DNA of 64,000 nt from Salana multivorans. Its GTDB lineage: Bacteria > Actinomycetota > Actinomycetes > Actinomycetales > Beutenbergiaceae. Numbering within the stretch: the first letter of the stretch is position 1; each line of letters begins with the position of its first letter. Of this stretch, positions 1 through 64,000 are shown piece after piece. The stretch spans positions 1,054,001 to 1,118,000 of the forward strand of contig NZ_RKHQ01000001.1 in the NCBI RefSeq assembly GCF_003751805.1, read 5' to 3'. A program made the position numbers and the translations under genes. A model generated the notes under the pieces. The model was not told the origin of the DNA. It saw only the letters and a program-made list of their open reading frames with translations, and searched no databases.

Positions 1-81
1 CTCGCCGCGTGCGCGCTGGTGCTGCTCGGCGGCGCGGCGACCCGCGTCGTCGCGCACCGGATGACGGCGCAGGCCGCCTGA
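1..81 (+). CDS. C-terminal tail of a membrane protein (partial)
   Basis: The window opens inside a reading frame that ends at a TGA at 79-81. Only 26 residues are visible. They begin with a hydrophobic stretch (LAACALVLLGG) and end in a short basic and polar tail, as in the last transmembrane helix of a permease. The next gene is convergent and ends 14 bases away. The family cannot be named from this fragment; an MFS or other multi-pass transporter is possible. Confidence 0.5.
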   Translation, partial: LAACALVLLGGAATRVVAHRMTAQAA

Positions 82-95
82 CCCGGGCGGTCGGG

Positions 96-1748
96 TCAGT
101 CCGACCCGACCGCCGACGCGGGGATCTCGTCGGGCCGGTAGCGCGGCAGGCGCGAGGCGGGGAGCGTCGCGAGGATGCTGATGCCGGCCAGGACGAGGAA
201 GCCGATCCGCAGGGTCCGCAGACGCTGCTCCTCGTTGAGGGCGACGGCCGCCTCGATCTGGTCGGGCGTGGCCGTCGTCTCCTCCAGCGCCGCGCGCAGG
301 TCATCGTTGCTCACGAAGTTGACGTTGTCCAGGTCGACCTGCGCGACCAGCTCCGCCGGCAGCTCGGGGTGCTCCTGCGTGGCCGCACCGATGCCGAGGC
401 TGAGCGTCGTGACGAGCATCGCGCCCATCACGGCCGTTCCGACGGCGGAGGCGAGGTTCTGCGTCGTCCCGCGGACCGAGCCGACGTCGCCCGCCAGCTC
501 CTTGGGCGCCGCGGTCACGAGGACGTTGAACACGAGCGTCACCAGCGCCCCCTGGCCGATGCCGAACACGACCAGCCCCGCGATCGTCGGGAGGGTCTCC
601 CAGTCGTTCGTCACGACGAAGGCCAGCCACACCAGCGCGACGGTCGTGAGGCCGAACGCGAACAGGGCGATGGCACGCGGGGAGAACCGGCCGTAGAAGC
701 GGACGATGAGCGTGGCCGTGATGAACACCGTCAGGTTGAACGGCATCATCGCCAGGGAGGTGTCGAAGGGCGTTCGTCCCTGCACGATCTGGATGTAGGT
801 CGGCACCGTGAAGTTGACCGCCGCCTCCATCGCCACGATGACGAACATGGCGTAGACGGCGGCGCGCTCCGTCGGGCGGCGCAGGACGCTGAGGTCGACC
901 AGCGGCACCCGTCCCTGCCGCGTCCGGCGGCGGGTCCAGAGGAAGAACGCCTGACCCAGCACGATCCCGACGACGACGAGGACGGGGGCCGGCGAGACCC
1001 CTGCGATGCTGAACGGCGCGCCCGGCTCGGCGAGCAGGATGCCCCAGCCGTTGAGGTTGTTGAAGCCGAGGGTCAGCAGCACGATCGCCGCGCCGATGAG
1101 CATCGAGGCGACGACGTCGATCGTGATGTCGGGGTTGCCCCGGTCCGAGCGCAGCTTGAAGCTGAGCACGAACACCACGACCGCGAGACCCAGCGTGATG
1201 AGGAAGATCGGCCGCCAGCCGACCAGCGTGCCGAGCGTGCCACCGATCAGGAAGGCGCTCATCCCGGAGAACGCCCGGGCCGAGCCGAGCGAGCCGACCG
1301 CCGTCGCTTGCTGACCACCCCGGTAGTTCTCGGCGATGAGGGCGACGAGGGCCGGGACGATGATGGCCGCGGCGGAGCCCGCGAGCGCCTGCCCCGCGAT
1401 GGCCCAGCCGATCGATCGGGCGAACACCATGAGGAGCGAGGACGCGGCGAAGACGACGAGGACGACGCGGAAGATGAGCACCCAGCCGACTCGCTGCCCG
1501 AGCTTCGCACCCGTCATGACGAGGGCGGCGACCGCCAGGCCGTAGACGACGATCGTCGAGCTGGCGACGGTCGGCGCGACGCCGAAGTCGGCGACCATCC
1601 CGCCGAGGGAGATCGGCAGGGCGGAGACGTTGAACGACATGAGGACCTGGGCGAGGAACAGGCCGATCATCGGCACCCAGGACCGGCGCTCGTCGGCCTC
1701 CGCGCCGTCAGCGGTGATCCCGGCGGCGGGGCGGGCGGTCTCAGACAT
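96..1748 (-). CDS. MFS exporter, DHA2 (EmrB/QacA-like) type
   Basis: A 550-residue multi-pass protein of the length usual for 14-helix drug:H+ antiporters of the DHA2 branch, which export amphipathic compounds across the cell membrane. Hydrophobic segments run almost continuously from residue 25 to the end, and FLAQVLMSFNVSALPIS is typical of the first helix of the family. The ATG at 1746-1748 was chosen because it overlaps the glutaminase stop by 8 bases (ATGTCTGA), which implies translational coupling. A longer frame exists upstream but would lie inside the glutaminase gene. The substrate is unknown. Confidence 0.85.
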   Translation of the reverse strand: MSETARPAAGITADGAEADERRSWVPMIGLFLAQVLMSFNVSALPISLGGMVADFGVAPTVASSTIVVYGLAVAALVMTGAKLGQRVGWVLIFRVVLVVFAASSLLMVFARSIGWAIAGQALAGSAAAIIVPALVALIAENYRGGQQATAVGSLGSARAFSGMSAFLIGGTLGTLVGWRPIFLITLGLAVVVFVLSFKLRSDRGNPDITIDVVASMLIGAAIVLLTLGFNNLNGWGILLAEPGAPFSIAGVSPAPVLVVVGIVLGQAFFLWTRRRTRQGRVPLVDLSVLRRPTERAAVYAMFVIVAMEAAVNFTVPTYIQIVQGRTPFDTSLAMMPFNLTVFITATLIVRFYGRFSPRAIALFAFGLTTVALVWLAFVVTNDWETLPTIAGLVVFGIGQGALVTLVFNVLVTAAPKELAGDVGSVRGTTQNLASAVGTAVMGAMLVTTLSLGIGAATQEHPELPAELVAQVDLDNVNFVSNDDLRAALEETTATPDQIEAAVALNEEQRLRTLRIGFLVLAGISILATLPASRLPRYRPDEIPASAVGSD

Positions 1749-2763
1749 GGGGGGTCTCCTGTTCGGACGCGGACCAGCGGGAGGAGGCGAAGAGGTTGAG
1801 CCCGAGGGCCCGGGACAGGTACGCGCAGGCCCGCTGGCCGCGAACGCTGTTGCCCGCGGCGTCGAGCCGGGGCGAGTAGGCACCGAGCGCGCCCTTGCCC
1901 GGCGCGACGGCGACGATCCCGCCGGAGACGCCGGACTTCGCCGGCAGCCCGATCTCGAACAGCCAGTCGCCGGAACGTTCGTAGAGACCGCACGAGGCGA
2001 GCACGGCCAGCGTGTCGCGGCAGACCTCGGCCGAGACGACCTGCTCGCCGGTCACGGGGTTCGTGCCGCCGTCGGCGAGCGTGGCGCCCATGACCGCGAG
2101 ATCGTGCGCGGTCACGGCCAGGGCGCACTGCCGGGTGTAGACGTCGACGGTCTCGAGCGGGTCGACGTCCAGCCGGTCGTAGCTCTGCAGCAGCTTGGCG
2201 ATGGCCCGGTTGCGCTGGTTCGTCTCCGCCTCCGAGACGTAGACGGTCTCGTCCAGCTCGAGATCCCGGCCCGCGAAGCGCGACAGCCCGTCCCGCACGC
2301 GCTCCCACCGCTCCTCGGCCGACGCGGCCGGAAGGAGCGCCGTCGTCGCGATGGCCCCGGCGTTGACCATCGGGTTCGACGGGCTGCCGGCGTTCAGCTC
2401 CAGCGCGATCACCGAGTTGAACGGTAGGCCGGTGTTGTTCACCCCCACCCGCTCGCGCACGGCCCGGTGCCCCAGCTCCTCGCACACGAGCGCGAGGACG
2501 AACGCCTTCGAGATCGACTGGATCGAGAACGCGACGTCGGTGTCGCCAGCCTCGTGGCGCTCGCCGTCCACGCCGACGACGGCGAGGCCGAACCGACGCG
2601 GGTCGGCCTCCGCCAGCACCGGGATGTAGTCGGCGACCGCGCCGTCGTCGACGCCGGCGTAGCGCTCGTGGGCCAGGCGGACGAGCTCGTCGACCGTCCG
2701 TCCGGGCGGCAGGGCGCCGGTCGACGCCCGCTGCGCGATGCTGAGCACGTCTTCGTCGAACAT
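1741..2763 (-). CDS. glsA: Glutaminase A
   Basis: A 340-residue serine-dependent beta-lactamase-fold glutaminase that hydrolyses L-glutamine to glutamate and ammonia in the cytoplasm. The catalytic Ser-x-x-Lys is visible as S83-I-S-K86 within FSIQSISKAF, and downstream blocks NNTGLPFNS, NPMVNAGAI and GLPAKSGVSGGI match the family. Length agrees with actinobacterial glutaminases of about 310-350 residues. It is the first gene of a two-gene unit with the downstream exporter, whose start overlaps the glutaminase stop. That pairing suggests a link between ammonia or glutamate production and export, but this is inference. Confidence 0.93.
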   Translation of the reverse strand: MFDEDVLSIAQRASTGALPPGRTVDELVRLAHERYAGVDDGAVADYIPVLAEADPRRFGLAVVGVDGERHEAGDTDVAFSIQSISKAFVLALVCEELGHRAVRERVGVNNTGLPFNSVIALELNAGSPSNPMVNAGAIATTALLPAASAEERWERVRDGLSRFAGRDLELDETVYVSEAETNQRNRAIAKLLQSYDRLDVDPLETVDVYTRQCALAVTAHDLAVMGATLADGGTNPVTGEQVVSAEVCRDTLAVLASCGLYERSGDWLFEIGLPAKSGVSGGIVAVAPGKGALGAYSPRLDAAGNSVRGQRACAYLSRALGLNLFASSRWSASEQETPHV

Positions 2764-2889
2764 GCGCCTTCTCGTTCCTCCGGCGCTCGTCCGGCGAGCG
2801 TCCGACTCCGTTGCCCCGACGCCGCGATCGTACGACCGGCGGCGCCTGCGCGCCCGTCGAACGGTGGTCAGCCGGGCGGCGGGCGCGGC

Positions 2890-3819
2890 TCAGCCGGTAC
2901 GCGTCTGCAGCAGCTCGTTGATCCGGGCCGTCAGCTCGTGGTCGACGGGCACGGCGACCCCGTCGACCGCGTTGACCGGGGCTGCGAGCCGCACGCTCGA
3001 CATGAGCCAGGCGGCGTCGGCCGCCGCGAGCTCGGGAACGCGCACGTCCCGCTCCTCGCCGCGCAGGCCGAGGTCGTCCAGCGACGCGAACAGGTCCTCC
3101 TGCGTCGTGCCGGGCAGCACCCCGACCTCCGGCGGCGGCGTCACGAGCGTGTCGCCGATGCGCAGCACGAGGGTCGACGTCGGCCCCTCGAGCAGGTAGC
3201 CGTCGGGTGTCGTGAACACGACGTCCTGCGCTCCGCGGCGCACCGCCTCCCGCACGGCCGCGCGGTTGACGGCGTAGGCGAGCGTCTTGGCCCCGGCCAG
3301 CAGCCACGGCGAGGTCGCCGGGACCGTCCTGGCGTAGCCGCGGTCGAGCAGCACGACCGCGATCCCCTCGGTCCGCGCGGCGGTGAAGTCGCCGGAGAGC
3401 GTCGCGTACGCCCAGCCGATCGGGCCGACGTCCGTCAGCTCCTCGTCGCCGCGCGACAGGCAGTACTTGACGTACGCCTCGGCCCCGGGCGGGAGGTCGA
3501 GCGCGGCGACGGCGGCGCGGGTGGCCGCCCGGTAGACGTCGAGGTCGGGCTCGGGCAGGTCGAGCATCGCGGCCGAGCGGGCGAACCGGTGCAGGTGCCG
3601 CTCCTCGGAGTGGATGACCCCGTCGCGGACCGTCGCGCTCTCGAAGATCCCGTCGCCCCTGGTCACCGCCAGGTCCGTCACCCGAAGCTGCGGGGAGCGC
3701 GCGGGGACCAGCCGGAACGCGGGGGGCGCCTCGGCCGAGGTCGCGTCCGCGGCGGACGAGCGGCAGGGGCGGTCGATCATCGCGAGGACGGCCGGCGGCG
3801 CGGCGAGGTCGTGAGCCAT
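2890..3819 (-). CDS. Class IV aminotransferase (4-amino-4-deoxychorismate lyase / BCAT-like)
   Basis: A PLP enzyme of fold type IV, about 309 residues. Visible blocks are VTRGDGIFESATVRDG near the N-terminus, AGAKTLAYAVNRAAVREA (containing the PLP lysine region), GYLLEGPTSTLVLRIG, and LPGTTQEDLF, which fit PabC/IlvE-type proteins. The likely activity is release of 4-aminobenzoate for folate synthesis, with D-amino-acid or branched-chain transamination as alternatives. The ATG at 3817-3819 was preferred over one 11 codons upstream because the upstream start leaves little room for the promoter of the divergent MFS gene. Confidence 0.8.
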   Translation of the reverse strand: MAHDLAAPPAVLAMIDRPCRSSAADATSAEAPPAFRLVPARSPQLRVTDLAVTRGDGIFESATVRDGVIHSEERHLHRFARSAAMLDLPEPDLDVYRAATRAAVAALDLPPGAEAYVKYCLSRGDEELTDVGPIGWAYATLSGDFTAARTEGIAVVLLDRGYARTVPATSPWLLAGAKTLAYAVNRAAVREAVRRGAQDVVFTTPDGYLLEGPTSTLVLRIGDTLVTPPPEVGVLPGTTQEDLFASLDDLGLRGEERDVRVPELAAADAAWLMSSVRLAAPVNAVDGVAVPVDHELTARINELLQTRTG

Positions 3820-3881
3820 CCCCCGAGCCTCACACATCCGGCGGCCGGACACGTGCGAGGACCAAGGAAGAATGGGGACCC

Positions 3882-5390
3882 GTGAGCACGACCGGCGCCG
3901 ACGACGCCCTTCCGACGCGCCGCCCCGGCGTGGCCCGCGGCGTCATGCGCTTCGCCGTCCGCAACCCGTACGTCGTGTGGCTCACCGGGTGCGGCGTCTA
4001 CGTCCTCGCGGTCGTGCACCGCGCCTCGCTCGGGGTCGCCGGGCCGGAGGCGGTCGAGCGCCTGCAGATCAGCTCGGCGCAGCTCGGCGCCTTCGTCATG
4101 CTCCAGCTCGGCGTCTACGCCGCGATGCAGATTCCCGCCGGGCTCGCGATCGACCGGTGGGGCGCCCGGCGCGTCCTGCTGCTCGCGACGCTCATCCTCG
4201 GCACGGCGCAGGTGACGTTCGCGCTCGCCACCACCTACCCCGTCGCCCTGCTCGCCCGGACCGTCCTCGGGGTCGGCGACGCCCTCGTGTTCATCTCCGT
4301 CATGCGTCTCGCGGCGACGTGGTTCCCGCGCTCGCGGTACGCCGTCATGGCGATGTGGACGGGGCTGCTCGGCATGCTCGGCAACCTCGCGGCGACGGTC
4401 CCGCTGACGCTCGCGCTCGACGAGTTCGGCTGGACGCGGACGTTCGCGGTGACGGGGGCGACCTCGCTCGTCTACGCCCTCCTCCTGCTGCGGCCGGCCG
4501 TCGCCGCGCCGTTCCGCGAGGTCGCGGCCGCTCCCGGCGGGGCCACTCCCGGCGGAGCCGGGGCCGAGCCCGACGGGGCGGGTGGCCAGCGGTCCGCCAC
4601 CCGCGAGCTCGCGCACACGATCGCGGAGACCTGGCGCGGGCACGAGCACGGCCGCGGCACCCAGGTCGGCTTCTGGGTGCACCAGGCGACCATGGCCTCC
4701 GGGATGGTCCTCGGCATGGTCTGGGGGTTCCCCTACCTGACCGAGGGGCTCGGCTACCCCGGCTCGCAGGCCGCCGCCATGGTCTCGGTGCTCGTCCTCG
4801 GCAACGTCGGGTTCAGCTTCCTCATCGGCCCGTTCGCCGGCCGCCGCCCCGGGTCGCGCGTCCCGCTGGCGATCGGGATCGGCCTCGCGATCGTCGCGGC
4901 GTGGGCCGTGCTGCTCGCCTGGCCGGGCGGCCGACCGCCCGTCGGCGTCGTCGTCGTGGCGTTCGTCGTCATGGCGGCCGGCGGCCCCGGGTCGCAGATC
5001 GGCTTCCACCTCGCTCGCGACTACAACCCGGCGCACCGCATCTCGACCGCGACGGGCCTGGTCAACGCCGGCGGGTTCTCCGGGACGATGCTCGGCGCCA
5101 TCAGCATCGGCGTCATCCTCGACCAGCTCTCCGGCACCGCCCAGCCGAGCCTGACCGACTACCGGATCGCGCTCTCCTCGATGGCGGTGCTCACCCTCGT
5201 CTCGACCGCCCTCGTCGTCGTCTCGACGCTCGGTCTGCGACGCAGCGTGCTCGAACGACTGGCGGACGGGCTGGAGGTCCGGGTGCCCGTCGTCGCGCAC
5301 TGGTGGGACCGCGCGGTCGACGCCGTCGAGACCATCGAGGCGCTCGACGAGGCCGCGACCGATCCCGTGGAGCGCGAGCGCCCGCGCTAG
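3882..5390 (+). CDS. MFS transporter (12-helix type)
   Basis: A 502-residue carrier with two halves of about six hydrophobic segments joined by a Pro/Gly/Ala-rich cytoplasmic linker near residues 205-245. The MFS loop 2-3 motif is visible as GLAIDRWGARRVLLLATL. It starts with GTG. The C-terminus carries a soluble tail of about 60 residues after the last helix. It is divergent from the aminotransferase, with 62 bases between the starts. No substrate can be assigned; the general look is of an organic-anion or sugar-acid porter. Confidence 0.8.
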   Translation: MSTTGADDALPTRRPGVARGVMRFAVRNPYVVWLTGCGVYVLAVVHRASLGVAGPEAVERLQISSAQLGAFVMLQLGVYAAMQIPAGLAIDRWGARRVLLLATLILGTAQVTFALATTYPVALLARTVLGVGDALVFISVMRLAATWFPRSRYAVMAMWTGLLGMLGNLAATVPLTLALDEFGWTRTFAVTGATSLVYALLLLRPAVAAPFREVAAAPGGATPGGAGAEPDGAGGQRSATRELAHTIAETWRGHEHGRGTQVGFWVHQATMASGMVLGMVWGFPYLTEGLGYPGSQAAAMVSVLVLGNVGFSFLIGPFAGRRPGSRVPLAIGIGLAIVAAWAVLLAWPGGRPPVGVVVVAFVVMAAGGPGSQIGFHLARDYNPAHRISTATGLVNAGGFSGTMLGAISIGVILDQLSGTAQPSLTDYRIALSSMAVLTLVSTALVVVSTLGLRRSVLERLADGLEVRVPVVAHWWDRAVDAVETIEALDEAATDPVERERPR

Positions 5391-5409
5391 GGCAGCACCC
5401 GGAAACACC

Positions 5410-5523
5410 TTGCCGGGTCGCGGCGCGGGCGCCTACGGTCGAGGGGTGCTGATCTGAGACCCCCGTCCCGGCTCGCCGCGCGGCTCCGCCCCGGCGCGCC
5501 CCCGCGCGACCCAAGGGTTCCTC
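5410..5523 (+). promoter_or_regulatory. Promoter and attenuator-like leader of the ABC-F gene
   Basis: A -35-like TTGCCG (5410-5415) and a -10-like TACGGT (5434-5439) are 18 bases apart. About seven bases after the -10 lies GTG CTG ATC TGA, a three-codon leader frame. Bases GAGACCC (5456-5462), beginning inside that stop codon, can pair with GGGT and CTC (5515-5518 and 5521-5523, two-base bulge) just before the ABC-F start. That would hide the AAGGG Shine-Dalgarno. A ribosome stalled on the leader would open this pairing. The arrangement resembles antibiotic-induced ribosome attenuation; it is inferred from sequence only. Confidence 0.5.
5446..5457 (+). CDS. Three-residue leader peptide (M-L-I)
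   Basis: GTG CTG ATC TGA starts at or within a base or two of the predicted transcription start, so it could be read as a leaderless message. It is far too short for gene prediction and is reported only because of its position between a good promoter match and a pairing that covers the ribosome-binding site of an ABC-F gene. Confidence 0.4.
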   Translation: MLI

Positions 5524-7257
5524 ATGTCCCAGCCAGCACCCCACCTCTCCCCCGCGCCCGGCACGTCCGGCGTCCAGCTCCGGCTCGACGGCGTGTCCGT
5601 CTCCTACGGCGAGCGCCGCGTGCTCACCGACGTCGACCTGGTGGTCTCGCCCGGCGAGCGCCTCGGCCTCATCGGCGAGAACGGCTCGGGCAAGTCGACG
5701 CTCCTGCGCGTCGCGGCCGGCCTCCTGACGCCGGACGCCGGAACCGCCACCGTGGCCGGCCCGGGCCCGGCCGCCCGCGTCGGGCTCCTCCACCAGGAGC
5801 CGCCGTTCCCCGCCGACGTCACGCTCGCCGAGGCGCTGGCCGGCGCGACCGCCGTCGTGCGCGACGCCGAGGCCGAGCTCGACGACGCGGCACGCGCACT
5901 GGCCGCCACCCCCGACGACGACGCGACGACCGCCCGGTACGCCGGCGCCCTGGAGCGCGCGGAGGCGCTCGACGTCTGGGGCCTCGCCGCGCGCGAGGCC
6001 GCGATGCTCGCCGGGCTCGGGCTGGCGGACATCGCCCCCGGCCGGCCCGTCTCGACGCTCTCGGGTGGCCAGCTCGCGCGGCTGTCGCTGGCCTGGCTGC
6101 TGCTGTCCCAGCCCGACGTCCTGCTCCTCGACGAGCCGACGAACCATCTCGACGACGACGCCGTCGCCCACCTGCGTTCCGTGCTGACCGCGTGGCGGGG
6201 TCCGGTCCTGCTCGCCTCGCACGACCGGGCGTTCCTCGACGAGGCCGTGACCGGTCTCGTCGACCTCGACCCGAGCGAGGTCCCGCACGCGGTGTCGGGA
6301 CCGCTGGTCGGGGACGGTGACGGCTCGGGGATCGGTCTGGTCCGGTTCACCGGCGGGTACACGGCCTACCTGGACGCGCGGCTCGACGCGCGCGAGCGGT
6401 GGGAGCGGCGCTACCGCGACGAGCAGGCCGAGCTGCGCCGTCTGCGCAGCAGCGTGCGCGAGCAGCAGACGGTCGGGCACGTCGGCCGGGCCCCGCGGAC
6501 GGAGGCCAACGCGTCGAAGAAGTTCTACTCGGACCGGAACGCCGCCGTCGTGTCCCGTCGCGTCAACGACGCCAGGACGCGGCTCGCCGAGCTCGAGGCG
6601 GCGCAGGTGCGCAAGCCCCCGGCGTGGCAGTGGTTCGCGGGGCTGGACGCGGCGGCTGACACCCGACGCGCGGGTCGCGGGTCCCGGTGGAGCGGACCCG
6701 TGCTCGTGGCGAGCGATGTCGCGGTCGCCGGCCGGCTGGCGTCCACCTCGCTCACGGTGAGCGCGGGTGAGCGGTGGCTCGTCACGGGACCGAACGGCTC
6801 CGGCAAGTCGACGCTCCTCGGCGTGCTCGCCGGCCGGCTGGCCCCGTCGGCCGGGTCGGTGCAGCACCCGCGGGCGCTGCGCGTCGGGCTGCTCACCCAG
6901 GAGGTCGACCTCGACGTGCTGCCCGGCACCACCGTGCGGGCGGCGTACGAGGAGCTGGTCGGCGCCGAGGTCGCCGCCCGGGTGCCCGTCGAGACGTTCG
7001 CGCTGCTCGCGGGCCGCGACCTGGAGCGGCCCGTCGGCGCGCTGTCGGTCGGTCAGCAGCGACGCCTCGCGCTCGCCGCCGTGCTCGCCGATCCGCCCGA
7101 CGTCCTGCTGCTCGACGAGCCGACCAACCACCTCTCGCTCCTGCTGCTCACACAGCTCGAGGCGTCGATCGACCGGTACCCCGGGGCCGTCGTGGTCGCG
7201 TCGCACGACCGCTGGCTGCGCCGGGACTGGGCCGGGCGGACGCTCCGGCTCGGCTGA
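5524..7257 (+). CDS. ABC-F family ATPase, probable ribosome-protection protein
   Basis: A 577-residue soluble protein with two ABC domains and no membrane segment. Domain 1 has Walker A GENGSGKST, signature LSGGQ and Walker B LLLDEPTNHLD. Domain 2 has GPNGSGKST, a variant signature LSVGQ, and LLLDEPTNHLS. Between them is a charged linker rich in Arg/Glu (about residues 290-375), the part that reaches toward the ribosomal peptidyl-transferase centre in antibiotic-resistance ABC-F proteins. Translation begins with ATG at 5524 after an AAGGG. The leader peptide in front supports a resistance role, by analogy with known macrolide, lincosamide and pleuromutilin ABC-F genes. Confidence 0.9.
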   Translation: MSQPAPHLSPAPGTSGVQLRLDGVSVSYGERRVLTDVDLVVSPGERLGLIGENGSGKSTLLRVAAGLLTPDAGTATVAGPGPAARVGLLHQEPPFPADVTLAEALAGATAVVRDAEAELDDAARALAATPDDDATTARYAGALERAEALDVWGLAAREAAMLAGLGLADIAPGRPVSTLSGGQLARLSLAWLLLSQPDVLLLDEPTNHLDDDAVAHLRSVLTAWRGPVLLASHDRAFLDEAVTGLVDLDPSEVPHAVSGPLVGDGDGSGIGLVRFTGGYTAYLDARLDARERWERRYRDEQAELRRLRSSVREQQTVGHVGRAPRTEANASKKFYSDRNAAVVSRRVNDARTRLAELEAAQVRKPPAWQWFAGLDAAADTRRAGRGSRWSGPVLVASDVAVAGRLASTSLTVSAGERWLVTGPNGSGKSTLLGVLAGRLAPSAGSVQHPRALRVGLLTQEVDLDVLPGTTVRAAYEELVGAEVAARVPVETFALLAGRDLERPVGALSVGQQRRLALAAVLADPPDVLLLDEPTNHLSLLLLTQLEASIDRYPGAVVVASHDRWLRRDWAGRTLRLG

Positions 7258-7288
7258 GCCGGAGGGGTTCGGCCGCGGGGCTCAGCCG
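7251..7288. terminator. Hairpin between convergent ABC-F and NUDIX genes
   Basis: CGGCTGAGCC (7251-7260) and GGCTCAGCCG (7279-7288) form a perfect 10-bp stem that contains the stop codons of both convergent genes. There is no U-tract, as is usual in high-GC actinobacteria. It could serve both directions. Confidence 0.5.
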
Positions 7289-7761
7289 CGCAGGGCCGCC
7301 TCGATCGCGTCGACGACCGGGACCTGACCCGCGACGAGGACGTCCCGGGCCCGGTCGAACCGGCAGAACTCGACCCGGTCGATCTCCGGGTAGGACTGGA
7401 CGCGACCCGACCGGGGCGGCCACTCCAGCTCGAAGGTGTTGGAGACGAAGTCCGCCTCGGCCCACGGCACCGGGTCGCGCTCGACGCCGAGGTAGACCCG
7501 CGCGACCTTGCCGCTCGTCACCCGGAAGTCGCCGAGGTCGGTCAGCACCCGGTCCTGCGGCCAGACGTACCCCGTCTCCTCCGCCAGCTCGCGTCGGGCG
7601 GCGGACGCCGGGTCCTCGTCATCGCCGTACAGCCCCTTGGGGATCGACCACGACCGCTCCCTGCGCGTCCACAGCGGGCCGCCCATGTGCCCGAGCAGGA
7701 CCTCGGGGCCGGCCTCGCGCAGGCGCACCACCGCGAGCGCCGCGCTCCTCACCGTTGCCAC
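7282..7761 (-). CDS. NUDIX hydrolase
   Basis: A 159-residue protein with a complete NUDIX box: G, then E, then REL-AEE-TG within GLYGDDEDPASAARRELA and the following EETGY. This motif binds divalent metal and hydrolyses nucleoside diphosphates linked to another group. The N-terminal block AALAVVRLRE and the SIPKG before the box are typical of small NUDIX proteins resembling diadenosine-polyphosphate hydrolases. A GTG at 7759-7761 was chosen because the open frame further upstream overlaps the neighbouring gene's C-terminus. The substrate is unknown. Confidence 0.88.
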   Translation of the reverse strand: MATVRSAALAVVRLREAGPEVLLGHMGGPLWTRRERSWSIPKGLYGDDEDPASAARRELAEETGYVWPQDRVLTDLGDFRVTSGKVARVYLGVERDPVPWAEADFVSNTFELEWPPRSGRVQSYPEIDRVEFCRFDRARDVLVAGQVPVVDAIEAALRG

Positions 7762-7793
7762 GCGCCCATCCTTCCCGATCGGTCCACCGGGGC

Positions 7794-8522
7794 TCAGCCG
7801 CGGCCGGTCGCCGAGGCGAAGCCGAGCCAGGTGTGCCGGTTGCGCCACCAGCACCAGCCGACCTTCGGCGCACCGCGCCGCTCGACGCCGTCGCGTCCGG
7901 TGCCCCCGCTGATCCACAGGGCCGGCGTCCGCGCGTCGAACGCGCCGCGCGGGCGCGGCTTGCGGGTCGCGAGGCACATGAAGCAGTGGTTGGGCTCGAG
8001 CCGGCTCGGGTCCTGCATCAGCCAGCCGATCCCCTCGTGCAGCGTCAGGGGCGTGCGACCTCGACCGGTCAGCTCCGCGAGCGCCTCCTCCGGCGACGCG
8101 CCCCGCAGGTCGTCGCCCCGGTCCGCGCCCCGGACGACGTAGAGCGCGCGGTCCGGCAGCTCGACGTCGGGCACGGTCCGGAAGTCCTCCAGGTCCGTCC
8201 AGTCGACGACGACGAAGCCCGGACGGCCGGCGCGCTCCAGCAGCGGGGCCAGCGCTCGCGCCGGGACGAGGTCGGGGTGGATGGCGAGGAGCAGGGGATC
8301 GTCCGCGCCCGGGACGTCGGACGCGCCGATCCCCTCGTCACCGACGACGGCCGCGACCGTCGAGCGCAGCTCCGCCTCGGGCACCCCCGCCAGGTCGGCG
8401 AGGCCGAGAGCGAGGAGCCGGTCGAGCTGGACGTCGAGCGCGGGCAGCGTCGTCGGGGTCGGCCGGGTGGGGGTCGGCTGGGCGGTCGTCGGCCGGGTCG
8501 TGCTCGTCTGGGTCGTGGTCAC
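7794..8522 (-). CDS. DUF5701-like protein of unknown function
   Basis: A soluble protein of about 242 residues that resembles the actinobacterial DUF5701 family. The first 30 residues are a Thr/Pro-rich low-complexity run from a GTG at 8520-8522. The body contains FVVVDWTDLEDF and, near the C-terminus, NHCFMCLATRKPRPR with a closely spaced Cys pair, then a Trp-rich GWCWWRNRHTWLGF. The Cys pair and aromatic cluster suggest a bound metal or a rigid fold, but no catalytic activity can be inferred. It lies just upstream of the NUDIX gene in the same direction. Confidence 0.6.
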   Translation of the reverse strand: MTTTQTSTTRPTTAQPTPTRPTPTTLPALDVQLDRLLALGLADLAGVPEAELRSTVAAVVGDEGIGASDVPGADDPLLLAIHPDLVPARALAPLLERAGRPGFVVVDWTDLEDFRTVPDVELPDRALYVVRGADRGDDLRGASPEEALAELTGRGRTPLTLHEGIGWLMQDPSRLEPNHCFMCLATRKPRPRGAFDARTPALWISGGTGRDGVERRGAPKVGWCWWRNRHTWLGFASATGRG

Positions 8523-8683
8523 GGGCGCTCCTCGCGTCGGGGGCCGGCGTCGCGCGCGCCGGACGGGTGACAACGCCGCGCGGCAGCTCCCTGTTCCCGG
8601 ACGCGACGGCACCCGACCGGCGCCGGGGCCGGACGTAGGACAATGGGGCGCAGTCCTCAGCACCCACCCCTCCGGAGCCACGC

Positions 8684-11239
8684 ATGTTCGCCATGTCGGA
8701 CGGACGCCCCGCGCCCGCGAACCCCGCCGCCGTCGTCCAGGGCGACACGTACCGCTTCACCGTCCTCACCCCGCGGCTCATCCGGATGGAGTGGAGCCCC
8801 GACGGCCGGTTCGTCGACGAGCGCTCGCAGCTCGTGGTCGACCGCGACTTCCCGGTGCCGGCGTTCACGGTGACGCAGGTGCCGGGCGGCGGCCTGGAGA
8901 TCCTCACGGACTACCTGCGCCTGCGCTACGACGGCGGCGAGTTCACCAGCGGCGGCCTGTCGGTCACGCTGACCCGCGACGCCCTCGACGCCCACTACTC
9001 CGTGTGGCACTACGGGATGAGCTACCCGCAGGACCTCCCGTTCCGCGGCAACCTGCTCGGCACGGCCCGCACGCTCGACGAGGTCGACGGCGCCACGGAG
9101 CTCGACGAGGGCATCCTCTCGACGTTCGGGTTCGCGCTCGTCGACGACTCCCACTCCGTCCTGCTGTCCGACGACGGCTGGATCACGCCCCGCCCCGACG
9201 GCGGCGCGGGCCGCAAGGACCTCTACCTCCTCGCCTACGGCCGCGACATCCGGGGCGCGTTCGACGCCTACCACCACCTGACCGGCCCGACGCCGCTCGT
9301 CCCCCGGTACACGCTGGGGAACTGGTGGAGCCGCTACTGGCGCTACACCGAGGACTCCTACGTCGAGCTGATGGACCGGTTCCGCGACGAGGGCGTCCCG
9401 CTGAGCGTGTCGGTCATCGACATGGACTGGCACCAGGTGGACGTCGACCCCGAGATCGGCACCGGCTGGACGGGGTACTCCTGGGACCGCGAGCTGTTCC
9501 CGGACCCCGAGCGCTTCCTCGCCGCCCTGCACGAGCGCGGCCTCGCGGTGACCCTCAACGTCCACCCGGCCGACGGCGTGCGCCGGCACGAGGACGCCTA
9601 CCCCGAGATGGCGCGCGCCCTCGGCATCGACCCGGCCAGCGGCCTCCCGGTCGGCTTCGACATCACCGACCGCACGTTCGTCGACGCTTACCTGCGACTG
9701 CTCCACCACCCGCTGGAGGAGCAGGGCGTCGACTTCTGGTGGCTCGACTGGCAGTCGGGCGGCGTCACCTCGGTGCCCGGGCTGGACCCGCTGTGGATGC
9801 TCAACCACATCCACTTCCGCGACTCCGGGCGCGAGCGCACCGACGGGGCACGTCGTCCGCTCACGTTCTCGCGGTACGCCGGCCTCGGCAGCCACCGCTA
9901 CCCCGTCGGCTTCTCCGGCGACACGATCATCACGTGGGACTCGCTCGACTTCCAGCCGTACTTCACGAACACGGCGGCGAACGTCGCCTTCACGTGGTGG
10001 TCGCACGACATCGGCGGCCACATGTTCGGCGGCCGCGACGTCGAGATGGCCACGCGCTGGTACCAGTACGGCGTGTTCTCCCCGATCAACCGGCTCCACT
10101 CGTCCAACAGCCCGTTCACGACGAAGGAGCCGTGGGCGTTCGGACCGCGCGCGCAGGGGATCATGTCGCGGTTCCTGCGGCTGCGGCACCGCCTCGTGCC
10201 CGCGCTGTACACGGCGGCGTGGGCCGCGCACGCGGACAACGTCGCGGTCGTGCGGCCGATGTACCACGACCACCCCGACCGGGTCGAGGCCCGCACGATC
10301 CCGAACCAGGCGATGCTGGGCGAGCACCTGCTCGTCGCGCCGATCACGCGGCCGGAGGAGCCCGCGTCCGGGCTCGGCACGACGCGCGCCTGGCTGCCGG
10401 AGGGCGGCTGGTTCGACCTGTTCACGGGTCAGCGCTACCGCGGCGGCCGGTTCGCCACGTTCCACCGCCCGCTCGAGGTCTACCCGGTCCTCGCGCGCGC
10501 CGGCGCCGTCCTGCCGCTCGCGGCCGACCCGTTCGCGCCCGTCGGCGACGTGCCCGACGCGCTCGAGCTGCGCGTCTTCCCCGGCGACGGGGTCTCCCAC
10601 CTGGTCGAGGACCACGGCGAGGCCGCGCCGGGTCTGGCGGACCGGAACGTCACGCGGTTCGTCCAGACGCTCACGACCGGCGACGCGGGCGAGGCGGGCT
10701 ACGGGGCCGGGCGCCTCGCGGACCTGGTCCTGCGCATCGAGCCGACCACCGGGCCGGACCCGCTCGCGGTGCGCGAGGTGACGCTCGACGTCGTCGGGGC
10801 GGTGCGCGTCGAGCGCGTCGTGCTGGCGCCGTTCGGGGCGCTCGGGACGCCGGCGGCCGACGACGAGGACGCCGCCGCGGGCGCGAGCGGCGCCGACCTG
10901 CCGACGGTCGAGCTGTCCGGGACCGACGCCTCCGTCGTCGCGGTGCACCGGGACGAGCTGCTGGCGCCGGCCCTGCGCGTGCGGCTCGGCGAGGTCGACC
11001 TGGCCCGCGGGCTCGAGGTGCGGCTGATCGGGCTCGAGGCGGCGCCCGACACGCTGGTCGAGGACACCTTCGCCCTGCTCGACGCGGCGGAGATCCCGTT
11101 CTGGAACAAGGAGCACGCCTGGCGCACCGTCAAGGAGCTGACCGGGCTCGAGCTGGCGCAGGAGATCGGCGCACTGCAGATCCCGGCCGCGCTGCGCGGA
11201 GCGCTGATCGAGCGCGCCGCCGTCGTGCGCCCCTGGTAG
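8684..11239 (+). CDS. Glycoside hydrolase family 31 (alpha-glucosidase/alpha-xylosidase type)
   Basis: An 851-residue retaining alpha-glycosidase. The order is a beta-sandwich N-domain (1-200), a (beta/alpha)8 barrel with SVIDMDWH near residue 250, the nucleophile motif WWLDWQ with Asp355, and the later barrel block TWWSHDIGGHMFGG, then C-terminal beta domains. WLDWQ rather than WIDMNE puts it in the subgroup seen in many actinobacterial and Bacteroides GH31 enzymes, so the exact alpha-linkage cannot be named. There is no signal peptide, so it acts in the cytoplasm. The extension after residue 690 includes a disordered Ala/Asp-rich linker. The gene stands alone, divergent from the DUF5701-like gene. 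Confidence 0.9.
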   Translation: MFAMSDGRPAPANPAAVVQGDTYRFTVLTPRLIRMEWSPDGRFVDERSQLVVDRDFPVPAFTVTQVPGGGLEILTDYLRLRYDGGEFTSGGLSVTLTRDALDAHYSVWHYGMSYPQDLPFRGNLLGTARTLDEVDGATELDEGILSTFGFALVDDSHSVLLSDDGWITPRPDGGAGRKDLYLLAYGRDIRGAFDAYHHLTGPTPLVPRYTLGNWWSRYWRYTEDSYVELMDRFRDEGVPLSVSVIDMDWHQVDVDPEIGTGWTGYSWDRELFPDPERFLAALHERGLAVTLNVHPADGVRRHEDAYPEMARALGIDPASGLPVGFDITDRTFVDAYLRLLHHPLEEQGVDFWWLDWQSGGVTSVPGLDPLWMLNHIHFRDSGRERTDGARRPLTFSRYAGLGSHRYPVGFSGDTIITWDSLDFQPYFTNTAANVAFTWWSHDIGGHMFGGRDVEMATRWYQYGVFSPINRLHSSNSPFTTKEPWAFGPRAQGIMSRFLRLRHRLVPALYTAAWAAHADNVAVVRPMYHDHPDRVEARTIPNQAMLGEHLLVAPITRPEEPASGLGTTRAWLPEGGWFDLFTGQRYRGGRFATFHRPLEVYPVLARAGAVLPLAADPFAPVGDVPDALELRVFPGDGVSHLVEDHGEAAPGLADRNVTRFVQTLTTGDAGEAGYGAGRLADLVLRIEPTTGPDPLAVREVTLDVVGAVRVERVVLAPFGALGTPAADDEDAAAGASGADLPTVELSGTDASVVAVHRDELLAPALRVRLGEVDLARGLEVRLIGLEAAPDTLVEDTFALLDAAEIPFWNKEHAWRTVKELTGLELAQEIGALQIPAALRGALIERAAVVRPW

Positions 11240-11257
11240 CCGAGCCCGGGTCCGACA

Positions 11258-11334
11258 CCCCCGCGCTCCGATATCGGGGTGGGTTCGATCGCGATTCGCG
11301 ACCCGATCCACCCCACTGTCGGAGTGGGCGGGGG
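11258..11334 (+). terminator. Long inverted repeat after the GH31 gene
   Basis: CCCCCGC (11258-11264) pairs with GCGGGGG (11328-11334), CTCCGA (11266-11271) with TCGGAG (11319-11324), and GGGGTGG with CCACCCC inside. This gives a nested stem-loop about 77 bases long starting 18 bases after the GH31 stop. It is the most likely terminator of that gene. Confidence 0.6.
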
Positions 11335-11453
11335 CGGTCGGGCTCGACGTGTCGTGACGGGGGCCACAGCTCCTGCGAAGGTTCCGTGAGCGTGCGCACC
11401 GGTCGACCGCCCTGCCCTCGCCGTCGGCCGGACGTTCCGTTACGGTCGAGGGC

Positions 11454-12422
11454 GTGACTTCTCATCGGCGGCCCGGCGCGGGCCGGATCGCTGTCGGCGC
11501 CGGCGTCCTCGCGGGCGTCCTGCTCGCAGCCGGCGGCGGCGTCCTCAACGCGCTCGACGCGCGCGCGGCGTCGGCCCAGCTCGCCGACCCGGCGTCGACC
11601 TCGGACACGGTGGACGGAACCGCGGTCAGCGCGGACGTCCCCCTGCTCAACACCGAGCTCGAGGCCCGCGACCTCGTCGCCCTCACCCCCGCCTCGCGCG
11701 GGGAGGCCCGCGCCGCCCTGGCGGACGGGGAGGGCGTGACGTTCGGCGTCGTCGTCGACGGCGAGACCCGCGACGTCACGACGCAGGCCGCGACGCTGGC
11801 CGACGCGCTCGCCGAGGCCGGGATCGTTCTGGGCTGGGACGACGTCGTCGACGCCGACCTCAGCGCTCCGCCGCAGGCGGGGACGACGGTCACGGTCGGC
11901 CGGTCCAGCGTCGAGACGGTCACCGAGGACGTGACGACGCCGCACACGAGCGAGACTCGCGAGACCTCGTCGCTCGCCAAGGGCGAGACCCGCGTCGTCC
12001 AGGCCGGGGTCGACGGGTTCGCGCAGGTGACCAGCCGGGTGTCGTTCGTCGACGGGACCGAGGTCGCGCGCACCCAGCTCGCGTCGGTCGAGACCACGCC
12101 GGCGGTGCCCGAGATCGTCGAGGTCGGCACGCGCGTCGGGCCCGCGAAGCTCTACACGCTCAGCCAGTTCATGAGCGCCGGCGTCGTCACGTGGGGCGGG
12201 TACAAGTTCACCTACTACTCGCAGAGCGTGCTGCCGGGCGGCGGGCTGTCGATCCCCGGCCGGCACGTCAACGAGGACGGGTACGTGAGCGACGGCGACG
12301 GCTACATCGTGCTCGCCAGCTCCGCCGCGAAGGGGACCGTCATCGACACCCCGTTCGGGTACCAGGGCAAGGTCTACGACCGCGGGACCGTCGGCAACCA
12401 CTACGACGTCTACGTGCGCTGA
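11454..12422 (+). CDS. Secreted DUF348/G5/3D-like domain protein
   Basis: A 322-residue exported protein. It has a signal peptide or single membrane anchor (RIAVGAGVLAGVLLAAGGGV after a basic start), a DUF348-like segment around residues 95-150 (FGVVVDGETRDVTTQAATL), and a G5 domain around 150-230 (SVETVTEDVTTPHTSET and ETRVVQAGVDG). Its C-terminal domain has a 3D-like pattern (YTLSQFMSAGVVTWGGYKFT, ending PFGYQGKVYDRGTVG). The architecture is that of resuscitation-promoting-factor relatives and YabE-type proteins that act on peptidoglycan. The usual Rpf lysozyme domain is replaced by the C-terminal 3D-like one. It starts with GTG. A wall-binding or muralytic role is inferred. Confidence 0.75.
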   Translation: MTSHRRPGAGRIAVGAGVLAGVLLAAGGGVLNALDARAASAQLADPASTSDTVDGTAVSADVPLLNTELEARDLVALTPASRGEARAALADGEGVTFGVVVDGETRDVTTQAATLADALAEAGIVLGWDDVVDADLSAPPQAGTTVTVGRSSVETVTEDVTTPHTSETRETSSLAKGETRVVQAGVDGFAQVTSRVSFVDGTEVARTQLASVETTPAVPEIVEVGTRVGPAKLYTLSQFMSAGVVTWGGYKFTYYSQSVLPGGGLSIPGRHVNEDGYVSDGDGYIVLASSAAKGTVIDTPFGYQGKVYDRGTVGNHYDVYVR

Positions 12423-12615
12423 CGGACGGCGGGCGCCGCGCGCTCGCCGCCAGCGCCGGCGGCCCACGGGGGTTTCCGTCCGGAACGCATCGTGTGCGTA
12501 GCTGAGCTCTCGGGTATCCGAGCAGGTCAGGGCCTCGGCGGCGACGTCGCGACGCGACGTGCACGAACCACGCGGGTCACGACGGTCGCACCGAACGGCA
12601 CAGCGGGTCCAGCGC

Positions 12616-13638
12616 TCAGCGAGTCCCAGGCCGGTCCGCGGTGACGACCCGCATCTGGAGCAGCGCGACGTCGCACAGCGGCGTCGCGACCCCGAGCCGG
12701 CGCGCGCGGGCCACGAAGTCGCCGACGATGTGCTCCGACTCCCCCGCGCGCCCCGCGACGACGTCGCGGTAGAGCGACGACACGAACCCCGAGCCGGGCG
12801 CCGTGAGGAAGCCACGGGAGAAGTCGAGGTCGGCGGCGGGCACCACGTGACCGGCCGCGGCGGGGACGGCGGCGGTCTCCGCGAGGATCGCGTCGACGAC
12901 GTCGACCCCGCCGGGCGTCGCAACGACCTGCCCGACCGTGCCGCGCGTGAGCACCCCGAGGACGCCGCTCGCGACGATGAAGTACCACTTGTTCCACAGC
13001 TCGCCGACGGCGTCGCCGGTGACGAGGACGTCGATGCCGCTGACGTCGAGCACGGCCGCGGCGCGGGCGACGGGTGCGTCGTCGGCATCGGCGGCGTCGT
13101 CGTCGGCCGGAGGCATCTGGGCGAGCGCGCCGAGCGTGACGCGGTGGATCGGCTGGTGCAGGACGACCGCGCCGTCGTCGTCGACGCTCGCGACGATGCG
13201 GACGGTCGCCCCGACGAGCGCGCCGGGCGCGACGCCGGCGAGCGCGGCCGCCAGCACGTCGAGCTGCGCCATCCCGTTGAGCAGCGGGACGACCGCGGCG
13301 CCGGGAGCGAGGAGGCCCGGGGTCGCCAGCGCGCTCCCGGCCCAGTCGAGACCGGGCGCCTTGACGGTGACGAGGACGACGTCGAACGGCCCGTCCGCCG
13401 CGACGGCCGCGGTGAGGTCCTCCGGCGTGACGGCGCGCGGCGCGAGCCGCTGCTCGGCGCCGGCCGGGAGGTCGCGCAGGACGAGGCCGGTCGCGCGCAG
13501 CCGGTCCGCCGCCGTGGGACGGACCAGGAACGTGACGTCGCGACCGGCGGCGGCGAGCCGCGCCCCCAGGTAGCCGCCGACGGCTCCGGCGCCGACGACG
13601 AGGATGCGGGGGGTGGTGGCGGGGTCGGGCTGGTCCAT
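12616..13638 (-). CDS. panE: 2-dehydropantoate 2-reductase family protein
   Basis: A 340-residue NAD(P)-dependent reductase of the ApbA/PanE family, which reduces ketopantoate to pantoate for coenzyme A synthesis. The N-terminal Rossmann motif is ILVVGAGAVGGYLGARLAAAG. LLNGMAQLDVL matches the substrate-loop Asn region, and VGELWNKWYFIVA matches the C-terminal helical domain with its conserved Lys and Asn. The ATG at 13636-13638 is preferred to one 22 codons upstream, because the GxGxxG motif then begins about 15 residues in, as is normal. Some family members act on other 2-keto acids. Confidence 0.82.
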   Translation of the reverse strand: MDQPDPATTPRILVVGAGAVGGYLGARLAAAGRDVTFLVRPTAADRLRATGLVLRDLPAGAEQRLAPRAVTPEDLTAAVAADGPFDVVLVTVKAPGLDWAGSALATPGLLAPGAAVVPLLNGMAQLDVLAAALAGVAPGALVGATVRIVASVDDDGAVVLHQPIHRVTLGALAQMPPADDDAADADDAPVARAAAVLDVSGIDVLVTGDAVGELWNKWYFIVASGVLGVLTRGTVGQVVATPGGVDVVDAILAETAAVPAAAGHVVPAADLDFSRGFLTAPGSGFVSSLYRDVVAGRAGESEHIVGDFVARARRLGVATPLCDVALLQMRVVTADRPGTR

Positions 13639-13890
13639 CCCCCGATCGTCCCAGGTCAGCGGGTCCGGTGTGGTCGATACGGCGCACCGTCCAGCCAATG
13701 ACATTGATATCGCTCACATGGCACACCGTCGCCCAGGCCGATCCGATGCCCGACGCTGCTCGCCCAGCAGGCCCGTCGAACCCGCTCCGGCGGCCGCCCG
13801 TCTCGGATGATGCCCGAAAAACCGCGGATCTGCTCGGTTTCCGGTGCGACAGAAACGAGCTCGGCCACCGCCGATTCCGCCGGGGGTCTT

Positions 13891-13908
13891 GCGTGACCTA
13901 CGTCACGC
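13891..13908. promoter_or_regulatory. CRP/GlxR-like binding site
   Basis: GCGTGACCTACGTCACGC is an inverted repeat whose core GTGA-N6-TCAC fits the CRP-family consensus, including the central TA of the actinobacterial GlxR pattern. It overlaps the -35 region of the importer promoter, which would favour repression or dual control by a cAMP-responsive regulator. Confidence 0.55.
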
Positions 13909-13915
13909 TGTTACG

Positions 13916-13931
13916 TTGATAGCGCTATCAA
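13916..13931. promoter_or_regulatory. LacI-type operator
   Basis: TTGATAGCGCTATCAA is a perfect 16-bp palindrome with the central CG typical of LacI-family operators. It overlaps the -10 and start of the importer promoter. One or both LacI genes of the island (20017 and 24654) are the likely binders. Confidence 0.75.
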
Positions 13932-13974
13932 CACCGACCGATCTGAAGCAGAGCAGCTTCGGAGGGAGTGGGAG

Positions 13975-15495
13975 ATGTCGCTCAACGACGTGGTCCCCGC
14001 ACTGGAGGTCCGCGGGCTTCGCAAGTCCTACCCGGGCGTCCAGGCGCTGCGCGGCGTCGACCTTCGGGTCAACCGCGGCGAGATCGTCGGCCTCTGTGGC
14101 GCGAACGGCGCCGGCAAGTCCACCCTCGTCAAGATCCTCTCGGGCGCCGAGCAACCCGACGACGGTCAGATCTTGGTCAGCGGCACCCCCACCCGCGTGG
14201 TCAGCCCGCACACCGCCCGACAGGCCGGGATCTACACGATCTACCAGGAGATGAGCCTCGTTCCAGGCATGACCGTGCTCGACAACATCTTCCTCGACGG
14301 CTTCCGCTCCGGCGGCCTCGTCGTGCGGCGCCGTGGCCTCGAGCAGACCGCCCGCGGTCTCCTCGACCGTCTGGGCGCCGACATCGACATCCACGCCACC
14401 GTCGGGTCGCTCACGATGGCCGAGCAGCAGCTCGTCGAGATCGCCAAGGCGCTCAAGGGGAACCCGGCCGCCCTCCTGCTCGACGAGCCGACGACCACAC
14501 TTCCACCGAACGATGTCGACGCGCTGCTCACCGTCATGCGCGACCTCGCCCGCGGCGGGGTCGGTCTCGTCTTCGTCTCGCACCGGCTCGACGAGGTGAC
14601 GGCCGTGTGCGACAGCGTCGAGGTCCTGCGCGACGGTCACCGCATCCGCAGGTTCGACGCCGTCCCGTCCCACCACGAGATCGTCCGGGCGATGGTCGGC
14701 GACCGCTACGAGAACTCGCTCGCCGCGGCCGCCGCCGAGGGAGCCGCCGGCCGGCTGGGCGGGATCACGCCCGGCGAGGTGGCCCTCGAGGTCGACGGCC
14801 TCACCGACGGCAAGCGAGTCGCGCCCGTGTCGTTCGAGGTGCGCAGCGGCGAGGTCGTCGGGATCACGGGGCTGCTCGGTGCCGGACAGAACGAGCTCGC
14901 GGAGTGCATCTTCGGGATGCGGGCGTCGGTGGCGGGAACCGTCCGCGTCGGGGGCAGGGTCGTCCCGCCGGGCAACCCCCGGCGCGCCATCGCTCGCGGC
15001 CTCGGTCTCATCCCGGAGGATCGCAAGACCCAGGGCCTCGTCCTGGACATGAGCGCCATGAAGAACATGACGCTCGCCTCCATCGGACGGTTCACGCGGT
15101 TTCGCGTGCTGCGGACCCGCGCCGAGGCCGAGCACGCACGCCAGTACGTCCGCGAGCTGCAGATCGCCTGCCACTCCGTCCACCAGCACGTGCGGACCAT
15201 GAGCGGCGGCAACCAGCAGAAGGTGCTCCTCGCCCGCTGGCTCACGCGAGACAGCAGGGTCCTGCTGCTGGCCGAACCCACCCGCGGCGTCGACGTCGCG
15301 GCCAAGGAGGAGATCTACCGCCTCGTCCGGGGGCACCTGCGGCGCGGGGGTGCCGCCGTCATCGTTACCTCCGAGGTCTCGGAGGCAGCGCTCTGCGACC
15401 GCGTGCTCGTCATGTCCGTCGGCCGCGTGGTGGCCGAGCTCGACCACGACCAGGTCCAACGGGACCACGACGCCTTCCTCGCGCACCTGCGCTGA
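13975..15495 (+). CDS. Sugar ABC importer, double ATPase subunit (RbsA/MglA type)
   Basis: A 506-residue protein with two fused ABC domains, as in ribose, xylose and galactose importers of the CUT2 class. Domain 1 has GANGAGKSTLVK, LTMAEQQLVEIAKAL and LLLDEPTTTL. Domain 2 has a degenerate Walker A (GLLGAGQNEL) and the signature MSGGNQQKVLLARWL, which is the usual CUT2 pattern. It energises uptake at the inner face of the membrane. It is the first gene of the island, directly behind the CRP-like and LacI-like sites, and is followed after 25 bases by the permease gene. Confidence 0.93.
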   Translation: MSLNDVVPALEVRGLRKSYPGVQALRGVDLRVNRGEIVGLCGANGAGKSTLVKILSGAEQPDDGQILVSGTPTRVVSPHTARQAGIYTIYQEMSLVPGMTVLDNIFLDGFRSGGLVVRRRGLEQTARGLLDRLGADIDIHATVGSLTMAEQQLVEIAKALKGNPAALLLDEPTTTLPPNDVDALLTVMRDLARGGVGLVFVSHRLDEVTAVCDSVEVLRDGHRIRRFDAVPSHHEIVRAMVGDRYENSLAAAAAEGAAGRLGGITPGEVALEVDGLTDGKRVAPVSFEVRSGEVVGITGLLGAGQNELAECIFGMRASVAGTVRVGGRVVPPGNPRRAIARGLGLIPEDRKTQGLVLDMSAMKNMTLASIGRFTRFRVLRTRAEAEHARQYVRELQIACHSVHQHVRTMSGGNQQKVLLARWLTRDSRVLLLAEPTRGVDVAAKEEIYRLVRGHLRRGGAAVIVTSEVSEAALCDRVLVMSVGRVVAELDHDQVQRDHDAFLAHLR

Positions 15496-15520
15496 GCCGA
15501 TCAGTCGCACAGGAGAGACC

Positions 15521-16627
15521 ATGTCCACCACCTCGACCCAGCCGACCACCGCGGTCCCCGAGCCGACGCCCGAGCGCCGCAGACGCGGTGTCCGCATCGG
15601 GCCCCAGGTCTACCTCGTGGGCGTCTTCATCGCCGTCGCCATCGTCGGGACGCTCGCGTCCCCCTACTTCCTGACGGTGCGCAACATCGAGAACATCGTC
15701 GTCGCGGCCTCGGTCGTGGCCGTCCTCGGTGTCGCCCAGTTCTTCGTCGTCGTCACCCGCGGCATCGACCTGTCCGTCGGCTCGATCGCGGCCCTCGCGA
15801 CGGTGATCGCCGCCGTCATGCTCCGCCAGGGCAACGGCGTGTGGACGACGATCGTCGTGACCGTCATGTCCTGCGCGTTCTGCGGCCTCGTCAACGGCGT
15901 GCTCGTCGTCTACGCACGGATCACGCCGTTCGTCGCGACGCTCGCCATGATGTCGATCGCACGCGGGGTGGCGTTCATCGTCCAGGTCGGCACGCTCATC
16001 GTCATCAGCAACCAGGAGTTCCTCCAGCTCTTCGGCGGGCGCTCCGCCGGCGTGCCCAACGTCGTCATCATCGCGCTGACCGTCACGGTCGTCGCGGCGT
16101 TCGCCATGAAGTTCAGTCCCCTCGGGCGACGGCTCTACGCGCTCGGCGGCAACCCCGAGGCGGCGCGGCTGTCCGGGCTCCCGGTCAACCGCGACACGCT
16201 CATGGCGTACGTCACGTCGGGCCTGCTGGCCGGGCTGGCCGGACTCATGCTCGCCGGCCGACTCTCCCAGGGGTCTTCGCTCGTCGGCCAGGGGTACGAG
16301 CTCGACTCCATCGCGGCCACCGTCGTCGGCGGGACCTCACTCTTCGGCGGCACCGGAGACCCGGTCAGCACCGTCCTCGGCGCCCTGGTCATCGGGATGA
16401 TCGGCAACATCATGAACCTCATGGGGATCCAGTCGGAGCCCCAGCTCGTCATCCGCGGCATCGTCATCCTCCTCGCCGTGTTCCTCACCTCCGGGCGCGG
16501 CATCCAGCGGATCAGGGACGGCATCGCCACCCTCCTGCGCCGGTTCCGACGCGACGTCCCGGCACCGGAACCGGAACCGATCGACGCCCCGGTGAAGACG
16601 ATCGACGCCCCGACCCCGCGGCCCTGA
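15521..16627 (+). CDS. Sugar ABC importer permease (RbsC type)
   Basis: A 368-residue membrane protein of the CUT2 permease family with eight to ten hydrophobic helices. The family block near residues 207-220 reads ALGGNPEAARLSGL, the loop that contacts the ATPase. The ATG at 15521 sits eight bases after AGGAGA, so it is preferred to upstream in-frame codons inside the ATPase gene. N- and C-terminal tails are Pro/Thr-rich and cytoplasmic. With its neighbours it forms a complete importer for a monosaccharide or small glycoside. Confidence 0.92.
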   Translation: MSTTSTQPTTAVPEPTPERRRRGVRIGPQVYLVGVFIAVAIVGTLASPYFLTVRNIENIVVAASVVAVLGVAQFFVVVTRGIDLSVGSIAALATVIAAVMLRQGNGVWTTIVVTVMSCAFCGLVNGVLVVYARITPFVATLAMMSIARGVAFIVQVGTLIVISNQEFLQLFGGRSAGVPNVVIIALTVTVVAAFAMKFSPLGRRLYALGGNPEAARLSGLPVNRDTLMAYVTSGLLAGLAGLMLAGRLSQGSSLVGQGYELDSIAATVVGGTSLFGGTGDPVSTVLGALVIGMIGNIMNLMGIQSEPQLVIRGIVILLAVFLTSGRGIQRIRDGIATLLRRFRRDVPAPEPEPIDAPVKTIDAPTPRP

Positions 16628-16734
16628 CGCCGACCCGTCAGCCACCGACCCACGCACCTGCTCCACCCGTTCCACCCACCAACGGCACGGTCATCGCCGG
16701 CGCGTCCCGACCTGCCACCACGAAAGGAACCACC

Positions 16735-17811
16735 ATGCGCAAGCACGCAACGATGCGGCTCGCCTCAGCGGCCGCAGCACTCACCTCCCTCACCCTGCTC
16801 GCCGCCTGCGGCACGGGCTCCGACGGCGGCGCGACCGCGTCGGGCGACGGTCAGACCACCTCCGGCGAGACGGCTAGCGCCGGGGAGGGCGACGGCGAGA
16901 CGATCGTCATCGGCTTCTCCCAGCGCCGGCTGGCCGGCAGCGACTGGTGGGCGACCCTGCTCCAGGGCGCCGAGGACAAGGCGGCCGAGCTCGGCGCGAA
17001 GATCATCGTGACCGACGCCGGCGGTGACACCGTCAAGCAGAACTCAGACATCCAGACGCTGCTCACGCAGGGTGTCGACGCGGTCATCCTCAACCCGCAC
17101 GACCCGACGGGCGTCGCGCCCGGCGTCGCCGCGGTGACCGACGCCGGGGTACCGCTCGTCGTCGTCAACTCCAACCTCTCCGAGGATCTGGCGCCCCAGC
17201 AGTTCTGCTACGTCGCGGAGAACCAGGTCCAGGTCGCCCGGGGGATGGGCGAGGAGATCGCGGCGTGGGCCGATGAGAACTTCGGCGGTGAGCCCGTCAA
17301 GGCCGTCGTCATCGGCGGATACTCGGGCGAGACCGTGACCGACCTGCGCAACCAGGGTGTCGTCGAGGGCTTCGAGTCCTACAGCGGCGACGTGGAGTGG
17401 CTGCCGATCCGGTACGGCGAGTGGCTGCCCGACAAGGCCCTCGGGCCGGTGCGGGACATCGCGACGGCGAACCCGGACCTGCGCGTCGTGCTGAGTCTCA
17501 GCGACGTCATGCTGCCGGGCATCAAGCAGGGCCTGGACGACGCGGGGATCCTCGACCAGGTCGTCATCGGGAGCTACGACGGCCAGATGTCCGTCGTCAA
17601 GGAGATGATCGACAACCCCACCGGCCCGGTCCAGGCCAATGCGTCGAACGAGCCGTACAAGCAGGGTCAGACCGCCGTGGAGAAGGCCATCGCCGCGATC
17701 AAGGGCGAGACGCAGGACGCCGTCTGCCCCGGCGGGGAGTTCTGGATCGAGACGTTCCTCGCCACGCCCGCCAATGCCGCCGAGTTCTACGACCCGACGC
17801 GGCAGTTCTGA
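16735..17811 (+). CDS. Sugar-binding lipoprotein of the ABC importer
   Basis: A 358-residue periplasmic-binding-protein-like lipoprotein. The signal peptide ends in lipobox LLAAC, with the lipidated Cys near residue 23, followed by a Gly/Ser/Thr linker. The body is a type 1 binding fold: IVIGFSQRRLAGSDWWATLL, then GVDAVILNPHDPTGVAPGV, VVNSN, and IKQGLDDAGI. It captures the sugar outside the cell and feeds the RbsA/RbsC-type subunits. The order ATPase, permease, binding protein is common in actinobacteria. The acidic/aromatic pocket residues do not identify the ligand. Confidence 0.92.
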   Translation: MRKHATMRLASAAAALTSLTLLAACGTGSDGGATASGDGQTTSGETASAGEGDGETIVIGFSQRRLAGSDWWATLLQGAEDKAAELGAKIIVTDAGGDTVKQNSDIQTLLTQGVDAVILNPHDPTGVAPGVAAVTDAGVPLVVVNSNLSEDLAPQQFCYVAENQVQVARGMGEEIAAWADENFGGEPVKAVVIGGYSGETVTDLRNQGVVEGFESYSGDVEWLPIRYGEWLPDKALGPVRDIATANPDLRVVLSLSDVMLPGIKQGLDDAGILDQVVIGSYDGQMSVVKEMIDNPTGPVQANASNEPYKQGQTAVEKAIAAIKGETQDAVCPGGEFWIETFLATPANAAEFYDPTRQF

Positions 17812-17854
17812 CGAGCCCGACCAGCCGATCCCTTTTCGACACAAGGAGGAACCC

Positions 17855-18955
17855 ATGATCGACCCCTACGCCGTGGTGGCGGTCTCGCCGCGCACGTTCA
17901 CCGTCAAGCAGCCGGGCGACGGCGTCCGCAACGTCAAGCGGATCAACCAGTTCATCGACACGGCCTGCATGGTGGGCGCCTGGGAGGGCGCCCCGGTCCG
18001 TCTCGTCGTCATCCCCGAGATGGCGATCCAGGGCATGATCGCAAACACACCGGGCAACCGCGCCCGGGAGAAGCACTTCGCCGTGACGATCCCTGGCCCC
18101 GAGACCGACGAGCTGGCCAAGAAGGCCGTCGAGCTGGACGCCTTCATCGCGGCCGAGCTCTACATGGTCGCCGATCCGGACTTCCCGGACCGCTACTTCA
18201 ACGTCGCGTTCATCATCGACCCGCGCGGCGAGATCGTCTACCGGCGGTACAAGGCGACGAGCGACGCCTACGAGGGCGGCATGCTCGGCAACATGAACCC
18301 GCACGACGTGTGGGACGAGTTCATCGCCAAGCGCGGCGACGGCAGCGTCATGGACGCGATCTTCCCCGTCGCGCGGACGGAGATCGGCAACATCGGCATC
18401 GCCATCTGCCACGAGGGCGTCTACCCGGAGGTGGTGCGCGGGCTCGCGATGAACGGCGCGGAGATCATCATCCGGCCGACCCTCATCGAGCCGGCCGTCC
18501 AGAACGGGATGTGGGAGCTGCAGAACCGCGCCCACGCCATGTTCAACTCGGCGTACGTCGTCGCGCCCAATCTCGGTCCCGAGTACCGCGACGACGGCGG
18601 GGTCCAGGACCTGTTCGGCGGGAACTCGATGATCGTCGGTCCCCGCGGCCAGATCCTCACCCGTCAGCAGGGCTGGACGACGGGCGACTCGTTCGTCACG
18701 ACGACGCTGGACATCGAGGCGCTGCGCCGCGCCCGCGTGGCGAACGGGCTCTACAACCAGTTCAAGGACCTGCGGACCGAGCAGTACCGCGCGATCTACG
18801 ACGAGCCCATCTACCCGAAGAACCAGTACCTCGACGCTCCGCCGAGCGAGGGCTGGCTCGCCCGCGAGGAGCGCACGAGGGCCGGGAACATCGAGCGGCT
18901 CATCGAGCGCGGCGTCCTCACTCCGCCGACCGGGTACCGCGCCCCCGGCGCCTGA
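17855..18955 (+). CDS. Carbon-nitrogen hydrolase (aliphatic amidase/formamidase-like)
   Basis: A 366-residue nitrilase-superfamily enzyme. The Glu-Lys-Cys triad is visible as E55 (VVIPEMAIQG), K133 (RRYKATSD) and C185 (AICHEGVYPEVVRGLA). C-H-E in place of the more common C-Y-D groups it with aliphatic amidases and formamidases. It should hydrolyse an amide to an acid and ammonia in the cytoplasm. The ATG at 17855 follows AAGGAGGA. It lies between a sugar importer and sugar oxidoreductases, so the imported compound may be an amidated sugar or a sugar-acid amide. That role is inference. Confidence 0.85.
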   Translation: MIDPYAVVAVSPRTFTVKQPGDGVRNVKRINQFIDTACMVGAWEGAPVRLVVIPEMAIQGMIANTPGNRAREKHFAVTIPGPETDELAKKAVELDAFIAAELYMVADPDFPDRYFNVAFIIDPRGEIVYRRYKATSDAYEGGMLGNMNPHDVWDEFIAKRGDGSVMDAIFPVARTEIGNIGIAICHEGVYPEVVRGLAMNGAEIIIRPTLIEPAVQNGMWELQNRAHAMFNSAYVVAPNLGPEYRDDGGVQDLFGGNSMIVGPRGQILTRQQGWTTGDSFVTTTLDIEALRRARVANGLYNQFKDLRTEQYRAIYDEPIYPKNQYLDAPPSEGWLAREERTRAGNIERLIERGVLTPPTGYRAPGA

Positions 18956-19012
18956 GCCGGCCACGATCCGACCCCACCGCCCCGTCAACCCGCACCACGA
19001 AGGAGGCCCGAC

Positions 19013-20020
19013 ATGTCACGCAGCAGCCGGACCGGCGACGCGATCCGCGTCGGCGTGCTGGGGTTCGGGCGCTGGGGTCGGACCTGGCTCCCGGTCCTCG
19101 AGGCGGAGCCCGACGTCGAGGTCGTCGCCGTCGCAGGCGGACTGTCCGGCGCGACGGGCCCGTCCGGCGCGTCCTCCCACCCGACGCTGCGTACCGGCGT
19201 GCGCCACGTCGGGCGATGGGAGGACGCGCTGGACGATCTCGACGCCGTCCTCGTCACCCTGCCGGTGCCGCTGCACCTCGCGGCGGCGCGCGAGGCGGCC
19301 GCTCGGGGCCTCCACGTGCTCCTGGAGAAGCCCGCCGTGCTCGCTCGCGGCGAGCTGGCCGCGCTGGAGGACGTCGCGGCGCGCGCCCCCGGGGTCGTCA
19401 TGGTCTGCCAGAACTACCGCGAGCGCCCCTGGGCGCGCCGGGTGCGCGTCGAGCTCACGACGCTAGGGCCGCTCACGCACGTCACGGTCGAGATCGCCCG
19501 ACGGGAGCTCCTCGACGGCGGCCGGGGCGCCCTGGCCCACCCGCTGCTGGACGACCTTGCCATCCACCACGTCGACCTCCTTCGCCACCTCACCGGGCAG
19601 GAGGCCGAGGTGCTGGCCGCCACCAGCTCACGACCGCCGTGGACCAGCTACGACGGCACCCCCGACGCCGCGGCGCTCCTGCGCCTGTCCGGCGGCGCGA
19701 CGGTCGCGATGCACGGCACGTGGGCGGCCCGCGGCCGCGAGACCCCGTACGACGGCGACTGGACGTTCCGGGGCGAGCGCGGGCTCGTCGAGGTGCGCGA
19801 CCTCGCGGTGCTCCGGGACGACCAGGTCGTGGCTCCCGCCCGCGCGGTGACGCCGGGTGTCCACGACGACACCGACCTCGCGGACGTCCTGCGCACGTTC
19901 CTCGCCGGGATCGCGGGGGTGCCCGTGCTGACGGACGTCGCCGAGCACGCCCGCAGCCTCCGACTGCTCCTCGACCTGCGCGACGCCACCGGGTTGCCGC
20001 CCCTGGGGGACGCGACATGA
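19013..20020 (+). CDS. Gfo/Idh/MocA family oxidoreductase
   Basis: A 335-residue NAD(P)-dependent sugar dehydrogenase. The Rossmann motif is GVLGFGRWGRTWLPVLEAEP, the conserved EKP is in LLEKPAV, and the C-terminal domain carries LDDLAIHHVDLLRHLTG, with the His-rich helix of the active site. Such enzymes oxidise or reduce a ring carbon of sugars, inositols or 3-keto-glycosides. A strong AGGAGG precedes the ATG. Its stop overlaps the next start (ATGA), so it is coupled to the LacI regulator. Confidence 0.88.
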   Translation: MSRSSRTGDAIRVGVLGFGRWGRTWLPVLEAEPDVEVVAVAGGLSGATGPSGASSHPTLRTGVRHVGRWEDALDDLDAVLVTLPVPLHLAAAREAAARGLHVLLEKPAVLARGELAALEDVAARAPGVVMVCQNYRERPWARRVRVELTTLGPLTHVTVEIARRELLDGGRGALAHPLLDDLAIHHVDLLRHLTGQEAEVLAATSSRPPWTSYDGTPDAAALLRLSGGATVAMHGTWAARGRETPYDGDWTFRGERGLVEVRDLAVLRDDQVVAPARAVTPGVHDDTDLADVLRTFLAGIAGVPVLTDVAEHARSLRLLLDLRDATGLPPLGDAT

Positions 20021-21111
20021 CCGGGACGACGCACCGCCGCACGTCCGAGCCCGCCGACCGACCGACCGATCCGGCCCGCGCCCCGCGGATGGCCGACGTC
20101 GCCCGCCTCGCCGGGGTGTCGCCGCAGACCGTCTCGCGCGTCATCAACGGCCACCCCAACGTCTCGGCCGAGGTCCGCGAGCGGGTGCAGCAAGCCGTCG
20201 TGGCGCTGCGCTACCGTCGCAACCCGGCCGCCCGCTCACTGGCGACCCGGCGCACGATGAGCCTCGGCGTCGTCACCTACGGCCTGGCGCAGCACGGGCC
20301 GTCCGTCGCCCTGACCGGGATCGCGGACGCCGCGCGCCAGGCCGGCTACACGACGAACCTCGTCGGCCTGGTCGAGCTGGACCGTGCGGCCCTGCGCCGG
20401 GCGCTCGGCCACCTCATGGACGACTACGTCGACGGGATCGTGCTCCTGGCCCCGGTCGACGATGCAGTCCACGCGGTCGCGGGGCTGCACACCGAGGTGC
20501 CGCTCGTCATCTTCGAACCCGGCGCCCCGCCGCGGCCGGCGGGGTTCGCGGCGCACGAGGTGCTCGGAGCCCGGCTCGCGACGCAGCACCTGCTCGACAT
20601 CGGTCACGAGACCGTCCTCCACCTGTCCGGGCCTGCCGGGTGGCTCGCCACGACGGCCCGGATCCGCGGGTGGCGCGAGGCTCTGTCCGATGCGGGTCGG
20701 CACGCCCCCGCACCCGTCGCCACGAGCTGGACGGCGGCGTCCGGGTTCGAGGCTGTCGACCGGGTGATCGCCTCGGGCTCGACCGCCGTCTTCGCGGCCA
20801 ACGACCAGACGGCCCTCGGGCTGATCCGCGGTCTCACCGAGCACGGCGTCCGCGTCCCGGAGGACGTCTCGGTCGTCGGCTTCGACGACTTCCCCGAGTC
20901 GGAGTACTTCTCCCCGCCCCTGACCACCGTGCGCGTCGACTTCGCCGCGCTCGGCCGGCTCGCCGTGCGCAAGCTCCTCGCGCTCATCGAGGGCGAGGAG
21001 GTCAGCGACCCGCTCACCCCACCAACGCTCGTCGTCCGCGCCAGCACGGGAACGCCCCCGGCGACGTCGTCGACCCCACCGATCCCCACCACTCCCAAGG
21101 AGAACCCATGA
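20017..21111 (+). CDS. LacI family regulator
   Basis: A 364-residue repressor. The N-terminal helix-turn-helix ([20 protein letters not shown], about residues 25-45) and hinge region (RRNPAARSLATRR) are followed by a periplasmic-binding-like effector domain ending in VSVVGFDDFPESEYFSPPLT. It is coupled to the upstream dehydrogenase (ATGA overlap) and to the downstream aldo/keto reductase (again ATGA). It is closely similar along its length to the LacI at 24654, so both may recognise the TTGATAGCGCTATCAA palindrome before the importer. Confidence 0.92.
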   Translation: MTGTTHRRTSEPADRPTDPARAPRMADVARLAGVSPQTVSRVINGHPNVSAEVRERVQQAVVALRYRRNPAARSLATRRTMSLGVVTYGLAQHGPSVALTGIADAARQAGYTTNLVGLVELDRAALRRALGHLMDDYVDGIVLLAPVDDAVHAVAGLHTEVPLVIFEPGAPPRPAGFAAHEVLGARLATQHLLDIGHETVLHLSGPAGWLATTARIRGWREALSDAGRHAPAPVATSWTAASGFEAVDRVIASGSTAVFAANDQTALGLIRGLTEHGVRVPEDVSVVGFDDFPESEYFSPPLTTVRVDFAALGRLAVRKLLALIEGEEVSDPLTPPTLVVRASTGTPPATSSTPPIPTTPKENP

Positions 21112-22055
21112 GACCGCTCGGCACCACGGGCCTGACCGTCCCGCCGATCTGCGTCGGCACCAGCGCCCTCGGCAGCTTCCCGGCACAGTACGGCTACGAG
21201 GTCGACGAACGCACGGCGATCGACACGATCCTCGCGGCGCTCGAGCACGGGTTCCCGTTCATCGACACGTCGAACGAGTACGGCGGCGGCGCGAGCGAGC
21301 TGCGGATCGGCCGCGCGATCGCGGAGCACGGCGGCCTGCCGTCCGACGCGCTGGTCGCCACCAAGGTCGACCCGCTCCCCGGCAGCCAGGACTTCTCGGG
21401 CGAGCGGGTACGTCGATCCGTCGAGGAGAGCCGCGAGCGCCTCGGGCTCGACGTGCTGCCGCTCGTCTACCTGCACGACCCGGAGAAGATCACGTTCGAG
21501 GAGGCGACGGGACCCGGCGGCGCGCTCGAGGCGCTGCTGGACCTGCGGGAGGCCGGCGTCATCGGGCACCTCGGCGTCGCGGGCGGACCCATCGAGCTCG
21601 AGCTGGCCTACCTGCGCACCGGCGCGTTCGAGGTGGTCCTCAGCCACAACCGATACACGCTCGTCGACTCCAGCGCCGAGGAGCTGATAGCCGAGTGCGC
21701 CGCGCGCGGCGTCGGGTTCGTGAACGCCGCACCGTTCGGGGGCGGGATGCTCGCGCGCGGGCCGCAGGCAGTGCCGCGATACTGCTACCAGCCGGCCGGC
21801 GAGGAGGTGATCGCCCGCGTCCGCCGCATGGAGCAGGTGTGCGCCGACCACGGCGTCCAGCTCGCCGCGGCCGCGCTGCAGTTCTCCACCCGGGACGACC
21901 GGGTGGCGTCGACGGTGGTCGGGATGTCGTCGCCGGAGCGTCTCGCGCAGGTGCGCGACCTCCTCGAGACACCGATCCCCGACGGGATGTGGTCGGACCT
22001 GGCCGACCTCATCGCCCCCGGCAGGGCGGGCTTCCACCCGGCGGCCGACGGCTGA
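21108..22055 (+). CDS. Aldo/keto reductase, aldose dehydrogenase-like
   Basis: A 315-residue TIM-barrel NAD(P)H enzyme. It begins MRPLGTTGLTVPPICVGTSALG, has the Asp/Tyr catalytic pair in FIDTSNEYGGGASELRIG and a Lys in VATKVDPLPGSQ, and has a His in PLVYLHDP. Overall it resembles D-threo-aldose 1-dehydrogenase or L-fucose dehydrogenase, which oxidise free sugars to lactones. Its ATG overlaps the LacI stop, so it belongs to the same transcript. It fits a step after glycoside or amide cleavage; the actual sugar is unknown. Confidence 0.86.
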   Translation: MRPLGTTGLTVPPICVGTSALGSFPAQYGYEVDERTAIDTILAALEHGFPFIDTSNEYGGGASELRIGRAIAEHGGLPSDALVATKVDPLPGSQDFSGERVRRSVEESRERLGLDVLPLVYLHDPEKITFEEATGPGGALEALLDLREAGVIGHLGVAGGPIELELAYLRTGAFEVVLSHNRYTLVDSSAEELIAECAARGVGFVNAAPFGGGMLARGPQAVPRYCYQPAGEEVIARVRRMEQVCADHGVQLAAAALQFSTRDDRVASTVVGMSSPERLAQVRDLLETPIPDGMWSDLADLIAPGRAGFHPAADG

Positions 22056-22116
22056 GCCGCGTCGGACCGGGCAGCCATGACCAGCACGACATCGCGACCA
22101 AGGAGGGCGTGACGAG

Positions 22117-23769
22117 ATGATCAAGCACACGAAGAGGAAGCCGGAGCCGACCGACGTCGTCATCATCGGCGTCGGAGCAGGCGGCGCGACCGCCGCGAAG
22201 GTGCTCACGGAGGCGGGGCTGCGGGTCGTCGGACTTGAGCGCGGACCGTGGCTCACGCCGGAGCACGCGTCCGGCGACGAGCTCAAGATCCTCAACCGCA
22301 ACTACCTGTGGCAGGACCCCAGGCTGAAGCCGCGCACGTTCCGCGCGAGCGAGTCCGAGCAGGCCGTCGTCACGAACTTCTCCGCGACCCCGCAGGTGGT
22401 CGGCGGCGGAACGACGCACTGGGGCGGGATGGTGCCCCGGATGACGGTCGACGACTTTCGGATGCACTCGCTGCTCGGAGACATCGAGGGGGCGAGCCTC
22501 GTGGACTGGCCGATCACCTACGAGGAGCTCGAGCCGTACTACTCGAGGGTGGAGTGGGAGTTCGGCACGTCGGGGCTGGCCGGCGCCAACCGCTGGGAGG
22601 GGCCGCGCAGCCGCGGCTATCCGACGAAGCCGTCGAACCTCAGCCAGATCGGTCGCGTGTTCGCGACGGCGATGGAGCGGCTGGGGCACAGCACGTTCCC
22701 GATGCCGCAGGGCATGGTGACCGAGCCGTACCGCGGGCGCGAGCCGTTCAGCGAGAACGGGTTCTGGCAGCAGTACCCCGACCCGGGCAGCGGCAAGAGC
22801 TCGACGCTCATCACGTTCGTCCCGGACGCACTCGCCACGGGCCTGTTCGACCTGCGTCCGGACTGCTACGTGCGGGAGATCCTCGTCGGCCGGGATGGCC
22901 GGGCGACCGGCGTGCTCTACCAGGACGCGGACGGGACCGAGCTCGTCCAGGAGGCGAAGGCCGTCATCGTCGCGGGCGGCGGCATCGAGACGCCGCGGCT
23001 GCTGCTCATGTCGACGAGCCAGCAGTTCCCCGACGGGCTCGCCAACTCCTCCGGCATGGTGGGCAGGAACGCGACGTTCCACCAGTACTCGTTCTCGGTG
23101 GGCCTGTTCGACCGGGAGCTGCACGACCCGCTCTACGGCTGGTCGGGTCACTACATGAACCTGTGCTCGTTCGACTTCTACCAGACGGACGAGTCACGGG
23201 GGCACGTGCTCGGCTCGCTCATTTTCCCCTCGATGATCGGCCATCCGATCAACTGGACCTTCCCCGGCAAGCCGACCTGGGGCCAGGCAGCCAAGGACGC
23301 GGACCGCGAGTTCTTCAACCACTCGATGAAGATCGGCGTACTGCTGCACGACCTGCCGGTCGAGAGCAACCGCGTCGATCTCGACCCGGACGTCGTCGAC
23401 GCGTGGGGGCTGCCCGTCGCGCGGATCACCCACACGCCGCACCCGAACGACTACGCCCAGGAGCGCTGGCAGATCGCGAAGAACGGCGAGATCCTCGAGG
23501 CGGCGGGGGCGAGCCGCGTCATCCCGGTCAACATGGAGCGGATCACCGGGAACACCTCGCACGAGCTGGGGACGGCCCGGATGGGGAACGACCCGGCGGC
23601 GTCCGTCGTTGACCGCTGGTGCCGCACCCACGACGTGCCCAACCTCTACGTCTTCGATGCAAGCTTCTTCCCGACGGCCACCGGGATCAACCCGGCGCTG
23701 ACGATCATGGCGAACACGTGGCGGTGCGTCGACCACATGCTCGCCTACGACCGGCGCGGCTGGGCCTGA
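22117..23769 (+). CDS. GMC family FAD-dependent sugar oxidoreductase
   Basis: A 550-residue flavoprotein. The FAD motif is VVIIGVGAGGATAAKVL with the partner Glu in GLERG. The glycine-rich GGGTTHWGGMVPRM is the second flavin loop. The C-terminal catalytic His and Asn pair is in GNTSHELGTARMGNDP and GINPALTIMANTWR. It resembles the large subunit of glucoside 3-dehydrogenase or gluconate 2-dehydrogenase complexes. There is no Tat signal, so it is probably cytoplasmic. The next gene is its likely small subunit. Oxidation of a sugar ring hydroxyl to a keto group is the expected chemistry. Confidence 0.88.
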   Translation: MIKHTKRKPEPTDVVIIGVGAGGATAAKVLTEAGLRVVGLERGPWLTPEHASGDELKILNRNYLWQDPRLKPRTFRASESEQAVVTNFSATPQVVGGGTTHWGGMVPRMTVDDFRMHSLLGDIEGASLVDWPITYEELEPYYSRVEWEFGTSGLAGANRWEGPRSRGYPTKPSNLSQIGRVFATAMERLGHSTFPMPQGMVTEPYRGREPFSENGFWQQYPDPGSGKSSTLITFVPDALATGLFDLRPDCYVREILVGRDGRATGVLYQDADGTELVQEAKAVIVAGGGIETPRLLLMSTSQQFPDGLANSSGMVGRNATFHQYSFSVGLFDRELHDPLYGWSGHYMNLCSFDFYQTDESRGHVLGSLIFPSMIGHPINWTFPGKPTWGQAAKDADREFFNHSMKIGVLLHDLPVESNRVDLDPDVVDAWGLPVARITHTPHPNDYAQERWQIAKNGEILEAAGASRVIPVNMERITGNTSHELGTARMGNDPAASVVDRWCRTHDVPNLYVFDASFFPTATGINPALTIMANTWRCVDHMLAYDRRGWA

Positions 23770-23833
23770 GCACCGGCCCCCCGACGCGCGGACGACGCAT
23801 CCCACGACACGAACGAGACTCCAAGGAGCAACC

Positions 23834-24541
23834 ATGGGACAGGCCGAGTGGGTCACCATCCCGATCTCCGCTGCGGCGGACGACGACCCGATCTTCTTCA
23901 CCGACCACGAGTGGCGCACGGTCGAGGCCGCGACGGCACGCATCATCCCGACCGACCACCACCCGGGCGCCCGGGAGGCCAAGGTGGTCCGATTCATCGA
24001 CCGGATGCTCGCCGGCACGGACTACGTGTTCGCCTCGGCCGACGGCTCCGGCTTCCTGCGGATGACCGGCAGGGACGACGCGGCCTGGGCCGAGCGCATC
24101 GCGCACCGCGGCCGGCTCTACCGCGACGGTGTCGCGGAGCTGGATCGGCTGGCCCGCCAGGAGGGCGAGCGCGACTTCGCCGACCTTGACGACGACGCGC
24201 AGGACCGCGTGCTCGAGCAGCTGTCGGGCGAGCCGAAACCGCAGCCGTACGAGGTGCCGGGCGATGCCACCGGGACGGGCGGGGCGCCGGCGGGGAACCA
24301 GCCGGTGAACGAGGACTTCCTCGAGTTCTTCCCGCTGCTGGTCCTCAACACGCGCCAGGGCTTCTACGCCGATCCCGTCTACGGCGGCAACCTCGACCGG
24401 ATCGGCTGGGGCGTCATCGGGTTCGACGGCCCGCCGTCGCTCAGGAGCACCACCGACGGGAGCTACACGACCGTCCAGTACATGATCCCGGAGGCCACCT
24501 GGCCCTACGAACGTCACCCCGCCGTCCTGCGGTACCGCTGA
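23834..24541 (+). CDS. Gluconate 2-dehydrogenase subunit 3-like protein
   Basis: A 235-residue partner of GMC dehydrogenases. The typical opening FFTDHEWRTVEAATARIIPTD is present, followed by FIDRMLAG and, later, FFPLLVLNTRQGFYADPVYGGN, which matches the subunit 3 family. Family members usually have a Tat signal that exports the complex. Here the N-terminus is short and polar, so the complex is predicted to stay inside the cell. It starts with ATG after AAGGAG, 64 bases behind the GMC gene. Confidence 0.86.
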   Translation: MGQAEWVTIPISAAADDDPIFFTDHEWRTVEAATARIIPTDHHPGAREAKVVRFIDRMLAGTDYVFASADGSGFLRMTGRDDAAWAERIAHRGRLYRDGVAELDRLARQEGERDFADLDDDAQDRVLEQLSGEPKPQPYEVPGDATGTGGAPAGNQPVNEDFLEFFPLLVLNTRQGFYADPVYGGNLDRIGWGVIGFDGPPSLRSTTDGSYTTVQYMIPEATWPYERHPAVLRYR

Positions 24542-24653
24542 GGGTGCGGCTGGACCCGGCGGTGGGATCGCGCGGCACCGTCGGCGCATCCTCCCCTAGG
24601 CTCCCCCACAGGGCGCGCGACCGGCGCGCTCGGCTGATCGAGGGAGTCGAGAC

Positions 24654-25712
24654 GTGGGAGAGCCAGCCGCGCGGACACCCCGGATGGCTGACGTCGCGCG
24701 GCTCGCCGGGGTCTCCGTCCCCACCGTCTCCCGCGTCGTCAACGGCTACACCCACGTGACGCCGGAGGTGCGCGAGCGTGTCCAGCAGGCCATCGCCCAG
24801 CTCCGCTACCGACCGAACTCGGTCGCGCGCGCGCTCGTGACCAACCGGACGAAGCGCCTCGGCGTCATCACGTACGCCCTGTCGGTGACGAGCCCGTCGC
24901 TGGCACTCCTCGGGGTGTCGGAGGAGGCGCGCGCCGCGGGGTACTCGACGAACCTCGTGACGCTCGACTCGGTGAGCCCAGAGAGCGTGCGGTCGGCGCT
25001 GGCGCACCTGGCGGACGACGCGGTCGACGGCGTGATCCTGCTCGCCCCGATGGTCGAGACCACCCACTCGCTGGCCGGGCTCGACCTTCCGATGCCCGTC
25101 GTGTCGTTCGAGCAGGGGGCGACGGGTGCGGACGCCGCCGTCGCGCTGGACGAGGTGCTCGCGGCGCGACTCGGCACCCGGCACCTGCTCGACCTGGGAC
25201 ACGACACGGTCCACTTCGTCCGCGGGCCCGATGGCTGGATGGCCACCGAGGCGCGCGAGCAGGGCTGGCGCCGCGAGCTGACCATCGCTGGCTGCCACGC
25301 GCCGGAGCCGATCCCGTGCGAGGACTGGAGCGTCGCCTCCGGCTACCGCGCGGGGCAGCGGCTGGCGACGACGACGGGCGTGACGGCCGTGCTGGTCTCC
25401 AACGACGCGATGTGCCTCGGCGTCTACAGGGCGCTGGCCGAGGCGGGGCTGCGGGTGCCGGACGACGTCTCGGTCGTGGGATTCGACGACGCTCCCGAGT
25501 CCGCCTACTACCTGCCGCCGCTCACGACGCTACGGCTCGACTTCGAGGCGGCCGGACGCTCGGCGCTCCGACGGCTCCTGCGCATGCTCGGCGACGGAGG
25601 CAGCGACGGCGGGACGGAGGCCGTCGACCCACCGGCCCCGGAGCTGGTGGTGCGATCGTCGACGGCGCCGCCCCGCAGTCACGTCGGCGCGGACTCCGAC
25701 CGGGGCGCGTGA
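24654..25712 (+). CDS. LacI family regulator (second copy in the island)
   Basis: A 352-residue repressor starting with GTG. The HTH is [20 protein letters not shown], and the hinge is RPNSVARALVTNR. The effector domain ends VSVVGFDDAPESAYYLPPLT. It shares sequence throughout with the LacI at 20017 (for example RERVQQA, GYSTNLV/GYTTNLV and VDGVILLAP/VDGIVLLAP), which suggests an old duplication. It has its own 112-base upstream region, so it may be transcribed separately from the catabolic genes. Confidence 0.92.
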   Translation: MGEPAARTPRMADVARLAGVSVPTVSRVVNGYTHVTPEVRERVQQAIAQLRYRPNSVARALVTNRTKRLGVITYALSVTSPSLALLGVSEEARAAGYSTNLVTLDSVSPESVRSALAHLADDAVDGVILLAPMVETTHSLAGLDLPMPVVSFEQGATGADAAVALDEVLAARLGTRHLLDLGHDTVHFVRGPDGWMATEAREQGWRRELTIAGCHAPEPIPCEDWSVASGYRAGQRLATTTGVTAVLVSNDAMCLGVYRALAEAGLRVPDDVSVVGFDDAPESAYYLPPLTTLRLDFEAAGRSALRRLLRMLGDGGSDGGTEAVDPPAPELVVRSSTAPPRSHVGADSDRGA

Positions 25713-25775
25713 CTGGCCGCTTTGTGTGCGCGCGAGTGGGCGGGTAGGCTCTCCCGAGCGGCTCAGGCCGCCCTT

Positions 25776-25867
25776 GGAGACGTCGCATAGTCAGGTCTAG
25801 TGCGCATCCCTGCTAAGGATGTGAGGGTGCAAGCCCTCCGTGGGTTCAAATCCCACCGTCTCCGCCA
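25776..25867 (+). tRNA. tRNA-Ser (anticodon GCT)
   Basis: Acceptor stem GGAGACG pairs with CGTCTCC (25857-25863), followed by discriminator G and encoded CCA. The anticodon stem CATCC/GGATG encloses loop CTGCTAA with anticodon GCT at 25812-25814. A long variable arm (GAGGGTGCAAGCCCTC) marks it as tRNA-Ser. The T loop GTGGGTTCAAATCCCAC is canonical. Confidence 0.97.
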
Positions 25868-25872
25868 TCGCC

Positions 25873-26214
25873 CTAGAGGCAGAACGTGTTGCCCTCGGGG
25901 TCCGTCATGACGGCCCACGCGCCGTTGCTGTCGCTGCGACGCTCGAGGAGTCGCCCGCCCAGCTCCTCGACCCGCGCGATCGCGTCTTCGCGGTCGGCAA
26001 CCTGGCAGTCGAGGTGCACCCGGTCCTGGCGATCCGGGACGGCGCCGGTCCTCTGGAAGAGCAGCCGGACGTGCCCCTCGCCCGGGTCGACCAGCACGAA
26101 CCCGTTGCCGGCGTCCCGCGGGACGCCTCCGACGAGGTGCGCCCAGAACCGGGCCAGGCCCTCGGGGTCGGGCGAGTTGATCGTGACGCAGTCGACGCGG
26201 ACGAACGGGGCCAT
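25873..26214 (-). CDS. VOC/glyoxalase-like protein
   Basis: A 113-residue single-domain protein of the vicinal-oxygen-chelate superfamily. It begins RVDCVTINSPDPEGLARFWAHL, has VHLDCQVADREDAIARVEELG in the middle, and ends AVMTDPEGNTFCL. Conserved His and Glu positions that could bind a metal are present in part. This subgroup (glyoxalase-like domain) is widespread in actinobacteria and mostly of unknown substrate. It converges on the tRNA gene, ending six bases from it. Confidence 0.85.
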   Translation of the reverse strand: MAPFVRVDCVTINSPDPEGLARFWAHLVGGVPRDAGNGFVLVDPGEGHVRLLFQRTGAVPDRQDRVHLDCQVADREDAIARVEELGGRLLERRSDSNGAWAVMTDPEGNTFCL

Positions 26215-26301
26215 GGCGCGAGGCTAGTCCCCCGCACCGGCCCGGCCCCGGGACCAACGTTCCTCCCGCCCCGCCGGACGCCCCCGCCTACAGTGAGCGC
26301 C

Positions 26302-27147
26302 ATGCACCTCGACCCCGCACGGCTCGCGCCCGTCGTCGACGACGACACCGTGGGCGACCTGCGCGCCTGGACCGACGTCGACCTGCCCGGCCTCGACCGT
26401 CGCGCCGACCTCTCCGTCTGGCTGCCGAGCGGCTACGACGACGCGGCCGCGAGCGCCCGCCGCTACCCCGTCGTCTACCTGCACGACGGCGGCAACCTGT
26501 TCCTCCGCGCGACCTCGTTCGCCGGAGCGACCTGGCGCGTCGGCGAGGCGATGAGCGCCCTCGACGCGGAGGGGATCCCCGCCATCGTCGTCGGCATCCC
26601 GAGCCACCCGACCGACCGCGCGGGCGAGTACACGCCGCACCCCCACGCCGAGCACGGCGGCGGACGCGTCGAGGAGTACGCCGTCTTCCTCGCGGACCAC
26701 CTCAAGCCGGCGATCGACCGCGCCCTGCGCACGGAGCCGGGGCCGACCTCGACGATCGTCGCGGGAAGCTCGCTCGGCGCGATCGCCAGCGCCTACCTGT
26801 GGCAGACCCGGCCCGAGTCCTTCGGCGGCGCGGGCCTGTTCTCCACCTCGTTCTGGTTCCCCGGCGAGCGCGCCATCGACGACCTCGCCGCTGCCCTGCG
26901 CGAACCGCGCACCGGCGCCCGCGTCTACCTCGACGTCGGCGGGCGCGAGGGCGCGAACGCGTTCGAGGCCGAGGTCCAGGTCTCCACCTCCGAGCTGGCG
27001 CTGCGCGCCCTGCGCGCCTCCGACGTCCCGGTCCGCTACGTCTACGACTCGACGGCCCCGCACCACGAGGACGCCTGGGCCGAGCGCCTCCCGGCCGCGC
27101 TGCGCTGGCTGCTCGCCGGCTGGGACGCGGGACGGCCCCGCGGGTAG
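26302..27147 (+). CDS. Putative esterase (alpha/beta hydrolase, Fes/EstD type)
   Basis: A 281-residue cytoplasmic alpha/beta hydrolase of the esterase D/enterochelin esterase family. The nucleophile elbow is VAGSSLGAIASAYLW (G-x-S-x-G). The strand-turn VVYLHDGGNLF is typical of the family, and a late His lies in APHHEDAWAERLP. The ATG at 26302 fits the family start. It could cleave acyl-sugars or siderophore esters. Between a VOC gene and the cohesin gene it has no operon partner. Confidence 0.85.
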   Translation: MHLDPARLAPVVDDDTVGDLRAWTDVDLPGLDRRADLSVWLPSGYDDAAASARRYPVVYLHDGGNLFLRATSFAGATWRVGEAMSALDAEGIPAIVVGIPSHPTDRAGEYTPHPHAEHGGGRVEEYAVFLADHLKPAIDRALRTEPGPTSTIVAGSSLGAIASAYLWQTRPESFGGAGLFSTSFWFPGERAIDDLAAALREPRTGARVYLDVGGREGANAFEAEVQVSTSELALRALRASDVPVRYVYDSTAPHHEDAWAERLPAALRWLLAGWDAGRPRG

Positions 27148-27254
27148 GCGGTAGCGAAACACGGCGGGTCCCTCCCCGAAACGACGCGCGCCGCCGACGG
27201 TAACGGCGGGGCAACACGTCCCCGGGAGAGTCGGGAGGCCGACGGGGGCGCCCC

Positions 27255-27281
27255 GACCGGCGGGCGTCGATCCCGCCGGTC
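27255..27281 (+). promoter_or_regulatory. Hairpin in the leader of the cohesin gene
   Basis: GACCGGCGGG (27255-27264) and CCCGCCGGTC (27272-27281) form a perfect 10-bp stem with a seven-base loop, 22 bases before the ATG and just upstream of GGAAGGA. It may stabilise the message or act as an attenuator. No named riboswitch pattern is visible. Confidence 0.4.
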
Positions 27282-27303
27282 CCCCACGGAAGGACCCCCC
27301 ACC

Positions 27304-28131
27304 ATGAGCCCTGCCCCGACGCGACCGTCCCGGGGGTGGCGCCAGCGCCCCGGCGCGACCGCTGGCCGACGCGCAACCACGAGCACCACGCCCGCCCGCA
27401 CCGCCACGCCGATCCGCACCATCGCGGTCCTCGCGCTCGCGACGCTGACCGCGACGATCGCCCCGGCTGCGCTCGCGGCGCCGTCCACGTCGACCCTCAC
27501 GATCACGGCGCCGGCGGAGGTGGCGGTCGAGGAGACCGTCTCCGTCGTCGTCGACCTGGGTGAGGTCACGGACCTCTACTCCTACGCCCTCGACCTCGCC
27601 TACGACGCCGACGTCCTCACGTTCGTCTCCGCGACCGCGCCCGACGGCGGCTTCGACTCGACCGACGCCGACGGCGGACGGGTCGCGGTCGTGCACTCCC
27701 GCCTCGGCACCTCGCCCGGGCTCGCCGGCGAGCTGTCCGTCGAGCTGGTCTTCACCGCCTCCGCACCCGGCGACTCCCAGCTCGTCGTCACCGCGCTCGA
27801 CCTGGTCGGCTCCGACGGCGAGGTCTCCTCGCCCGAGACGCTGCCCGAGACGACCGTGACCGTCCTCGCGCCAGCGCCGTCGGTCTCCCCGTCCCCCTCA
27901 CCGACGACCTCGGCCTCCCTGTCCGCCTCCCCGACGACCTCGGACGGCGCGTCAGGCCCGTCCTCGACGACCGGGTCCGCCCCCGACCCCACCGACACCG
28001 CGACCTCCGGCTCCTCCGGCGGTCGCCTCTCCTCCACCGGCGCCGACGTGCTCCCGCTCCTCCTGGGCGCGCTCGCGCTCACCGGCCTCGGCGCGTTCCT
28101 CGCCGTGCGGCGGAAGGCGGCGCGGCGATGA
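27304..28131 (+). CDS. Wall-anchored cohesin-domain protein
   Basis: A 275-residue exported protein. It has a long signal peptide (basic Arg-rich region, then TIAVLALATLTATIAPAALA, cut near residue 58). One cohesin-like beta-sandwich follows at about residues 62-185, with VSVVVDLGEVTDLYSYALDL and YDADVLTFVSATA matching the cohesin core. A Ser/Pro/Thr linker leads to a sorting signal at the C-terminus: LSSTG, a hydrophobic segment and the basic tail RRKAARR. LSSTG is a variant of the sortase motif LPxTG/LAxTG. It is immediately upstream of a dockerin-bearing amidase, so it is the likely surface receptor for that enzyme. Confidence 0.8.
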   Translation: MSPAPTRPSRGWRQRPGATAGRRATTSTTPARTATPIRTIAVLALATLTATIAPAALAAPSTSTLTITAPAEVAVEETVSVVVDLGEVTDLYSYALDLAYDADVLTFVSATAPDGGFDSTDADGGRVAVVHSRLGTSPGLAGELSVELVFTASAPGDSQLVVTALDLVGSDGEVSSPETLPETTVTVLAPAPSVSPSPSPTTSASLSASPTTSDGASGPSSTTGSAPDPTDTATSGSSGGRLSSTGADVLPLLLGALALTGLGAFLAVRRKAARR

Positions 28132-28181
28132 CCACCCAGCCCGGAGCCCCCGGTCCGACTCCCCCGACCTCGGAGGTCCCC

Positions 28182-30014
28182 ATGCGAGCTGCGCATCGCG
28201 CCCGTCCCATCGTCGCCGTCCTCGCCGTCGGCACCGCGCTCGGCGTCGGCACCGCCCTCCCCGCCTCGGCGGCACCGGTCACGCCGGCCACCGCACCGAT
28301 GCTCGCCCCCTTCTACACGGAGCTGGACCTCACGGGTGACGCCATGGTCACCGTCGCCGACCTCGACGTCGTCGCCGCCGGGCTCGGCGCCGTGAGCGGC
28401 GACGCAGCGTGGAACCCGATCGCCGACGTCGACGGGGACGGGATCCTGACCGTCGCCGACCTGGCGGCGGTCTCGGGACGCATGATCTACGACGACGGGC
28501 CGTTCGAGCTGGTCGAGGCGAGCCTCGTCGACATGCAGGCGGCGATGAACGCGGGCGTCATCACGTCGGCGGACCTGACCTCGGCCTACCTCGAGCGCAT
28601 CGACGCCTACGACACCCGCGTGCCGTCCGGCGGCCGGGCGCTGAACTCGGTCATCACCGCCTCGACGACCGCCGCGCTGACGGCCGCCGCCGAGGCGGAC
28701 GCCGTGCGCGCCGAGGAGGGGATGACGAGCCTGCTGCTGGGGATCCCGGTCGGCCTCAAGGACAACATCGACACGTTCGACCTGCCGACGACCGCGGGCT
28801 GCGCCTGCTGGGAGACCAACCAGACGGCCACCGACGCCACGATCGCGGCGGCGCTGCGCGAGGCGGGGGCCGTCATCGTCGCGAAGACGAGCCTCGACGA
28901 GTTCGCGTTCGGGTTCGTCTCGGAGTTCTCGGCGTTCCTGCCCGGCCCGCCGGGAACGGTCCCGCAGACGACGGCGCTGGTCGCCAGCCCGTACGTGACG
29001 ACCCAGAGCGCCGGCGGCTCCTCGGGCGGGACCGGCGCCGCGGTCGCCGCGAGCCTGGTGGCCGTCGGCTTCGGCACCGACACCGGCGGCTCGATCCGCG
29101 TCCCGTCCTCCTACAACCAGCTCGTCGGCATCCGTCCGACGGTCGGCCTGGTCAGCCGCTCCGGCATCGTCCCGCTGGCGCTCAGCCAGGACACCGCCGG
29201 GCCCCTCGGACGCTCGGTGACGGACGCCGCCGTTGCGCTCGACGCGGTGGTGGGCGTCGACGGGACCGACCCGGTGACGCAGGCGCAGGCCGGTCTCGTC
29301 CCGGAGAGCTACACCGCCTCCCTCGACACCGGCGCGCTCGACGGTGCCCGGATCGGCTACGTCCCCGCGATGGTCGGCACCAACCCGACGACGGTCCGGC
29401 TCTTCCAGCAGGCCCTCGCCGACCTCGAAGACGCGGGCGCCGTCGTCGTCCCGGTGACGCCCCCGTCCGGGTTCGCCGCGGTCCTCGCCGAGCCCAGCGG
29501 CTCGACGAACGAGTTCCGCCACGACCTGGACGCCTACATCGCAGCCAACCTCGACCCGGCCGTCCCCTACCGGAGCCTGCAGGAGATCATCGACTCCGGT
29601 CGGTTCGTCACGGGCCGCCAGGGCTCCTACGTCGCCCGCGCCGCGGTGACCGACGAGACGTACGAGGGGTGGGCCGGTCCCGACGGAACGCACACGCTCG
29701 CGCTCGCCGCCGGCAAGGAGCTGGTGACGGGCATGCTGGACGACGCCGGGCTCGACGCCCTGGTGTACCCGAGCACCAACCCCTACGCGTCGCTCTCGAC
29801 CAACATGCGGCTCAGCCCCAACACGGGGATGCCGGCCGTGACGGTGCCGATGGGCCAGGCGACGCCAGAGGACGGGACCATCGCCGGCGCCGGGGTCAAC
29901 CTGGAGCTGCTCGGGCGCGACTTCGACGAGGGCGGACTGCTCGGCCTGGCGTTCGCCTACGAGCAGGCGACCCAGCACCGCGTCACGCCGACGGGCTACG
30001 GCCCGCTCGGCTGA
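28182..30014 (+). CDS. Secreted amidase with N-terminal dockerin
   Basis: A 610-residue exported enzyme. The start is the ATG at 28182, five bases after GGAGG; an ATG 18 codons upstream overlaps the cohesin stop but lacks this site. The signal peptide ends LPASAAP. Residues about 48-103 are a dockerin with two calcium-binding F-hand repeats, DLTGDAMVTVADL and DVDGDGILTVADL. From about residue 110 there is an amidase-signature domain with catalytic K193 (GLKDN), cis-Ser280 (AGGSSGG) and nucleophile S304 (GTDTGGSIRVP), with the usual 24-residue spacing of the two serines. The substrate is an unknown amide outside the cell. Confidence 0.88.
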   Translation: MRAAHRARPIVAVLAVGTALGVGTALPASAAPVTPATAPMLAPFYTELDLTGDAMVTVADLDVVAAGLGAVSGDAAWNPIADVDGDGILTVADLAAVSGRMIYDDGPFELVEASLVDMQAAMNAGVITSADLTSAYLERIDAYDTRVPSGGRALNSVITASTTAALTAAAEADAVRAEEGMTSLLLGIPVGLKDNIDTFDLPTTAGCACWETNQTATDATIAAALREAGAVIVAKTSLDEFAFGFVSEFSAFLPGPPGTVPQTTALVASPYVTTQSAGGSSGGTGAAVAASLVAVGFGTDTGGSIRVPSSYNQLVGIRPTVGLVSRSGIVPLALSQDTAGPLGRSVTDAAVALDAVVGVDGTDPVTQAQAGLVPESYTASLDTGALDGARIGYVPAMVGTNPTTVRLFQQALADLEDAGAVVVPVTPPSGFAAVLAEPSGSTNEFRHDLDAYIAANLDPAVPYRSLQEIIDSGRFVTGRQGSYVARAAVTDETYEGWAGPDGTHTLALAAGKELVTGMLDDAGLDALVYPSTNPYASLSTNMRLSPNTGMPAVTVPMGQATPEDGTIAGAGVNLELLGRDFDEGGLLGLAFAYEQATQHRVTPTGYGPLG

Positions 30015-30093
30015 TCTGTCCAGCTCGGCCGACCTCGGCCGGGGTCGATCCGGGGGGCGACACCGCCCGGACCGACCCCGGCGGTGGTAGGAT

Positions 30094-30110
30094 GACCGAA
30101 ACTTTCGGTC
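30094..30110. promoter_or_regulatory. LacI-family operator (autoregulatory)
   Basis: GACCGAAACTTTCGGTC is a perfect 8-1-8 inverted repeat of the CGAAA-N-TTTCG type. It directly follows a TAGGAT (30088-30093) that could be the -10 box, so it would cover the transcription start of the LacI gene at 30142. Confidence 0.65.
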
Positions 30111-30141
30111 GATCGACCGCGGGGCTCGGGAAGCAGGTGAC

Positions 30142-31143
30142 ATGCGCGGTCGGAGGGTCACCATCGCGGACGTCGCCGAGGCGGTCGGCGTCTCCGTCCC
30201 CACCGTGTCGAAGGTCCTCAACGGCCGCGCCGACGTCGCCCCGGAGACCCGCCGGCGCGTGGAGCGCGAGCTCGAGACGACGGGCTACCGACGCCGCTCG
30301 AGCTCGACGTCCTCCCAGCTCGAGCTCGTCATCCACGACATCGACACGTCCTGGTCCCTCGAGCTGATCAAGGGCGTCGAGGAGGTCGCGTCCGCCGCAG
30401 GGATCGGGGTCGTCCTCACGACGCTGCACGGGCGCCACCAGCCGTCCCAGTCGTGGACCGAGGGCGTCCTCCTCCGGCGGCCGATCGGCGTCATCATGGT
30501 CATGTCGGTGCTGGCCGACGTGCAGTACGAGCTGCTGGCGGCCCGCTCCATCCCCGCCGTCGTCGTCGACACTTTCGGAGCGCCGCCCGCGGCGGTCCCG
30601 ACCGTCGGCTCCAACAACTGGTTCGGCGGGCTCGACGCCACGCGCCACCTGCTGGCGCTCGGCCACCGGCGGATCGGGATGATCTCCGGTCCGGACGCGA
30701 TGATGTGCTCGCGCGCCAGGGTCGACGGGTACCGGAGCGCGCACGACGAGCTGGACGTGCCGTGCGACCCCCAGCTCGTGCGCTGGGGCAACTTCGAGGT
30801 CAGCGGCGGCTACGAGCACGCCCGGTCGCTGCTCTCCCTCCCGCACCCTCCGACCGCCATCTTCGCCGGGTCGGACCACCAGGCGGTCGGCGTCATGCGC
30901 GCGGCTCGCGAGCTCGGGCTGCGGGTGCCCGAGGACCTCTCGATCGTCGGCTACGACGACCTCCCGTTCGCCGACTGGCTCGCGCCCCGGCTCACCACGG
31001 TCGACCAGCCGCTCCAGCAGATGGCGGCGGAGGCGACGATCATGCTGCTCGACCTGCACCGCGGCGCGGTGGCGAGGTCGCCGCGCGTCGACCTCGCCAC
31101 CGCGCTCGTGGTCCGCGAGTCGACCGCGCCGCCGGGCGGCTGA
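30142..31143 (+). CDS. LacI family regulator
   Basis: A 333-residue repressor with HTH VTIADVAEAVGVSVPTVSKVLN at the very N-terminus and an effector domain containing LVIHDIDTSWSLELIKGVEE and LSIVGYDDLPFADWLAPRLT, resembling actinobacterial xylose/xyloside-type LacI proteins. The perfect GACCGAAACTTTCGGTC repeat 31 bases before its start implies autoregulation. It converges with the Gfo/ThuA operon; whether it controls that operon or distant genes is not shown by the sequence. Confidence 0.92.
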   Translation: MRGRRVTIADVAEAVGVSVPTVSKVLNGRADVAPETRRRVERELETTGYRRRSSSTSSQLELVIHDIDTSWSLELIKGVEEVASAAGIGVVLTTLHGRHQPSQSWTEGVLLRRPIGVIMVMSVLADVQYELLAARSIPAVVVDTFGAPPAAVPTVGSNNWFGGLDATRHLLALGHRRIGMISGPDAMMCSRARVDGYRSAHDELDVPCDPQLVRWGNFEVSGGYEHARSLLSLPHPPTAIFAGSDHQAVGVMRAARELGLRVPEDLSIVGYDDLPFADWLAPRLTTVDQPLQQMAAEATIMLLDLHRGAVARSPRVDLATALVVRESTAPPGG

Positions 31144-31156
31144 GCCCGCCCGGCGC

Positions 31157-31184
31157 ACGGCCGCCCCGTCAACCCGTCGGCCGT
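31157..31184. terminator. Hairpin between convergent LacI and Gfo genes
   Basis: ACGGCCG (31157-31163) and CGGCCGT (31178-31184) form a 7-bp GC stem between the two stop codons. An alternative outer pairing GCACGGC/GCCGTGC exists. Modest evidence for a shared terminator. Confidence 0.35.
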
Positions 31185-32296
31185 CAGCCGTGCCAGACGT
31201 CGAACGGCGTCAGCGGCACGATCTCGGGGCGCTGCGGGCAGGTCGCCATGAGCACGCGGGACCCCTCGCGCGCCGAGTCCAGCAGCCCGCTCATGATGTC
31301 CATGACGTGCAGCCCGATGGCGCCGCTCGCGCGCGGTGAGCCGTCGCCCTGCCGCGGGAGGCCGGCCGCGCCGACCATCTCCAGCAGACCGACACCCCGC
31401 GAGCCGTCGACGAACCCCGCGCTCGGCGGCACCTCGCGCCACTCCCCGTCACCGCGGGTCAGCACCTCGACGGTGCCGCCGAAGCCGTTGGGATCGGGGA
31501 CGACGAGCGAGCCGTCCTCGCCGTGGACCTCGATCGGACGCGCCCGCGAGCCGAACCCGTCGAAGCTCACCGTGATCGTCGAGATCGCGCCGTCGACGTG
31601 CTCGAGCGTCCCCGCGACGTGCGTCGCCACCTCCACCGGCACGCTCTGCCCGGCGCGCGGTCCCGACCCGATGGTGCGCGTCCCGCGCAGGCTCGACGCC
31701 GCACCGGTGACGGCGCGGACCGGCCCGAGCAGGTGCACGAGGCTCGTGAGGTAGTACGGCCCCATGTCCAGGAGCGGACCGCCGCCCGCCGCGTAGTAGA
31801 AGTCGGGGTTGGGGTGCCACGACTCGTGCCCGGGCGAGATCCACGTCGCGACCGCCGACGTCGGACGGCCGATCCGACCTCCGTCGACGCACGCCCGCGC
31901 CGTCTGGACGCCGGTCCCGAGCACGGTGTCCGGCGCGCAGCCGAGCATCGTCCCGGCCGCGCCGGCGGCCTCGACCACGTCGAACGCCTGGGACAGCGTC
32001 GCCGCGATCGGCTTCTCGCCCAGCCGGTGCTTGCCGGCGGCGGCGCACGCGAGCGCGACGGCGGCGTGGGCCGCGGGCGTGGTGAGGTCCAGGACGGTCT
32101 CCACCTCCGGCATGTCGAGCATCTCCGCCAGGGTGCAGCCCCGGGCGCCGAGTCGCTGCGCCTGCGTCCTCACCCGCTCCGGGTCGAGGTCGGCGACGGC
32201 GACGATCCGGACCCGCGGGTGGTCGGCGAGCGTCGCGAGGTAGGCCTCGAGGATGACCCCGAGACCGACTATGCCGACTCCGTGCGGCTCGCCCAC
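31184..32296 (-). CDS. Gfo/Idh/MocA family oxidoreductase
   Basis: A 370-residue NAD(P)-dependent dehydrogenase. The Rossmann motif is VGIVGLGVILEAYLATLADHP, the EKP motif is LGEKPIAAT, and the C-terminal sheet domain carries GGGPLLDMGPYYLTSLVHLLG. The GTG at 32294-32296 overlaps the end of the ThuA-like gene by 28 bases and places the glycine motif about eight residues in. It is the last gene of the GH10-Gfo-ThuA-Gfo operon. ThuA and Gfo proteins commonly work together on sugars; the reaction is unknown. Confidence 0.88.
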   Translation of the reverse strand: MGEPHGVGIVGLGVILEAYLATLADHPRVRIVAVADLDPERVRTQAQRLGARGCTLAEMLDMPEVETVLDLTTPAAHAAVALACAAAGKHRLGEKPIAATLSQAFDVVEAAGAAGTMLGCAPDTVLGTGVQTARACVDGGRIGRPTSAVATWISPGHESWHPNPDFYYAAGGGPLLDMGPYYLTSLVHLLGPVRAVTGAASSLRGTRTIGSGPRAGQSVPVEVATHVAGTLEHVDGAISTITVSFDGFGSRARPIEVHGEDGSLVVPDPNGFGGTVEVLTRGDGEWREVPPSAGFVDGSRGVGLLEMVGAAGLPRQGDGSPRASGAIGLHVMDIMSGLLDSAREGSRVLMATCPQRPEIVPLTPFDVWHG

Positions 32297-32973
32297 AGCA
32301 GCCCCCTCTCCACGATCGTGCGGACGCTCGGGTGCTCCAGCACGTCCGGCGAGTGGCCCGGCGTCGCGACGAACACGCGGCCGGCGCCCCACAGGCGGGT
32401 CCACACGGCCGGCGAGACGATCGGGCGGTGCCACGGGTGCCACGGCCGGACCGGGTGGGTCGTCGTCGCGAGGACGTCGACGAGGTCGTCGTGCAGGACC
32501 CAGTACTGCTCGGTCTCCAGCTCGAAGTCCTCGATCCCGGCGGTGATCGGGTGCTCCCGCCCGAGCTCGGTGATCTCCACCGTGTACGGCAGGTAGTTGT
32601 CGCTCGCGTCGCCCTCCCGCAGGTGCGGCTCCTTGCCCGGGTGGGTGGCGAACTGCCCGCCGACGAGCTGGAGGTAGTCGGAGCTGTTGCGGTAGGAGTC
32701 GGCGATCCCCCCGTGCCACCCGGCGAGGCCGAGCCCCTGCTCGACCGCCCGCCGCAGACCCGTGAGCGCGTCCCACGAGATCTCGGACATGGTCACGGAC
32801 TGCAGGACGAGGTCGAGCGCGGCCATCCGGTCGGCGTCGGCGTACACCTCGTTGTCGGTCTCGATGCTCACCTCGAACCCGTTCTCCCTCAGGAACGGGA
32901 TGAACAGGTCGGTCGCAGCCTCCGGCTGGTGACCGTCCCAGCCACCGCGCACCACCATGGCGCGTCGCGTCAT
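32269..32973 (-). CDS. ThuA-like domain protein
   Basis: A 234-residue protein of the ThuA (trehalose utilization) family, which has a glutamine-amidotransferase-like fold without the usual catalytic Cys. Visible blocks are MVVRGGWDGHQPEAATDLFIPFL at the N-terminus, GLAGWHGGIADSYRNSSDY, HPITAGIEDFELETEQYWVL and VFVATPGHSPDVLEHPSVR. ThuA proteins act on keto-sugar metabolism, possibly as isomerases. It lies between two Gfo/Idh/MocA genes in one operon, which is a frequent grouping. Confidence 0.9.
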   Translation of the reverse strand: MTRRAMVVRGGWDGHQPEAATDLFIPFLRENGFEVSIETDNEVYADADRMAALDLVLQSVTMSEISWDALTGLRRAVEQGLGLAGWHGGIADSYRNSSDYLQLVGGQFATHPGKEPHLREGDASDNYLPYTVEITELGREHPITAGIEDFELETEQYWVLHDDLVDVLATTTHPVRPWHPWHRPIVSPAVWTRLWGAGRVFVATPGHSPDVLEHPSVRTIVERGLLWASRTESA

Positions 32974-33064
32974 GCGTCTTCCTCTCTCTTTGCTCTCGTT
33001 GCTCTCGTTGACCGATCGGGTGTCCCGGTCGGTCGTCCTCGCTCCGGCGCGCGACGCGGCCGGC

Positions 33065-34255
33065 TCAGTCCAGGGCGACGGAGGTCAGCCGCGACTCGTC
33101 CGCCGCGCTGCGCTGCACGGCGTCGAGCACGCGCTGGACCTGCAGCGCCTCGGCGAACGACGGGGACGCCTCGCCCTGCCCCGCGATGGCGCGCACCAGG
33201 TCGACCACCTGGTGCGTGAAGCCGTGCTCGTACCCGATGCCGTGCCCGGTCGGCCACCAGGCCGACATGTAGGGGTGCTCCGGCTCCGTCGCGAGGACCC
33301 GCCGGAAGCCCGCCGGCCCCGGCGCGGTCGCGTCGTACACCTCGAGCTCGTTGCTGCGCTCGTAGTCGAACGCCACCGAGCCGAGCGTGCCGTTGATCTC
33401 GATCCGGTTGGCGTTGCGCCGTCCGGTCGCCATCCGGGTCGCCTCGAAGACGCCGAGGGCCCCGGTGGCGAACCGCGCCGTGAACGCCGCCGCGTCGTCG
33501 ACTGTGACGGCCTCCCGCTCCCCCTCGACCCGGCCGCGGCCCCCGAGGCCGACCTGCTCGGTGAGCGTCGGGCGCGTCGGGACGAAGGTGCGCAGGACGG
33601 CGGAGACGTCGCGGATCGGCGAGCCGAGCAGCCACTGGGCCGTGTCGATCGAGTGGGCGCCGATGTCCCCCAGGGTTCCGCTGCCGGCCTTCGCGGCGTC
33701 GAGCCGCCACGTCATGGGGGCGTCGGGGTCGACCAGCCAGTCCTGGAGGTACTGCGCGCGGACGTGTCGCACCTCGCCGAGCGCCCCGGCGGCGAGGAGC
33801 TCGCGGGCGAGGGCGAGGGCCGGGGTGCGGCGGTAGCTGAACCCGCACATCGCGACCGTCCCGGACCGGCGGGCGGCCGCCGCGGCCGCCGCGGTCATCG
33901 TCTCGGCCTCCTCGACGGAGTTCGCGAGGGGCTTCTCGCACAGCACGTGCTTGCCGGCCTCGAGCGCGGCGACGGCGATCTCGGCGTGCAGGTCGCCCGG
34001 CGTGCAGATGTCCACCACGTCGACGTCATCACGCGCGACGACGTCACGCCAGTCCGTCGACACCTCGCGCCAGCCGAACCCGGCGCCGAGGGCGTCGGCG
34101 CGCTCGCGGTCGCGCCCGACGAGCACGGCGAGCTCGGGACGGCGGGGCAGGTCGAAGAACGACCCGGCGGTGCGCCACGCGTGGCTGTGCGCCCGCCCCA
34201 TGAACCCGGCTCCGACGAGGGCGACCCTCAGCACGGGACCTGACTGTGCGCCCAC
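33065..34255 (-). CDS. Gfo/Idh/MocA family oxidoreductase
   Basis: A 396-residue dehydrogenase with Rossmann motif LRVALVGAGFMGRAHSHAWR, EKP motif in LCEKPLANSVEEAE, and a conserved GTLGDIGAHSIDTAQWLLG in the catalytic domain (Asp and His of the active-site helix). The length is that of the larger family branch found with ThuA partners. It is the second gene of the operon behind the GH10 enzyme and is probably cytoplasmic. Its substrate is likely a sugar or keto-sugar released from xylan- or plant-derived oligosaccharides. Confidence 0.9.
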   Translation of the reverse strand: MGAQSGPVLRVALVGAGFMGRAHSHAWRTAGSFFDLPRRPELAVLVGRDRERADALGAGFGWREVSTDWRDVVARDDVDVVDICTPGDLHAEIAVAALEAGKHVLCEKPLANSVEEAETMTAAAAAAARRSGTVAMCGFSYRRTPALALARELLAAGALGEVRHVRAQYLQDWLVDPDAPMTWRLDAAKAGSGTLGDIGAHSIDTAQWLLGSPIRDVSAVLRTFVPTRPTLTEQVGLGGRGRVEGEREAVTVDDAAAFTARFATGALGVFEATRMATGRRNANRIEINGTLGSVAFDYERSNELEVYDATAPGPAGFRRVLATEPEHPYMSAWWPTGHGIGYEHGFTHQVVDLVRAIAGQGEASPSFAEALQVQRVLDAVQRSAADESRLTSVALD

Positions 34256-34325
34256 GGCGCCTCCTTCTTCGATCGTGACGGACGTGGCTCGTGACGGACC
34301 ACGACCGGCCGGGGACGGCGGTCGG

Positions 34326-35570
34326 TCAGAGGGTGACGCTCAGGTCCCGCGTCGGACCGGCGGGGAGGTCGACCTCGACGCGGGCGCCGCCACCCCGGGT
34401 GTCGACACCGGGGGCGTCGCCGACTCGGGTCAGCGCGTAGCGGCCGGCCCAGCCGCCGCTCACGCGGACACACCCGTCGGCGTCGGCCACCACCTCGTGC
34501 GGCTCGTACCACCAGTCGCCGCGCACGAGGTCGCGCAGCGCCCAGTAGGACGGCTTGGGGGTCCCGTCGGCGCGGACCAGGCCCGACGGGGCGCCCAGCC
34601 ACTGGTCGCGGTCGCAGAAGCCCCAGTACGTGACGGCCTCGACCGCCGGGTGCGCCGCGAGCGTCGAGTAGTGCTGGACGATCTCGTCCGCCTGCCGGGC
34701 CTCGCCCTCGGGGGTCGTCGGCCAGGAGTCGACGACGTAGTCGTTGAGGTCCTCGATGTGCGCCGGCATGAGGTCGCCGGACAGGAGCGTCGTCTCGGTC
34801 CAGTGCAGCGGGAGGCCGAAGCCGGCGAACCGCTCGCAGATCTCCCAGAGCTGGTCGCGACCGCGGAACCCCTGGTGCATGTGGGACTGCAGGCCGATCG
34901 CGTCGATCCGGATGCCGGCGTCCAGCACGTCGGCGACGAGCCGCTCGTACTCGGGTCCGAGGTCGAAGTCGTTGAGCACGAGCGTCGGCTCGGTGCCCTG
35001 GCTGCGCGCCTCTTCGACGGCGAGGCGCACCATCTCCACGCGCCCCTTCTCCGCTGCCATCCGCGTGATCGCGTTGGGCACGCCGTCGGGCTCGTTGACG
35101 AAGCGGGGCATGATGACGACCTCGTTGATGACGTCCCACGTGTCCACCACGCCCGCGAAGTCGCGCACCTCGCGCCGGATCCGCTCCCTCAGCAGGCGCT
35201 CCGCCTCCGCCAGCGGCAGCCGGTCGACCCACGGCGCCTTGACCGTGTGCCAGACGAGCGGGTGCCCCTTGAGGCGGACGCCGCGCTCGGCGAACCACCG
35301 CGCCGTCGCGAGGGTCGGCTCCAGGGCGGTCCGTCCCGGCTCCGGCTCGTACCGCCCCCAGTAGAACGACAGCGTCGCGGTGTCGAAGAGGTCGAGGTAG
35401 AGCTCCTGCAGCTCGCTCTCGACCAGGTCCATCCCCGATCCCGTGGCGCCGAAGCCGAAGGCGTGCCGGACCTGCTCGACGCGGACCACGGCGCCCGGGC
35501 AGGGCCGGCCCTCGGCGTCGAGCAGCACGAGACGGGCATCGACGTGGCGGAAGCTGAAGTCGTCGGGCAC
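34326..35570 (-). CDS. Glycoside hydrolase family 10 (endo-beta-1,4-xylanase type), cytoplasmic
   Basis: A 414-residue retaining beta-xylanase-family enzyme. The acid/base is E150 in DTWDVINE and the nucleophile E259 in LHWTETTL; the barrel motif GHPLVWH is also present. The first 40 residues (ARLVLLDAEGRPCPGAVVRV) form a small carbohydrate-binding-like sheet seen before some GH10 barrels. There is no signal peptide, so it should cut imported xylo-oligosaccharides or related short substrates rather than polymeric xylan. It heads an operon with Gfo, ThuA and Gfo, behind a TATCGATA box shared with the GH95 gene. Confidence 0.9.
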   Translation of the reverse strand: MPDDFSFRHVDARLVLLDAEGRPCPGAVVRVEQVRHAFGFGATGSGMDLVESELQELYLDLFDTATLSFYWGRYEPEPGRTALEPTLATARWFAERGVRLKGHPLVWHTVKAPWVDRLPLAEAERLLRERIRREVRDFAGVVDTWDVINEVVIMPRFVNEPDGVPNAITRMAAEKGRVEMVRLAVEEARSQGTEPTLVLNDFDLGPEYERLVADVLDAGIRIDAIGLQSHMHQGFRGRDQLWEICERFAGFGLPLHWTETTLLSGDLMPAHIEDLNDYVVDSWPTTPEGEARQADEIVQHYSTLAAHPAVEAVTYWGFCDRDQWLGAPSGLVRADGTPKPSYWALRDLVRGDWWYEPHEVVADADGCVRVSGGWAGRYALTRVGDAPGVDTRGGGARVEVDLPAGPTRDLSVTL

Positions 35571-35623
35571 GGCGTTCCTCTCTGAACGTACGGCGGCTGT
35601 GCCGGTCGGGCGATCCCACCTTA

Positions 35624-35652
35624 TATCGATAAAACTTTGTCGGCAAACCGAC
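35624..35652. promoter_or_regulatory. TATCGATA box and adjacent inverted repeat before the GH10 operon
   Basis: TATCGATA (35624-35631) sits in TTATATCGATAAAA, an AT-rich patch in a GC-rich genome, in the region between the GH10 operon and the divergent LacI gene. It shares TTTATCGATA (on the opposite strand) with the box before the GH95 gene. Just beyond it, GTCGG-CAAA-CCGAC (35639-35652) is a second small inverted repeat. Confidence 0.6.
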
Positions 35653-35746
35653 CTCGACGGCGCCGGGACGGCACAGGCCCGCGCCCCCCGTACGCTGGCT
35701 CCGGGGTCCGGACGAGGGCCGGGACCGATGGGCGCAGGAGGCGGAG

Positions 35747-36754
35747 ATGGTCACGATGAGCGACGTGGCGCGCCTCGCGGGCGTCTCCGTGATGACCGTC
35801 TCCAACGTGCTGAACGACCGCCCGTACGTCAAGACGTCGACCCGGGACCGGGTCCTGGCCGCGGTCGCCGAGCTCGGCTACGAGATCAACCTGAGCGCGC
35901 GCCACCTGCGCTCGGGCCAGACCGGGACGGTCGGGCTGATCGTGCCGCGGTTCTCCCACCCCTACTTCGCCGAGCTCGCCGACGCGCTCGCCTCGGAGCT
36001 CACCGCCAGGGGACGCCACCTCGCCGTCGAGCAGTCGGAGGCGTCGCGGGAGCACGAGCTCGCGGCGCTCTCCCGCGCGCGCCTGCAGCGCTACGACGCC
36101 GTCGTGCTGAGCGTGGCCGGCCTCGAGCGGGAGGAGCTCGCGACGCTCGCCGAGTCGCCGCCCGTCGTGCTCCTCGGCGAGCGGGAGATGCCGGCCAGGT
36201 TCGACCACCTGCAGCTCGCGAACATCGAGGGCGCCCGGCTCGCGACCACCCGCCTGCTCGACTCGGGGGCTCGCCGCGTCGCGGTCGTCGGGGGTGACCT
36301 CCAGCGCGACGACGCGACGGCCCGCCTCCGGACCGACGGCTGGATCGCGGCGCACGAGGAGCGCGGCCTGCCCGTCGACGAGCGGCTCGTGCTGAGCGAC
36401 GGACGCTACAGCGCGGAGGAGGCCCACGACGCGGTGATCGCGGCGCACGCCGCCGGCCTCGACCCGGACGGCTACTTCGCCATCACCGACGACATCGCGA
36501 CCGGCGTCCTCGCGGCGCTCCACCGGCTGGGCCGCGCGGTGCCGGAGGAGATCGGCGTCGTCGGGTACGACAACCTGGTCGCCTCGGCGTGGACCGTCCC
36601 GGCCCTCACGACGATCGACGCGGGGCGGGCCGAGGTGGCGCGCACGATCGCCGACCTCATCGAGCGGCGGATCGCCGACCCCTCGGCCTCACCCCGGCAC
36701 CTCGTCGGGCAGGTCCGCCTGATCGAGCGGGACTCGGTGGCACCCCTGCCCTGA
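35747..36754 (+). CDS. LacI family regulator
   Basis: A 335-residue repressor with [23 protein letters not shown] and effector domain [20 protein letters not shown], ending [20 protein letters not shown]. Two possible ATG starts lie three codons apart; the first follows GGAGGCGG. It is flanked by a divergent GH10/Gfo/ThuA operon and a downstream GH95 gene, both preceded by the same TATCGATA-centred box. It is therefore the likely regulator of both. Confidence 0.92.
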
Positions 36755-36801
36755 CGACCGGCCGGGCGCACCGAGACGTCGGCCCTCCCGGCGACCTCCT
36801 C

Positions 36802-36812
36802 TTTATCGATAC
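36802..36812. promoter_or_regulatory. TATCGATA box before the GH95 gene
   Basis: TTTATCGATAC at 36802-36812, only 11 bases from the GH95 ATG, repeats the core found before the GH10 operon. Its position so close to the start codon suggests a short or absent leader with the repressor blocking transcription start. Confidence 0.55.
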
Positions 36813-36822
36813 AGTTCCTCCC

Positions 36823-39204
36823 ATGGCTCCTCCCAGCCCGCCGCGGACGGCGGCCGACGGACCCGCTCGCCACCGACTGACCGCCGCGACGCCGGCGCAC
36901 GCGTGGACGGAGGCCTACCCGCTGGGCAACGGGACGATCGGCGCGATGTGCTGGGGCGGGCCGGACGTCGACCGGACCCAGGTCAACGACGCCACGTGCT
37001 GGAGCGGTTCGCCGGACTCGGCGCGCGGCGAGGTGGCCGACGACGGGCCGGCGCGGCTCGCCCGGGCGCGCGCCGCCCTCGCGGAGGGCGACGTCCGAGC
37101 GGCCGAGGAGGAGCTGCGCCGGCTCCAGGGCGGCTTCAGCCAGTCGTTCCAGCCGCTGGTGGACATCGAGATCACCCGCGAGGGCGCCGACCGCCTCCCG
37201 GCCGGTCAGGAGGCTCCCCCGCTGGGGACCCGCACCCTCGACCTCGCGCGCGCCGTCGCCGAGCACACCTGGGAGCACGACGGGGTCCGCACCACCCAGC
37301 TCACCTTCGTCAGCCACCCGGCCCAGGCGCTGGTGCTGCACCGCACGTCGTCCGCCGCCGAGAGCCTGCTCGTGCGGCTGACCTCCCCGCACCCCTCGAC
37401 CACCGTCACCGCGAGGATCGTCGCGGACCCGGACGACGTGGCAGGCAGGCCGGCCGGGGCGAGGATCGACCTCGTCACCCGGATGCCCCACGAGCTGCTG
37501 CCGTGGCAGGCCGGTGCCGTCCAGCCGCTGCGCTACGACGGCCCGGCCGTCAGCGCCGTCGCGACGGCGCACGTGCGCACGGACGGGCGGCTCGTCGCCG
37601 TCGACGGCGGGATCCGGGTCGAGGACGCCTCGACGCTCACCCTCGTCCTCGCGACGGCCACCGACGCCGGCGGTGACGACGACCGGGCGCCCTGCCACGG
37701 CGACACCGGCATCCTCCTGGCGCGGGCCGGCGACACCGCGACCGTCGCCGCCGAGCGGTCCGTCCCCGACCTGCTGGCGGAGCACGTGGCGGACCACGCC
37801 GCGCTGTTCGACCGCGTCGACGTCGAGCTGGGCGAGGACGAGCACGACGAGCTGGTCGCCCGGCTGTTCGCCTACGGGCGCTACCTCCTGATCGCTGGGT
37901 CGCGCCCGGGGACGCCGCCGCTGACCCTCCAGGGCATCTGGAACGAGTCGCGGACGCCGCCGTGGAACAGCGACTACACCCTCAACATCAACCTCGAGAT
38001 GAACTACTGGCCGGCGCACACCACCGGGCTGTCCGAGTGCGCCGACGCCCTCGCCGACTGGGTGCGCGTGCTCGCCGCGCGGGGACGGGACGCCGCGCGC
38101 GGCCTCTACGACGCCCCGGGGTGGGTCGCGCACCACAACAGCGACCAGTGGGGGTTCGCCCTGCCGACGGGCCGCGGTGACGACGAGCTGAGCTGGTCGT
38201 TCTGGCCGATGGGCGGGGTGTGGCTGGCGCGGCAGCTCCTGGAGACCGCGGAGTTCACCGGGCGGCGCAGCGACGCCGAGGCCGTCTGGCCCACCGTCGC
38301 GGGGGCGGTCGAGTTCACCCTGGCCTGGCTGCAGCCCATGCCGGACGGGACCCTCGGCACGACGCCCTCGACGAGCCCCGAGAACGACTACCTGGCTCCG
38401 GACGGGCGGCCGAGCGCCGTCACGACGTCCGCCACCAGCGACATCGAGCTGGTCCGGGACCTGCTCGACGGTGTGCTCGCCCTGCCCCGCGACCTGGTCG
38501 GTGCCGAGCTGCACGACCGGGTCGCCCGCGCTCACGCCGCGCTCCCCCCGACCCGCGTGCTGGCGGACGGCCGCATCGCCGAGTGGCACGGCGACCCGCC
38601 CGAGTCCGACCCGCTGCACCGGCACCAGTCCCACCTCGCCGGCCTGTTCCCCGGTCGCAGCATCACCCGGGCGACGCCCGAGCTGGCCCGCGCGGCGTCC
38701 GCGACGCTCGACGCCAGGGGCGAGGACAGCACCGGGTGGTCGCTCGCGTGGCGCCTGTGCCTCCGCGCTCGGCTCGGGCAGCCGGAGCACGTCGCCCGGC
38801 TGTTCGAGCGGTTCACCCGGACGGTGCCGCCGACCGTCACCGACGTCGGGCTCAGCGGCGGGATCTACCCCAACCTGTTCTGCGCCCACCCGCCGTTCCA
38901 GATCGACGGGAACCTGGGCGTGACGGCCGCGGTCGCCGAGGCGCTGGTGCAGTCGCACGAGCGCGACGACGACGGCGTCCGGCTCGTCCGGCTCCTTCCC
39001 GCCTGCCCGTGGCGCTCGGGCAGCGCACGCGGGCTCCGGCTGCGCGGCGGTGGACGCCTCGACCTGGGCTGGGCCGCCGGCGAGCCCGTCCGCGTCGCGC
39101 TCGGCGCCGATCGCGACGTCACCTACCGTCTCCTCTCGCCCACCGGTGGCGCGCGGGAGGTCGAGCTGTCGGGCGGGTCGACGGTGAGCCTCGCGCTGTC
39201 CTGA
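36823..39204 (+). CDS. Glycoside hydrolase family 95 (alpha-L-fucosidase/L-galactosidase type), cytoplasmic
   Basis: A 793-residue inverting glycosidase. The N-terminal beta domain begins [16 protein letters not shown]. The (alpha/alpha)6 catalytic barrel has LQGIWNE and [17 protein letters not shown] near residues 370-400, PSTSPENDY near 515 (general acid Glu), [13 protein letters not shown], and [14 protein letters not shown] near the end. Family members release alpha-1,2-L-fucose or L-galactose from plant xyloglucan or host glycans. No signal peptide, so it works on imported oligosaccharides. The ATG at 36823 directly follows the TATCGATA operator; the LacI gene is just upstream. Confidence 0.92.
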
Positions 39205-39241
39205 GCCGGCTCGCCACGCGCGGGCCGGGGTCCGCGAGGCC

Positions 39242-39931
39242 CTAGCCGGCGTCCGGCTCCGCGGGGGTGAACCGGGCCGTGACGTGAGCGACGAGCGGAC
39301 GGGCGACCAGCTCGAGCAGGACGACGAACACCCACGCGAGCAGCAGCATCGCCCCGTCCCCCGCCACGTACACCGCCGCGGCGGCGACGAGCAGCAGACA
39401 GGCGAGCCCCAGCGTGACCCGCCAGGACAGGAACATCTCGGCCGCGGCGATCCGCGCGACGTCACGCGTCCGGAAGGAGAAGAAGGAGGAGACGACGAGC
39501 GCGTTGCCCGCCCACAGCGCGAGGACGACGCCGGCGGCGATCCCGGCCGCGCGCAGCAGCGGCCCGGCGACGTGGTCGCCCGCGTAGCCGACGTTCACCG
39601 CGAGCACCGCGGCGGCGACGAGCGTCGGCACCCACCAGCGCAGCACGTCGACGACGTTCATCCGGTACCCGCGCAGGAACAGGCGCGCCGACCCCGCGCC
39701 GGGATCCCGACGCCACCCGCGGACCGCGTAGAGACCGGCCGAGAGCGCGGGAGCGACGGCGACGAGGCCGAGGACGTAGAGCATGAGACCGAGCGGCGTC
39801 GCGCTGACGAAGAGACCGACGACGACGCTGGGCGCGCACGCCAGGGCCAGGCAGAGCCCGAGCACGACGCACCGGTTGATCGTCCGTGCCGCCCGCACCA
39901 TCCGGCCGGCGCCCGAGCCGTCGACGTCCAT
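39242..39931 (-). CDS. DUF624 (YesL-like) membrane protein
   Basis: A 229-residue protein with about five hydrophobic helices, matching DUF624/YesL: INRCVVLGLCLALACAPSVVV, APALSAGLYAVRGWRRDP, and SFFSFRTRDVARIAAAEMF. DUF624 genes usually sit beside LplABC-type importers in sugar operons, though their role is unknown; a chaperone or regulator of the transporter has been suggested. Here it is the last gene of such an operon, 32 bases after the GH3 gene. Confidence 0.82.
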   Translation of the reverse strand: MDVDGSGAGRMVRAARTINRCVVLGLCLALACAPSVVVGLFVSATPLGLMLYVLGLVAVAPALSAGLYAVRGWRRDPGAGSARLFLRGYRMNVVDVLRWWVPTLVAAAVLAVNVGYAGDHVAGPLLRAAGIAAGVVLALWAGNALVVSSFFSFRTRDVARIAAAEMFLSWRVTLGLACLLLVAAAAVYVAGDGAMLLLAWVFVVLLELVARPLVAHVTARFTPAEPDAG

Positions 39932-39963
39932 GGCCCGATCCTCCCCGGTCACCACGGGTGCCC

Positions 39964-42291
39964 TCAACCCAGCGCGACGCAGGACACCGTCGGGCTCAGC
40001 ACCCGGTCGGGCCCGACCCGTCGGGACGGACCGACGAGGTCGAGCTCGAGCGTCGCGTGCCAGTCCCGGCTCGACCGGGCGACGCCGAGGCGGACCCGTC
40101 CCGGCTCGACCACGCGGTCCGTCAGCCCGACGAAGGACGTGAGGTCGGCGTGCAGCTCGACGTCGACGCGGCGCCTCTCGCCGGGGGCGAGGGTGACCCG
40201 GTGGAAGGCGACGAGCCGCTCGACCGGGCGGGTCACCGCCGCCGCCGGGCCCTGCAGGTAGACCTGGACGACGTCGCTCACCTCGCGGTCGGTGTCGTTG
40301 CCGAGGGTCACGGCGAGCGTCGTGGTCCCGTCGGTCGGCCACCGCTCGCCCGAGGAGGTGACGTCGCCCCAGGTGAGGTCGGCGTAGGAGAGGCCGTGAC
40401 CGAACGCGAAGAGCGCGTCGGGGTCGAGGTTCGAGACCGCGGACGCCCGGCCGAGCGGCGGCGCGAGGTACGTGCCGGGCTGCGCGCCGGCCTCGCGCGG
40501 GATCTGCACCGGAAGGTGGCCCGACGGGTTCACCCGTCCCGTCAGCACGTCGGCGACGGCCCGCGCGCCGAGCTGGCCGGGGAAGAAGCACTGGACGATG
40601 GCCGCGACGCGGCCGGCGAACCGGCCGAGGGCGTAGGGACGTCCGGCGAGGAGGAGCAGGACGACCCGGGCGCCCGTGGCGAGGATCGCCTCGAGCAGCT
40701 CCTCCTGCTCACCCGGCAGGTGCAGGTCGGGGGCGTCGCAGCCCTCGCCGGACGTGCCCCGGCCGAACAGCCCGGCGCGGTCGCCCAGCGCGACGACGAC
40801 GACGTCCGCGCCCCGCGCCGCCGCGACCGCCTCGTCGAACCCGGACCGCCCGGGCTCCTTGACGTCGCACCCGACGGCGTGGCTCACCGGCCCCGGACGG
40901 GTCGCCCGCAGCTCCGCCAGGACGCTCGGCACCTCGATCCCCATCGGGCGGTCCGGGTGGTGGACGCCGACGTGCGCCGGGAAGGAGTAGCAGCCGAGCA
41001 TCGCGAACGGGTCGTCGGCCACGGGACCGACGACGGCGAGCGAGGCGTCCGGCGCCAGCGGGAGCACGCCGTCGTTCTCGACGAGCACGACCGCCTCGCG
41101 GGCGAGCCGGAGCGCGAGGTCCCGCTGCTCGGCGCGGTCCAGGTCGATCGTCTCGGCGACCTCGGGCTCGTAGTCGGGGTCGAGCAGGCCGAGCTCGATC
41201 TTCTGCACGAGGACCCGCCGCACGGCCCGGTCGACGAGCTCCTCCGGGATCGTCCCGTCGCTCACCGCCTCCAGGAGGGGCGTTCCGTACGTGGCGACGG
41301 ACGGCAGCTCGACGTCGATCCCGGCACGCAGCGCGAGGTGGGCCGCGTGCGCGTCCGACGTGGCGACCGCGTGCATGGCCCGGAGGAAGGCGACGGCGAA
41401 GTAGTCGGCGACCACGACGCCCTCGAAGCCCCACTGCTCGCGCAGGAGCCCGGTGAGCCGCGCCTCGTCGGCGGCCGCGGGGACCCCGTCGACCTCCGCG
41501 TAGGAGTTCATCACCGACCGCGCCCCACCCTCGCGCAACGCCATCTCGAACGGCGGGTAGAACACCTCCGCCAGCTCCCTCGGCCCCGCCGAGACCGGCG
41601 CATGGTTACGCCCCGCCCGCGACCCCGAGTACCCCGCGAAGTGCTTCAGCGTCGCCACGACGCCCGACCGCTCGAGCCCCCGCACGTACGCGGCCCCGAC
41701 CGACCCCACCAGGAACGGGTCCTCGCCGATCGACTCCTCCACGCGCCCCCACCGGTAGTCGCGCACGACGTCGAGGACCGGCGCGAGCCCCTGGTGCACC
41801 CCGACCGAGCGCATCGCCCGACCGATCTGCCCGGCCATCTCCTCCACCAGCTCCGGATCGAACGTCGCACCCCAGGACAGCGGGATCGGATACGCCGTCG
41901 CACCCCAGGCCGCGAACCCGGCCAGACACTCCTCGTGCACCTGCGCCGGGATGCCGAACCGGTTCGCGGCCATCACCGCCCGCTGCGAGCGCGCGAGCGA
42001 GCGCGCGCCCATCACCGGGTCGATCGGCGCCGTGCCGAACGGGCGGGTGAGCTGCCCCAGACCGTCGACGATCGCCTCGGCGAACGTCGGGAGGTCCTTG
42101 GTCATCTCGTCCTGGTTCGGGGCGACCTCGCCCGCGTCGGCGTCGGCACCGACCCACAGGCCGACGAGCTGGCCCAGCTTCTCGGGCAGGCTCATCTCCG
42201 CGATCAGTGCGTCGGCTCGCTCCCCGGGCGACCGGGACGCGTCCCGCCAGGGTTCGACGGGGTCGGCGGACGACGTAAGGGCGACATTCAT
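39964..42291 (-). CDS. Glycoside hydrolase family 3 (beta-glucosidase/beta-xylosidase type), cytoplasmic
   Basis: A 775-residue retaining beta-glycosidase. The N-terminal barrel has KHFAGYSGSRAGRNHAPVS and the nucleophile Asp296 in GVVVADYFAV, where family members more often read SDWGA. The second alpha/beta domain (about 395-600) has VVLLLLAGRPYALG, and a fibronectin-III-like domain closes the protein. There is no signal peptide, so it should hydrolyse oligosaccharides brought in by the adjacent LplABC-type importer. The 48-base gap to the permease gene supports one operon. Confidence 0.92.
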   Translation of the reverse strand: MNVALTSSADPVEPWRDASRSPGERADALIAEMSLPEKLGQLVGLWVGADADAGEVAPNQDEMTKDLPTFAEAIVDGLGQLTRPFGTAPIDPVMGARSLARSQRAVMAANRFGIPAQVHEECLAGFAAWGATAYPIPLSWGATFDPELVEEMAGQIGRAMRSVGVHQGLAPVLDVVRDYRWGRVEESIGEDPFLVGSVGAAYVRGLERSGVVATLKHFAGYSGSRAGRNHAPVSAGPRELAEVFYPPFEMALREGGARSVMNSYAEVDGVPAAADEARLTGLLREQWGFEGVVVADYFAVAFLRAMHAVATSDAHAAHLALRAGIDVELPSVATYGTPLLEAVSDGTIPEELVDRAVRRVLVQKIELGLLDPDYEPEVAETIDLDRAEQRDLALRLAREAVVLVENDGVLPLAPDASLAVVGPVADDPFAMLGCYSFPAHVGVHHPDRPMGIEVPSVLAELRATRPGPVSHAVGCDVKEPGRSGFDEAVAAARGADVVVVALGDRAGLFGRGTSGEGCDAPDLHLPGEQEELLEAILATGARVVLLLLAGRPYALGRFAGRVAAIVQCFFPGQLGARAVADVLTGRVNPSGHLPVQIPREAGAQPGTYLAPPLGRASAVSNLDPDALFAFGHGLSYADLTWGDVTSSGERWPTDGTTTLAVTLGNDTDREVSDVVQVYLQGPAAAVTRPVERLVAFHRVTLAPGERRRVDVELHADLTSFVGLTDRVVEPGRVRLGVARSSRDWHATLELDLVGPSRRVGPDRVLSPTVSCVALG

Positions 42292-42339
42292 CGGCTCGGT
42301 TGTTCCTTGACTCTCGATGGGGGACTCCGGAGCGCCGGC

Positions 42340-43275
42340 TCAGCCCTTGACGGACCCGAGCATGACGCCGGAGACGAAGTAGCGCTGGACGAAGGGGTAG
42401 ACGCACAGGATGGGGATCAGGGTGAGGATCATCGCGACGGCCTTGACGCTCTCGGCGATCTGCGTCGCGCTGTTCATCCCGGCCGCGGCCGCCCCCTCGG
42501 AGGCCGTCGACGAGGCGCCGGCGATGACGTTGCGCAGGAACAGCGTCACGGGGAAGAGCTCCTGCCGGTCCAGGTAGAGGAAGGCGGCGAACCAGTCGTT
42601 CCAGAACCCGACCGAGTAGAACAGGATCATCGTCGCGAGCACCGCCTGCGACAGGGGCAGGACGATCCGGGTGAAGATGCCGAACCACCCGAGGCCGTCG
42701 ATCTGGGCCGCCTCCTCCAGCTCGAGCGGCTGGTTCTCGAAGAACGACTTCATCACGAGCAGGTTGAACACCGAGATCGCCCCCGGGACGACGATCGCCC
42801 AGATCGTGTTCTTCATCCCCAGCGCCGAGATGAGCACGTAGTTCGGGATGAGGCCGCCGTTGAAGAACATCGTGAACACGACGATCCCGACGAGGAACCC
42901 GCGGGCGCGCAGGTGGCGGCGCGCGAGCACGTAGGCCATGAGCGTCGTGAGCACCATCGCGATGACCGTGGCCACCACCGTGTAGACGACGGTGTTGCGG
43001 TAGTTGAGCCAGAACATCTGGTTCTGCATGAGGAACTTGTAGGTGTCGAGCGTGAACCCGACCGGCCAGATGCCGACCCTGCCCGCCTTGAGGGCCGCCG
43101 GGCTCGAGAACGACTGCGCCACGAGCATGGCGAACGGGAAGAGCATCGCGAGCGACAGCACCACGAGGAAGCCGTTGTTGGCCCAGGTGAAGATGCGGTA
43201 GCCGGTGGTGTCCCGCGGTCCTATCGAGCCCGAGCTGCGCCGCGGGTTCGTCGTCGTCATGGCACTCTGCGTCAC
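42340..43275 (-). CDS. ABC importer permease (LplC/YtcP type)
   Basis: A 311-residue inner-membrane permease of the CUT1 oligosaccharide class. Helices include FLVVLSLAMLFPFAMLVAQSF. The cytoplasmic EAA loop that contacts the ATPase is ELEEAAQIDGLGWFGIFTRI. A GTG at 43273-43275 overlaps the stop of the upstream permease gene (GTGA). An ATG five codons further in is the alternative start. The operon has no ATPase gene, so it must use a shared MsmX/MsiK-like ATPase encoded elsewhere. Confidence 0.9.
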   Translation of the reverse strand: MTQSAMTTTNPRRSSGSIGPRDTTGYRIFTWANNGFLVVLSLAMLFPFAMLVAQSFSSPAALKAGRVGIWPVGFTLDTYKFLMQNQMFWLNYRNTVVYTVVATVIAMVLTTLMAYVLARRHLRARGFLVGIVVFTMFFNGGLIPNYVLISALGMKNTIWAIVVPGAISVFNLLVMKSFFENQPLELEEAAQIDGLGWFGIFTRIVLPLSQAVLATMILFYSVGFWNDWFAAFLYLDRQELFPVTLFLRNVIAGASSTASEGAAAAGMNSATQIAESVKAVAMILTLIPILCVYPFVQRYFVSGVMLGSVKG

Positions 43276-44324
43276 CACAGGCTTGCTCCCACCAGTCGTC
43301 GCGACACGAGGTTCGCGGTCAGGACCATCGCGAGCCCGATGAGCGCCTGGAACAGGCCGATCGCCGCCGCGTAGCTGAAGTTGTTGGACACCAGACCCAC
43401 ACGGAACAGGTAGGTCGAGATGATGTCCGCCGTCGAGTAGGTCAACGGGTTGTAGAGGAGGAAGACCTTCTCGAAGCCGACGTTGAGGAAGGTCCCGATG
43501 TTGAGGATGAGCAGCGTCACCATCGTCGGCCGGATGCCCGGCAGGGTGATGTGCCACGTCTGGCGCAGCCGGTTCGCGCCGTCGATCCTCGCCGCCTCGT
43601 AGAGCGAGGCGTCGACGGTGGTGAGGGCCGCGAGGTACAGGATCGTCCCCCACCCGATCGTCTGCCAGACCTCCGACGTCACGTAGATGGTCCGGAACCA
43701 CTCGGCCCGGTCGAGGAACGGGATGGCCGAGCCGCCGATCGACTCGATCCACTGGTTGATCGGCCCGCGGATCGCCAGGAGCTGCATCACCATGCCGGCG
43801 ACGATGACGATCGACAGGAAGTGCGGGAGGTAGGAGATCGACTGGATCGTCCGCTTGAACACCCGGGCCCGCACCTCGTTGAGCGCCAGCGCGAGCAGGA
43901 TCGGCAGCGGGAAGCAGATCAGCAGCGTGAGCCCGCCGAGGATCGCCGTGTTCGCGAAGACCCGCCAGAACTGCGGGTCGTTGAGGAACATCTCGATGTA
44001 GTAGGTGCCGACCCAGTACTCGCCGAAGATGCTCCCGCCCGGTCGGAACCGGCGGAAGGCGATGACGTTCCCGATCATCGGCAGGTACCGGAAGATCAGC
44101 AGGAAGACCACGGGCACGACGGCCATCGCGTACAGCACCCAGTTGCGCCTCAGCTCGACGCGCCACGGCGTCTTCGGCGCGCGCGGGCGGCCCCGGTCCC
44201 TGCGCGATCCGCCCGGCGGCCACCACCCGCGAGCCCTCGGGCGCCCGCGGGCCTCCTCGAGGATCTCGGCGGCCTGGGCCTCGGCGCCGATCTCCGCCGG
44301 TACCCCTGTCACGGCTGAGCTCAT
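43272..44324 (-). CDS. ABC importer permease (LplB type)
   Basis: A 350-residue permease. A charged 80-residue cytoplasmic N-tail rich in Arg/Pro/Gly precedes six helices, starting with WVLYAMAVVPVVFLLIF. The EAA loop reads YEAARIDGANRLRQTWHITL. The ATG at 44322-44324 lies after GGGAG and gives the expected family length. It pairs with the LplC-type subunit to form the membrane channel for an oligosaccharide. Confidence 0.9.
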   Translation of the reverse strand: MSSAVTGVPAEIGAEAQAAEILEEARGRPRARGWWPPGGSRRDRGRPRAPKTPWRVELRRNWVLYAMAVVPVVFLLIFRYLPMIGNVIAFRRFRPGGSIFGEYWVGTYYIEMFLNDPQFWRVFANTAILGGLTLLICFPLPILLALALNEVRARVFKRTIQSISYLPHFLSIVIVAGMVMQLLAIRGPINQWIESIGGSAIPFLDRAEWFRTIYVTSEVWQTIGWGTILYLAALTTVDASLYEAARIDGANRLRQTWHITLPGIRPTMVTLLILNIGTFLNVGFEKVFLLYNPLTYSTADIISTYLFRVGLVSNNFSYAAAIGLFQALIGLAMVLTANLVSRRLVGASLW

Positions 44325-44394
44325 CGACTCACTCCCTTCGTTGCGCGGTGGGTGGGCGCGGCGACCCGCGCCCACCCACCGCGGACGGCTGCGA

Positions 44395-46116
44395 TCAGCT
44401 CGCGTCGGCGACGGCCTCGGCGTGACGCTTCTGGGCGGTGTTGATGATGTCCATGTACTGCTGGACGCCCGCGGCCTGGAGCTCGGATTGGAACTGGTCC
44501 CACTCGCTCAGGTCGCGCTGCCCGACGATGAACTGCAGCACGGCGGTGTCGACGGAGTCCTTCAGCGACGTGCCGAGCAGCGACGCCTGCTCGAGCTCCA
44601 TCTCGTTGAGCGGCCGCGGCGGGAAGGGGGCGCGCGGCGTCCGGTTGTCGATCACGGAGTCCATGTACTCGACGAACGCCGGCGCGTTGTAGGACTGCTT
44701 CAGCTCACGCGACTCGGACGAGCCGGCCAGCACGTTGCTCGCCCACCCCAGGTCCTTCTGGATGTCGATCGTGCCGGTGTCCATGTTGATGTTGTAGGCC
44801 TCGAGCTTGTACTCCGGCTTGAGCGTGACCGTGCCGTCGGCGTCGCGGGTGTAGGTCTCGCCCTCGGGCCCCCACTGCAGGAGCCAGCGGGCCTCGTCGC
44901 TGTAGTAGAGCCAGTCGGCGAACTGGAGGTAGGTGCACAGGTTCGGGTCGTCCTTGACCTTGGACGTGAGCATGAAGCCGTTCCAGAAGTTGCGCGGCTC
45001 GACCGTCTCGCCCGCGACCGGTCCGCCCGGGGGCGCGATCTGGACGAACTCGAACTCGGCGTCCGGGCCGAGCACCTCCTGCGTGGCGATGACGAACTCG
45101 TTGACCGTTCCGGACGCCCCGGAGGCCGCGAAGATCTGGTTGTTGGCGACCTTCTCCCGGACGGTGCCGGCGCCGTCGTTCTTCTGCGTGAAGGACTCCG
45201 TGTCCAGGAGGCCCTCGTCGGCGAGCTTGGCGAAGTACTCGACGAGCTGCTTGTAGCCGTCCGTCGTCGGGGTGTAGACGAACTCGCCCTTGTCCTCGTC
45301 CCAGAAGGCGCCGTCGCCGAAGCCCCACCCGGCAACCGCGCCGAAGCCGTGCGCCGCGTAGTTCAGCATGGACTGGCCCTCGAAGCCGTCGCCCAGCGGG
45401 TAGCTGTCGGGGTACTTGGCCTTGATCTTCTTGAGCGCCTCGTACATCTCGTCCCAGGTGTTGGGGACGCCGGCCCCGACCTCGTCGAAGACGTCCTTGC
45501 GGATGATGACCGTGAAGACGGGGACGGACACCTCCTGCAGGCCCGGGGTCATGTAGTACTTGCCGTCCTCCTGGCGCAGGTCGTCGACCATGGCGCGCAG
45601 GTCCCACTGGTCGACGTACTTGTTGAAGTTCGGCATGTAGTCGCTGTAGTCGCTGAGCGGGAGGACCGCACCCGAGGCCGCGTACTGCTTCTCGTCACCG
45701 GTGTAGACGAGCGGGATGAGCGGCGGGGCGTCCCCGGCCGAGATGAGCAGACCCTGCTTCTCCTCCTTGTCGCTGAAGGGGATGTGCGTCGGCACCAGCC
45801 GCACGTTGGTCAGCTCCTCGATCGTGTCGAAGAGCTGCCACGAGTCCGTCACCGGCGTCTCCGGCCAGTCGGTCCACAGGATGCCGAGCTCGGTCGGCTC
45901 GGCCGCCTTGAACTGCTCGTCCGCGGCGCTCTCCTGGGCGCACTGGAGCTGCGCCCCGCCGCCCTCGCTCTGCTGGCCGCCGTCTCCCGACGGGGTGCCG
46001 CCCCCGCCGCTGCATGCGCTCAGCACCAGCGACGCGGCCGCGACCGCGCCCGCGCCGAGCACCAGTCCTCTGCTTCCAGGGCGAATCCTGCCCACACCAC
46101 TCATGGCTCTCCTCAT
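44395..46116 (-). CDS. Oligosaccharide-binding lipoprotein (LplA type)
   Basis: A 573-residue extracellular solute-binding lipoprotein. The signal peptide LVLGAGAVAAASLVLSAC ends in a lipobox with the lipidated Cys near residue 34, followed by a Gly/Ser linker. The family is the large LplA type (over 500 residues) that serves LplB/LplC permeases for plant-derived oligosaccharides such as rhamnogalacturonan or xylan fragments. A second in-frame ATG lies four codons downstream; the first follows GGAGGC. It is the first gene of the operon, behind a clear promoter and operator. Confidence 0.92.
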   Translation of the reverse strand: MRRAMSGVGRIRPGSRGLVLGAGAVAAASLVLSACSGGGGTPSGDGGQQSEGGGAQLQCAQESAADEQFKAAEPTELGILWTDWPETPVTDSWQLFDTIEELTNVRLVPTHIPFSDKEEKQGLLISAGDAPPLIPLVYTGDEKQYAASGAVLPLSDYSDYMPNFNKYVDQWDLRAMVDDLRQEDGKYYMTPGLQEVSVPVFTVIIRKDVFDEVGAGVPNTWDEMYEALKKIKAKYPDSYPLGDGFEGQSMLNYAAHGFGAVAGWGFGDGAFWDEDKGEFVYTPTTDGYKQLVEYFAKLADEGLLDTESFTQKNDGAGTVREKVANNQIFAASGASGTVNEFVIATQEVLGPDAEFEFVQIAPPGGPVAGETVEPRNFWNGFMLTSKVKDDPNLCTYLQFADWLYYSDEARWLLQWGPEGETYTRDADGTVTLKPEYKLEAYNINMDTGTIDIQKDLGWASNVLAGSSESRELKQSYNAPAFVEYMDSVIDNRTPRAPFPPRPLNEMELEQASLLGTSLKDSVDTAVLQFIVGQRDLSEWDQFQSELQAAGVQQYMDIINTAQKRHAEAVADAS

Positions 46117-46435
46117 CGAGACCGCCTCCGTCGCTGGAGGCTCCTGGCTTCCGATGCGCCCGACCCGACGCCCAAGCTCCCCCGAGCGACCATCGAATGC
46201 TTCGAAATCTATCGGTTCTTGTACCGATACAAGAGTGAGTATCTGAGGCCTCGGCCGTCCCGTCAAGTGTCGTAGATCACGGTCGTATCACGGTTTGGGC
46301 GCCGGAGGTGGTGTCCACGGCCCTCCGAGCGTCGATCGCCGGGGCCCAACCGGCCCGATAACTTTCGGGATGGTTGCGCCACGACGGCGCGGGCGGGCGA
46401 GCGAGCGGGGACCGAGCGGCGGCGCACAATGGACC
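46117..46435. promoter_or_regulatory. Control region between the LplA operon and the pterin-dehydratase fusion gene
   Basis: No gene is visible in these 319 bases. On the minus strand there is a promoter: -35 TTGACG (46266-46261) and -10 GATACT (46243-46238), 17 bases apart, giving a start near 46231. The operator is listed separately. A TTCGAA palindrome occurs at 46201-46206. The plus-strand gene start has no strong promoter match within the last 100 bases. Confidence 0.7.
46217..46234. promoter_or_regulatory. Operator at the LplA operon start
   Basis: TCTTGTACCGATACAAGA is a 7-4-7 inverted repeat lying at the predicted transcription start. An overlapping repeat TATCGGT-N6-ACCGATA (46210-46229) shares its centre region. 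Size and position fit a LacI-type operator for an induced sugar operon. The regulator is not encoded next to it. Confidence 0.68.
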
Positions 46436-47119
46436 ATGACCGAGAAGCTCTCGCCCGCCGTCGTCACCGGCTCGACCGACCCGCGCCACTGGCGCGTCCG
46501 GCTGCGCGCCCTGCGCGCGACGTTCACGAGCGAGGACTACCCGCGGCTCGCGACGTTCGTCGCGCGGGTCGCTGCGACCGCGGACGAGCTGGGGCACCAC
46601 CCCGACCTCACGCTGAGCTGGGGTCGCGCGTCCGTCTCGACGACGACGCACGACGTCCGCGGCCTCACCGCCCGCGACGTGGAGCTGGCCACCCGGATCA
46701 GCGCGATCGCCGACGACCTCGGGCTGGGGTCGACGGTGCCGGGCGGAAGCACCCTGGAGATCGCGATCGACGCCCTCGACCTCGCGGCGGTGTGGCCGTT
46801 CTGGGCCGCCGTCCTCGACTACGACGCCCACGTCACCGGCGCGGACACCGGCCGTCCCGACGATCTCGACGTCGAGCTCGTGGACCGGGACGGCCTGGGC
46901 CCGAGCTTCTGGTTCCAGCAGATGGACGCACCCCGCCCGCAGCGCAACCGCCTCCACGTCGACGTCACCGTCGCGCCCGACGAGGCGCAGCTCCGCATCG
47001 AGGCCGCGCTCGCGGCCGGCGGCACCCTCGTCTCCGACGCCGCGGCCCCCAGCTTCTGGGTGCTCGCCGATGCCGAGGGCAACGAGGCCTGCGTCACGAC
47101 GTGGCAGGCGCGGTCGTGA
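46436..47119 (+). CDS. Pterin-4a-carbinolamine dehydratase-like/VOC fusion
   Basis: A 227-residue two-domain protein. Residues 15-95 match pterin-carbinolamine dehydratase: GHHPDLTLSWGRASVS, THDVRGLTARDVELATRIS, with the His-His-Pro of the active site. Residues 105-227 are a VOC/glyoxalase-like domain ending PSFWVLADAEGNEACVTTW. Such fusions occur in actinobacteria, with unknown function. Its stop overlaps the start of the SAH-hydrolase-like gene (GTGA), so both are translated together. The dehydratase half should recycle a hydroxylated pterin, or may only bind one. Confidence 0.85.
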   Translation: MTEKLSPAVVTGSTDPRHWRVRLRALRATFTSEDYPRLATFVARVAATADELGHHPDLTLSWGRASVSTTTHDVRGLTARDVELATRISAIADDLGLGSTVPGGSTLEIAIDALDLAAVWPFWAAVLDYDAHVTGADTGRPDDLDVELVDRDGLGPSFWFQQMDAPRPQRNRLHVDVTVAPDEAQLRIEAALAAGGTLVSDAAAPSFWVLADAEGNEACVTTWQARS

Positions 47120-48288
47120 CGCGCACGCTGCCGCCGACCGGCGACGGCCCGCTCGACTGGGCCGCGCGCCACATGCCGCTCCTCGCGGACACGTTCGAGG
47201 AGGTCGGCTCGGCCTTCGCCGGGCTCACCATCGGGATCACGCTCCACGTCGAGCCCAAGACGGCCGTGCTGTGCCAGTGGCTCCTCGCCTCCGGGGCGCG
47301 CGTCGTCATCACGGGCAACCTCGGCACGACGGTCCCGGCGACGGCCGACGCGCTGCGCGCCCTCGGCGCCACGATGCTCGGCGGCCGGGAGGACACCGAC
47401 GCCGAGCGCGAGCGGCACCTCGACGCGATCGTCGCGCAGCGGTGCGACCTGTTCCTCGACAACGGGGGCGGTCTCGTCGCCCGGCTCGCCGCCGGCGCGC
47501 CGCGCGGACCCGGCTTCCGGGGGGCGACGGAGGAGACGACGACGGGCGGGCTGCGGATCCGGGCGCTGGCCACCCCGCCCGACTTCCCCGTCGTCGTCAT
47601 CAACGACTCGCGGCTCAAGCTGCTGGTCGAGAACGAGTTCGGGGTGGGCCAGAGCATCGTCCAGGGGTTCATGAACGCGACGAACCTCATGATCCCGGGG
47701 CTGCGCGCCGGCGTCGTCGGGTACGGCCCGTGCGGTCGGGGCACCGCGGACGCGCTGCGGCTGCTCGGCGCGAGCACGACCGTGGCCGACCTCGACCCGT
47801 TCCGCCGGCTCGACGCGCTCATGCGCGGGCACCGGGTCGCCGACGTCGCGGAGATCGTGTCGACGTGCGACGCCGTGTTCCTCGCGACGGGGGCCCGCGA
47901 CGTCGTCGGACCCGAGCTGTTCGAGCGGCTGCGCGACGGTCTCGTCGTCGTCGGCGTCGGGCACGAGGGCCGGGAGATCGACGTCGCCGCGCTGCGGGAC
48001 GCGGCCGTCGAGACCGTCCGGCTCTCCCCGCCCGGGGGCGACCCGACGGCGCGCGTGCTCCACCGGTTCGCCGACGGGCGCGAGGTCGTCGTCCTGCACG
48101 ACTCGCACATGATCAACCTGACGGCGGCGCTGGGGAACCCGATCCAGGCGATGGACCTCGGGCTCGCGCTCCAGGCCCGCAGCCTCGCGTCGATCGCGAC
48201 GGGCGGGACGACGACGCCCGGGGCGCAGGCCGTGCCCGAGTCGATCGACCGGGTGCTGGCCGAGGGGCTGGTGCGGCTGCTGAGCTGA
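47116..48288 (+). CDS. S-adenosylhomocysteine-hydrolase-like NAD-binding protein
   Basis: A 390-residue protein, shorter than true SAH hydrolases (about 430-490). Recognisable SAHH blocks in order are LHVEPKTAVL (residues 43-52), LDNGGG (114-119, canonical DDGGD), TEETTTGG (138-145), NDSRLKLLVENEFGVGQS (163-180, canonical NDSVTKSKFDNLYGCRES) and the NAD motif GYGPCGRG (202-209, canonical GYGDVGKG). The C-terminal Lys-Tyr tail of SAHH is missing, so it is unlikely to be the housekeeping enzyme. It may act on another thioether- or nucleoside-like substrate. It is coupled to the pterin-dehydratase fusion gene. Confidence 0.82.
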   Translation: MTRTLPPTGDGPLDWAARHMPLLADTFEEVGSAFAGLTIGITLHVEPKTAVLCQWLLASGARVVITGNLGTTVPATADALRALGATMLGGREDTDAERERHLDAIVAQRCDLFLDNGGGLVARLAAGAPRGPGFRGATEETTTGGLRIRALATPPDFPVVVINDSRLKLLVENEFGVGQSIVQGFMNATNLMIPGLRAGVVGYGPCGRGTADALRLLGASTTVADLDPFRRLDALMRGHRVADVAEIVSTCDAVFLATGARDVVGPELFERLRDGLVVVGVGHEGREIDVAALRDAAVETVRLSPPGGDPTARVLHRFADGREVVVLHDSHMINLTAALGNPIQAMDLGLALQARSLASIATGGTTTPGAQAVPESIDRVLAEGLVRLLS

Positions 48289-48307
48289 GGGAGCCGACGC
48301 GTCGCGC

Positions 48308-48329
48308 GCGCCCGCGTCGACGCGGGCGC
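48308..48329. terminator. Hairpin between convergent SAHH-like and SDR genes
   Basis: GCGCCCGCG (48308-48316), loop TCGA, and CGCGGGCGC (48321-48329) form a perfect 9-bp stem between two convergent stop codons. It is a likely bidirectional terminator. Confidence 0.6.
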
Positions 48330-48333
48330 CGCG

Positions 48334-49164
48334 TCAGCCCAGGAGGTCGCGCACGGTGTGCGCGCGGCTGCCGCGGGCGCTCAGGGTGCTCCCGCCGCTC
48401 ACGTCGAGCGTCGCCCCCGTCGTCCGCGACGCCCGGTCGGACAGCAGGAAGGCGACCGCCTCGGCCACGTCGGCCGGCTGCGAGACGTCGCCGAGGACGG
48501 CGAAGCTCGACATGTACTGCCGCACCGCCGGGTCGCCGAACGCCTCGTGCCCGTTGTCCGTGAACCCCGGGACGACGGTGTTGACGCGGATCCCCCGCGG
48601 GGCGACGGCCTCGGCCATGTTGCGCGTGAGCGACTCGATGGCGGCCTTGCTCATGGCGTAGACGATGTCCCCGGGGCTGGAGAAGTGCGCGCTCGCGGAG
48701 GAGACGTTCACGACGCCGCCACCGTCGTGCATGCGGCGGCAGAGCCCCTGCGACAGGAAGAACGCGGCCTTGACGTTGAGCGCGAAGTAGTCGTCGAACT
48801 GCGCCGGTGTCGCCTCGGCGAAGGAGGGGCCCAGCAGCTTCGCGGCATTGTTGACCAGCGCCGCGACGACGTGGTCGGGATGCGCGTCGACCAGCTCGTC
48901 GACGAACGCCAGGAGGGTCGCGACGCCCGCGTCGTCGGCGAGGTCGCAGGCGACGGGGTGGCACCGCCCGCCGGCCTCGGCGATCGACAGCTCCAGCAGC
49001 TCGGCCTTCGCGACGTTGCCGCGGTACTGCGCGACGACGACGTAGCCGTCCCGCGCGAGGGCCCGGCAGACGGCGGAGCCGATGCCACCGGTGGCCCCGG
49101 TGACGACGGCGACGGGATGCCGGCCGGAGCTCCGGCCGGCCGTGGCGCCGTCGTCGGTCGTCAC
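48334..49164 (-). CDS. SDR oxidoreductase (butyrolactone-type ketoreductase candidate)
   Basis: A 276-residue classical short-chain dehydrogenase. The cofactor motif is VTGATGGIGSAV, the family NNAAK is near 105, and the catalytic Ser-Tyr-Lys set is VVNVSSASAH with Y169-x-x-x-K173 (YAMSK). The C-terminus ends in TTGATLDVSGGSTL. The GTG start at 49162-49164 overlaps the stop of the TetR gene (GTGA). Next to an ArpA-type receptor and an AfsA-type synthase, it probably reduces the keto group of a butyrolactone precursor, as ScbB/BarS1-type enzymes do. That role is by context only. Confidence 0.85.
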   Translation of the reverse strand: MTTDDGATAGRSSGRHPVAVVTGATGGIGSAVCRALARDGYVVVAQYRGNVAKAELLELSIAEAGGRCHPVACDLADDAGVATLLAFVDELVDAHPDHVVAALVNNAAKLLGPSFAEATPAQFDDYFALNVKAAFFLSQGLCRRMHDGGGVVNVSSASAHFSSPGDIVYAMSKAAIESLTRNMAEAVAPRGIRVNTVVPGFTDNGHEAFGDPAVRQYMSSFAVLGDVSQPADVAEAVAFLLSDRASRTTGATLDVSGGSTLSARGSRAHTVRDLLG

Positions 49165-49784
49165 GACGACGCCGGCGCGAGCGCGATCCGGACGAGCGGC
49201 TCGAACGACCGCATCCGCACGGGCATCGAGGCCCAGCTGTCCGCGTGGTTGGACAGCACCTGCGCCCCGATGAACAGCGCGTTGAGGAACTCGGCGGCGC
49301 CGTCCGCGTCGACATCGGGACGGACCGAGCCGTCCTCGACCCCCTCGAGGACGAGGATGCGCGCGAGACGGACCCACTCGAGGTAGGGCTCGTTGGTCGC
49401 GTCGGCGAGCTCGGTGCCGGGCTGGTTCTGGAGGTAGATCCCGCCCTGGACGACGACGTCGGAGGCGACGAGGTCGGCCAGCGCCGCATAGGCGCTGAGC
49501 ATCTTGTCCAGGGCGTTGCCACCGCGGGACAGGACCTCCGTCAACGCACCGTGCATGCGCTCCTGCTGAACGGCCACGACCTCGAAGGCGATATCCCGCT
49601 TGCTGGCGAAATGGAAGTAGAGCGCGCCCTCGCTGATTCCCGACTCCGAGGCCAGATCCTTGAGACGCGCCTCGGCATACGGAACCCGCGAGAAGACCGC
49701 GGCCGCGCCCAGAATGATGGCGTTGCGTGTCTCGATGGCGCGCTGCTGCTTGAGCGGCTTTCGCCTTCCGGAACCTGGCATCAC
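49161..49784 (-). CDS. TetR regulator of the gamma-butyrolactone receptor (ArpA/ScbR) type
   Basis: A 207-residue regulator. The HTH region reads LKDLASESGISEGALYFHFASK, with GALYFHFASK being the hallmark of butyrolactone receptors, followed by DIAFEVVAVQQER. The ligand domain includes VVVQGGIYLQNQPG and a Trp-rich C-terminus. In Streptomyces such proteins repress their own and target genes until bound by the butyrolactone. Here it is followed by the overlapping SDR gene and preceded by the AfsA-type gene. Confidence 0.9.
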   Translation of the reverse strand: MMPGSGRRKPLKQQRAIETRNAIILGAAAVFSRVPYAEARLKDLASESGISEGALYFHFASKRDIAFEVVAVQQERMHGALTEVLSRGGNALDKMLSAYAALADLVASDVVVQGGIYLQNQPGTELADATNEPYLEWVRLARILVLEGVEDGSVRPDVDADGAAEFLNALFIGAQVLSNHADSWASMPVRMRSFEPLVRIALAPASS

Positions 49785-49875
49785 GAACCCCCCGGGGAAC
49801 GACTACTGAACGATGGCGTCGGCTCCACCCTATTCCTTGACCGGCCCGCATGCATGAACGGCCCCGCCCGTCTCC
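49785..49875. promoter_or_regulatory. Promoter region of the butyrolactone receptor gene
   Basis: The 91-base gap between the AfsA and TetR genes has a -10-like TAGGGT on the minus strand (49832-49827). A CATGCATG palindrome (49849-49856) overlaps the -35 zone, where an autoregulatory element would be expected. The match to known ARE sequences is weak. Confidence 0.35.
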
Positions 49876-50895
49876 TCAGCGGGACCCCCGGACCAGCGGC
49901 CTCACCTCGGCACCGTCCTCGGCTCGGGCCTGCGGACCGGGGTGAGCGACCGCCATCTCCATCGTCCCGGTGGCGGCCTCGCTGTGGTTCGCGCCGACCA
50001 CGGCGACGCCGACCCGAATCGCCCCGTCGGCGTCCTGGTGGCCGTCCGGCCGGACGCGGACGTGGACGGGCTCGTCGAGCTCCAGGTACCGCACGAACTC
50101 GACGGAGAGCCCCACGCAGGTCCCGCCGTCGAGGCTGCGCGCGGCCGCGTCGCGCATGGCGGAGATCAGCAGCATTCCCGGGACGTGGTCAACGGCGTGG
50201 TCGAAGAAGAAGGGGTCCAGCGGGTCGAACCGGAGCTCCCAGGTCCGCGCGCCGGCCTGCCGGTCGAGGAGCCGGAGCTCCAGCGGCGTGCCGGAGGTCG
50301 GGACGTCCCGGACGACCGAGAGGTTGGTGACCCCGGCCGACCCGGCCCGCAGCCGCTCGTACAGGCGCCGCGGCAGGATGCGCAGGCTTCCGTCGCCGGA
50401 CGCGAGCTCCCGCCCGGCACCGTCGAAGAAGAGCGCCTCGACGCCGAGCCGGTAGACGCGCGCGCCCTTCACCTCCACCTCGGCGGCGCGCACGCGCACC
50501 GTCACGTCGTTCCCGCACACCGCGTCCCGCGACGCCAGCCGCAGCGAGCACCGGTCCATCACGAAGACCGACTCGGGCGGGACCTGGAACAGCTCGTGCC
50601 CGATCAGGATCGTCATCTGGCGAAAGGTCTCGACGAGCAGGAAGACGTCGGCGCCCCGGTCGAGCCGGTAGTAGTCGTGCCGACCGGGCCATCTCGTCCG
50701 CGCGGTCATGGTCAGCTCGTCGTCCGGCGCGTACGACGACAGCAGCACCTCCTCGCCCGCGTTCTTGTGGACTTGGCGCTTGAGGACCGGGGACCAGTCC
50801 GTCGGAGGCGCCGCACCGGTCGCCTCGGTCGGCGCGGTGACGTCACCGTCGGAGCGCGCCTCACGTTCAGCACTCAGCGAACCCTCATCCGCCAT
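49876..50895 (-). CDS. afsA: AfsA/ScbA-type gamma-butyrolactone synthase
   Basis: A 339-residue protein with the two hot-dog repeats of the AfsA family, which condenses a beta-ketoacyl chain with dihydroxyacetone phosphate to start butyrolactone synthesis. The first repeat opens with VHKNAGEEVLLSSY (residues 42-55) and contains YYRLDRGADVFLLVETFRQM. The second has FFDHAVDHVPGMLLISAMRDA (about 230-250), the most conserved AfsA block. The N-terminal 35 residues are acidic and disordered. The ATG at 50893-50895 was chosen because no conserved sequence lies upstream. Confidence 0.92.
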   Translation of the reverse strand: MADEGSLSAEREARSDGDVTAPTEATGAAPPTDWSPVLKRQVHKNAGEEVLLSSYAPDDELTMTARTRWPGRHDYYRLDRGADVFLLVETFRQMTILIGHELFQVPPESVFVMDRCSLRLASRDAVCGNDVTVRVRAAEVEVKGARVYRLGVEALFFDGAGRELASGDGSLRILPRRLYERLRAGSAGVTNLSVVRDVPTSGTPLELRLLDRQAGARTWELRFDPLDPFFFDHAVDHVPGMLLISAMRDAAARSLDGGTCVGLSVEFVRYLELDEPVHVRVRPDGHQDADGAIRVGVAVVGANHSEAATGTMEMAVAHPGPQARAEDGAEVRPLVRGSR

Positions 50896-51321
50896 GAGTC
50901 ACACCATCCATCGATCGGACGCCCATTGATGACGGCGAGAAATGACGGGCGCGCGCTCAGCCTATCGCCGCGCGAGTAACGTCTCAGCACCCACGGCGCG
51001 GCCGTCGATCGGCCGACCGATCCGCCGACCCACGGTGGACGACGGCGACGCGTCCGCGGCCGCAACCGGCGGCTCGAGGGGCACCGGAACGCTCGCGCGG
51101 ATGCTGGCGGAAGGGGATGCGAACCGCCTTTTCCACGGACCAGCAAGGCCCGATATAGGTGATCTCACACAGAAAGATGTCAATGATGTCGGAGCCATTC
51201 CTTCCGCCTCACACGCGCCCTCGACCACGACGGCCGACCGCCGCGGCCTCGGCGTCGCGCCGCGCGGACGCGGGACCTCCGGCCCATGAGGGCAGGCTCA
51301 CCTAACGCCTACGTTGACGAC
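50896..51321. promoter_or_regulatory. Intergenic region between afsA and feoA
   Basis: There is no convincing gene in these 426 bases. The afsA side holds a minus-strand -10-like TAGGCT. A less GC-rich stretch (51121-51215) contains GTGATCTCAC (51160-51169) and a direct repeat GATGTC at 51176 and 51185, possible regulator sites. The feoA side holds the DtxR-like box and a -10-like TACGTT. Confidence 0.5.
51287..51305. promoter_or_regulatory. DtxR/IdeR-like iron box before feoABC
   Basis: TGAGGGCAGGCTCACCTAA matches 15 of 19 positions of the DtxR/IdeR consensus TTAGGTTAGGCTAACCTAA, including the right half-site CACCTAA. It lies 17 bases before the GTG of feoA and overlaps the -35/-10 zone, so iron-bound repressor would block feoABC. 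Confidence 0.8.
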
Positions 51322-51582
51322 GTGAACCTGACCGAGCTGCCGCCACGGACCCGCGCGGTCGTCACGGGCATCGACCTCGCGGCCGCCGCGGCGCGCGGAG
51401 CCGGCAGCGATCTCGCCCTGCGGTACCGAGAGCTGGGCCTGCGCGCCGGAGCCGCCATCGAGGTCACCCACGTCGCGGCCTTCGGCGGACGGGTCATCGC
51501 GCTCGGCGCCGATCGGTTCGCGCTGGACCGGACGACCTGCCGCCGCATCCAGGTCGAGGTCCGCCCGGGAGTCCCGGCATGA
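51322..51582 (+). CDS. feoA: FeoA, ferrous-iron transport accessory protein
   Basis: An 86-residue SH3-like protein. It has LTELPPRTRAVVTGI, LRYRELGLRAGAAIEV and GGRVIALGADRFALDR, matching the FeoA core. The start is the GTG at 51322; an ATG 12 codons upstream lies within the iron box and is rejected. The -10-like TACGTT ends only five bases before this GTG, so the message may be leaderless. Its stop overlaps the feoB start (ATGA). Confidence 0.9.
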   Translation: MNLTELPPRTRAVVTGIDLAAAAARGAGSDLALRYRELGLRAGAAIEVTHVAAFGGRVIALGADRFALDRTTCRRIQVEVRPGVPA

Positions 51583-53492
51583 GCTGCCACGAGGGCCCCG
51601 GGCCGCTCACCGCGCCCGACCCGACGGACCCGGCCGCGCCGACGGCACCCCGCGTCGTCCTGCTCGGCAACCCCAACGTCGGCAAGTCGACGCTCTTCAA
51701 CACCCTCGTCGGTGCCCACCAGCGGGTGATGAACGCGCCGGGCACGACGGTCGAGCTGCACGAGGGCACCTGGCACACGCCCGCCGGCCAGCTCCGCATC
51801 GTCGACCTGCCCGGCACCTACTCGCTGCTCGCCCGGTCGGCCGACGAGCAGGTCGCAGCCGACGCCGCCCTGGCGAACGACCGCGACGTCGTCGTCGTGA
51901 CGCTCGAGGCCGCGGCCCTCCCGCGCGCCCTCTACCTGCTCGGGCAGCTCCTCGCCCAGCGCCCGGACGGGCCGGTGGTGGTCGCGCTCACGATGGTCGA
52001 CGTCGCCCGCGACCGCGGCATCACCCCCGACCCCGCCCGGCTCGAACGCGCGCTCGGTCTCCCGGTCGTCGCCGTCGACCCCCGCCGGCGCGCCGGCACG
52101 CGCGACCTCGAGACCCGCCTCACCGCTCCGGCGACCGTCGCGGGCGGCACCGCGGCGCTCCCGCCGGCCCGCCCGGCCTCCCCCGACGCCGACGACGTCT
52201 TCGCCTGGGTCACCGGCGTCCTCGCGGAGCTCGACCTGCCCGAGGACGCGACCGCGACCACGATCTCCGACCGGGTCGACCGCGTCCTGCTCAACCCGTG
52301 GATCGGCCTGCCGGTGTTCGGCGCCGTCATGTGGCTGGTCTTCCAGCTCGCCACGACGATCGCCGGGCCCGTCATGGATGCCACGGAGTCGGTCTTCGCC
52401 GCGCTGGGCACGTGGATCCTCGGCTGGCTGCCCGGTCCCGCGTGGGTCGGCTCCTTCCTCGTGGACGGGGTGCTGGTCGGCTTCGGGGTCGTCGCGTCGT
52501 TCGTCCCGCTCCTCGCCCTGGTGTTCGGCGCCATCGCGCTGCTGGAGGACTCCGGCTACCTCGCGCGCGCCGCGTTCGTCGCCGACCGGGCGATGCAGGC
52601 GATCGGCCTCGACGGCCGCGCGATGCTCCCGCTCGTCATCGGCTTCGGCTGCAACGTGCCGGCGCTCACCGCGACCAAGACGCTCCCGCACGCGCGCAGC
52701 CGGCTCCTGGTCGGCCTGCTCATCCCGCTGACGTCGTGCCCCGCCCGCCTCACGGTCCTGCTGCTCATCGCCTCGTCCGTGTTCCCCGAGCACACCGCGA
52801 CGGCCGTGCTCGGCATGTACGCGGGGAGCATCGTGCTCGTCGTCGGCGCCGGCCTCGTCCTGCGCCGGACGCTGTTCCGCGACCTCCCCCGCGAGGGGCT
52901 CGTCCTCGCCCTGCCGGCCTACCAGCGCCCGCGCCCGCTCATGCTCCTGCGCGCGATCGGGACGCGCTCGCTCTCGTTCGTCCGCAAGGCCGGCATCGTC
53001 ATCGTCACGACCCTCGCGGTCGTCTGGGTCCTCCTCGCGATCCCGGTGACGCCGGGTCACACCCTCGCCGACGTCCCGATCGAGGACAGCGCCTACGGGG
53101 CGGCGGCCCACGCCATCGCGCCGGCCCTCGAGCCGGCGGGGTTCGGCGACTGGCACTTCTCGGCCGCGCTCGCCACCGGGTTCGTCGCCAAGGAGGTCGT
53201 GGTCGGCTCGTTCGCCCAGACCTACTCGCTCACCGAGCCCGACGACCCCACGCAGGCCGGCGACCTCGGGGCGCAGCTGCGCACCACCCTCGACCGCACC
53301 TCGGGCGGCCACGCGGGCGCCGCCGCCCTCGCGTTCCTCGTCTTCATGGTCACGTACACGCCGTGCCTCGCGACGCTCGCGGAGCAGCGCCGGCTCTTCG
53401 GCTGGCGGTGGACGCTCGGCGCCGCTGGCGCCCAGATCGCGACGGCGTGGCTGCTCGCCGTCCTCGTCTTCCAGGTGGGCCGGCTCCTGTGA
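51579..53492 (+). CDS. feoB: FeoB, ferrous-iron transport GTPase/permease
   Basis: A 637-residue membrane protein for Fe2+ uptake. The N-terminal GTPase domain has G1 GNPNVGKST, G3 DLPGTYSL and a TMVD (G4-like) motif. The membrane domain starts near residue 240 and contains two Gate repeats with the conserved Cys in GFGCNVPALTATKTL and SCPARLTVLLL. The late block ATGFVAKEVVVGSFAQTYSL and the final YTPCLATLAEQRRLFGWRW are standard. Coupled to feoA (ATGA) and feoC (GTGA). Confidence 0.95.
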   Translation: MSCHEGPGPLTAPDPTDPAAPTAPRVVLLGNPNVGKSTLFNTLVGAHQRVMNAPGTTVELHEGTWHTPAGQLRIVDLPGTYSLLARSADEQVAADAALANDRDVVVVTLEAAALPRALYLLGQLLAQRPDGPVVVALTMVDVARDRGITPDPARLERALGLPVVAVDPRRRAGTRDLETRLTAPATVAGGTAALPPARPASPDADDVFAWVTGVLAELDLPEDATATTISDRVDRVLLNPWIGLPVFGAVMWLVFQLATTIAGPVMDATESVFAALGTWILGWLPGPAWVGSFLVDGVLVGFGVVASFVPLLALVFGAIALLEDSGYLARAAFVADRAMQAIGLDGRAMLPLVIGFGCNVPALTATKTLPHARSRLLVGLLIPLTSCPARLTVLLLIASSVFPEHTATAVLGMYAGSIVLVVGAGLVLRRTLFRDLPREGLVLALPAYQRPRPLMLLRAIGTRSLSFVRKAGIVIVTTLAVVWVLLAIPVTPGHTLADVPIEDSAYGAAAHAIAPALEPAGFGDWHFSAALATGFVAKEVVVGSFAQTYSLTEPDDPTQAGDLGAQLRTTLDRTSGGHAGAAALAFLVFMVTYTPCLATLAEQRRLFGWRWTLGAAGAQIATAWLLAVLVFQVGRLL

Positions 53493-53761
53493 CGCTCCTC
53501 GACGACGTCCTCGACCAGGCCCGGCGCGGCGCGACCCCCACCAGGACCGCCCTCGCGCTCGGCGTGCCGCGCGGCCTGGTCGACGCCGCGCTCGACCACT
53601 GGCGCCGGGTCGGCGTCGTGAGCGCGGGCGGCGCGTGCTCCGGGTGCGCCGCGTCGAGACCGTCGGGTGGGTCATCGGGGTCGTCGGCGGGAACGACGGC
53701 GGCCGTCGGGACGGTGACGGTGCGCTCCCCCGCCTGCCGGGGCTGTCCGTTCGGCGGCTGA
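53489..53761 (+). CDS. feoC: FeoC-like small protein
   Basis: A 90-residue protein overlapping the feoB stop (GTGA). The first 45 residues form a winged-helix-like segment (LLDDVLDQARRGATPTRTAL, then DHWRRVGVVS). The rest is Gly/Ser-rich with four Cys in two pairs: CSGC and CRGC. This matches the pattern of FeoC proteins, which may bind an iron-sulfur cluster and protect or regulate FeoB. The Cys spacing is unusual for enterobacterial FeoC but common in actinobacteria. Confidence 0.75.
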   Translation: MTLLDDVLDQARRGATPTRTALALGVPRGLVDAALDHWRRVGVVSAGGACSGCAASRPSGGSSGSSAGTTAAVGTVTVRSPACRGCPFGG

Positions 53762-53808
53762 CCACCCGTCGATCCACCCGCGCGCCCGAGGCTGGCTAGG
53801 CTCGAGGC

Positions 53809-55419
53809 ATGCCGATCCCGACCGGTTCGCGCACCGCCGCCTTCGCGCCGTGGACCGCCGTCGCCGACGACGCCACCGGGCCGGGGAGCGCCGCCGGACC
53901 CGCGAACCAAGCCCGGCTGACCGGGCTGCGAGCCCTCGGGCACGACCTCGCCGACACGGCCTACGTCGCCGACGAGGCCGTCGTCGACGCCGACCGCCTC
54001 CGCCTCGGCGACCGCAGCTACCTCGCGGCCCAGACCCACGTGACGGGCGACGTGACGATCGGCGCGGACTGCTCGGTCAACGTCTTCGCCGCCGTCCGCG
54101 GCCGCGTCCGGATCGGTGACGGCGTCCGGATCGGCGCCTCCACCTCGATCCTCGGCTTCGACCACGAGTTCGCCGACCCGGACGTCCCCGTCCGCCTCCA
54201 GGGCCTGCGGACCCGCGGGATCACGGTCGAGGACGACGTGTGGATCGGCGCCCAGGTCGTCGTGCTCGACGGCGTCCGGATCGGGGCGCACAGCGTCGTC
54301 GGGGCGGGTGCCGTCGTGACGCGGGACGTGCCGCCGTACGCGGTGGCCGTCGGCAACCCGGCCCGCGTCGTGCGCGACCGACGCACCGGCCGCGCCCCCG
54401 AGCCGGCGACCCGCGCCCGAGCCCGAGCCCTGGCCGAGGTGCTGGGCGCGACGGCGGCGCGCGACGTCCCCGTCCTCCTCGACCGCGCCTGGGACGCGAC
54501 GGCCGAGGCGTTCGTCGACGCCGCCGGCGTCGCCCCGACGGTCCGCGCGCACTGCGACGCGATCGAGCTGGGCGACCTGGTCGGCCTCGTCCCGGGACGG
54601 CTCACGGCGCAGGAGCACCGCGAGCGCCTGCGCCGCGCCCACCGCGACGGGCGCGAGCCCGACGACTACCACGTCCTCTGCGTCGGCCACGCGCTCGACC
54701 TGCTCGGCGATCGCCTCCCGCGCGAGGCGTACGCGCGGTGGTCGAGCCTGACCCCGACGGAGGTCGTCGCGCGGCTGGACTCGCTCGACTGGGTCGAGCA
54801 CGCCTGGCACGCGGGCGCCGTCGTCGACAAGCTGGGCACGGCGCTCACCTGGGCGCTCGCGTCGGACGACCCGGAGGGCGAGGCGGCCCGCGAGACCCTG
54901 CTCGGCTGGCTGCTCACGCACCGCGACCCCGGGACCGGCCTCTGGGGCTCGCCACGGGACCCGCGCGAGAGCGTCAACGGCACGTATCGGCTCGTCCGCG
55001 GCACCGTCGCGTCGTGGGGGATCCAGCTCGGGGGCGGGGACGCGGTCGTCGACACGGTCCTGCGGCACGTCCGCGCCGGCGCCCTCGACGCCGCGACGGC
55101 GTGCGACGCGCTCGACGTCGTCCACCTCCTGTGGTGGGCGCGGCCGAGCGCGCGCGGGTACCGCGAGGCGGAGGTCGCCGACGTCGCCGAGCTGGTCCTG
55201 GGGCTCGCCGTGGCGGCGTGGACGGGCGACGCCGGCGGCCTCGGTGCGCCGTTCGCCCCGCGGGGCACCGAGATGACGGTGATCTCGGGCGCCGACCCGA
55301 CGCGACCGAGCCTGCAGGGCAGCGAGATGTGGCTGGCGCTCGCCTGGTACGCCGCCGACCTGGCGGGGTGCGCCGACGCGCTCGGGTACACCCCGCGCGG
55401 GATCCACCGGCCGGACTGA
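53809..55419 (+). CDS. Hexapeptide-repeat acyltransferase fused to a helical domain
   Basis: A 536-residue protein. Residues 50-190 are a left-handed beta-helix acetyltransferase: LGDRSYLAAQTHVTGDVTIG, VRIGDGVRIGASTSILGFDH, and VWIGAQVVVLDGVRIGAHSVVG, with the His of FDHEF as likely catalytic base. Residues 210-536 are a Trp-rich helical region (LLWWARPSARGY, ALAWYAADLAGCADALGYTP) with GTGLWGSPRDPRESVNGTYR, reminiscent of (alpha/alpha) toroids in glycan-modifying or terpenoid enzymes. The pair is unusual. Function: O-acetylation of a sugar, by analogy; the second domain's job is unknown. Confidence 0.72.
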   Translation: MPIPTGSRTAAFAPWTAVADDATGPGSAAGPANQARLTGLRALGHDLADTAYVADEAVVDADRLRLGDRSYLAAQTHVTGDVTIGADCSVNVFAAVRGRVRIGDGVRIGASTSILGFDHEFADPDVPVRLQGLRTRGITVEDDVWIGAQVVVLDGVRIGAHSVVGAGAVVTRDVPPYAVAVGNPARVVRDRRTGRAPEPATRARARALAEVLGATAARDVPVLLDRAWDATAEAFVDAAGVAPTVRAHCDAIELGDLVGLVPGRLTAQEHRERLRRAHRDGREPDDYHVLCVGHALDLLGDRLPREAYARWSSLTPTEVVARLDSLDWVEHAWHAGAVVDKLGTALTWALASDDPEGEAARETLLGWLLTHRDPGTGLWGSPRDPRESVNGTYRLVRGTVASWGIQLGGGDAVVDTVLRHVRAGALDAATACDALDVVHLLWWARPSARGYREAEVADVAELVLGLAVAAWTGDAGGLGAPFAPRGTEMTVISGADPTRPSLQGSEMWLALAWYAADLAGCADALGYTPRGIHRPD

Positions 55420-55465
55420 CCTTCAGCACAGCGGCCGCACAGGTGGGGACGGCTGACTGGTCCCC

Positions 55466-56167
55466 ATGAACCTCACCTCCCTCGCCACCCTCCTGGCCGC
55501 CGACCTCGTCGCGATCGGGGTGCTCGTCTTCGGGCTCTACCTGCCGCGTCACCACCGCCGCGACCTCATGGTCTCGTTCCTCGGGATCAACGTCGGCGTC
55601 TTCACCGTCTCGGCGGCGCTCGCCAGCAGCAGCGTCGGCGCCGGGCTCGGGCTGGGGCTCCTCGGCGTCCTGTCGATCATCCGCCTGCGCAGCGACGAGC
55701 TGGGGCAGCGCGAGGTCGCGTACTACTTCGCCGCGCTCGCGATCGGTCTGCTCGGCGGCCTCGCTCCCTCGCCGCTGTGGGTCGCCGTCGCCGGGATGGT
55801 CCTCGTCGTCGTGGTCATGGCGATCGTCGACAGCCCGCGGCTGATGCCGAGCTCGCGCAACCGGGTCGTCGTCCTCGACCGCGCCTTCCTCGACGAGACC
55901 GAGCTGCGTCGCCACCTCGAGGACCTGCTGGACGCCCGCGTCCGCAGCGTCCACGTCCAGCGGCTCGACCTGGTCAACGACACGACGATCGTCGACGTGC
56001 GCTACGTCGCGATCGGGGACGGGGCGACGGGGACGGCTCCCGCGACGGGACGGCTGGCGGTGCCGGGGGCGACGACGGCCGCGACGCGCGCGGCGGCGGC
56101 CGAGCCGGCCGAGTCGACGCAGGGGTCCGTCGCCCGCGAGAGCGTGAGCGCGTGGGGGACGCGATGA
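55466..56167 (+). CDS. DUF4956 membrane protein
   Basis: A 233-residue protein with four hydrophobic helices in the first 120 residues, then a cytoplasmic ferredoxin-like tail (NRVVVLDRAFLDETELRRHLE). The block LGLLGVLSIIRLRSDELGQREVAYYFAALAIGL is diagnostic of DUF4956. Its partner is usually a VTC-domain protein, as here: the stop overlaps the start of the next gene (ATGA). The role is unknown, perhaps as the membrane part of a polyphosphate-synthesis or surface-polymer system. Confidence 0.85.
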   Translation: MNLTSLATLLAADLVAIGVLVFGLYLPRHHRRDLMVSFLGINVGVFTVSAALASSSVGAGLGLGLLGVLSIIRLRSDELGQREVAYYFAALAIGLLGGLAPSPLWVAVAGMVLVVVVMAIVDSPRLMPSSRNRVVVLDRAFLDETELRRHLEDLLDARVRSVHVQRLDLVNDTTIVDVRYVAIGDGATGTAPATGRLAVPGATTAATRAAAAEPAESTQGSVARESVSAWGTR

Positions 56168-57006
56168 CGGCGACCGCCGGTCCCGCGACCGCCGCGACGC
56201 TCGCGGCGACGTCGGCGATGACGAGCGGGCTGCCGACCATCGGACTGCCCGAGCTGCTCGGGCTGGCCGGGCTGCAGACGCGGGTCGACCGCAAGTACCT
56301 CGTGCCGGTCTCGACGCTCGCGGCCCTCCCGGCCGCCGACCCCGCGATGCGGGTGCTGGAGATCGACGGCGTGGTGAGCCACGCGTACGCGTCGCGGTAC
56401 GAGGACACGGCGACGCGCGAGTCGTACCTGCTCGCGGCGCACGGCCGGCCGAGCCGGTACAAGGTGCGCACGCGCACCTACTGCGACTCCGGCCTGGAGG
56501 TCCTCGAGGTCAAGACGCGCTCGCGCCGCGGGCAGACCGTCAAGGACCGCCTCCCGCTGGAGGAGGCCTCGCGGTTCGACGTGCGGGAGTTCGTGCCGTC
56601 GACGATCCGCGAGCGCACGGGGATCCCGTTCCGCGGCGCGCTGGCGCCCGTGCTCGACGTGCACTACGACCGCACGACCTGCTACCTGCCGGGCAGCGGG
56701 GCGCGGGCCACCGTCGACACGGGCCTCGCGTGGACCGACCTGCGGACGGGGCGACGCCTCGGCCTGAGCGGCGTGGCGATCGTCGAGACCAAGTCGCTCG
56801 GGGCGCCGTCGCCGCTCGACCGGCTGCTGTGGCGGATGGGGCACCGGCCGGTGCGGCTGTCGAAGTTCGCCTGCGGGCTGGCGCTCACCGCCGCGGCGGA
56901 GGCGACCGGCGACGTCGTCCCTCCGGGTGGCGAGCCGGCCGGGCTGCCGGCCAACCGCTGGCACCGCACGCTCACGCGGCTCGCGCCGCACACGGTGCCC
57001 TGCTGA
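56164..57006 (+). CDS. VTC-domain protein (polyphosphate polymerase-like)
   Basis: A 280-residue CYTH-superfamily protein. Key positions are the Arg and Lys of LQTRVDRKYLVP, basic residues in PSRYKVRTRTYCDSG, the acidic-basic strand LEVLEVKTRSRRGQTVKDR, YDRTTCYLP, and IVETKSLGAPSPLDR. These correspond to the tunnel residues of VTC4-type polyphosphate polymerase, which makes polyphosphate from ATP. It overlaps the DUF4956 stop. The usual third partner, a CotH-type kinase, is not seen nearby. Confidence 0.85.
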   Translation: MTATAGPATAATLAATSAMTSGLPTIGLPELLGLAGLQTRVDRKYLVPVSTLAALPAADPAMRVLEIDGVVSHAYASRYEDTATRESYLLAAHGRPSRYKVRTRTYCDSGLEVLEVKTRSRRGQTVKDRLPLEEASRFDVREFVPSTIRERTGIPFRGALAPVLDVHYDRTTCYLPGSGARATVDTGLAWTDLRTGRRLGLSGVAIVETKSLGAPSPLDRLLWRMGHRPVRLSKFACGLALTAAAEATGDVVPPGGEPAGLPANRWHRTLTRLAPHTVPC

Positions 57007-57037
57007 CCGCAGCGGCCCGCGGGCGCATGATGGAGGG

Positions 57038-58051
57038 ATGAGCGAGAACACGTACACGAAGCCGGGCGAGGCGTACGAGCGCGACGCGCGCTACATCACC
57101 ACGCGGATCACGCGGGACGGCACCTCGGGGTATCCGGTGGAGGCGGGGCGGTACCGGCTCGTCGCGGCGCGCGCGTGCCCGTGGGCGAACCGGACGCTCA
57201 TCGTGCGCCGGCTGCTGGGGCTCGAGGACGCGCTGAGCGTGGGGATGCCGGGCCCGACCCACGACGAGCGGTCGTGGACGTTCGACCTCGACCCGGGCGG
57301 CGTCGACCCGGTGCTGGGGATCCACTTCCTGCGCGACGCCTACCTCGCGCGCGACCCCGAGTACCCGCTGGGGATCACGGTGCCGGCCCTGGTCGAGATC
57401 TCCTCCGGCGCGGTCGTGACGAACGACTTCGACCAGATCACCCGGGACCTGTCCTCGGAGTGGGCGGCGTTCCACCGCGAGGGGGCTCCCGACCTGTGGC
57501 CGGCCGAGCACCGCGAGGAGATGGAGGGGGTGATGCGGCGGATCTACACCGAGGTGAACAACGGCGTCTACCGGTGCGGGTTCGCCGGGTCGCAGGAGGC
57601 GTACGACGAGGCCTACGGGCGGCTGTGGGTCGCGCTGGACTGGCTGGAGGAGCGGCTCGCGTCGCGGCGCTACCTCATGGGCGGGAAGATCACCGAGGCG
57701 GACGTGCGGCTGTTCACGACGCTGGTCCGGTTCGACGCCGTGTATCACGGGCACTTCAAGTGCAACCGGTCGAAGCTGACCGAGATGCCGGTGCTGTGGG
57801 CGTACGCGCGTGACCTGTTCCAGACGCCCGGATTCGGGGACACCGTCGACTTCGAGCAGATCAAGCGGCACTACTACGAGGTCCACCGCGACATCAACCC
57901 GACGGGGATCGTGCCGCTGGGTCCCGGTGGCATGGCCGGGGGGCTCGAGGGGTGGCTCTCACCGCACGGCCGGGAGGCACTCGGCGGGCGACCGTTCGGC
58001 GACGGGACAGCTCCCGGGCCGGTGCGCGCCGGGGAGGAGGTCGTGCGCTGA
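57038..58051 (+). CDS. Glutathionyl-hydroquinone reductase-like (xi-class GST, YqjG type)
   Basis: A 337-residue thioredoxin-fold/helical GST. The catalytic Cys is C47 in ARACPWANRT, the signature of xi-class enzymes that reduce glutathionyl-hydroquinones. Other blocks are TVPALVEISSGAVVTNDFDQI and YLMGGKITEADVRLFTTLVR. Actinobacteria lack glutathione, so this family presumably works with mycothiol or another thiol. The ATG at 57038 follows TGGAGGG. It stands after the VTC gene with a 31-base gap. Confidence 0.9.
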   Translation: MSENTYTKPGEAYERDARYITTRITRDGTSGYPVEAGRYRLVAARACPWANRTLIVRRLLGLEDALSVGMPGPTHDERSWTFDLDPGGVDPVLGIHFLRDAYLARDPEYPLGITVPALVEISSGAVVTNDFDQITRDLSSEWAAFHREGAPDLWPAEHREEMEGVMRRIYTEVNNGVYRCGFAGSQEAYDEAYGRLWVALDWLEERLASRRYLMGGKITEADVRLFTTLVRFDAVYHGHFKCNRSKLTEMPVLWAYARDLFQTPGFGDTVDFEQIKRHYYEVHRDINPTGIVPLGPGGMAGGLEGWLSPHGREALGGRPFGDGTAPGPVRAGEEVVR

Positions 58052-58076
58052 GCCGCTGAGCCGGCTCGTCGGACGA

Positions 58077-58122
58077 CGAGACGGGCGGGGCCGGACGTGA
58101 AAGTCCGGCCCCGCCCGTCTCG
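58077..58122. terminator. Perfect 20-bp stem terminator
   Basis: CGAGACGGGCGGGGCCGGAC (58077-58096) pairs without mismatch to its reverse complement at 58103-58122 across loop GTGAAA. It lies between the convergent GST and CsbD genes, so it should stop transcription from both sides. Confidence 0.8.
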
Positions 58123-58130
58123 CGTTCGGG

Positions 58131-58340
58131 TCAGTCCTTGGACAGCTTGTCCTTGAGGGCCTCGATCCCCTCGCCGATCTTGTCCTTGACGTCCTCGACG
58201 GCGTCCTTCGCCGACGCAGCGACCTGGTCGAGCTTGCCCTCGGCCTTCAGGTCCTCGTTGCCGGTGACGGCCCCCGCGGCCTCCTTCAGGCGGCCCGACG
58301 CGTCCTGACCAGCGTTCTCGATCTTGTCTCCGAGTCCCAT
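58131..58340 (-). CDS. CsbD family stress protein
   Basis: A 69-residue hydrophilic protein. It starts MGLGDKIENAGQDASGRLKE, continues AAGAVTGNEDLKAEGKLDQV and ends in a Lys/Asp-rich helix. CsbD-like proteins are induced by general stress in many bacteria; the molecular role is unknown. The ATG at 58338-58340 follows GGGGAGATG. Confidence 0.92.
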   Translation of the reverse strand: MGLGDKIENAGQDASGRLKEAAGAVTGNEDLKAEGKLDQVAASAKDAVEDVKDKIGEGIEALKDKLSKD

Positions 58341-58564
58341 AGGACATCTCCCCTCAGTGGATGACACAGGACCGTCGACGATACGCCCACCTAAAGGAGC
58401 CGTCAAGGACGGGCCAAAACAGCAGTCAGGCCGGCGCTCGGCGAACCGGCGGGCCGCGCCGCGGTCCGGGCCTGCGGAGGCGCAGCCTGCGGCGAGCGGG
58501 GTTAGCCTCGACGAGGTGGCGTCACCGCATCGAGGACGCCCGGCCGACCGAGCGGAGATCAGTG

Positions 58565-59002
58565 GTGTCACGGGTGAACATCGGCGAGCAGCATCCCGCC
58601 GTCTATCGAGAGCTTGCCTCGCTCAGCAGGGCCGCGGGTGAGGCGGCCGCTGCGGCCGGCCTCGATCCCAGGCTCGTCGAGCTCGTTCGACTGCGCGTGT
58701 CCCAGCTCAACGGCTGCGCGTTCTGCTGCCGGCTGCACACGCGCGACGCCCTGCGGGCCGGGGAGACGACCGACCGTCTCGCCGTGCTCCCCGCCTGGAG
58801 GGAGTCGGGCTACTTCTCCGACACCGAGCGCGTCGCCCTCGCTCTCGCGGAAGAGGTGACCCGCCCGTCCACGCCCACCCGCGAGGACCTGGGCGCCGAG
58901 ACCCTGAGCCCCCAGGAGGTCTCGGCGATCACCTGGCTGGCCGTCGTCATGAACGCGTGGAACCGCGTCGCGGTCAGCAGCGGGTACGCGGTCGTCCCAT
59001 AG
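58565..59002 (+). CDS. AhpD-like/carboxymuconolactone decarboxylase family protein
   Basis: A 145-residue helical protein with the AhpD core: LVRLRVSQLNGCAFCCRLH, where C51-x-x-C54 and H58 form the peroxidase relay motif. It resembles small alkylhydroperoxidase-like proteins that reduce peroxides with a thiol donor. Several GTG codons are possible starts; the one at 58565 lies eight bases after GGAG. The next gene (DUF1304) follows after 91 bases. Confidence 0.88.
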   Translation: MSRVNIGEQHPAVYRELASLSRAAGEAAAAAGLDPRLVELVRLRVSQLNGCAFCCRLHTRDALRAGETTDRLAVLPAWRESGYFSDTERVALALAEEVTRPSTPTREDLGAETLSPQEVSAITWLAVVMNAWNRVAVSSGYAVVP

Positions 59003-59093
59003 CGACGACGCAACGGCGGCATCGACCGCTCTTGTGCTCCGGCCGGTGCGGGCAAAGACTACGAGGACCGACTCACTACCCCTGGAGGCCCAC

Positions 59094-59483
59094 GTGCTGG
59101 TCGCCGGCATGATCACGGCGGGGCTCGCCGCCGCCCTGCACGTCTACATCTTCTGGCTGGAGTCCCTCGCCTGGGGCGGCGAGCGAGCCAACCGGACCTT
59201 CGGCATCCGGGATGCCCAGGAGGCGGAGGCCACCCGGGCGTTCGCCTTCAACCAGGGGTTCTACAACCTGTTCCTCGCCGTCGCGGCCTTGGTCGGGGTC
59301 GCCCTGGTGGCCGCGGGCAACGTCGCCGTCGGCGCCGCCCTCATCCTCGCCGGCACCGGGTCGATGCTCGCCGCGGCTCTCGTGCTGCTGCTCTCGTCCC
59401 CGGACAAGCGCCGAGCCGCCGTCTCCCAGGGGCTGCTCCCGCTTCTCGCGGTGGCGACCACCCTGCTCGCGCTTCTCCTCTAG
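59094..59483 (+). CDS. DUF1304 membrane protein
   Basis: A 129-residue protein with four hydrophobic helices and the DUF1304 signatures AALHVYIFWLESLAW and AFNQGFYNLFLA. The GTG at 59094 has GGAGG eight bases before it and gives a start just before the first helix. Function unknown; the family is small and membrane-bound. Confidence 0.88.
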   Translation: MLVAGMITAGLAAALHVYIFWLESLAWGGERANRTFGIRDAQEAEATRAFAFNQGFYNLFLAVAALVGVALVAAGNVAVGAALILAGTGSMLAAALVLLLSSPDKRRAAVSQGLLPLLAVATTLLALLL

Positions 59484-59532
59484 CCGCGCCTTCCCGAACG
59501 CGGGGGCGAGCGCCGGGTCAGGTCCCTTGCGG

Positions 59533-59617
59533 CGGAGCGAGGGGGATTCGAACCCCCGGAGGCTTGCACCTCAACGGTTTTCAAGACCGTCACATTCGGC
59601 CGCTCTGTCATCGCTCC
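59533..59617 (-). tRNA. tRNA-Ser (anticodon TGA)
   Basis: Read on the minus strand, GGAGCGA at the 5' end (59617-59611) pairs with TCGCTCC (59540-59534), discriminator G at 59533, no encoded CCA. The anticodon loop CTTGAAA has TGA (complement of 59581-59583). A long variable arm and the GGGGGTTCGAATCCCCC T arm fit tRNA-Ser. Confidence 0.96.
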
Positions 59618-59718
59618 CTGCCCCGCTGCCGCGACCACCGGCCACGGCGATCTGCCGCAGCCGGCCACGCGTGCGGGGCCCGGCCATTCTGCCAGGTGGG
59701 GCGACCTGCCCGCCGAAC

Positions 59719-60159
59719 CTACCCGCCGATCGGGGTCAGGACGAAGACCGGGATCTCCCGCTCCGTCTTGGTCTGGTAGTCGGCGTACGACGGCCAGGTC
59801 TCGCAGGCCCGGGCCCACCACTCCTCGCGCTCCGCGCCGATCGCCTGGTGCGCGAGGTACTCGCGCCTGGTGTCGCCGTCCTGGAGCTCGACCTCCGGGT
59901 GCGCCAGCAGGTTGTAGTACCACTGCGGGTTGTCCGGCGCCCCGCCCTTCGACGCGATCACCGCGTACGACCCGTCGTGCTCCACCCGCATGAGCGCCGT
60001 CTTGCGCAGCTTGCCGGAGCGCGCGCCGACCGTCGTGAGCACGATGACCGGGCGACCGTGCAGCGTCGTGCCCTCCGCACCCCCCGACGACTCGATCAGC
60101 TCCGCCTGCTCGCGGGCCCACGGGGACGTGCTCGGCGCGTACTCACCTTCCAGCGGCAT
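59719..60159 (-). CDS. F420-dependent nitroreductase-like protein (Ddn family)
   Basis: A 146-residue split-barrel protein of the deazaflavin-dependent nitroreductase family. Typical blocks are [42 protein letters not shown] and [19 protein letters not shown]. Family members use F420H2 to reduce quinones or nitroimidazoles. Its presence implies that the organism makes coenzyme F420. It is divergent from the quinone oxidoreductase gene, 33 bases away. Confidence 0.92.
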
Positions 60160-60192
60160 GTCGGCAGCCTACGCCCGACCTACGCTGACACC

Positions 60193-61209
60193 ATGCGTCT
60201 CCTCACGATCGTCCCGGCGGACGACGCCGACGCCGAGCCCCTGCGGCTCCGGCTCATCGACGCCCCGACGCCCCGGCCCGGTCCCGGCGAGGCCCTCGTC
60301 CGCGTGACCGCCAGCGGGGTCAACCGGGCCGACCTGCTCCAGGTCGCGGGCCACTACCCGCCCCCGCCGGGCGCACCCGAGCACCCCGGGCTCGAGGTCG
60401 CCGGCGTCATCGAGGCCCTCGGCGACCAGGCGGACGCAGCGATCCCACCCGGCACCCGCGTCATGGCCCTCCTCGCCGGCGGTGGCTACGCCGACGCCGC
60501 CGTCGTCCCGGTCGGCCAGCTCCTCCCGATCCCGGACACCCTCACCGACGTCGAGGCGGCCGCCCTGCCCGAGGCGCTCGCGACCGTGTGGTCCAACCTC
60601 GTCGGCGTCGGCGACTCCCCCGTCGGGAACCTCCGCGCCGGCGACACGCTCCACGTCATCGGCGGCTCCGGCGGGATCGGCACCGCAGCCGTCCAGGTCG
60701 GCCGGCTCCTCGGCGCGCGCGTCGTCGCCACGGCCGGCGGGCCCGACCGTTGCGCCGCCGTCCGCGCGCTGGGCGCCGACGTCGTGCTCGACCACCGCGA
60801 CGCGACGCCGCAGGACGTCACCGCCGCGGTCCTCGCGGCCACCGACGGGCGCGGCGTCGACGTCGTCCTCGACGTGCTCGGCGGTGCGACCCTGACCGAG
60901 AACGTCCGGCGCCTCGCGACCGGCGGACGACTCGTCGTCATCGGGACGCAGCGCGGACGACGCGGCGACCTCGACGTCCTCGCCCTCATGCAGCGCCGCG
61001 CGAGCATCCACGGGACCACCCTGCGCGGCCGCCCGCTCGCGGAGAAGGCCGCGATCACGGCCGACGTCGCCGCCCACCTCCTCCCGGCGCTCGCCGACGG
61101 CCGGCTGCGGCCCGTGGTCCACGCCGCCGTCCCGGCCGCCGACGCCGAGCGCGCCCACGCGATGCTGCGCGACGGCGCGGCCCTCGGCAAGGTCGTGCTC
61201 ACGTGGTGA
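60193..61209 (+). CDS. NAD(P)H-quinone oxidoreductase (zinc-free MDR, PIG3-like)
   Basis: A 338-residue medium-chain reductase. It has GEALVRVTASGVNRADLLQ, HYPPPPGAPEHPGLEVAG, and the nucleotide-binding GSGGIGTAAVQVGRLLGARV. No zinc-ligand Cys cluster is seen. It resembles human PIG3/TP53I3-type quinone reductases. Its stop overlaps the next start (GTGA), coupling it to an F420-type oxidoreductase. Confidence 0.9.
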   Translation: MRLLTIVPADDADAEPLRLRLIDAPTPRPGPGEALVRVTASGVNRADLLQVAGHYPPPPGAPEHPGLEVAGVIEALGDQADAAIPPGTRVMALLAGGGYADAAVVPVGQLLPIPDTLTDVEAAALPEALATVWSNLVGVGDSPVGNLRAGDTLHVIGGSGGIGTAAVQVGRLLGARVVATAGGPDRCAAVRALGADVVLDHRDATPQDVTAAVLAATDGRGVDVVLDVLGGATLTENVRRLATGGRLVVIGTQRGRRGDLDVLALMQRRASIHGTTLRGRPLAEKAAITADVAAHLLPALADGRLRPVVHAAVPAADAERAHAMLRDGAALGKVVLTW

Positions 61210-61961
61210 CGCCCCGGCTCGACGTCGTGCTCTCCCCCTTCGGCGGCGACGCGACCGCGCTGCTCGACGCCGCGATCCGGGCCGAGGACGCCGGCCTCGA
61301 CGGCGTGTGGACCTTCGACCACGTCTCGTCGCTCGCGTCGATCGGCGCACCGGGGTCGGGGGCGTCGCGCGACCCGTTCGCGGTGCTGGGCGCGGTCGCC
61401 GCGCGCACGACGCGGGTGCGGCTCGGCACGCTCGTCGCCAACCTGCACAACCGCCTGCCCGAGCAGCTCGCCCTCGCGATCGACACGCTCGCCTCGCTGG
61501 CACCGGCCCGCGTCGTGTGCGGCGTCGGCTCGGGTGCCGGGGTCGGCTCGCCGTTCGCGCGCGAGGACGAGGCGCTCGGCCGCGTGCCCGAGCCCGCCGC
61601 GGTGCGGCGCGCGATGCTCGCCGACTACGTCCGGCGCCTCGACGAGACCTGGGCCGGCCGCGGCGTCCCCGGGGTCGTGTCGGGTCCGCGCCCGCCGATC
61701 GTCGTCGGCGCGGGATCGGCGACGACGCTGCGCCTCGCCGCGCTGGACCCGCTGGTGGACGGCGTCAACGTTGTGACGGGCCTGACGCCTGACCTCTCCG
61801 ACACCGTCGGCCTGGTTCGCGGCCTCGTCGCCGAGCGCCCGTTCGAGGTCAGCGTCTTCCTGGACGCGGGGGGCGTCCGGCTCGAGGACCTTCGCGACCA
61901 CGCCGGGTCGCTGCCGGTCCCGGCGGGGGTCGACCGCCTCACGTTCCTCGTCCGTCCCTGA
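61206..61961 (+). CDS. LLM-class F420/FMN-dependent oxidoreductase
   Basis: A 251-residue luciferase-like barrel protein. LDAAIRAEDAGLDGVWTFDH, TTRVRLGTLVANLHNRLPEQL, and CGVGSGAGVGSPFAREDEAL are family blocks. It is shorter than most LLM enzymes (about 290-340), mainly at the C-terminus, where a helical insertion seems lacking. It starts at a GTG overlapping the upstream stop. The substrate is unknown; pairing with a quinone reductase and a Ddn-like protein suggests redox defence. Confidence 0.85.
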   Translation: MTPRLDVVLSPFGGDATALLDAAIRAEDAGLDGVWTFDHVSSLASIGAPGSGASRDPFAVLGAVAARTTRVRLGTLVANLHNRLPEQLALAIDTLASLAPARVVCGVGSGAGVGSPFAREDEALGRVPEPAAVRRAMLADYVRRLDETWAGRGVPGVVSGPRPPIVVGAGSATTLRLAALDPLVDGVNVVTGLTPDLSDTVGLVRGLVAERPFEVSVFLDAGGVRLEDLRDHAGSLPVPAGVDRLTFLVRP

Positions 61962-61986
61962 GCCGGCGCCGGGCAGCCGGTCGCCC

Positions 61987-63288
61987 CTAGGAGTCGAGCA
62001 GCCCCGCCTTGATGCCGCTTGCGAGCGCCGGCCACAGCGGCAGCCGCGGGATGAGCGACGCCTGGATCGCGTGGTAGATGTCCGGCTTGCCGACCCACAC
62101 CGTCGCCGCGGGGTAGTTCTCGACGTCGAGCTCGTGCACCCACGACCCGGAGTCGTCGATGAGGTAGAGCTGCGCGTAGTCCCACCACGCCTCGTACCAG
62201 GAGGCGTACTCCTGGTCGCCGGTCGCGCGCCACAGCGCGGCCGCGGCCCCGATCGCCTCGGTCACCACCCAGTGCATCCGCTCGCGGACCACGGGCTCGC
62301 CCTCGAAGTCGACGGTGTAGACGAAGCCGTCGGCCCCGTCGACCGCCCAGCCCTCGCGGACCCCGGTCTCGAACAGGGCCGACGCGGCCGTCAGCAGCCA
62401 CGCGACGTCGTCGTCGGCCGCACCGGCCTCGAGCTCGGCGGCGCGGGCGTGCAGCGCGAGCCGCGCCCACTCGAACCAGTGCCCGACGGTCGCCCCGTAC
62501 GGCCGGAACGGGTGCGCGCGCTCGTCGGTGTTGTAGTCGGGCAGCGGCTCCCACGACGTCGAGAAGTGCTCCGGGATCCGCCACGCGTACTCCTGCGCGT
62601 AGCCGAGCACCCGGCGCAGGATGCGCACCGCCCGCTCACGCCACACGGTCTCCCCCGTCGCATCGGCCACGGCCAGGTACGCCTCGACCGTGTGCATGTT
62701 CGCGTTGACGCCGCGGTACTCCTCGCACTCGGTCCAGCCGGCGTCCCAGGACTCGACGGCCATGCCCTCGTCCTCGTTCCAGAACCGCTCCGTGTGCACG
62801 GCCTTGGCCTCGGCGAGCAGCTCCGCGGCGCCGTGCCCCCCGGCGAGCAGGGCCGAGGACGTCGCGAGCAGCACGAACGCGTGCGCGTACGCCTCCTTGA
62901 CCGGCGCCGACGGCCCGTCCGGCGTCACCTTGGAGAACCAGCCGCCGTTCTCGTCGTCGGCGAACACCTGCTGCAGCGCACCGAGACCGTGGTCGACGAG
63001 CACCTTGTACCCGGGACGCCCGAGCAGCACGCCGAGGCTGAACGAGTGGATCATCCGGCAGGTGATCCACAGCTCGGACTCCCCGGCGGGGTCGGTGTCG
63101 CTGATCTCGCCCTCGCCGTCGAGGTAGCCGAACCCGGCGTCGATCGCGCTGCCGGAGGCGAACGCGAGGAGCGAGTCGGTGTGCTCCTCGAGCCAGCGGG
63201 CGTGGGAGTCGGTGCCCAGCCAGGTCAGCGGCGCGTCGATCGCGGCGCGGACGTCGGCGGGCGTTGCGGGTGCGGAAGTGCGCGTCAT
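61987..63288 (-). CDS. AGE-family sugar epimerase/isomerase
   Basis: A 433-residue (alpha/alpha)6-barrel protein of the N-acylglucosamine 2-epimerase superfamily. Motifs are ITCRMIHSFSLGVLLG, ECEEYRGVNANMHTVEAYLA, YGATVGHWFEWARLAL and VRERMHWVVTEAIGAAAAL, each with a conserved His of the active site. The pattern resembles YihS-type aldose-ketose isomerases that turn mannose into fructose. It is divergent from a beta-mannosidase gene, so mannose release followed by isomerisation is a consistent pathway. The ATG at 63286-63288 is preferred to a longer frame overlapping the promoter. Confidence 0.88.
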   Translation of the reverse strand: MTRTSAPATPADVRAAIDAPLTWLGTDSHARWLEEHTDSLLAFASGSAIDAGFGYLDGEGEISDTDPAGESELWITCRMIHSFSLGVLLGRPGYKVLVDHGLGALQQVFADDENGGWFSKVTPDGPSAPVKEAYAHAFVLLATSSALLAGGHGAAELLAEAKAVHTERFWNEDEGMAVESWDAGWTECEEYRGVNANMHTVEAYLAVADATGETVWRERAVRILRRVLGYAQEYAWRIPEHFSTSWEPLPDYNTDERAHPFRPYGATVGHWFEWARLALHARAAELEAGAADDDVAWLLTAASALFETGVREGWAVDGADGFVYTVDFEGEPVVRERMHWVVTEAIGAAAALWRATGDQEYASWYEAWWDYAQLYLIDDSGSWVHELDVENYPAATVWVGKPDIYHAIQASLIPRLPLWPALASGIKAGLLDS

Positions 63289-63383
63289 GGCTCGATCCTG
63301 CCACCCGTGTCCAGTTCGCTGACTACGCTCGTTCCAGCGCTGCAGTCCGCGTTCTTCCCGCCATCGACGACGCCGGAGTCCCC
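63289..63383. promoter_or_regulatory. Divergent promoter region of epimerase and beta-mannosidase genes
   Basis: These 95 bases must hold both promoters. CCAGCGCTGCAG at 63334-63345 is the only small symmetric element noticed, with AGCGCT at its core. No clear -35/-10 pair was found. Confidence 0.4.
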
Positions 63384-64000
63384 ATGCCAACCCTGTCCCT
63401 CGACGGCGCCTGGACCGTCACCGCCGTGCCGACCGGTCAGCCCTCGCCGGTCCCCGCCGACCTGGTCGACGTGACCGTCCCGGCACTCGTCCCGGGCTGC
63501 GTCCACCTCGACCTGCTCGCCGCCGGCCTCATCGCCGAGCCGTTCGACGGCGACAACGAGGCCGCCCAGCAGTGGATCGGCTCGACCGACTGGCGCTACG
63601 AGCGGACCTTCGAGTGGTCGCCGCCCGGCGGACCGGGCGGCGACGGCCACGAGCGGCACGATCTCGTCGCGCTCGGCCTCGACACGCTCGCGACGGTGGA
63701 GCTCAACGGCACGGTCGTCGCGACGACGGAGAACCAGCACCGCAGCCACCGGTGGAGCGTCGGTCACCTGCTGCGCGAGGGCGAGAACACGCTCGCCGTG
63801 ACGTTCGCCGCACCCGTCCCGGCCGCCGAGCGCCGCCAGGAGGAGAACGGCGGCGAGCTGTTCCACGTGAATCACCACCCCTACAACGCGCTGCGCAAGA
63901 TGGCCTCGAGCTTCGGCTGGGACTGGGGCATCGACGTCGCCTCGTCCGGCATCTGGCGCTCGATCGGCATCGAGTCGTGGAGCTCGGCGCGCATCGACTC
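63384..64000 (+). CDS. Beta-mannosidase, glycoside hydrolase family 2 (partial, cut by window end)
   Basis: The first 205 residues of a GH2 beta-mannosidase. They show the N-terminal jelly-roll domain of the family: VPALVPGCVHLDLLAAGLI, WIGSTDWRYERTFEW, LGLDTLATVELNGTVVATTENQH and NALRKMASSFGWDWG, the last being the beta-mannosidase signature. The catalytic barrel lies beyond the window. There is no signal peptide, so it should cleave imported beta-manno-oligosaccharides. It starts with ATG at 63384 and diverges from the epimerase gene. Confidence 0.9.
   Translation, partial: MPTLSLDGAWTVTAVPTGQPSPVPADLVDVTVPALVPGCVHLDLLAAGLIAEPFDGDNEAAQQWIGSTDWRYERTFEWSPPGGPGGDGHERHDLVALGLDTLATVELNGTVVATTENQHRSHRWSVGHLLREGENTLAVTFAAPVPAAERRQEENGGELFHVNHHPYNALRKMASSFGWDWGIDVASSGIWRSIGIESWSSARID

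Follow-up and report, generated by a model that had tools for sequence, protein, structure and literature searches.

The window, a stretch of 64,000 nucleotides from Salana multivorans, contains two adjacent open reading frames at the positions given in the preliminary description; these genes and all features described below lie on the forward strand. The first frame (27304–28131) encodes a protein of 275 amino acids which, as read from its sequence, consists from the N- to the C-terminus of a secretion signal, one cohesin, a linker rich in serine, threonine, and proline, and a sorting-type tail. The second frame (28128–30014) encodes a dockerin-amidase of 628 amino acids. The two frames share four bases, in the sequence ATGA (28128–28131), where the cohesin gene stops and the first possible start codon of the amidase gene lies; a second in-frame ATG at position 28182, preceded by GGAGG, may be an alternative start of the amidase gene.

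The cohesin claimed by the preliminary description is borne out by sequence as well as by fold. The whole protein matches the Pfam profile PF00963 with 27.0 bits (E=5.6e-6), above the cut-off of 24.1, and the domain at residues 62–197 (27487–27894) scores 29.2 bits on its own stretch; it is the single PF00963 match in the genome. The domain is conserved in an alignment of 27 rows (A4, 27 of 31 cohesins, with L019, L020, L031, and L032 left out and the window replacing L015), and 25 of the 27 family rows match PF00963 at E≤0.1. An AlphaFold model of residues 57–201, built from a 14-row alignment with the window sequence first, has a mean pLDDT of 93.9 and a pTM of 0.84. When this model was searched with Foldseek, the top PDB rows were the Clostridium perfringens cohesins 2jh2, 2w1n, and 2vo8, and the best 50 rows are mostly cohesins; VIA-align gave Z scores of 16.2 for 2jh2, 16.2 for 2vo8, and 16.1 for 2w1n. 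Likewise, the family profile finds the NagJ cohesin first among the PDB sequences (E 5.6e-9).

The C-terminus of the protein (28027–28128) carries the motif LSSTG, a hydrophobic stretch, and the basic tail RRKAARR. The sortase-type signal described before stands as a motif, but its score with the LPXTG profile TIGR01167, 13.1 bits, is below the cut-off of 15.9. Of 30 cohesin rows from actinobacteria (two duplicate pairs counted in), 28 show a tail of the LxxTG type when read by eye. Among the 30 rows no sorting tail was found in the cohesins of L025 and L043, and the latter has an Ig-like domain in its place (32.2 bits, under the cut-off of that domain). Sortases are present in all 17 genomes searched, with two in the genome of the window.

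The second gene encodes an amidase-signature domain, which is matched by PF01425 with 263 bits (E=7e-78) over residues 149–473 (28572–29546). Residues K211, S298/S299, and S322, which we take to be the Lys-Ser-Ser residues responsible for catalysis in amidase-signature enzymes, are invariant in an alignment of 18 dockerin-amidase rows (A3, 18 of the 19 loci of the order, L020 left out), in agreement with the earlier claim of an amidase with three catalytic residues. The nearest solved relative of the catalytic part is a peptide amidase (1m21, 5ac3; E 2.7e-66), and as this match spans residues 124–621 only, the dockerin is absent from it. The substrate of the peptide amidase cannot be carried over, because the window protein scores 335.6 with the NCBIfam model PRK08137, which is of the peptide amidase type, and misses its equivalog cut-off of 534. 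With the peptide amidase as nearest solved relative, our best guess is that the substrate might be a peptide or a small amide; as an alternative, a paper on amidase-signature enzymes suggests that it may be a quorum-signal amide (PMC3676327). The clearing of amides or peptide-like compounds at the cell wall, which the preliminary description gave as an example, is a conceivable role that these results neither favour nor contradict. A plasmid search gave one match, an amidase covering residues 122–621.

The dockerin region precedes the amidase domain (residues 61–123, 28308–28496). In type I dockerins, each of the two calcium loops has acidic residues at its positions 1, 5, and 12, and the window protein has acidic residues at these positions in two calcium-type loops (residues 67–78, 28326–28361, and residues 100–111, 28425–28460). 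D67, D71, and D78 of the first and D100 and D111 of the second loop are invariant in the 18 aligned rows; L043 has asparagine at positions 1 and 5 of its first loop. As to the two dockerin repeats noted earlier, both loops are present, whereas the window's own score with Dockerin_1 (PF00404) stays below the cut-off of 22.9 bits (12.8 bits for the whole protein, 17.5 bits for the excised region) and orthologues pass it, namely in 15 of 19 genomes of the order and in 10 of 10 named genomes. Across the genome of the window PF00404 has two matches, both below the cut-off, the better one (16.3 bits) in the amidase gene and the other at 14.4 bits. A proline-rich stretch, read from the sequence after the signal peptide and ahead of the first loop, leaves little room for a helix entering this loop, and dockerins are not known to have such a helix.

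The low score of the window protein would also fit a region that is merely a calcium-stabilized fold element resembling an EF-hand, with the cohesin binding something else and the two proteins sharing a pathway and forming no complex; we consider this unlikely. EF-hand families match 11 of 14 dockerin family rows (A12, from named-genome loci with L042 and L046 left out), and when the dockerin family profile was compared to the PDB the best 60 of 339 rows were nearly all calmodulins, or otherwise calmodulin fusions, so that this search does not discriminate. However, the EF-hand matches are weaker (best 4.7e-7) than those of Dockerin_1, which matches all 14 rows with a best E of 6.6e-10, and a single Paenibacillus dockerin finds dockerin-type chains near the top of its PDB matches (2y3n_B, 2.6e-5).

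The distribution of the two genes bears on the same question. Among the 24 genomes of the family, dockerin-amidase and cohesin-domain matches occur in the same three, and three further genomes match the first gene over linker and tail only. In the order, the amidase (E≤1e-90) is found in 19 of 396 genomes and the cohesin family profile (E≤1e-6) in the same 19, with up to three amidase and up to ten cohesin candidates scored per genome; the pair is thus more than chance. PF00963 gives one match in 17 of these 19 genomes and none in two, and the family profile finds one in each of those two. When the cohesin was sought in a flank of 1.5 kb or in the same frame, 18 of the 19 loci were positive: the genes are adjacent in 17 and fused in one. 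In the 19th, genome G391, the two genes lie at contig ends: the amidase starts at position 272 of contig C122, and 33 bases separate the end of the cohesin from that of contig C58. A draw across the whole phylum found the pair in one of 396 genomes, that of the window itself, and its occurrence is therefore patchy.

A scan of named genomes with the amidase alignment yielded 80 loci, 15 with and 65 without a dockerin as judged by our own profile. The former come from Cellulosimicrobium (2), Oceanitalea, a Microbacteriaceae genome, Cellulomonas iranensis, Curtobacterium (2), Microbacterium (2), a genome labelled Frigoribacterium, Nocardioides, Oerskovia, Agreia, Leifsonia, and Paenibacillus SY21-1. 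A cohesin gene adjoins 13 of the 15 dockerin-amidases, and the other two loci (L034, L037) start at a contig edge. Beside the dockerin-less amidases no cohesin was found at any of the 65 loci (own profile, E≤1; up to 8 kb on each side, less at contig ends). Fisher's test of dockerin against cohesin neighbour over these 15 and 65 loci gives 4.5e-15, a value which overstates the independence of the loci as they are related. When all sets are combined, the cohesin is adjacent or fused in all 43 distinct dockerin-amidase loci with readable flanks (duplicates with near-zero tree branches removed: L019/L035, L032/L045, L024/L037, L047/L142). L034 and L024/L037, whose flank on the relevant side is unreadable, stand outside this count; the cohesin of L024 lies at the end of another contig. 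The adjacency is therefore widely conserved in relatives. Clustering of open reading frames of at least 120 amino acids in 16 loci revealed no other recurring neighbour beyond the pair, apart from small groups. Among these, L036, L038, and L044 have flanks in common, and L034, L037, and the window have a regulator-like group.

Genome G065 has a second dockerin over the cut-off, on a subtilase, and Paenibacillus SY21-1 has 11 dockerin matches, which fits with the wall cohesin being a general socket for several dockerin proteins and the amidase being just its neighbour. On the contrary, a single dockerin over the cut-off was found in each of the nine named genomes of actinobacteria that were searched, counting dockerins recognizable by PF00404, and the sole other dockerin candidate in the genome of the window is the PF00404 match of 14.4 bits. 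We regard a general socket as very unlikely and return to a cohesin dedicated to the amidase.

In Paenibacillaceae the amidase (E≤1e-120) is present in 70 of 245 genomes, with 73 matches, and 30 of them were given loci and read. All 15 dockerin-amidases read have a downstream gene encoding a cohesin and SLH repeats, whereas all 15 dockerin-less amidases read contain one or more SLH repeats of their own; the SLH profile used was built from three repeats of one protein. In addition, Pfam finds SLH over the cut-off in four named amidases (L049, L051, L052, L055). At the 15 loci with an SLH-amidase neither dockerin nor cohesin was found within a flank of at most 1.5 kb. Together with the 65 loci mentioned above, this lack of a cohesin neighbour in dockerin-less amidases (0 of 65 and 0 of 15 loci read) argues against a dockerin that is merely an EF-hand-like element. 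In Paenibacillus SY21-1, Pfam identifies a gene for a cohesin, a dockerin, and the amidase, which is followed by a gene for a cohesin and three SLH repeats; a second cohesin inside the amidase protein is found in 5 of the 15 dockerin-amidases of Paenibacillaceae with our own profile and, with Pfam, in SY21-1. As either a neighbour with cohesin and SLH repeats or an SLH repeat of its own accompanies the enzyme, the cohesin–dockerin pair seems to replace a direct anchor, and the simplest reading is that it does the job which a fused surface anchor does in relatives.

The cohesin gene lies upstream of the amidase gene in the window and in most relatives and downstream in L025, L031/L032/L045, L043, and Paenibacillaceae. 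In L033 the amidase, the cohesin, and an LAVTG tail are found in one frame of 980 residues. In an hmmscan of this protein both the amidase and the cohesin pass their cut-offs, and the dockerin is just below (21.1 bits); in the genome-wide PF00404 search the dockerin reaches 26.1 bits and is over. The genome is a draft, 69% complete. This fusion, too, speaks against the EF-hand-like element and for a dockerin that works with the cohesin. A tree of 86 amidase sequences combines the 19 loci of the order with 30 loci of Paenibacillaceae and, from the named genomes, with the 15 dockerin loci and 22 of the 65 loci without dockerin. In this tree the dockerin types form one group (support 0.93; actinobacterial 1.0, Paenibacillaceae 0.9) and the SLH types fall outside, the SLH labels of L053 and L085 being taken from their likeness to L051 and L052, both confirmed by Pfam. 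The upstream gene order is nested within the downstream orders, and the order of L025 seems to have arisen by a later switch, for which local support in the tree is weak. The pair remained together throughout these changes of gene order.

The cohesin stop codon overlaps a possible start codon in 23 of the 24 loci of the upstream type (duplicate pair L019/L035 counted in): ATGA is found in 18, GTGA in 5, and no overlap in L026. Third codon positions in these genes carry A in 3.7% of cases, yet the last codon has A at this position in 18 of the 24 loci (binomial 1.5e-21, for rows that are related). In the window and in several relatives another start in the same frame, with a better ribosome site, follows ∼50–60 bases further on. 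The frequency of the overlap suggests that translation of the two genes may be coupled.

We consider it probable that the two genes form a dedicated surface-display module in which a cohesin fixed to the wall would hold one dockerin-amidase, and the comparative evidence makes a tether of the amidase to the wall cohesin likely. After export of the cohesin protein, sortase would attach it to the cell wall; the amidase would be secreted on its own and stay at the surface through its N-terminal dockerin, which would bind that one cohesin, presumably with calcium. The overlapping translation would keep both proteins in step. The preliminary description had put forward such a one-enzyme surface complex, and we infer it as well, supported by the co-occurrence of the genes, by the single fusion, and by the exchange with SLH anchors. 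A joint model of the Oerskovia amidase and its downstream cohesin is too poor for an interface to be judged from it (pTM 0.41, mean pLDDT 60.6), the amidase being covered by only four rows; its alignment was A9 of the series A6–A10, in which A6 and A7 put cohesin rows on the amidase, A8 is without amidase rows, and A10 partly misplaced its one amidase row. Co-variation of both proteins in a partial Mantel test gives r 0.42 (p 0.0005) for 42 pairs, probably owing to the split between the phyla, and a marginal r 0.16 (p 0.05) for the 27 actinobacterial pairs (L019, L020, L024, L032, and L142 dropped as duplicates, near-duplicate, or unpaired); we do not count either value as support.

With somewhat less assurance we would extend this reading to a minimal cohesin–dockerin system in two phyla, where one wall socket and one enzyme, made by co-translation, may form a non-covalent and possibly calcium-releasable anchor in place of a fused one. 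Some amidases of Paenibacillaceae have a cohesin in addition to their dockerin, and it is therefore conceivable that they chain head to tail on the SLH-anchored cohesin.

Studies of cohesin–dockerin pairing have dealt mostly with its role in holding together multi-enzyme complexes that act on polysaccharides, and a survey of 2009 reportedly covered non-cellulosomal cohesins and dockerins. A cellulosome was considered for the present locus and rejected: there is no multi-cohesin scaffoldin, with one PF00963 match in the genome of the window and no more than one per genome in the 19 genomes of the order, and no large set of dockerin enzymes, mainly glycoside hydrolases, as the genome has the amidase and the one candidate of 14.4 bits. 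Likewise non-cellulosomal are the C. perfringens cohesins that gave the best sequence and fold matches (2jh2, 2w1n, and 2ozn of NagJ/GH84C and 2vo8 of GH33). These are, by their titles, modules of glycoside hydrolases, whereas the window cohesin is part of a small tail-anchored protein without catalytic domain, and it is an amidase that bears the dockerin. The SLH-anchored amidases of Paenibacillaceae (L049, L051, L052, L055; L157–L171) are related exported and surface-held enzymes, but here the anchor is fused to the enzyme and neither a dockerin nor a cohesin neighbour was found.

A cohesin on a wall-anchored protein is also described, in the report on the mucinolysome, for cSca5, a scaffoldin with an LPxTG tail (PMC12997984). 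However, the anchor in that system holds scaffoldins of a multi-enzyme complex, whereas here we find one cohesin and, in most of the genomes searched, one dockerin protein. A 2025 review states that dockerin-borne proteases may be held at the cell surface, and they include a non-glycosidase, the dockerin-bearing S8 protease dDoc_0689 of Clostridium thermocellum, which is proposed to be held there via a cell-bound cohesin (PMC12484212). This protease comes from a cellulosome-forming bacterium that is rich in cohesins and dockerins, in contrast to the adjacent one-enzyme pair of actinobacteria. In view of these two sources, neither surface cohesins nor non-glycosidase cargo are new (PMC12997984, PMC12484212). 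Of the different use of the pairing that was claimed earlier, the one-enzyme amidase pair is likely, and the non-glycosidase surface cargo has precedent in the published dockerin-bearing proteases (PMC12484212).

In our searches of open-licence literature, no title or abstract among the papers listed mentions a dockerin-amidase with an adjacent cohesin, and a dedicated one-enzyme cohesin–dockerin pair of this kind in actinobacteria was not found. In the main text of a 2024 survey of cellulosome bacteria, the terms Actinobacter-, Actinomycet-, Cellulosimicrobium, and amidase are absent, and Paenibacillus guangzhouensis is listed as a scaffoldin-containing microbe (PMC11557425). Two genome papers report no dockerin or cohesin in the translated genome of Cellulosimicrobium cellulans F16 (PMC4562250) and describe three sequenced cellulomonads as being without cohesins or dockerins (PMC3544764). 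The dockerin-amidase in other members of Cellulosimicrobium and Cellulomonas (L034, L037, L039) qualifies these statements.

If our reading is true, the one-to-one tether of actinobacteria would represent cohesin–dockerin pairing used simply for the display of an enzyme, and it would offer a natural minimal pair for engineering. It would also raise the direct question why some bacteria use a non-covalent link where related enzymes have their anchor fused to them.

Directly 5′ of the cohesin gene in the window lies a plus-strand ORF (25840–27147) whose C-terminal part, read by eye, resembles an alpha/beta-hydrolase esterase; it does not belong to the recurring neighbours, the ORF groups of at least 120 aa common to several of the 16 clustered loci. 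Four further ORFs close to the cohesin and dockerin-amidase pair are alike one another and all on the plus strand (about 20002–21108, 24600–25709, 30091–31140, and 35633–36751), and the third of these, with its reading frame at 30142–31143, looks on inspection like a LacI-type regulator.

The cohesin protein of Nocardioides sp. Root1257 (L043, 9704–10855, plus strand) has a weak Ig-like (Big_3_5) match and is without the sortase-type sorting tail. Within the order, G065 is the only genome with a cohesin without this tail beside the amidase. It also encodes, on the plus strand, a subtilase with a PA domain and a C-terminal dockerin scoring over the cut-off (L172, G065:C1:2025500-2032500, 3–3113), which is possibly a second client.

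In Paenibacillus SY21-1 (L047, both genes on the plus strand) the amidase carries its own cohesin as well as a dockerin (7413–9707), and the next gene encodes a cohesin with three SLH repeats (9742–11544). Since this genome contains 11 dockerin matches, the strain may possess a larger surface system.
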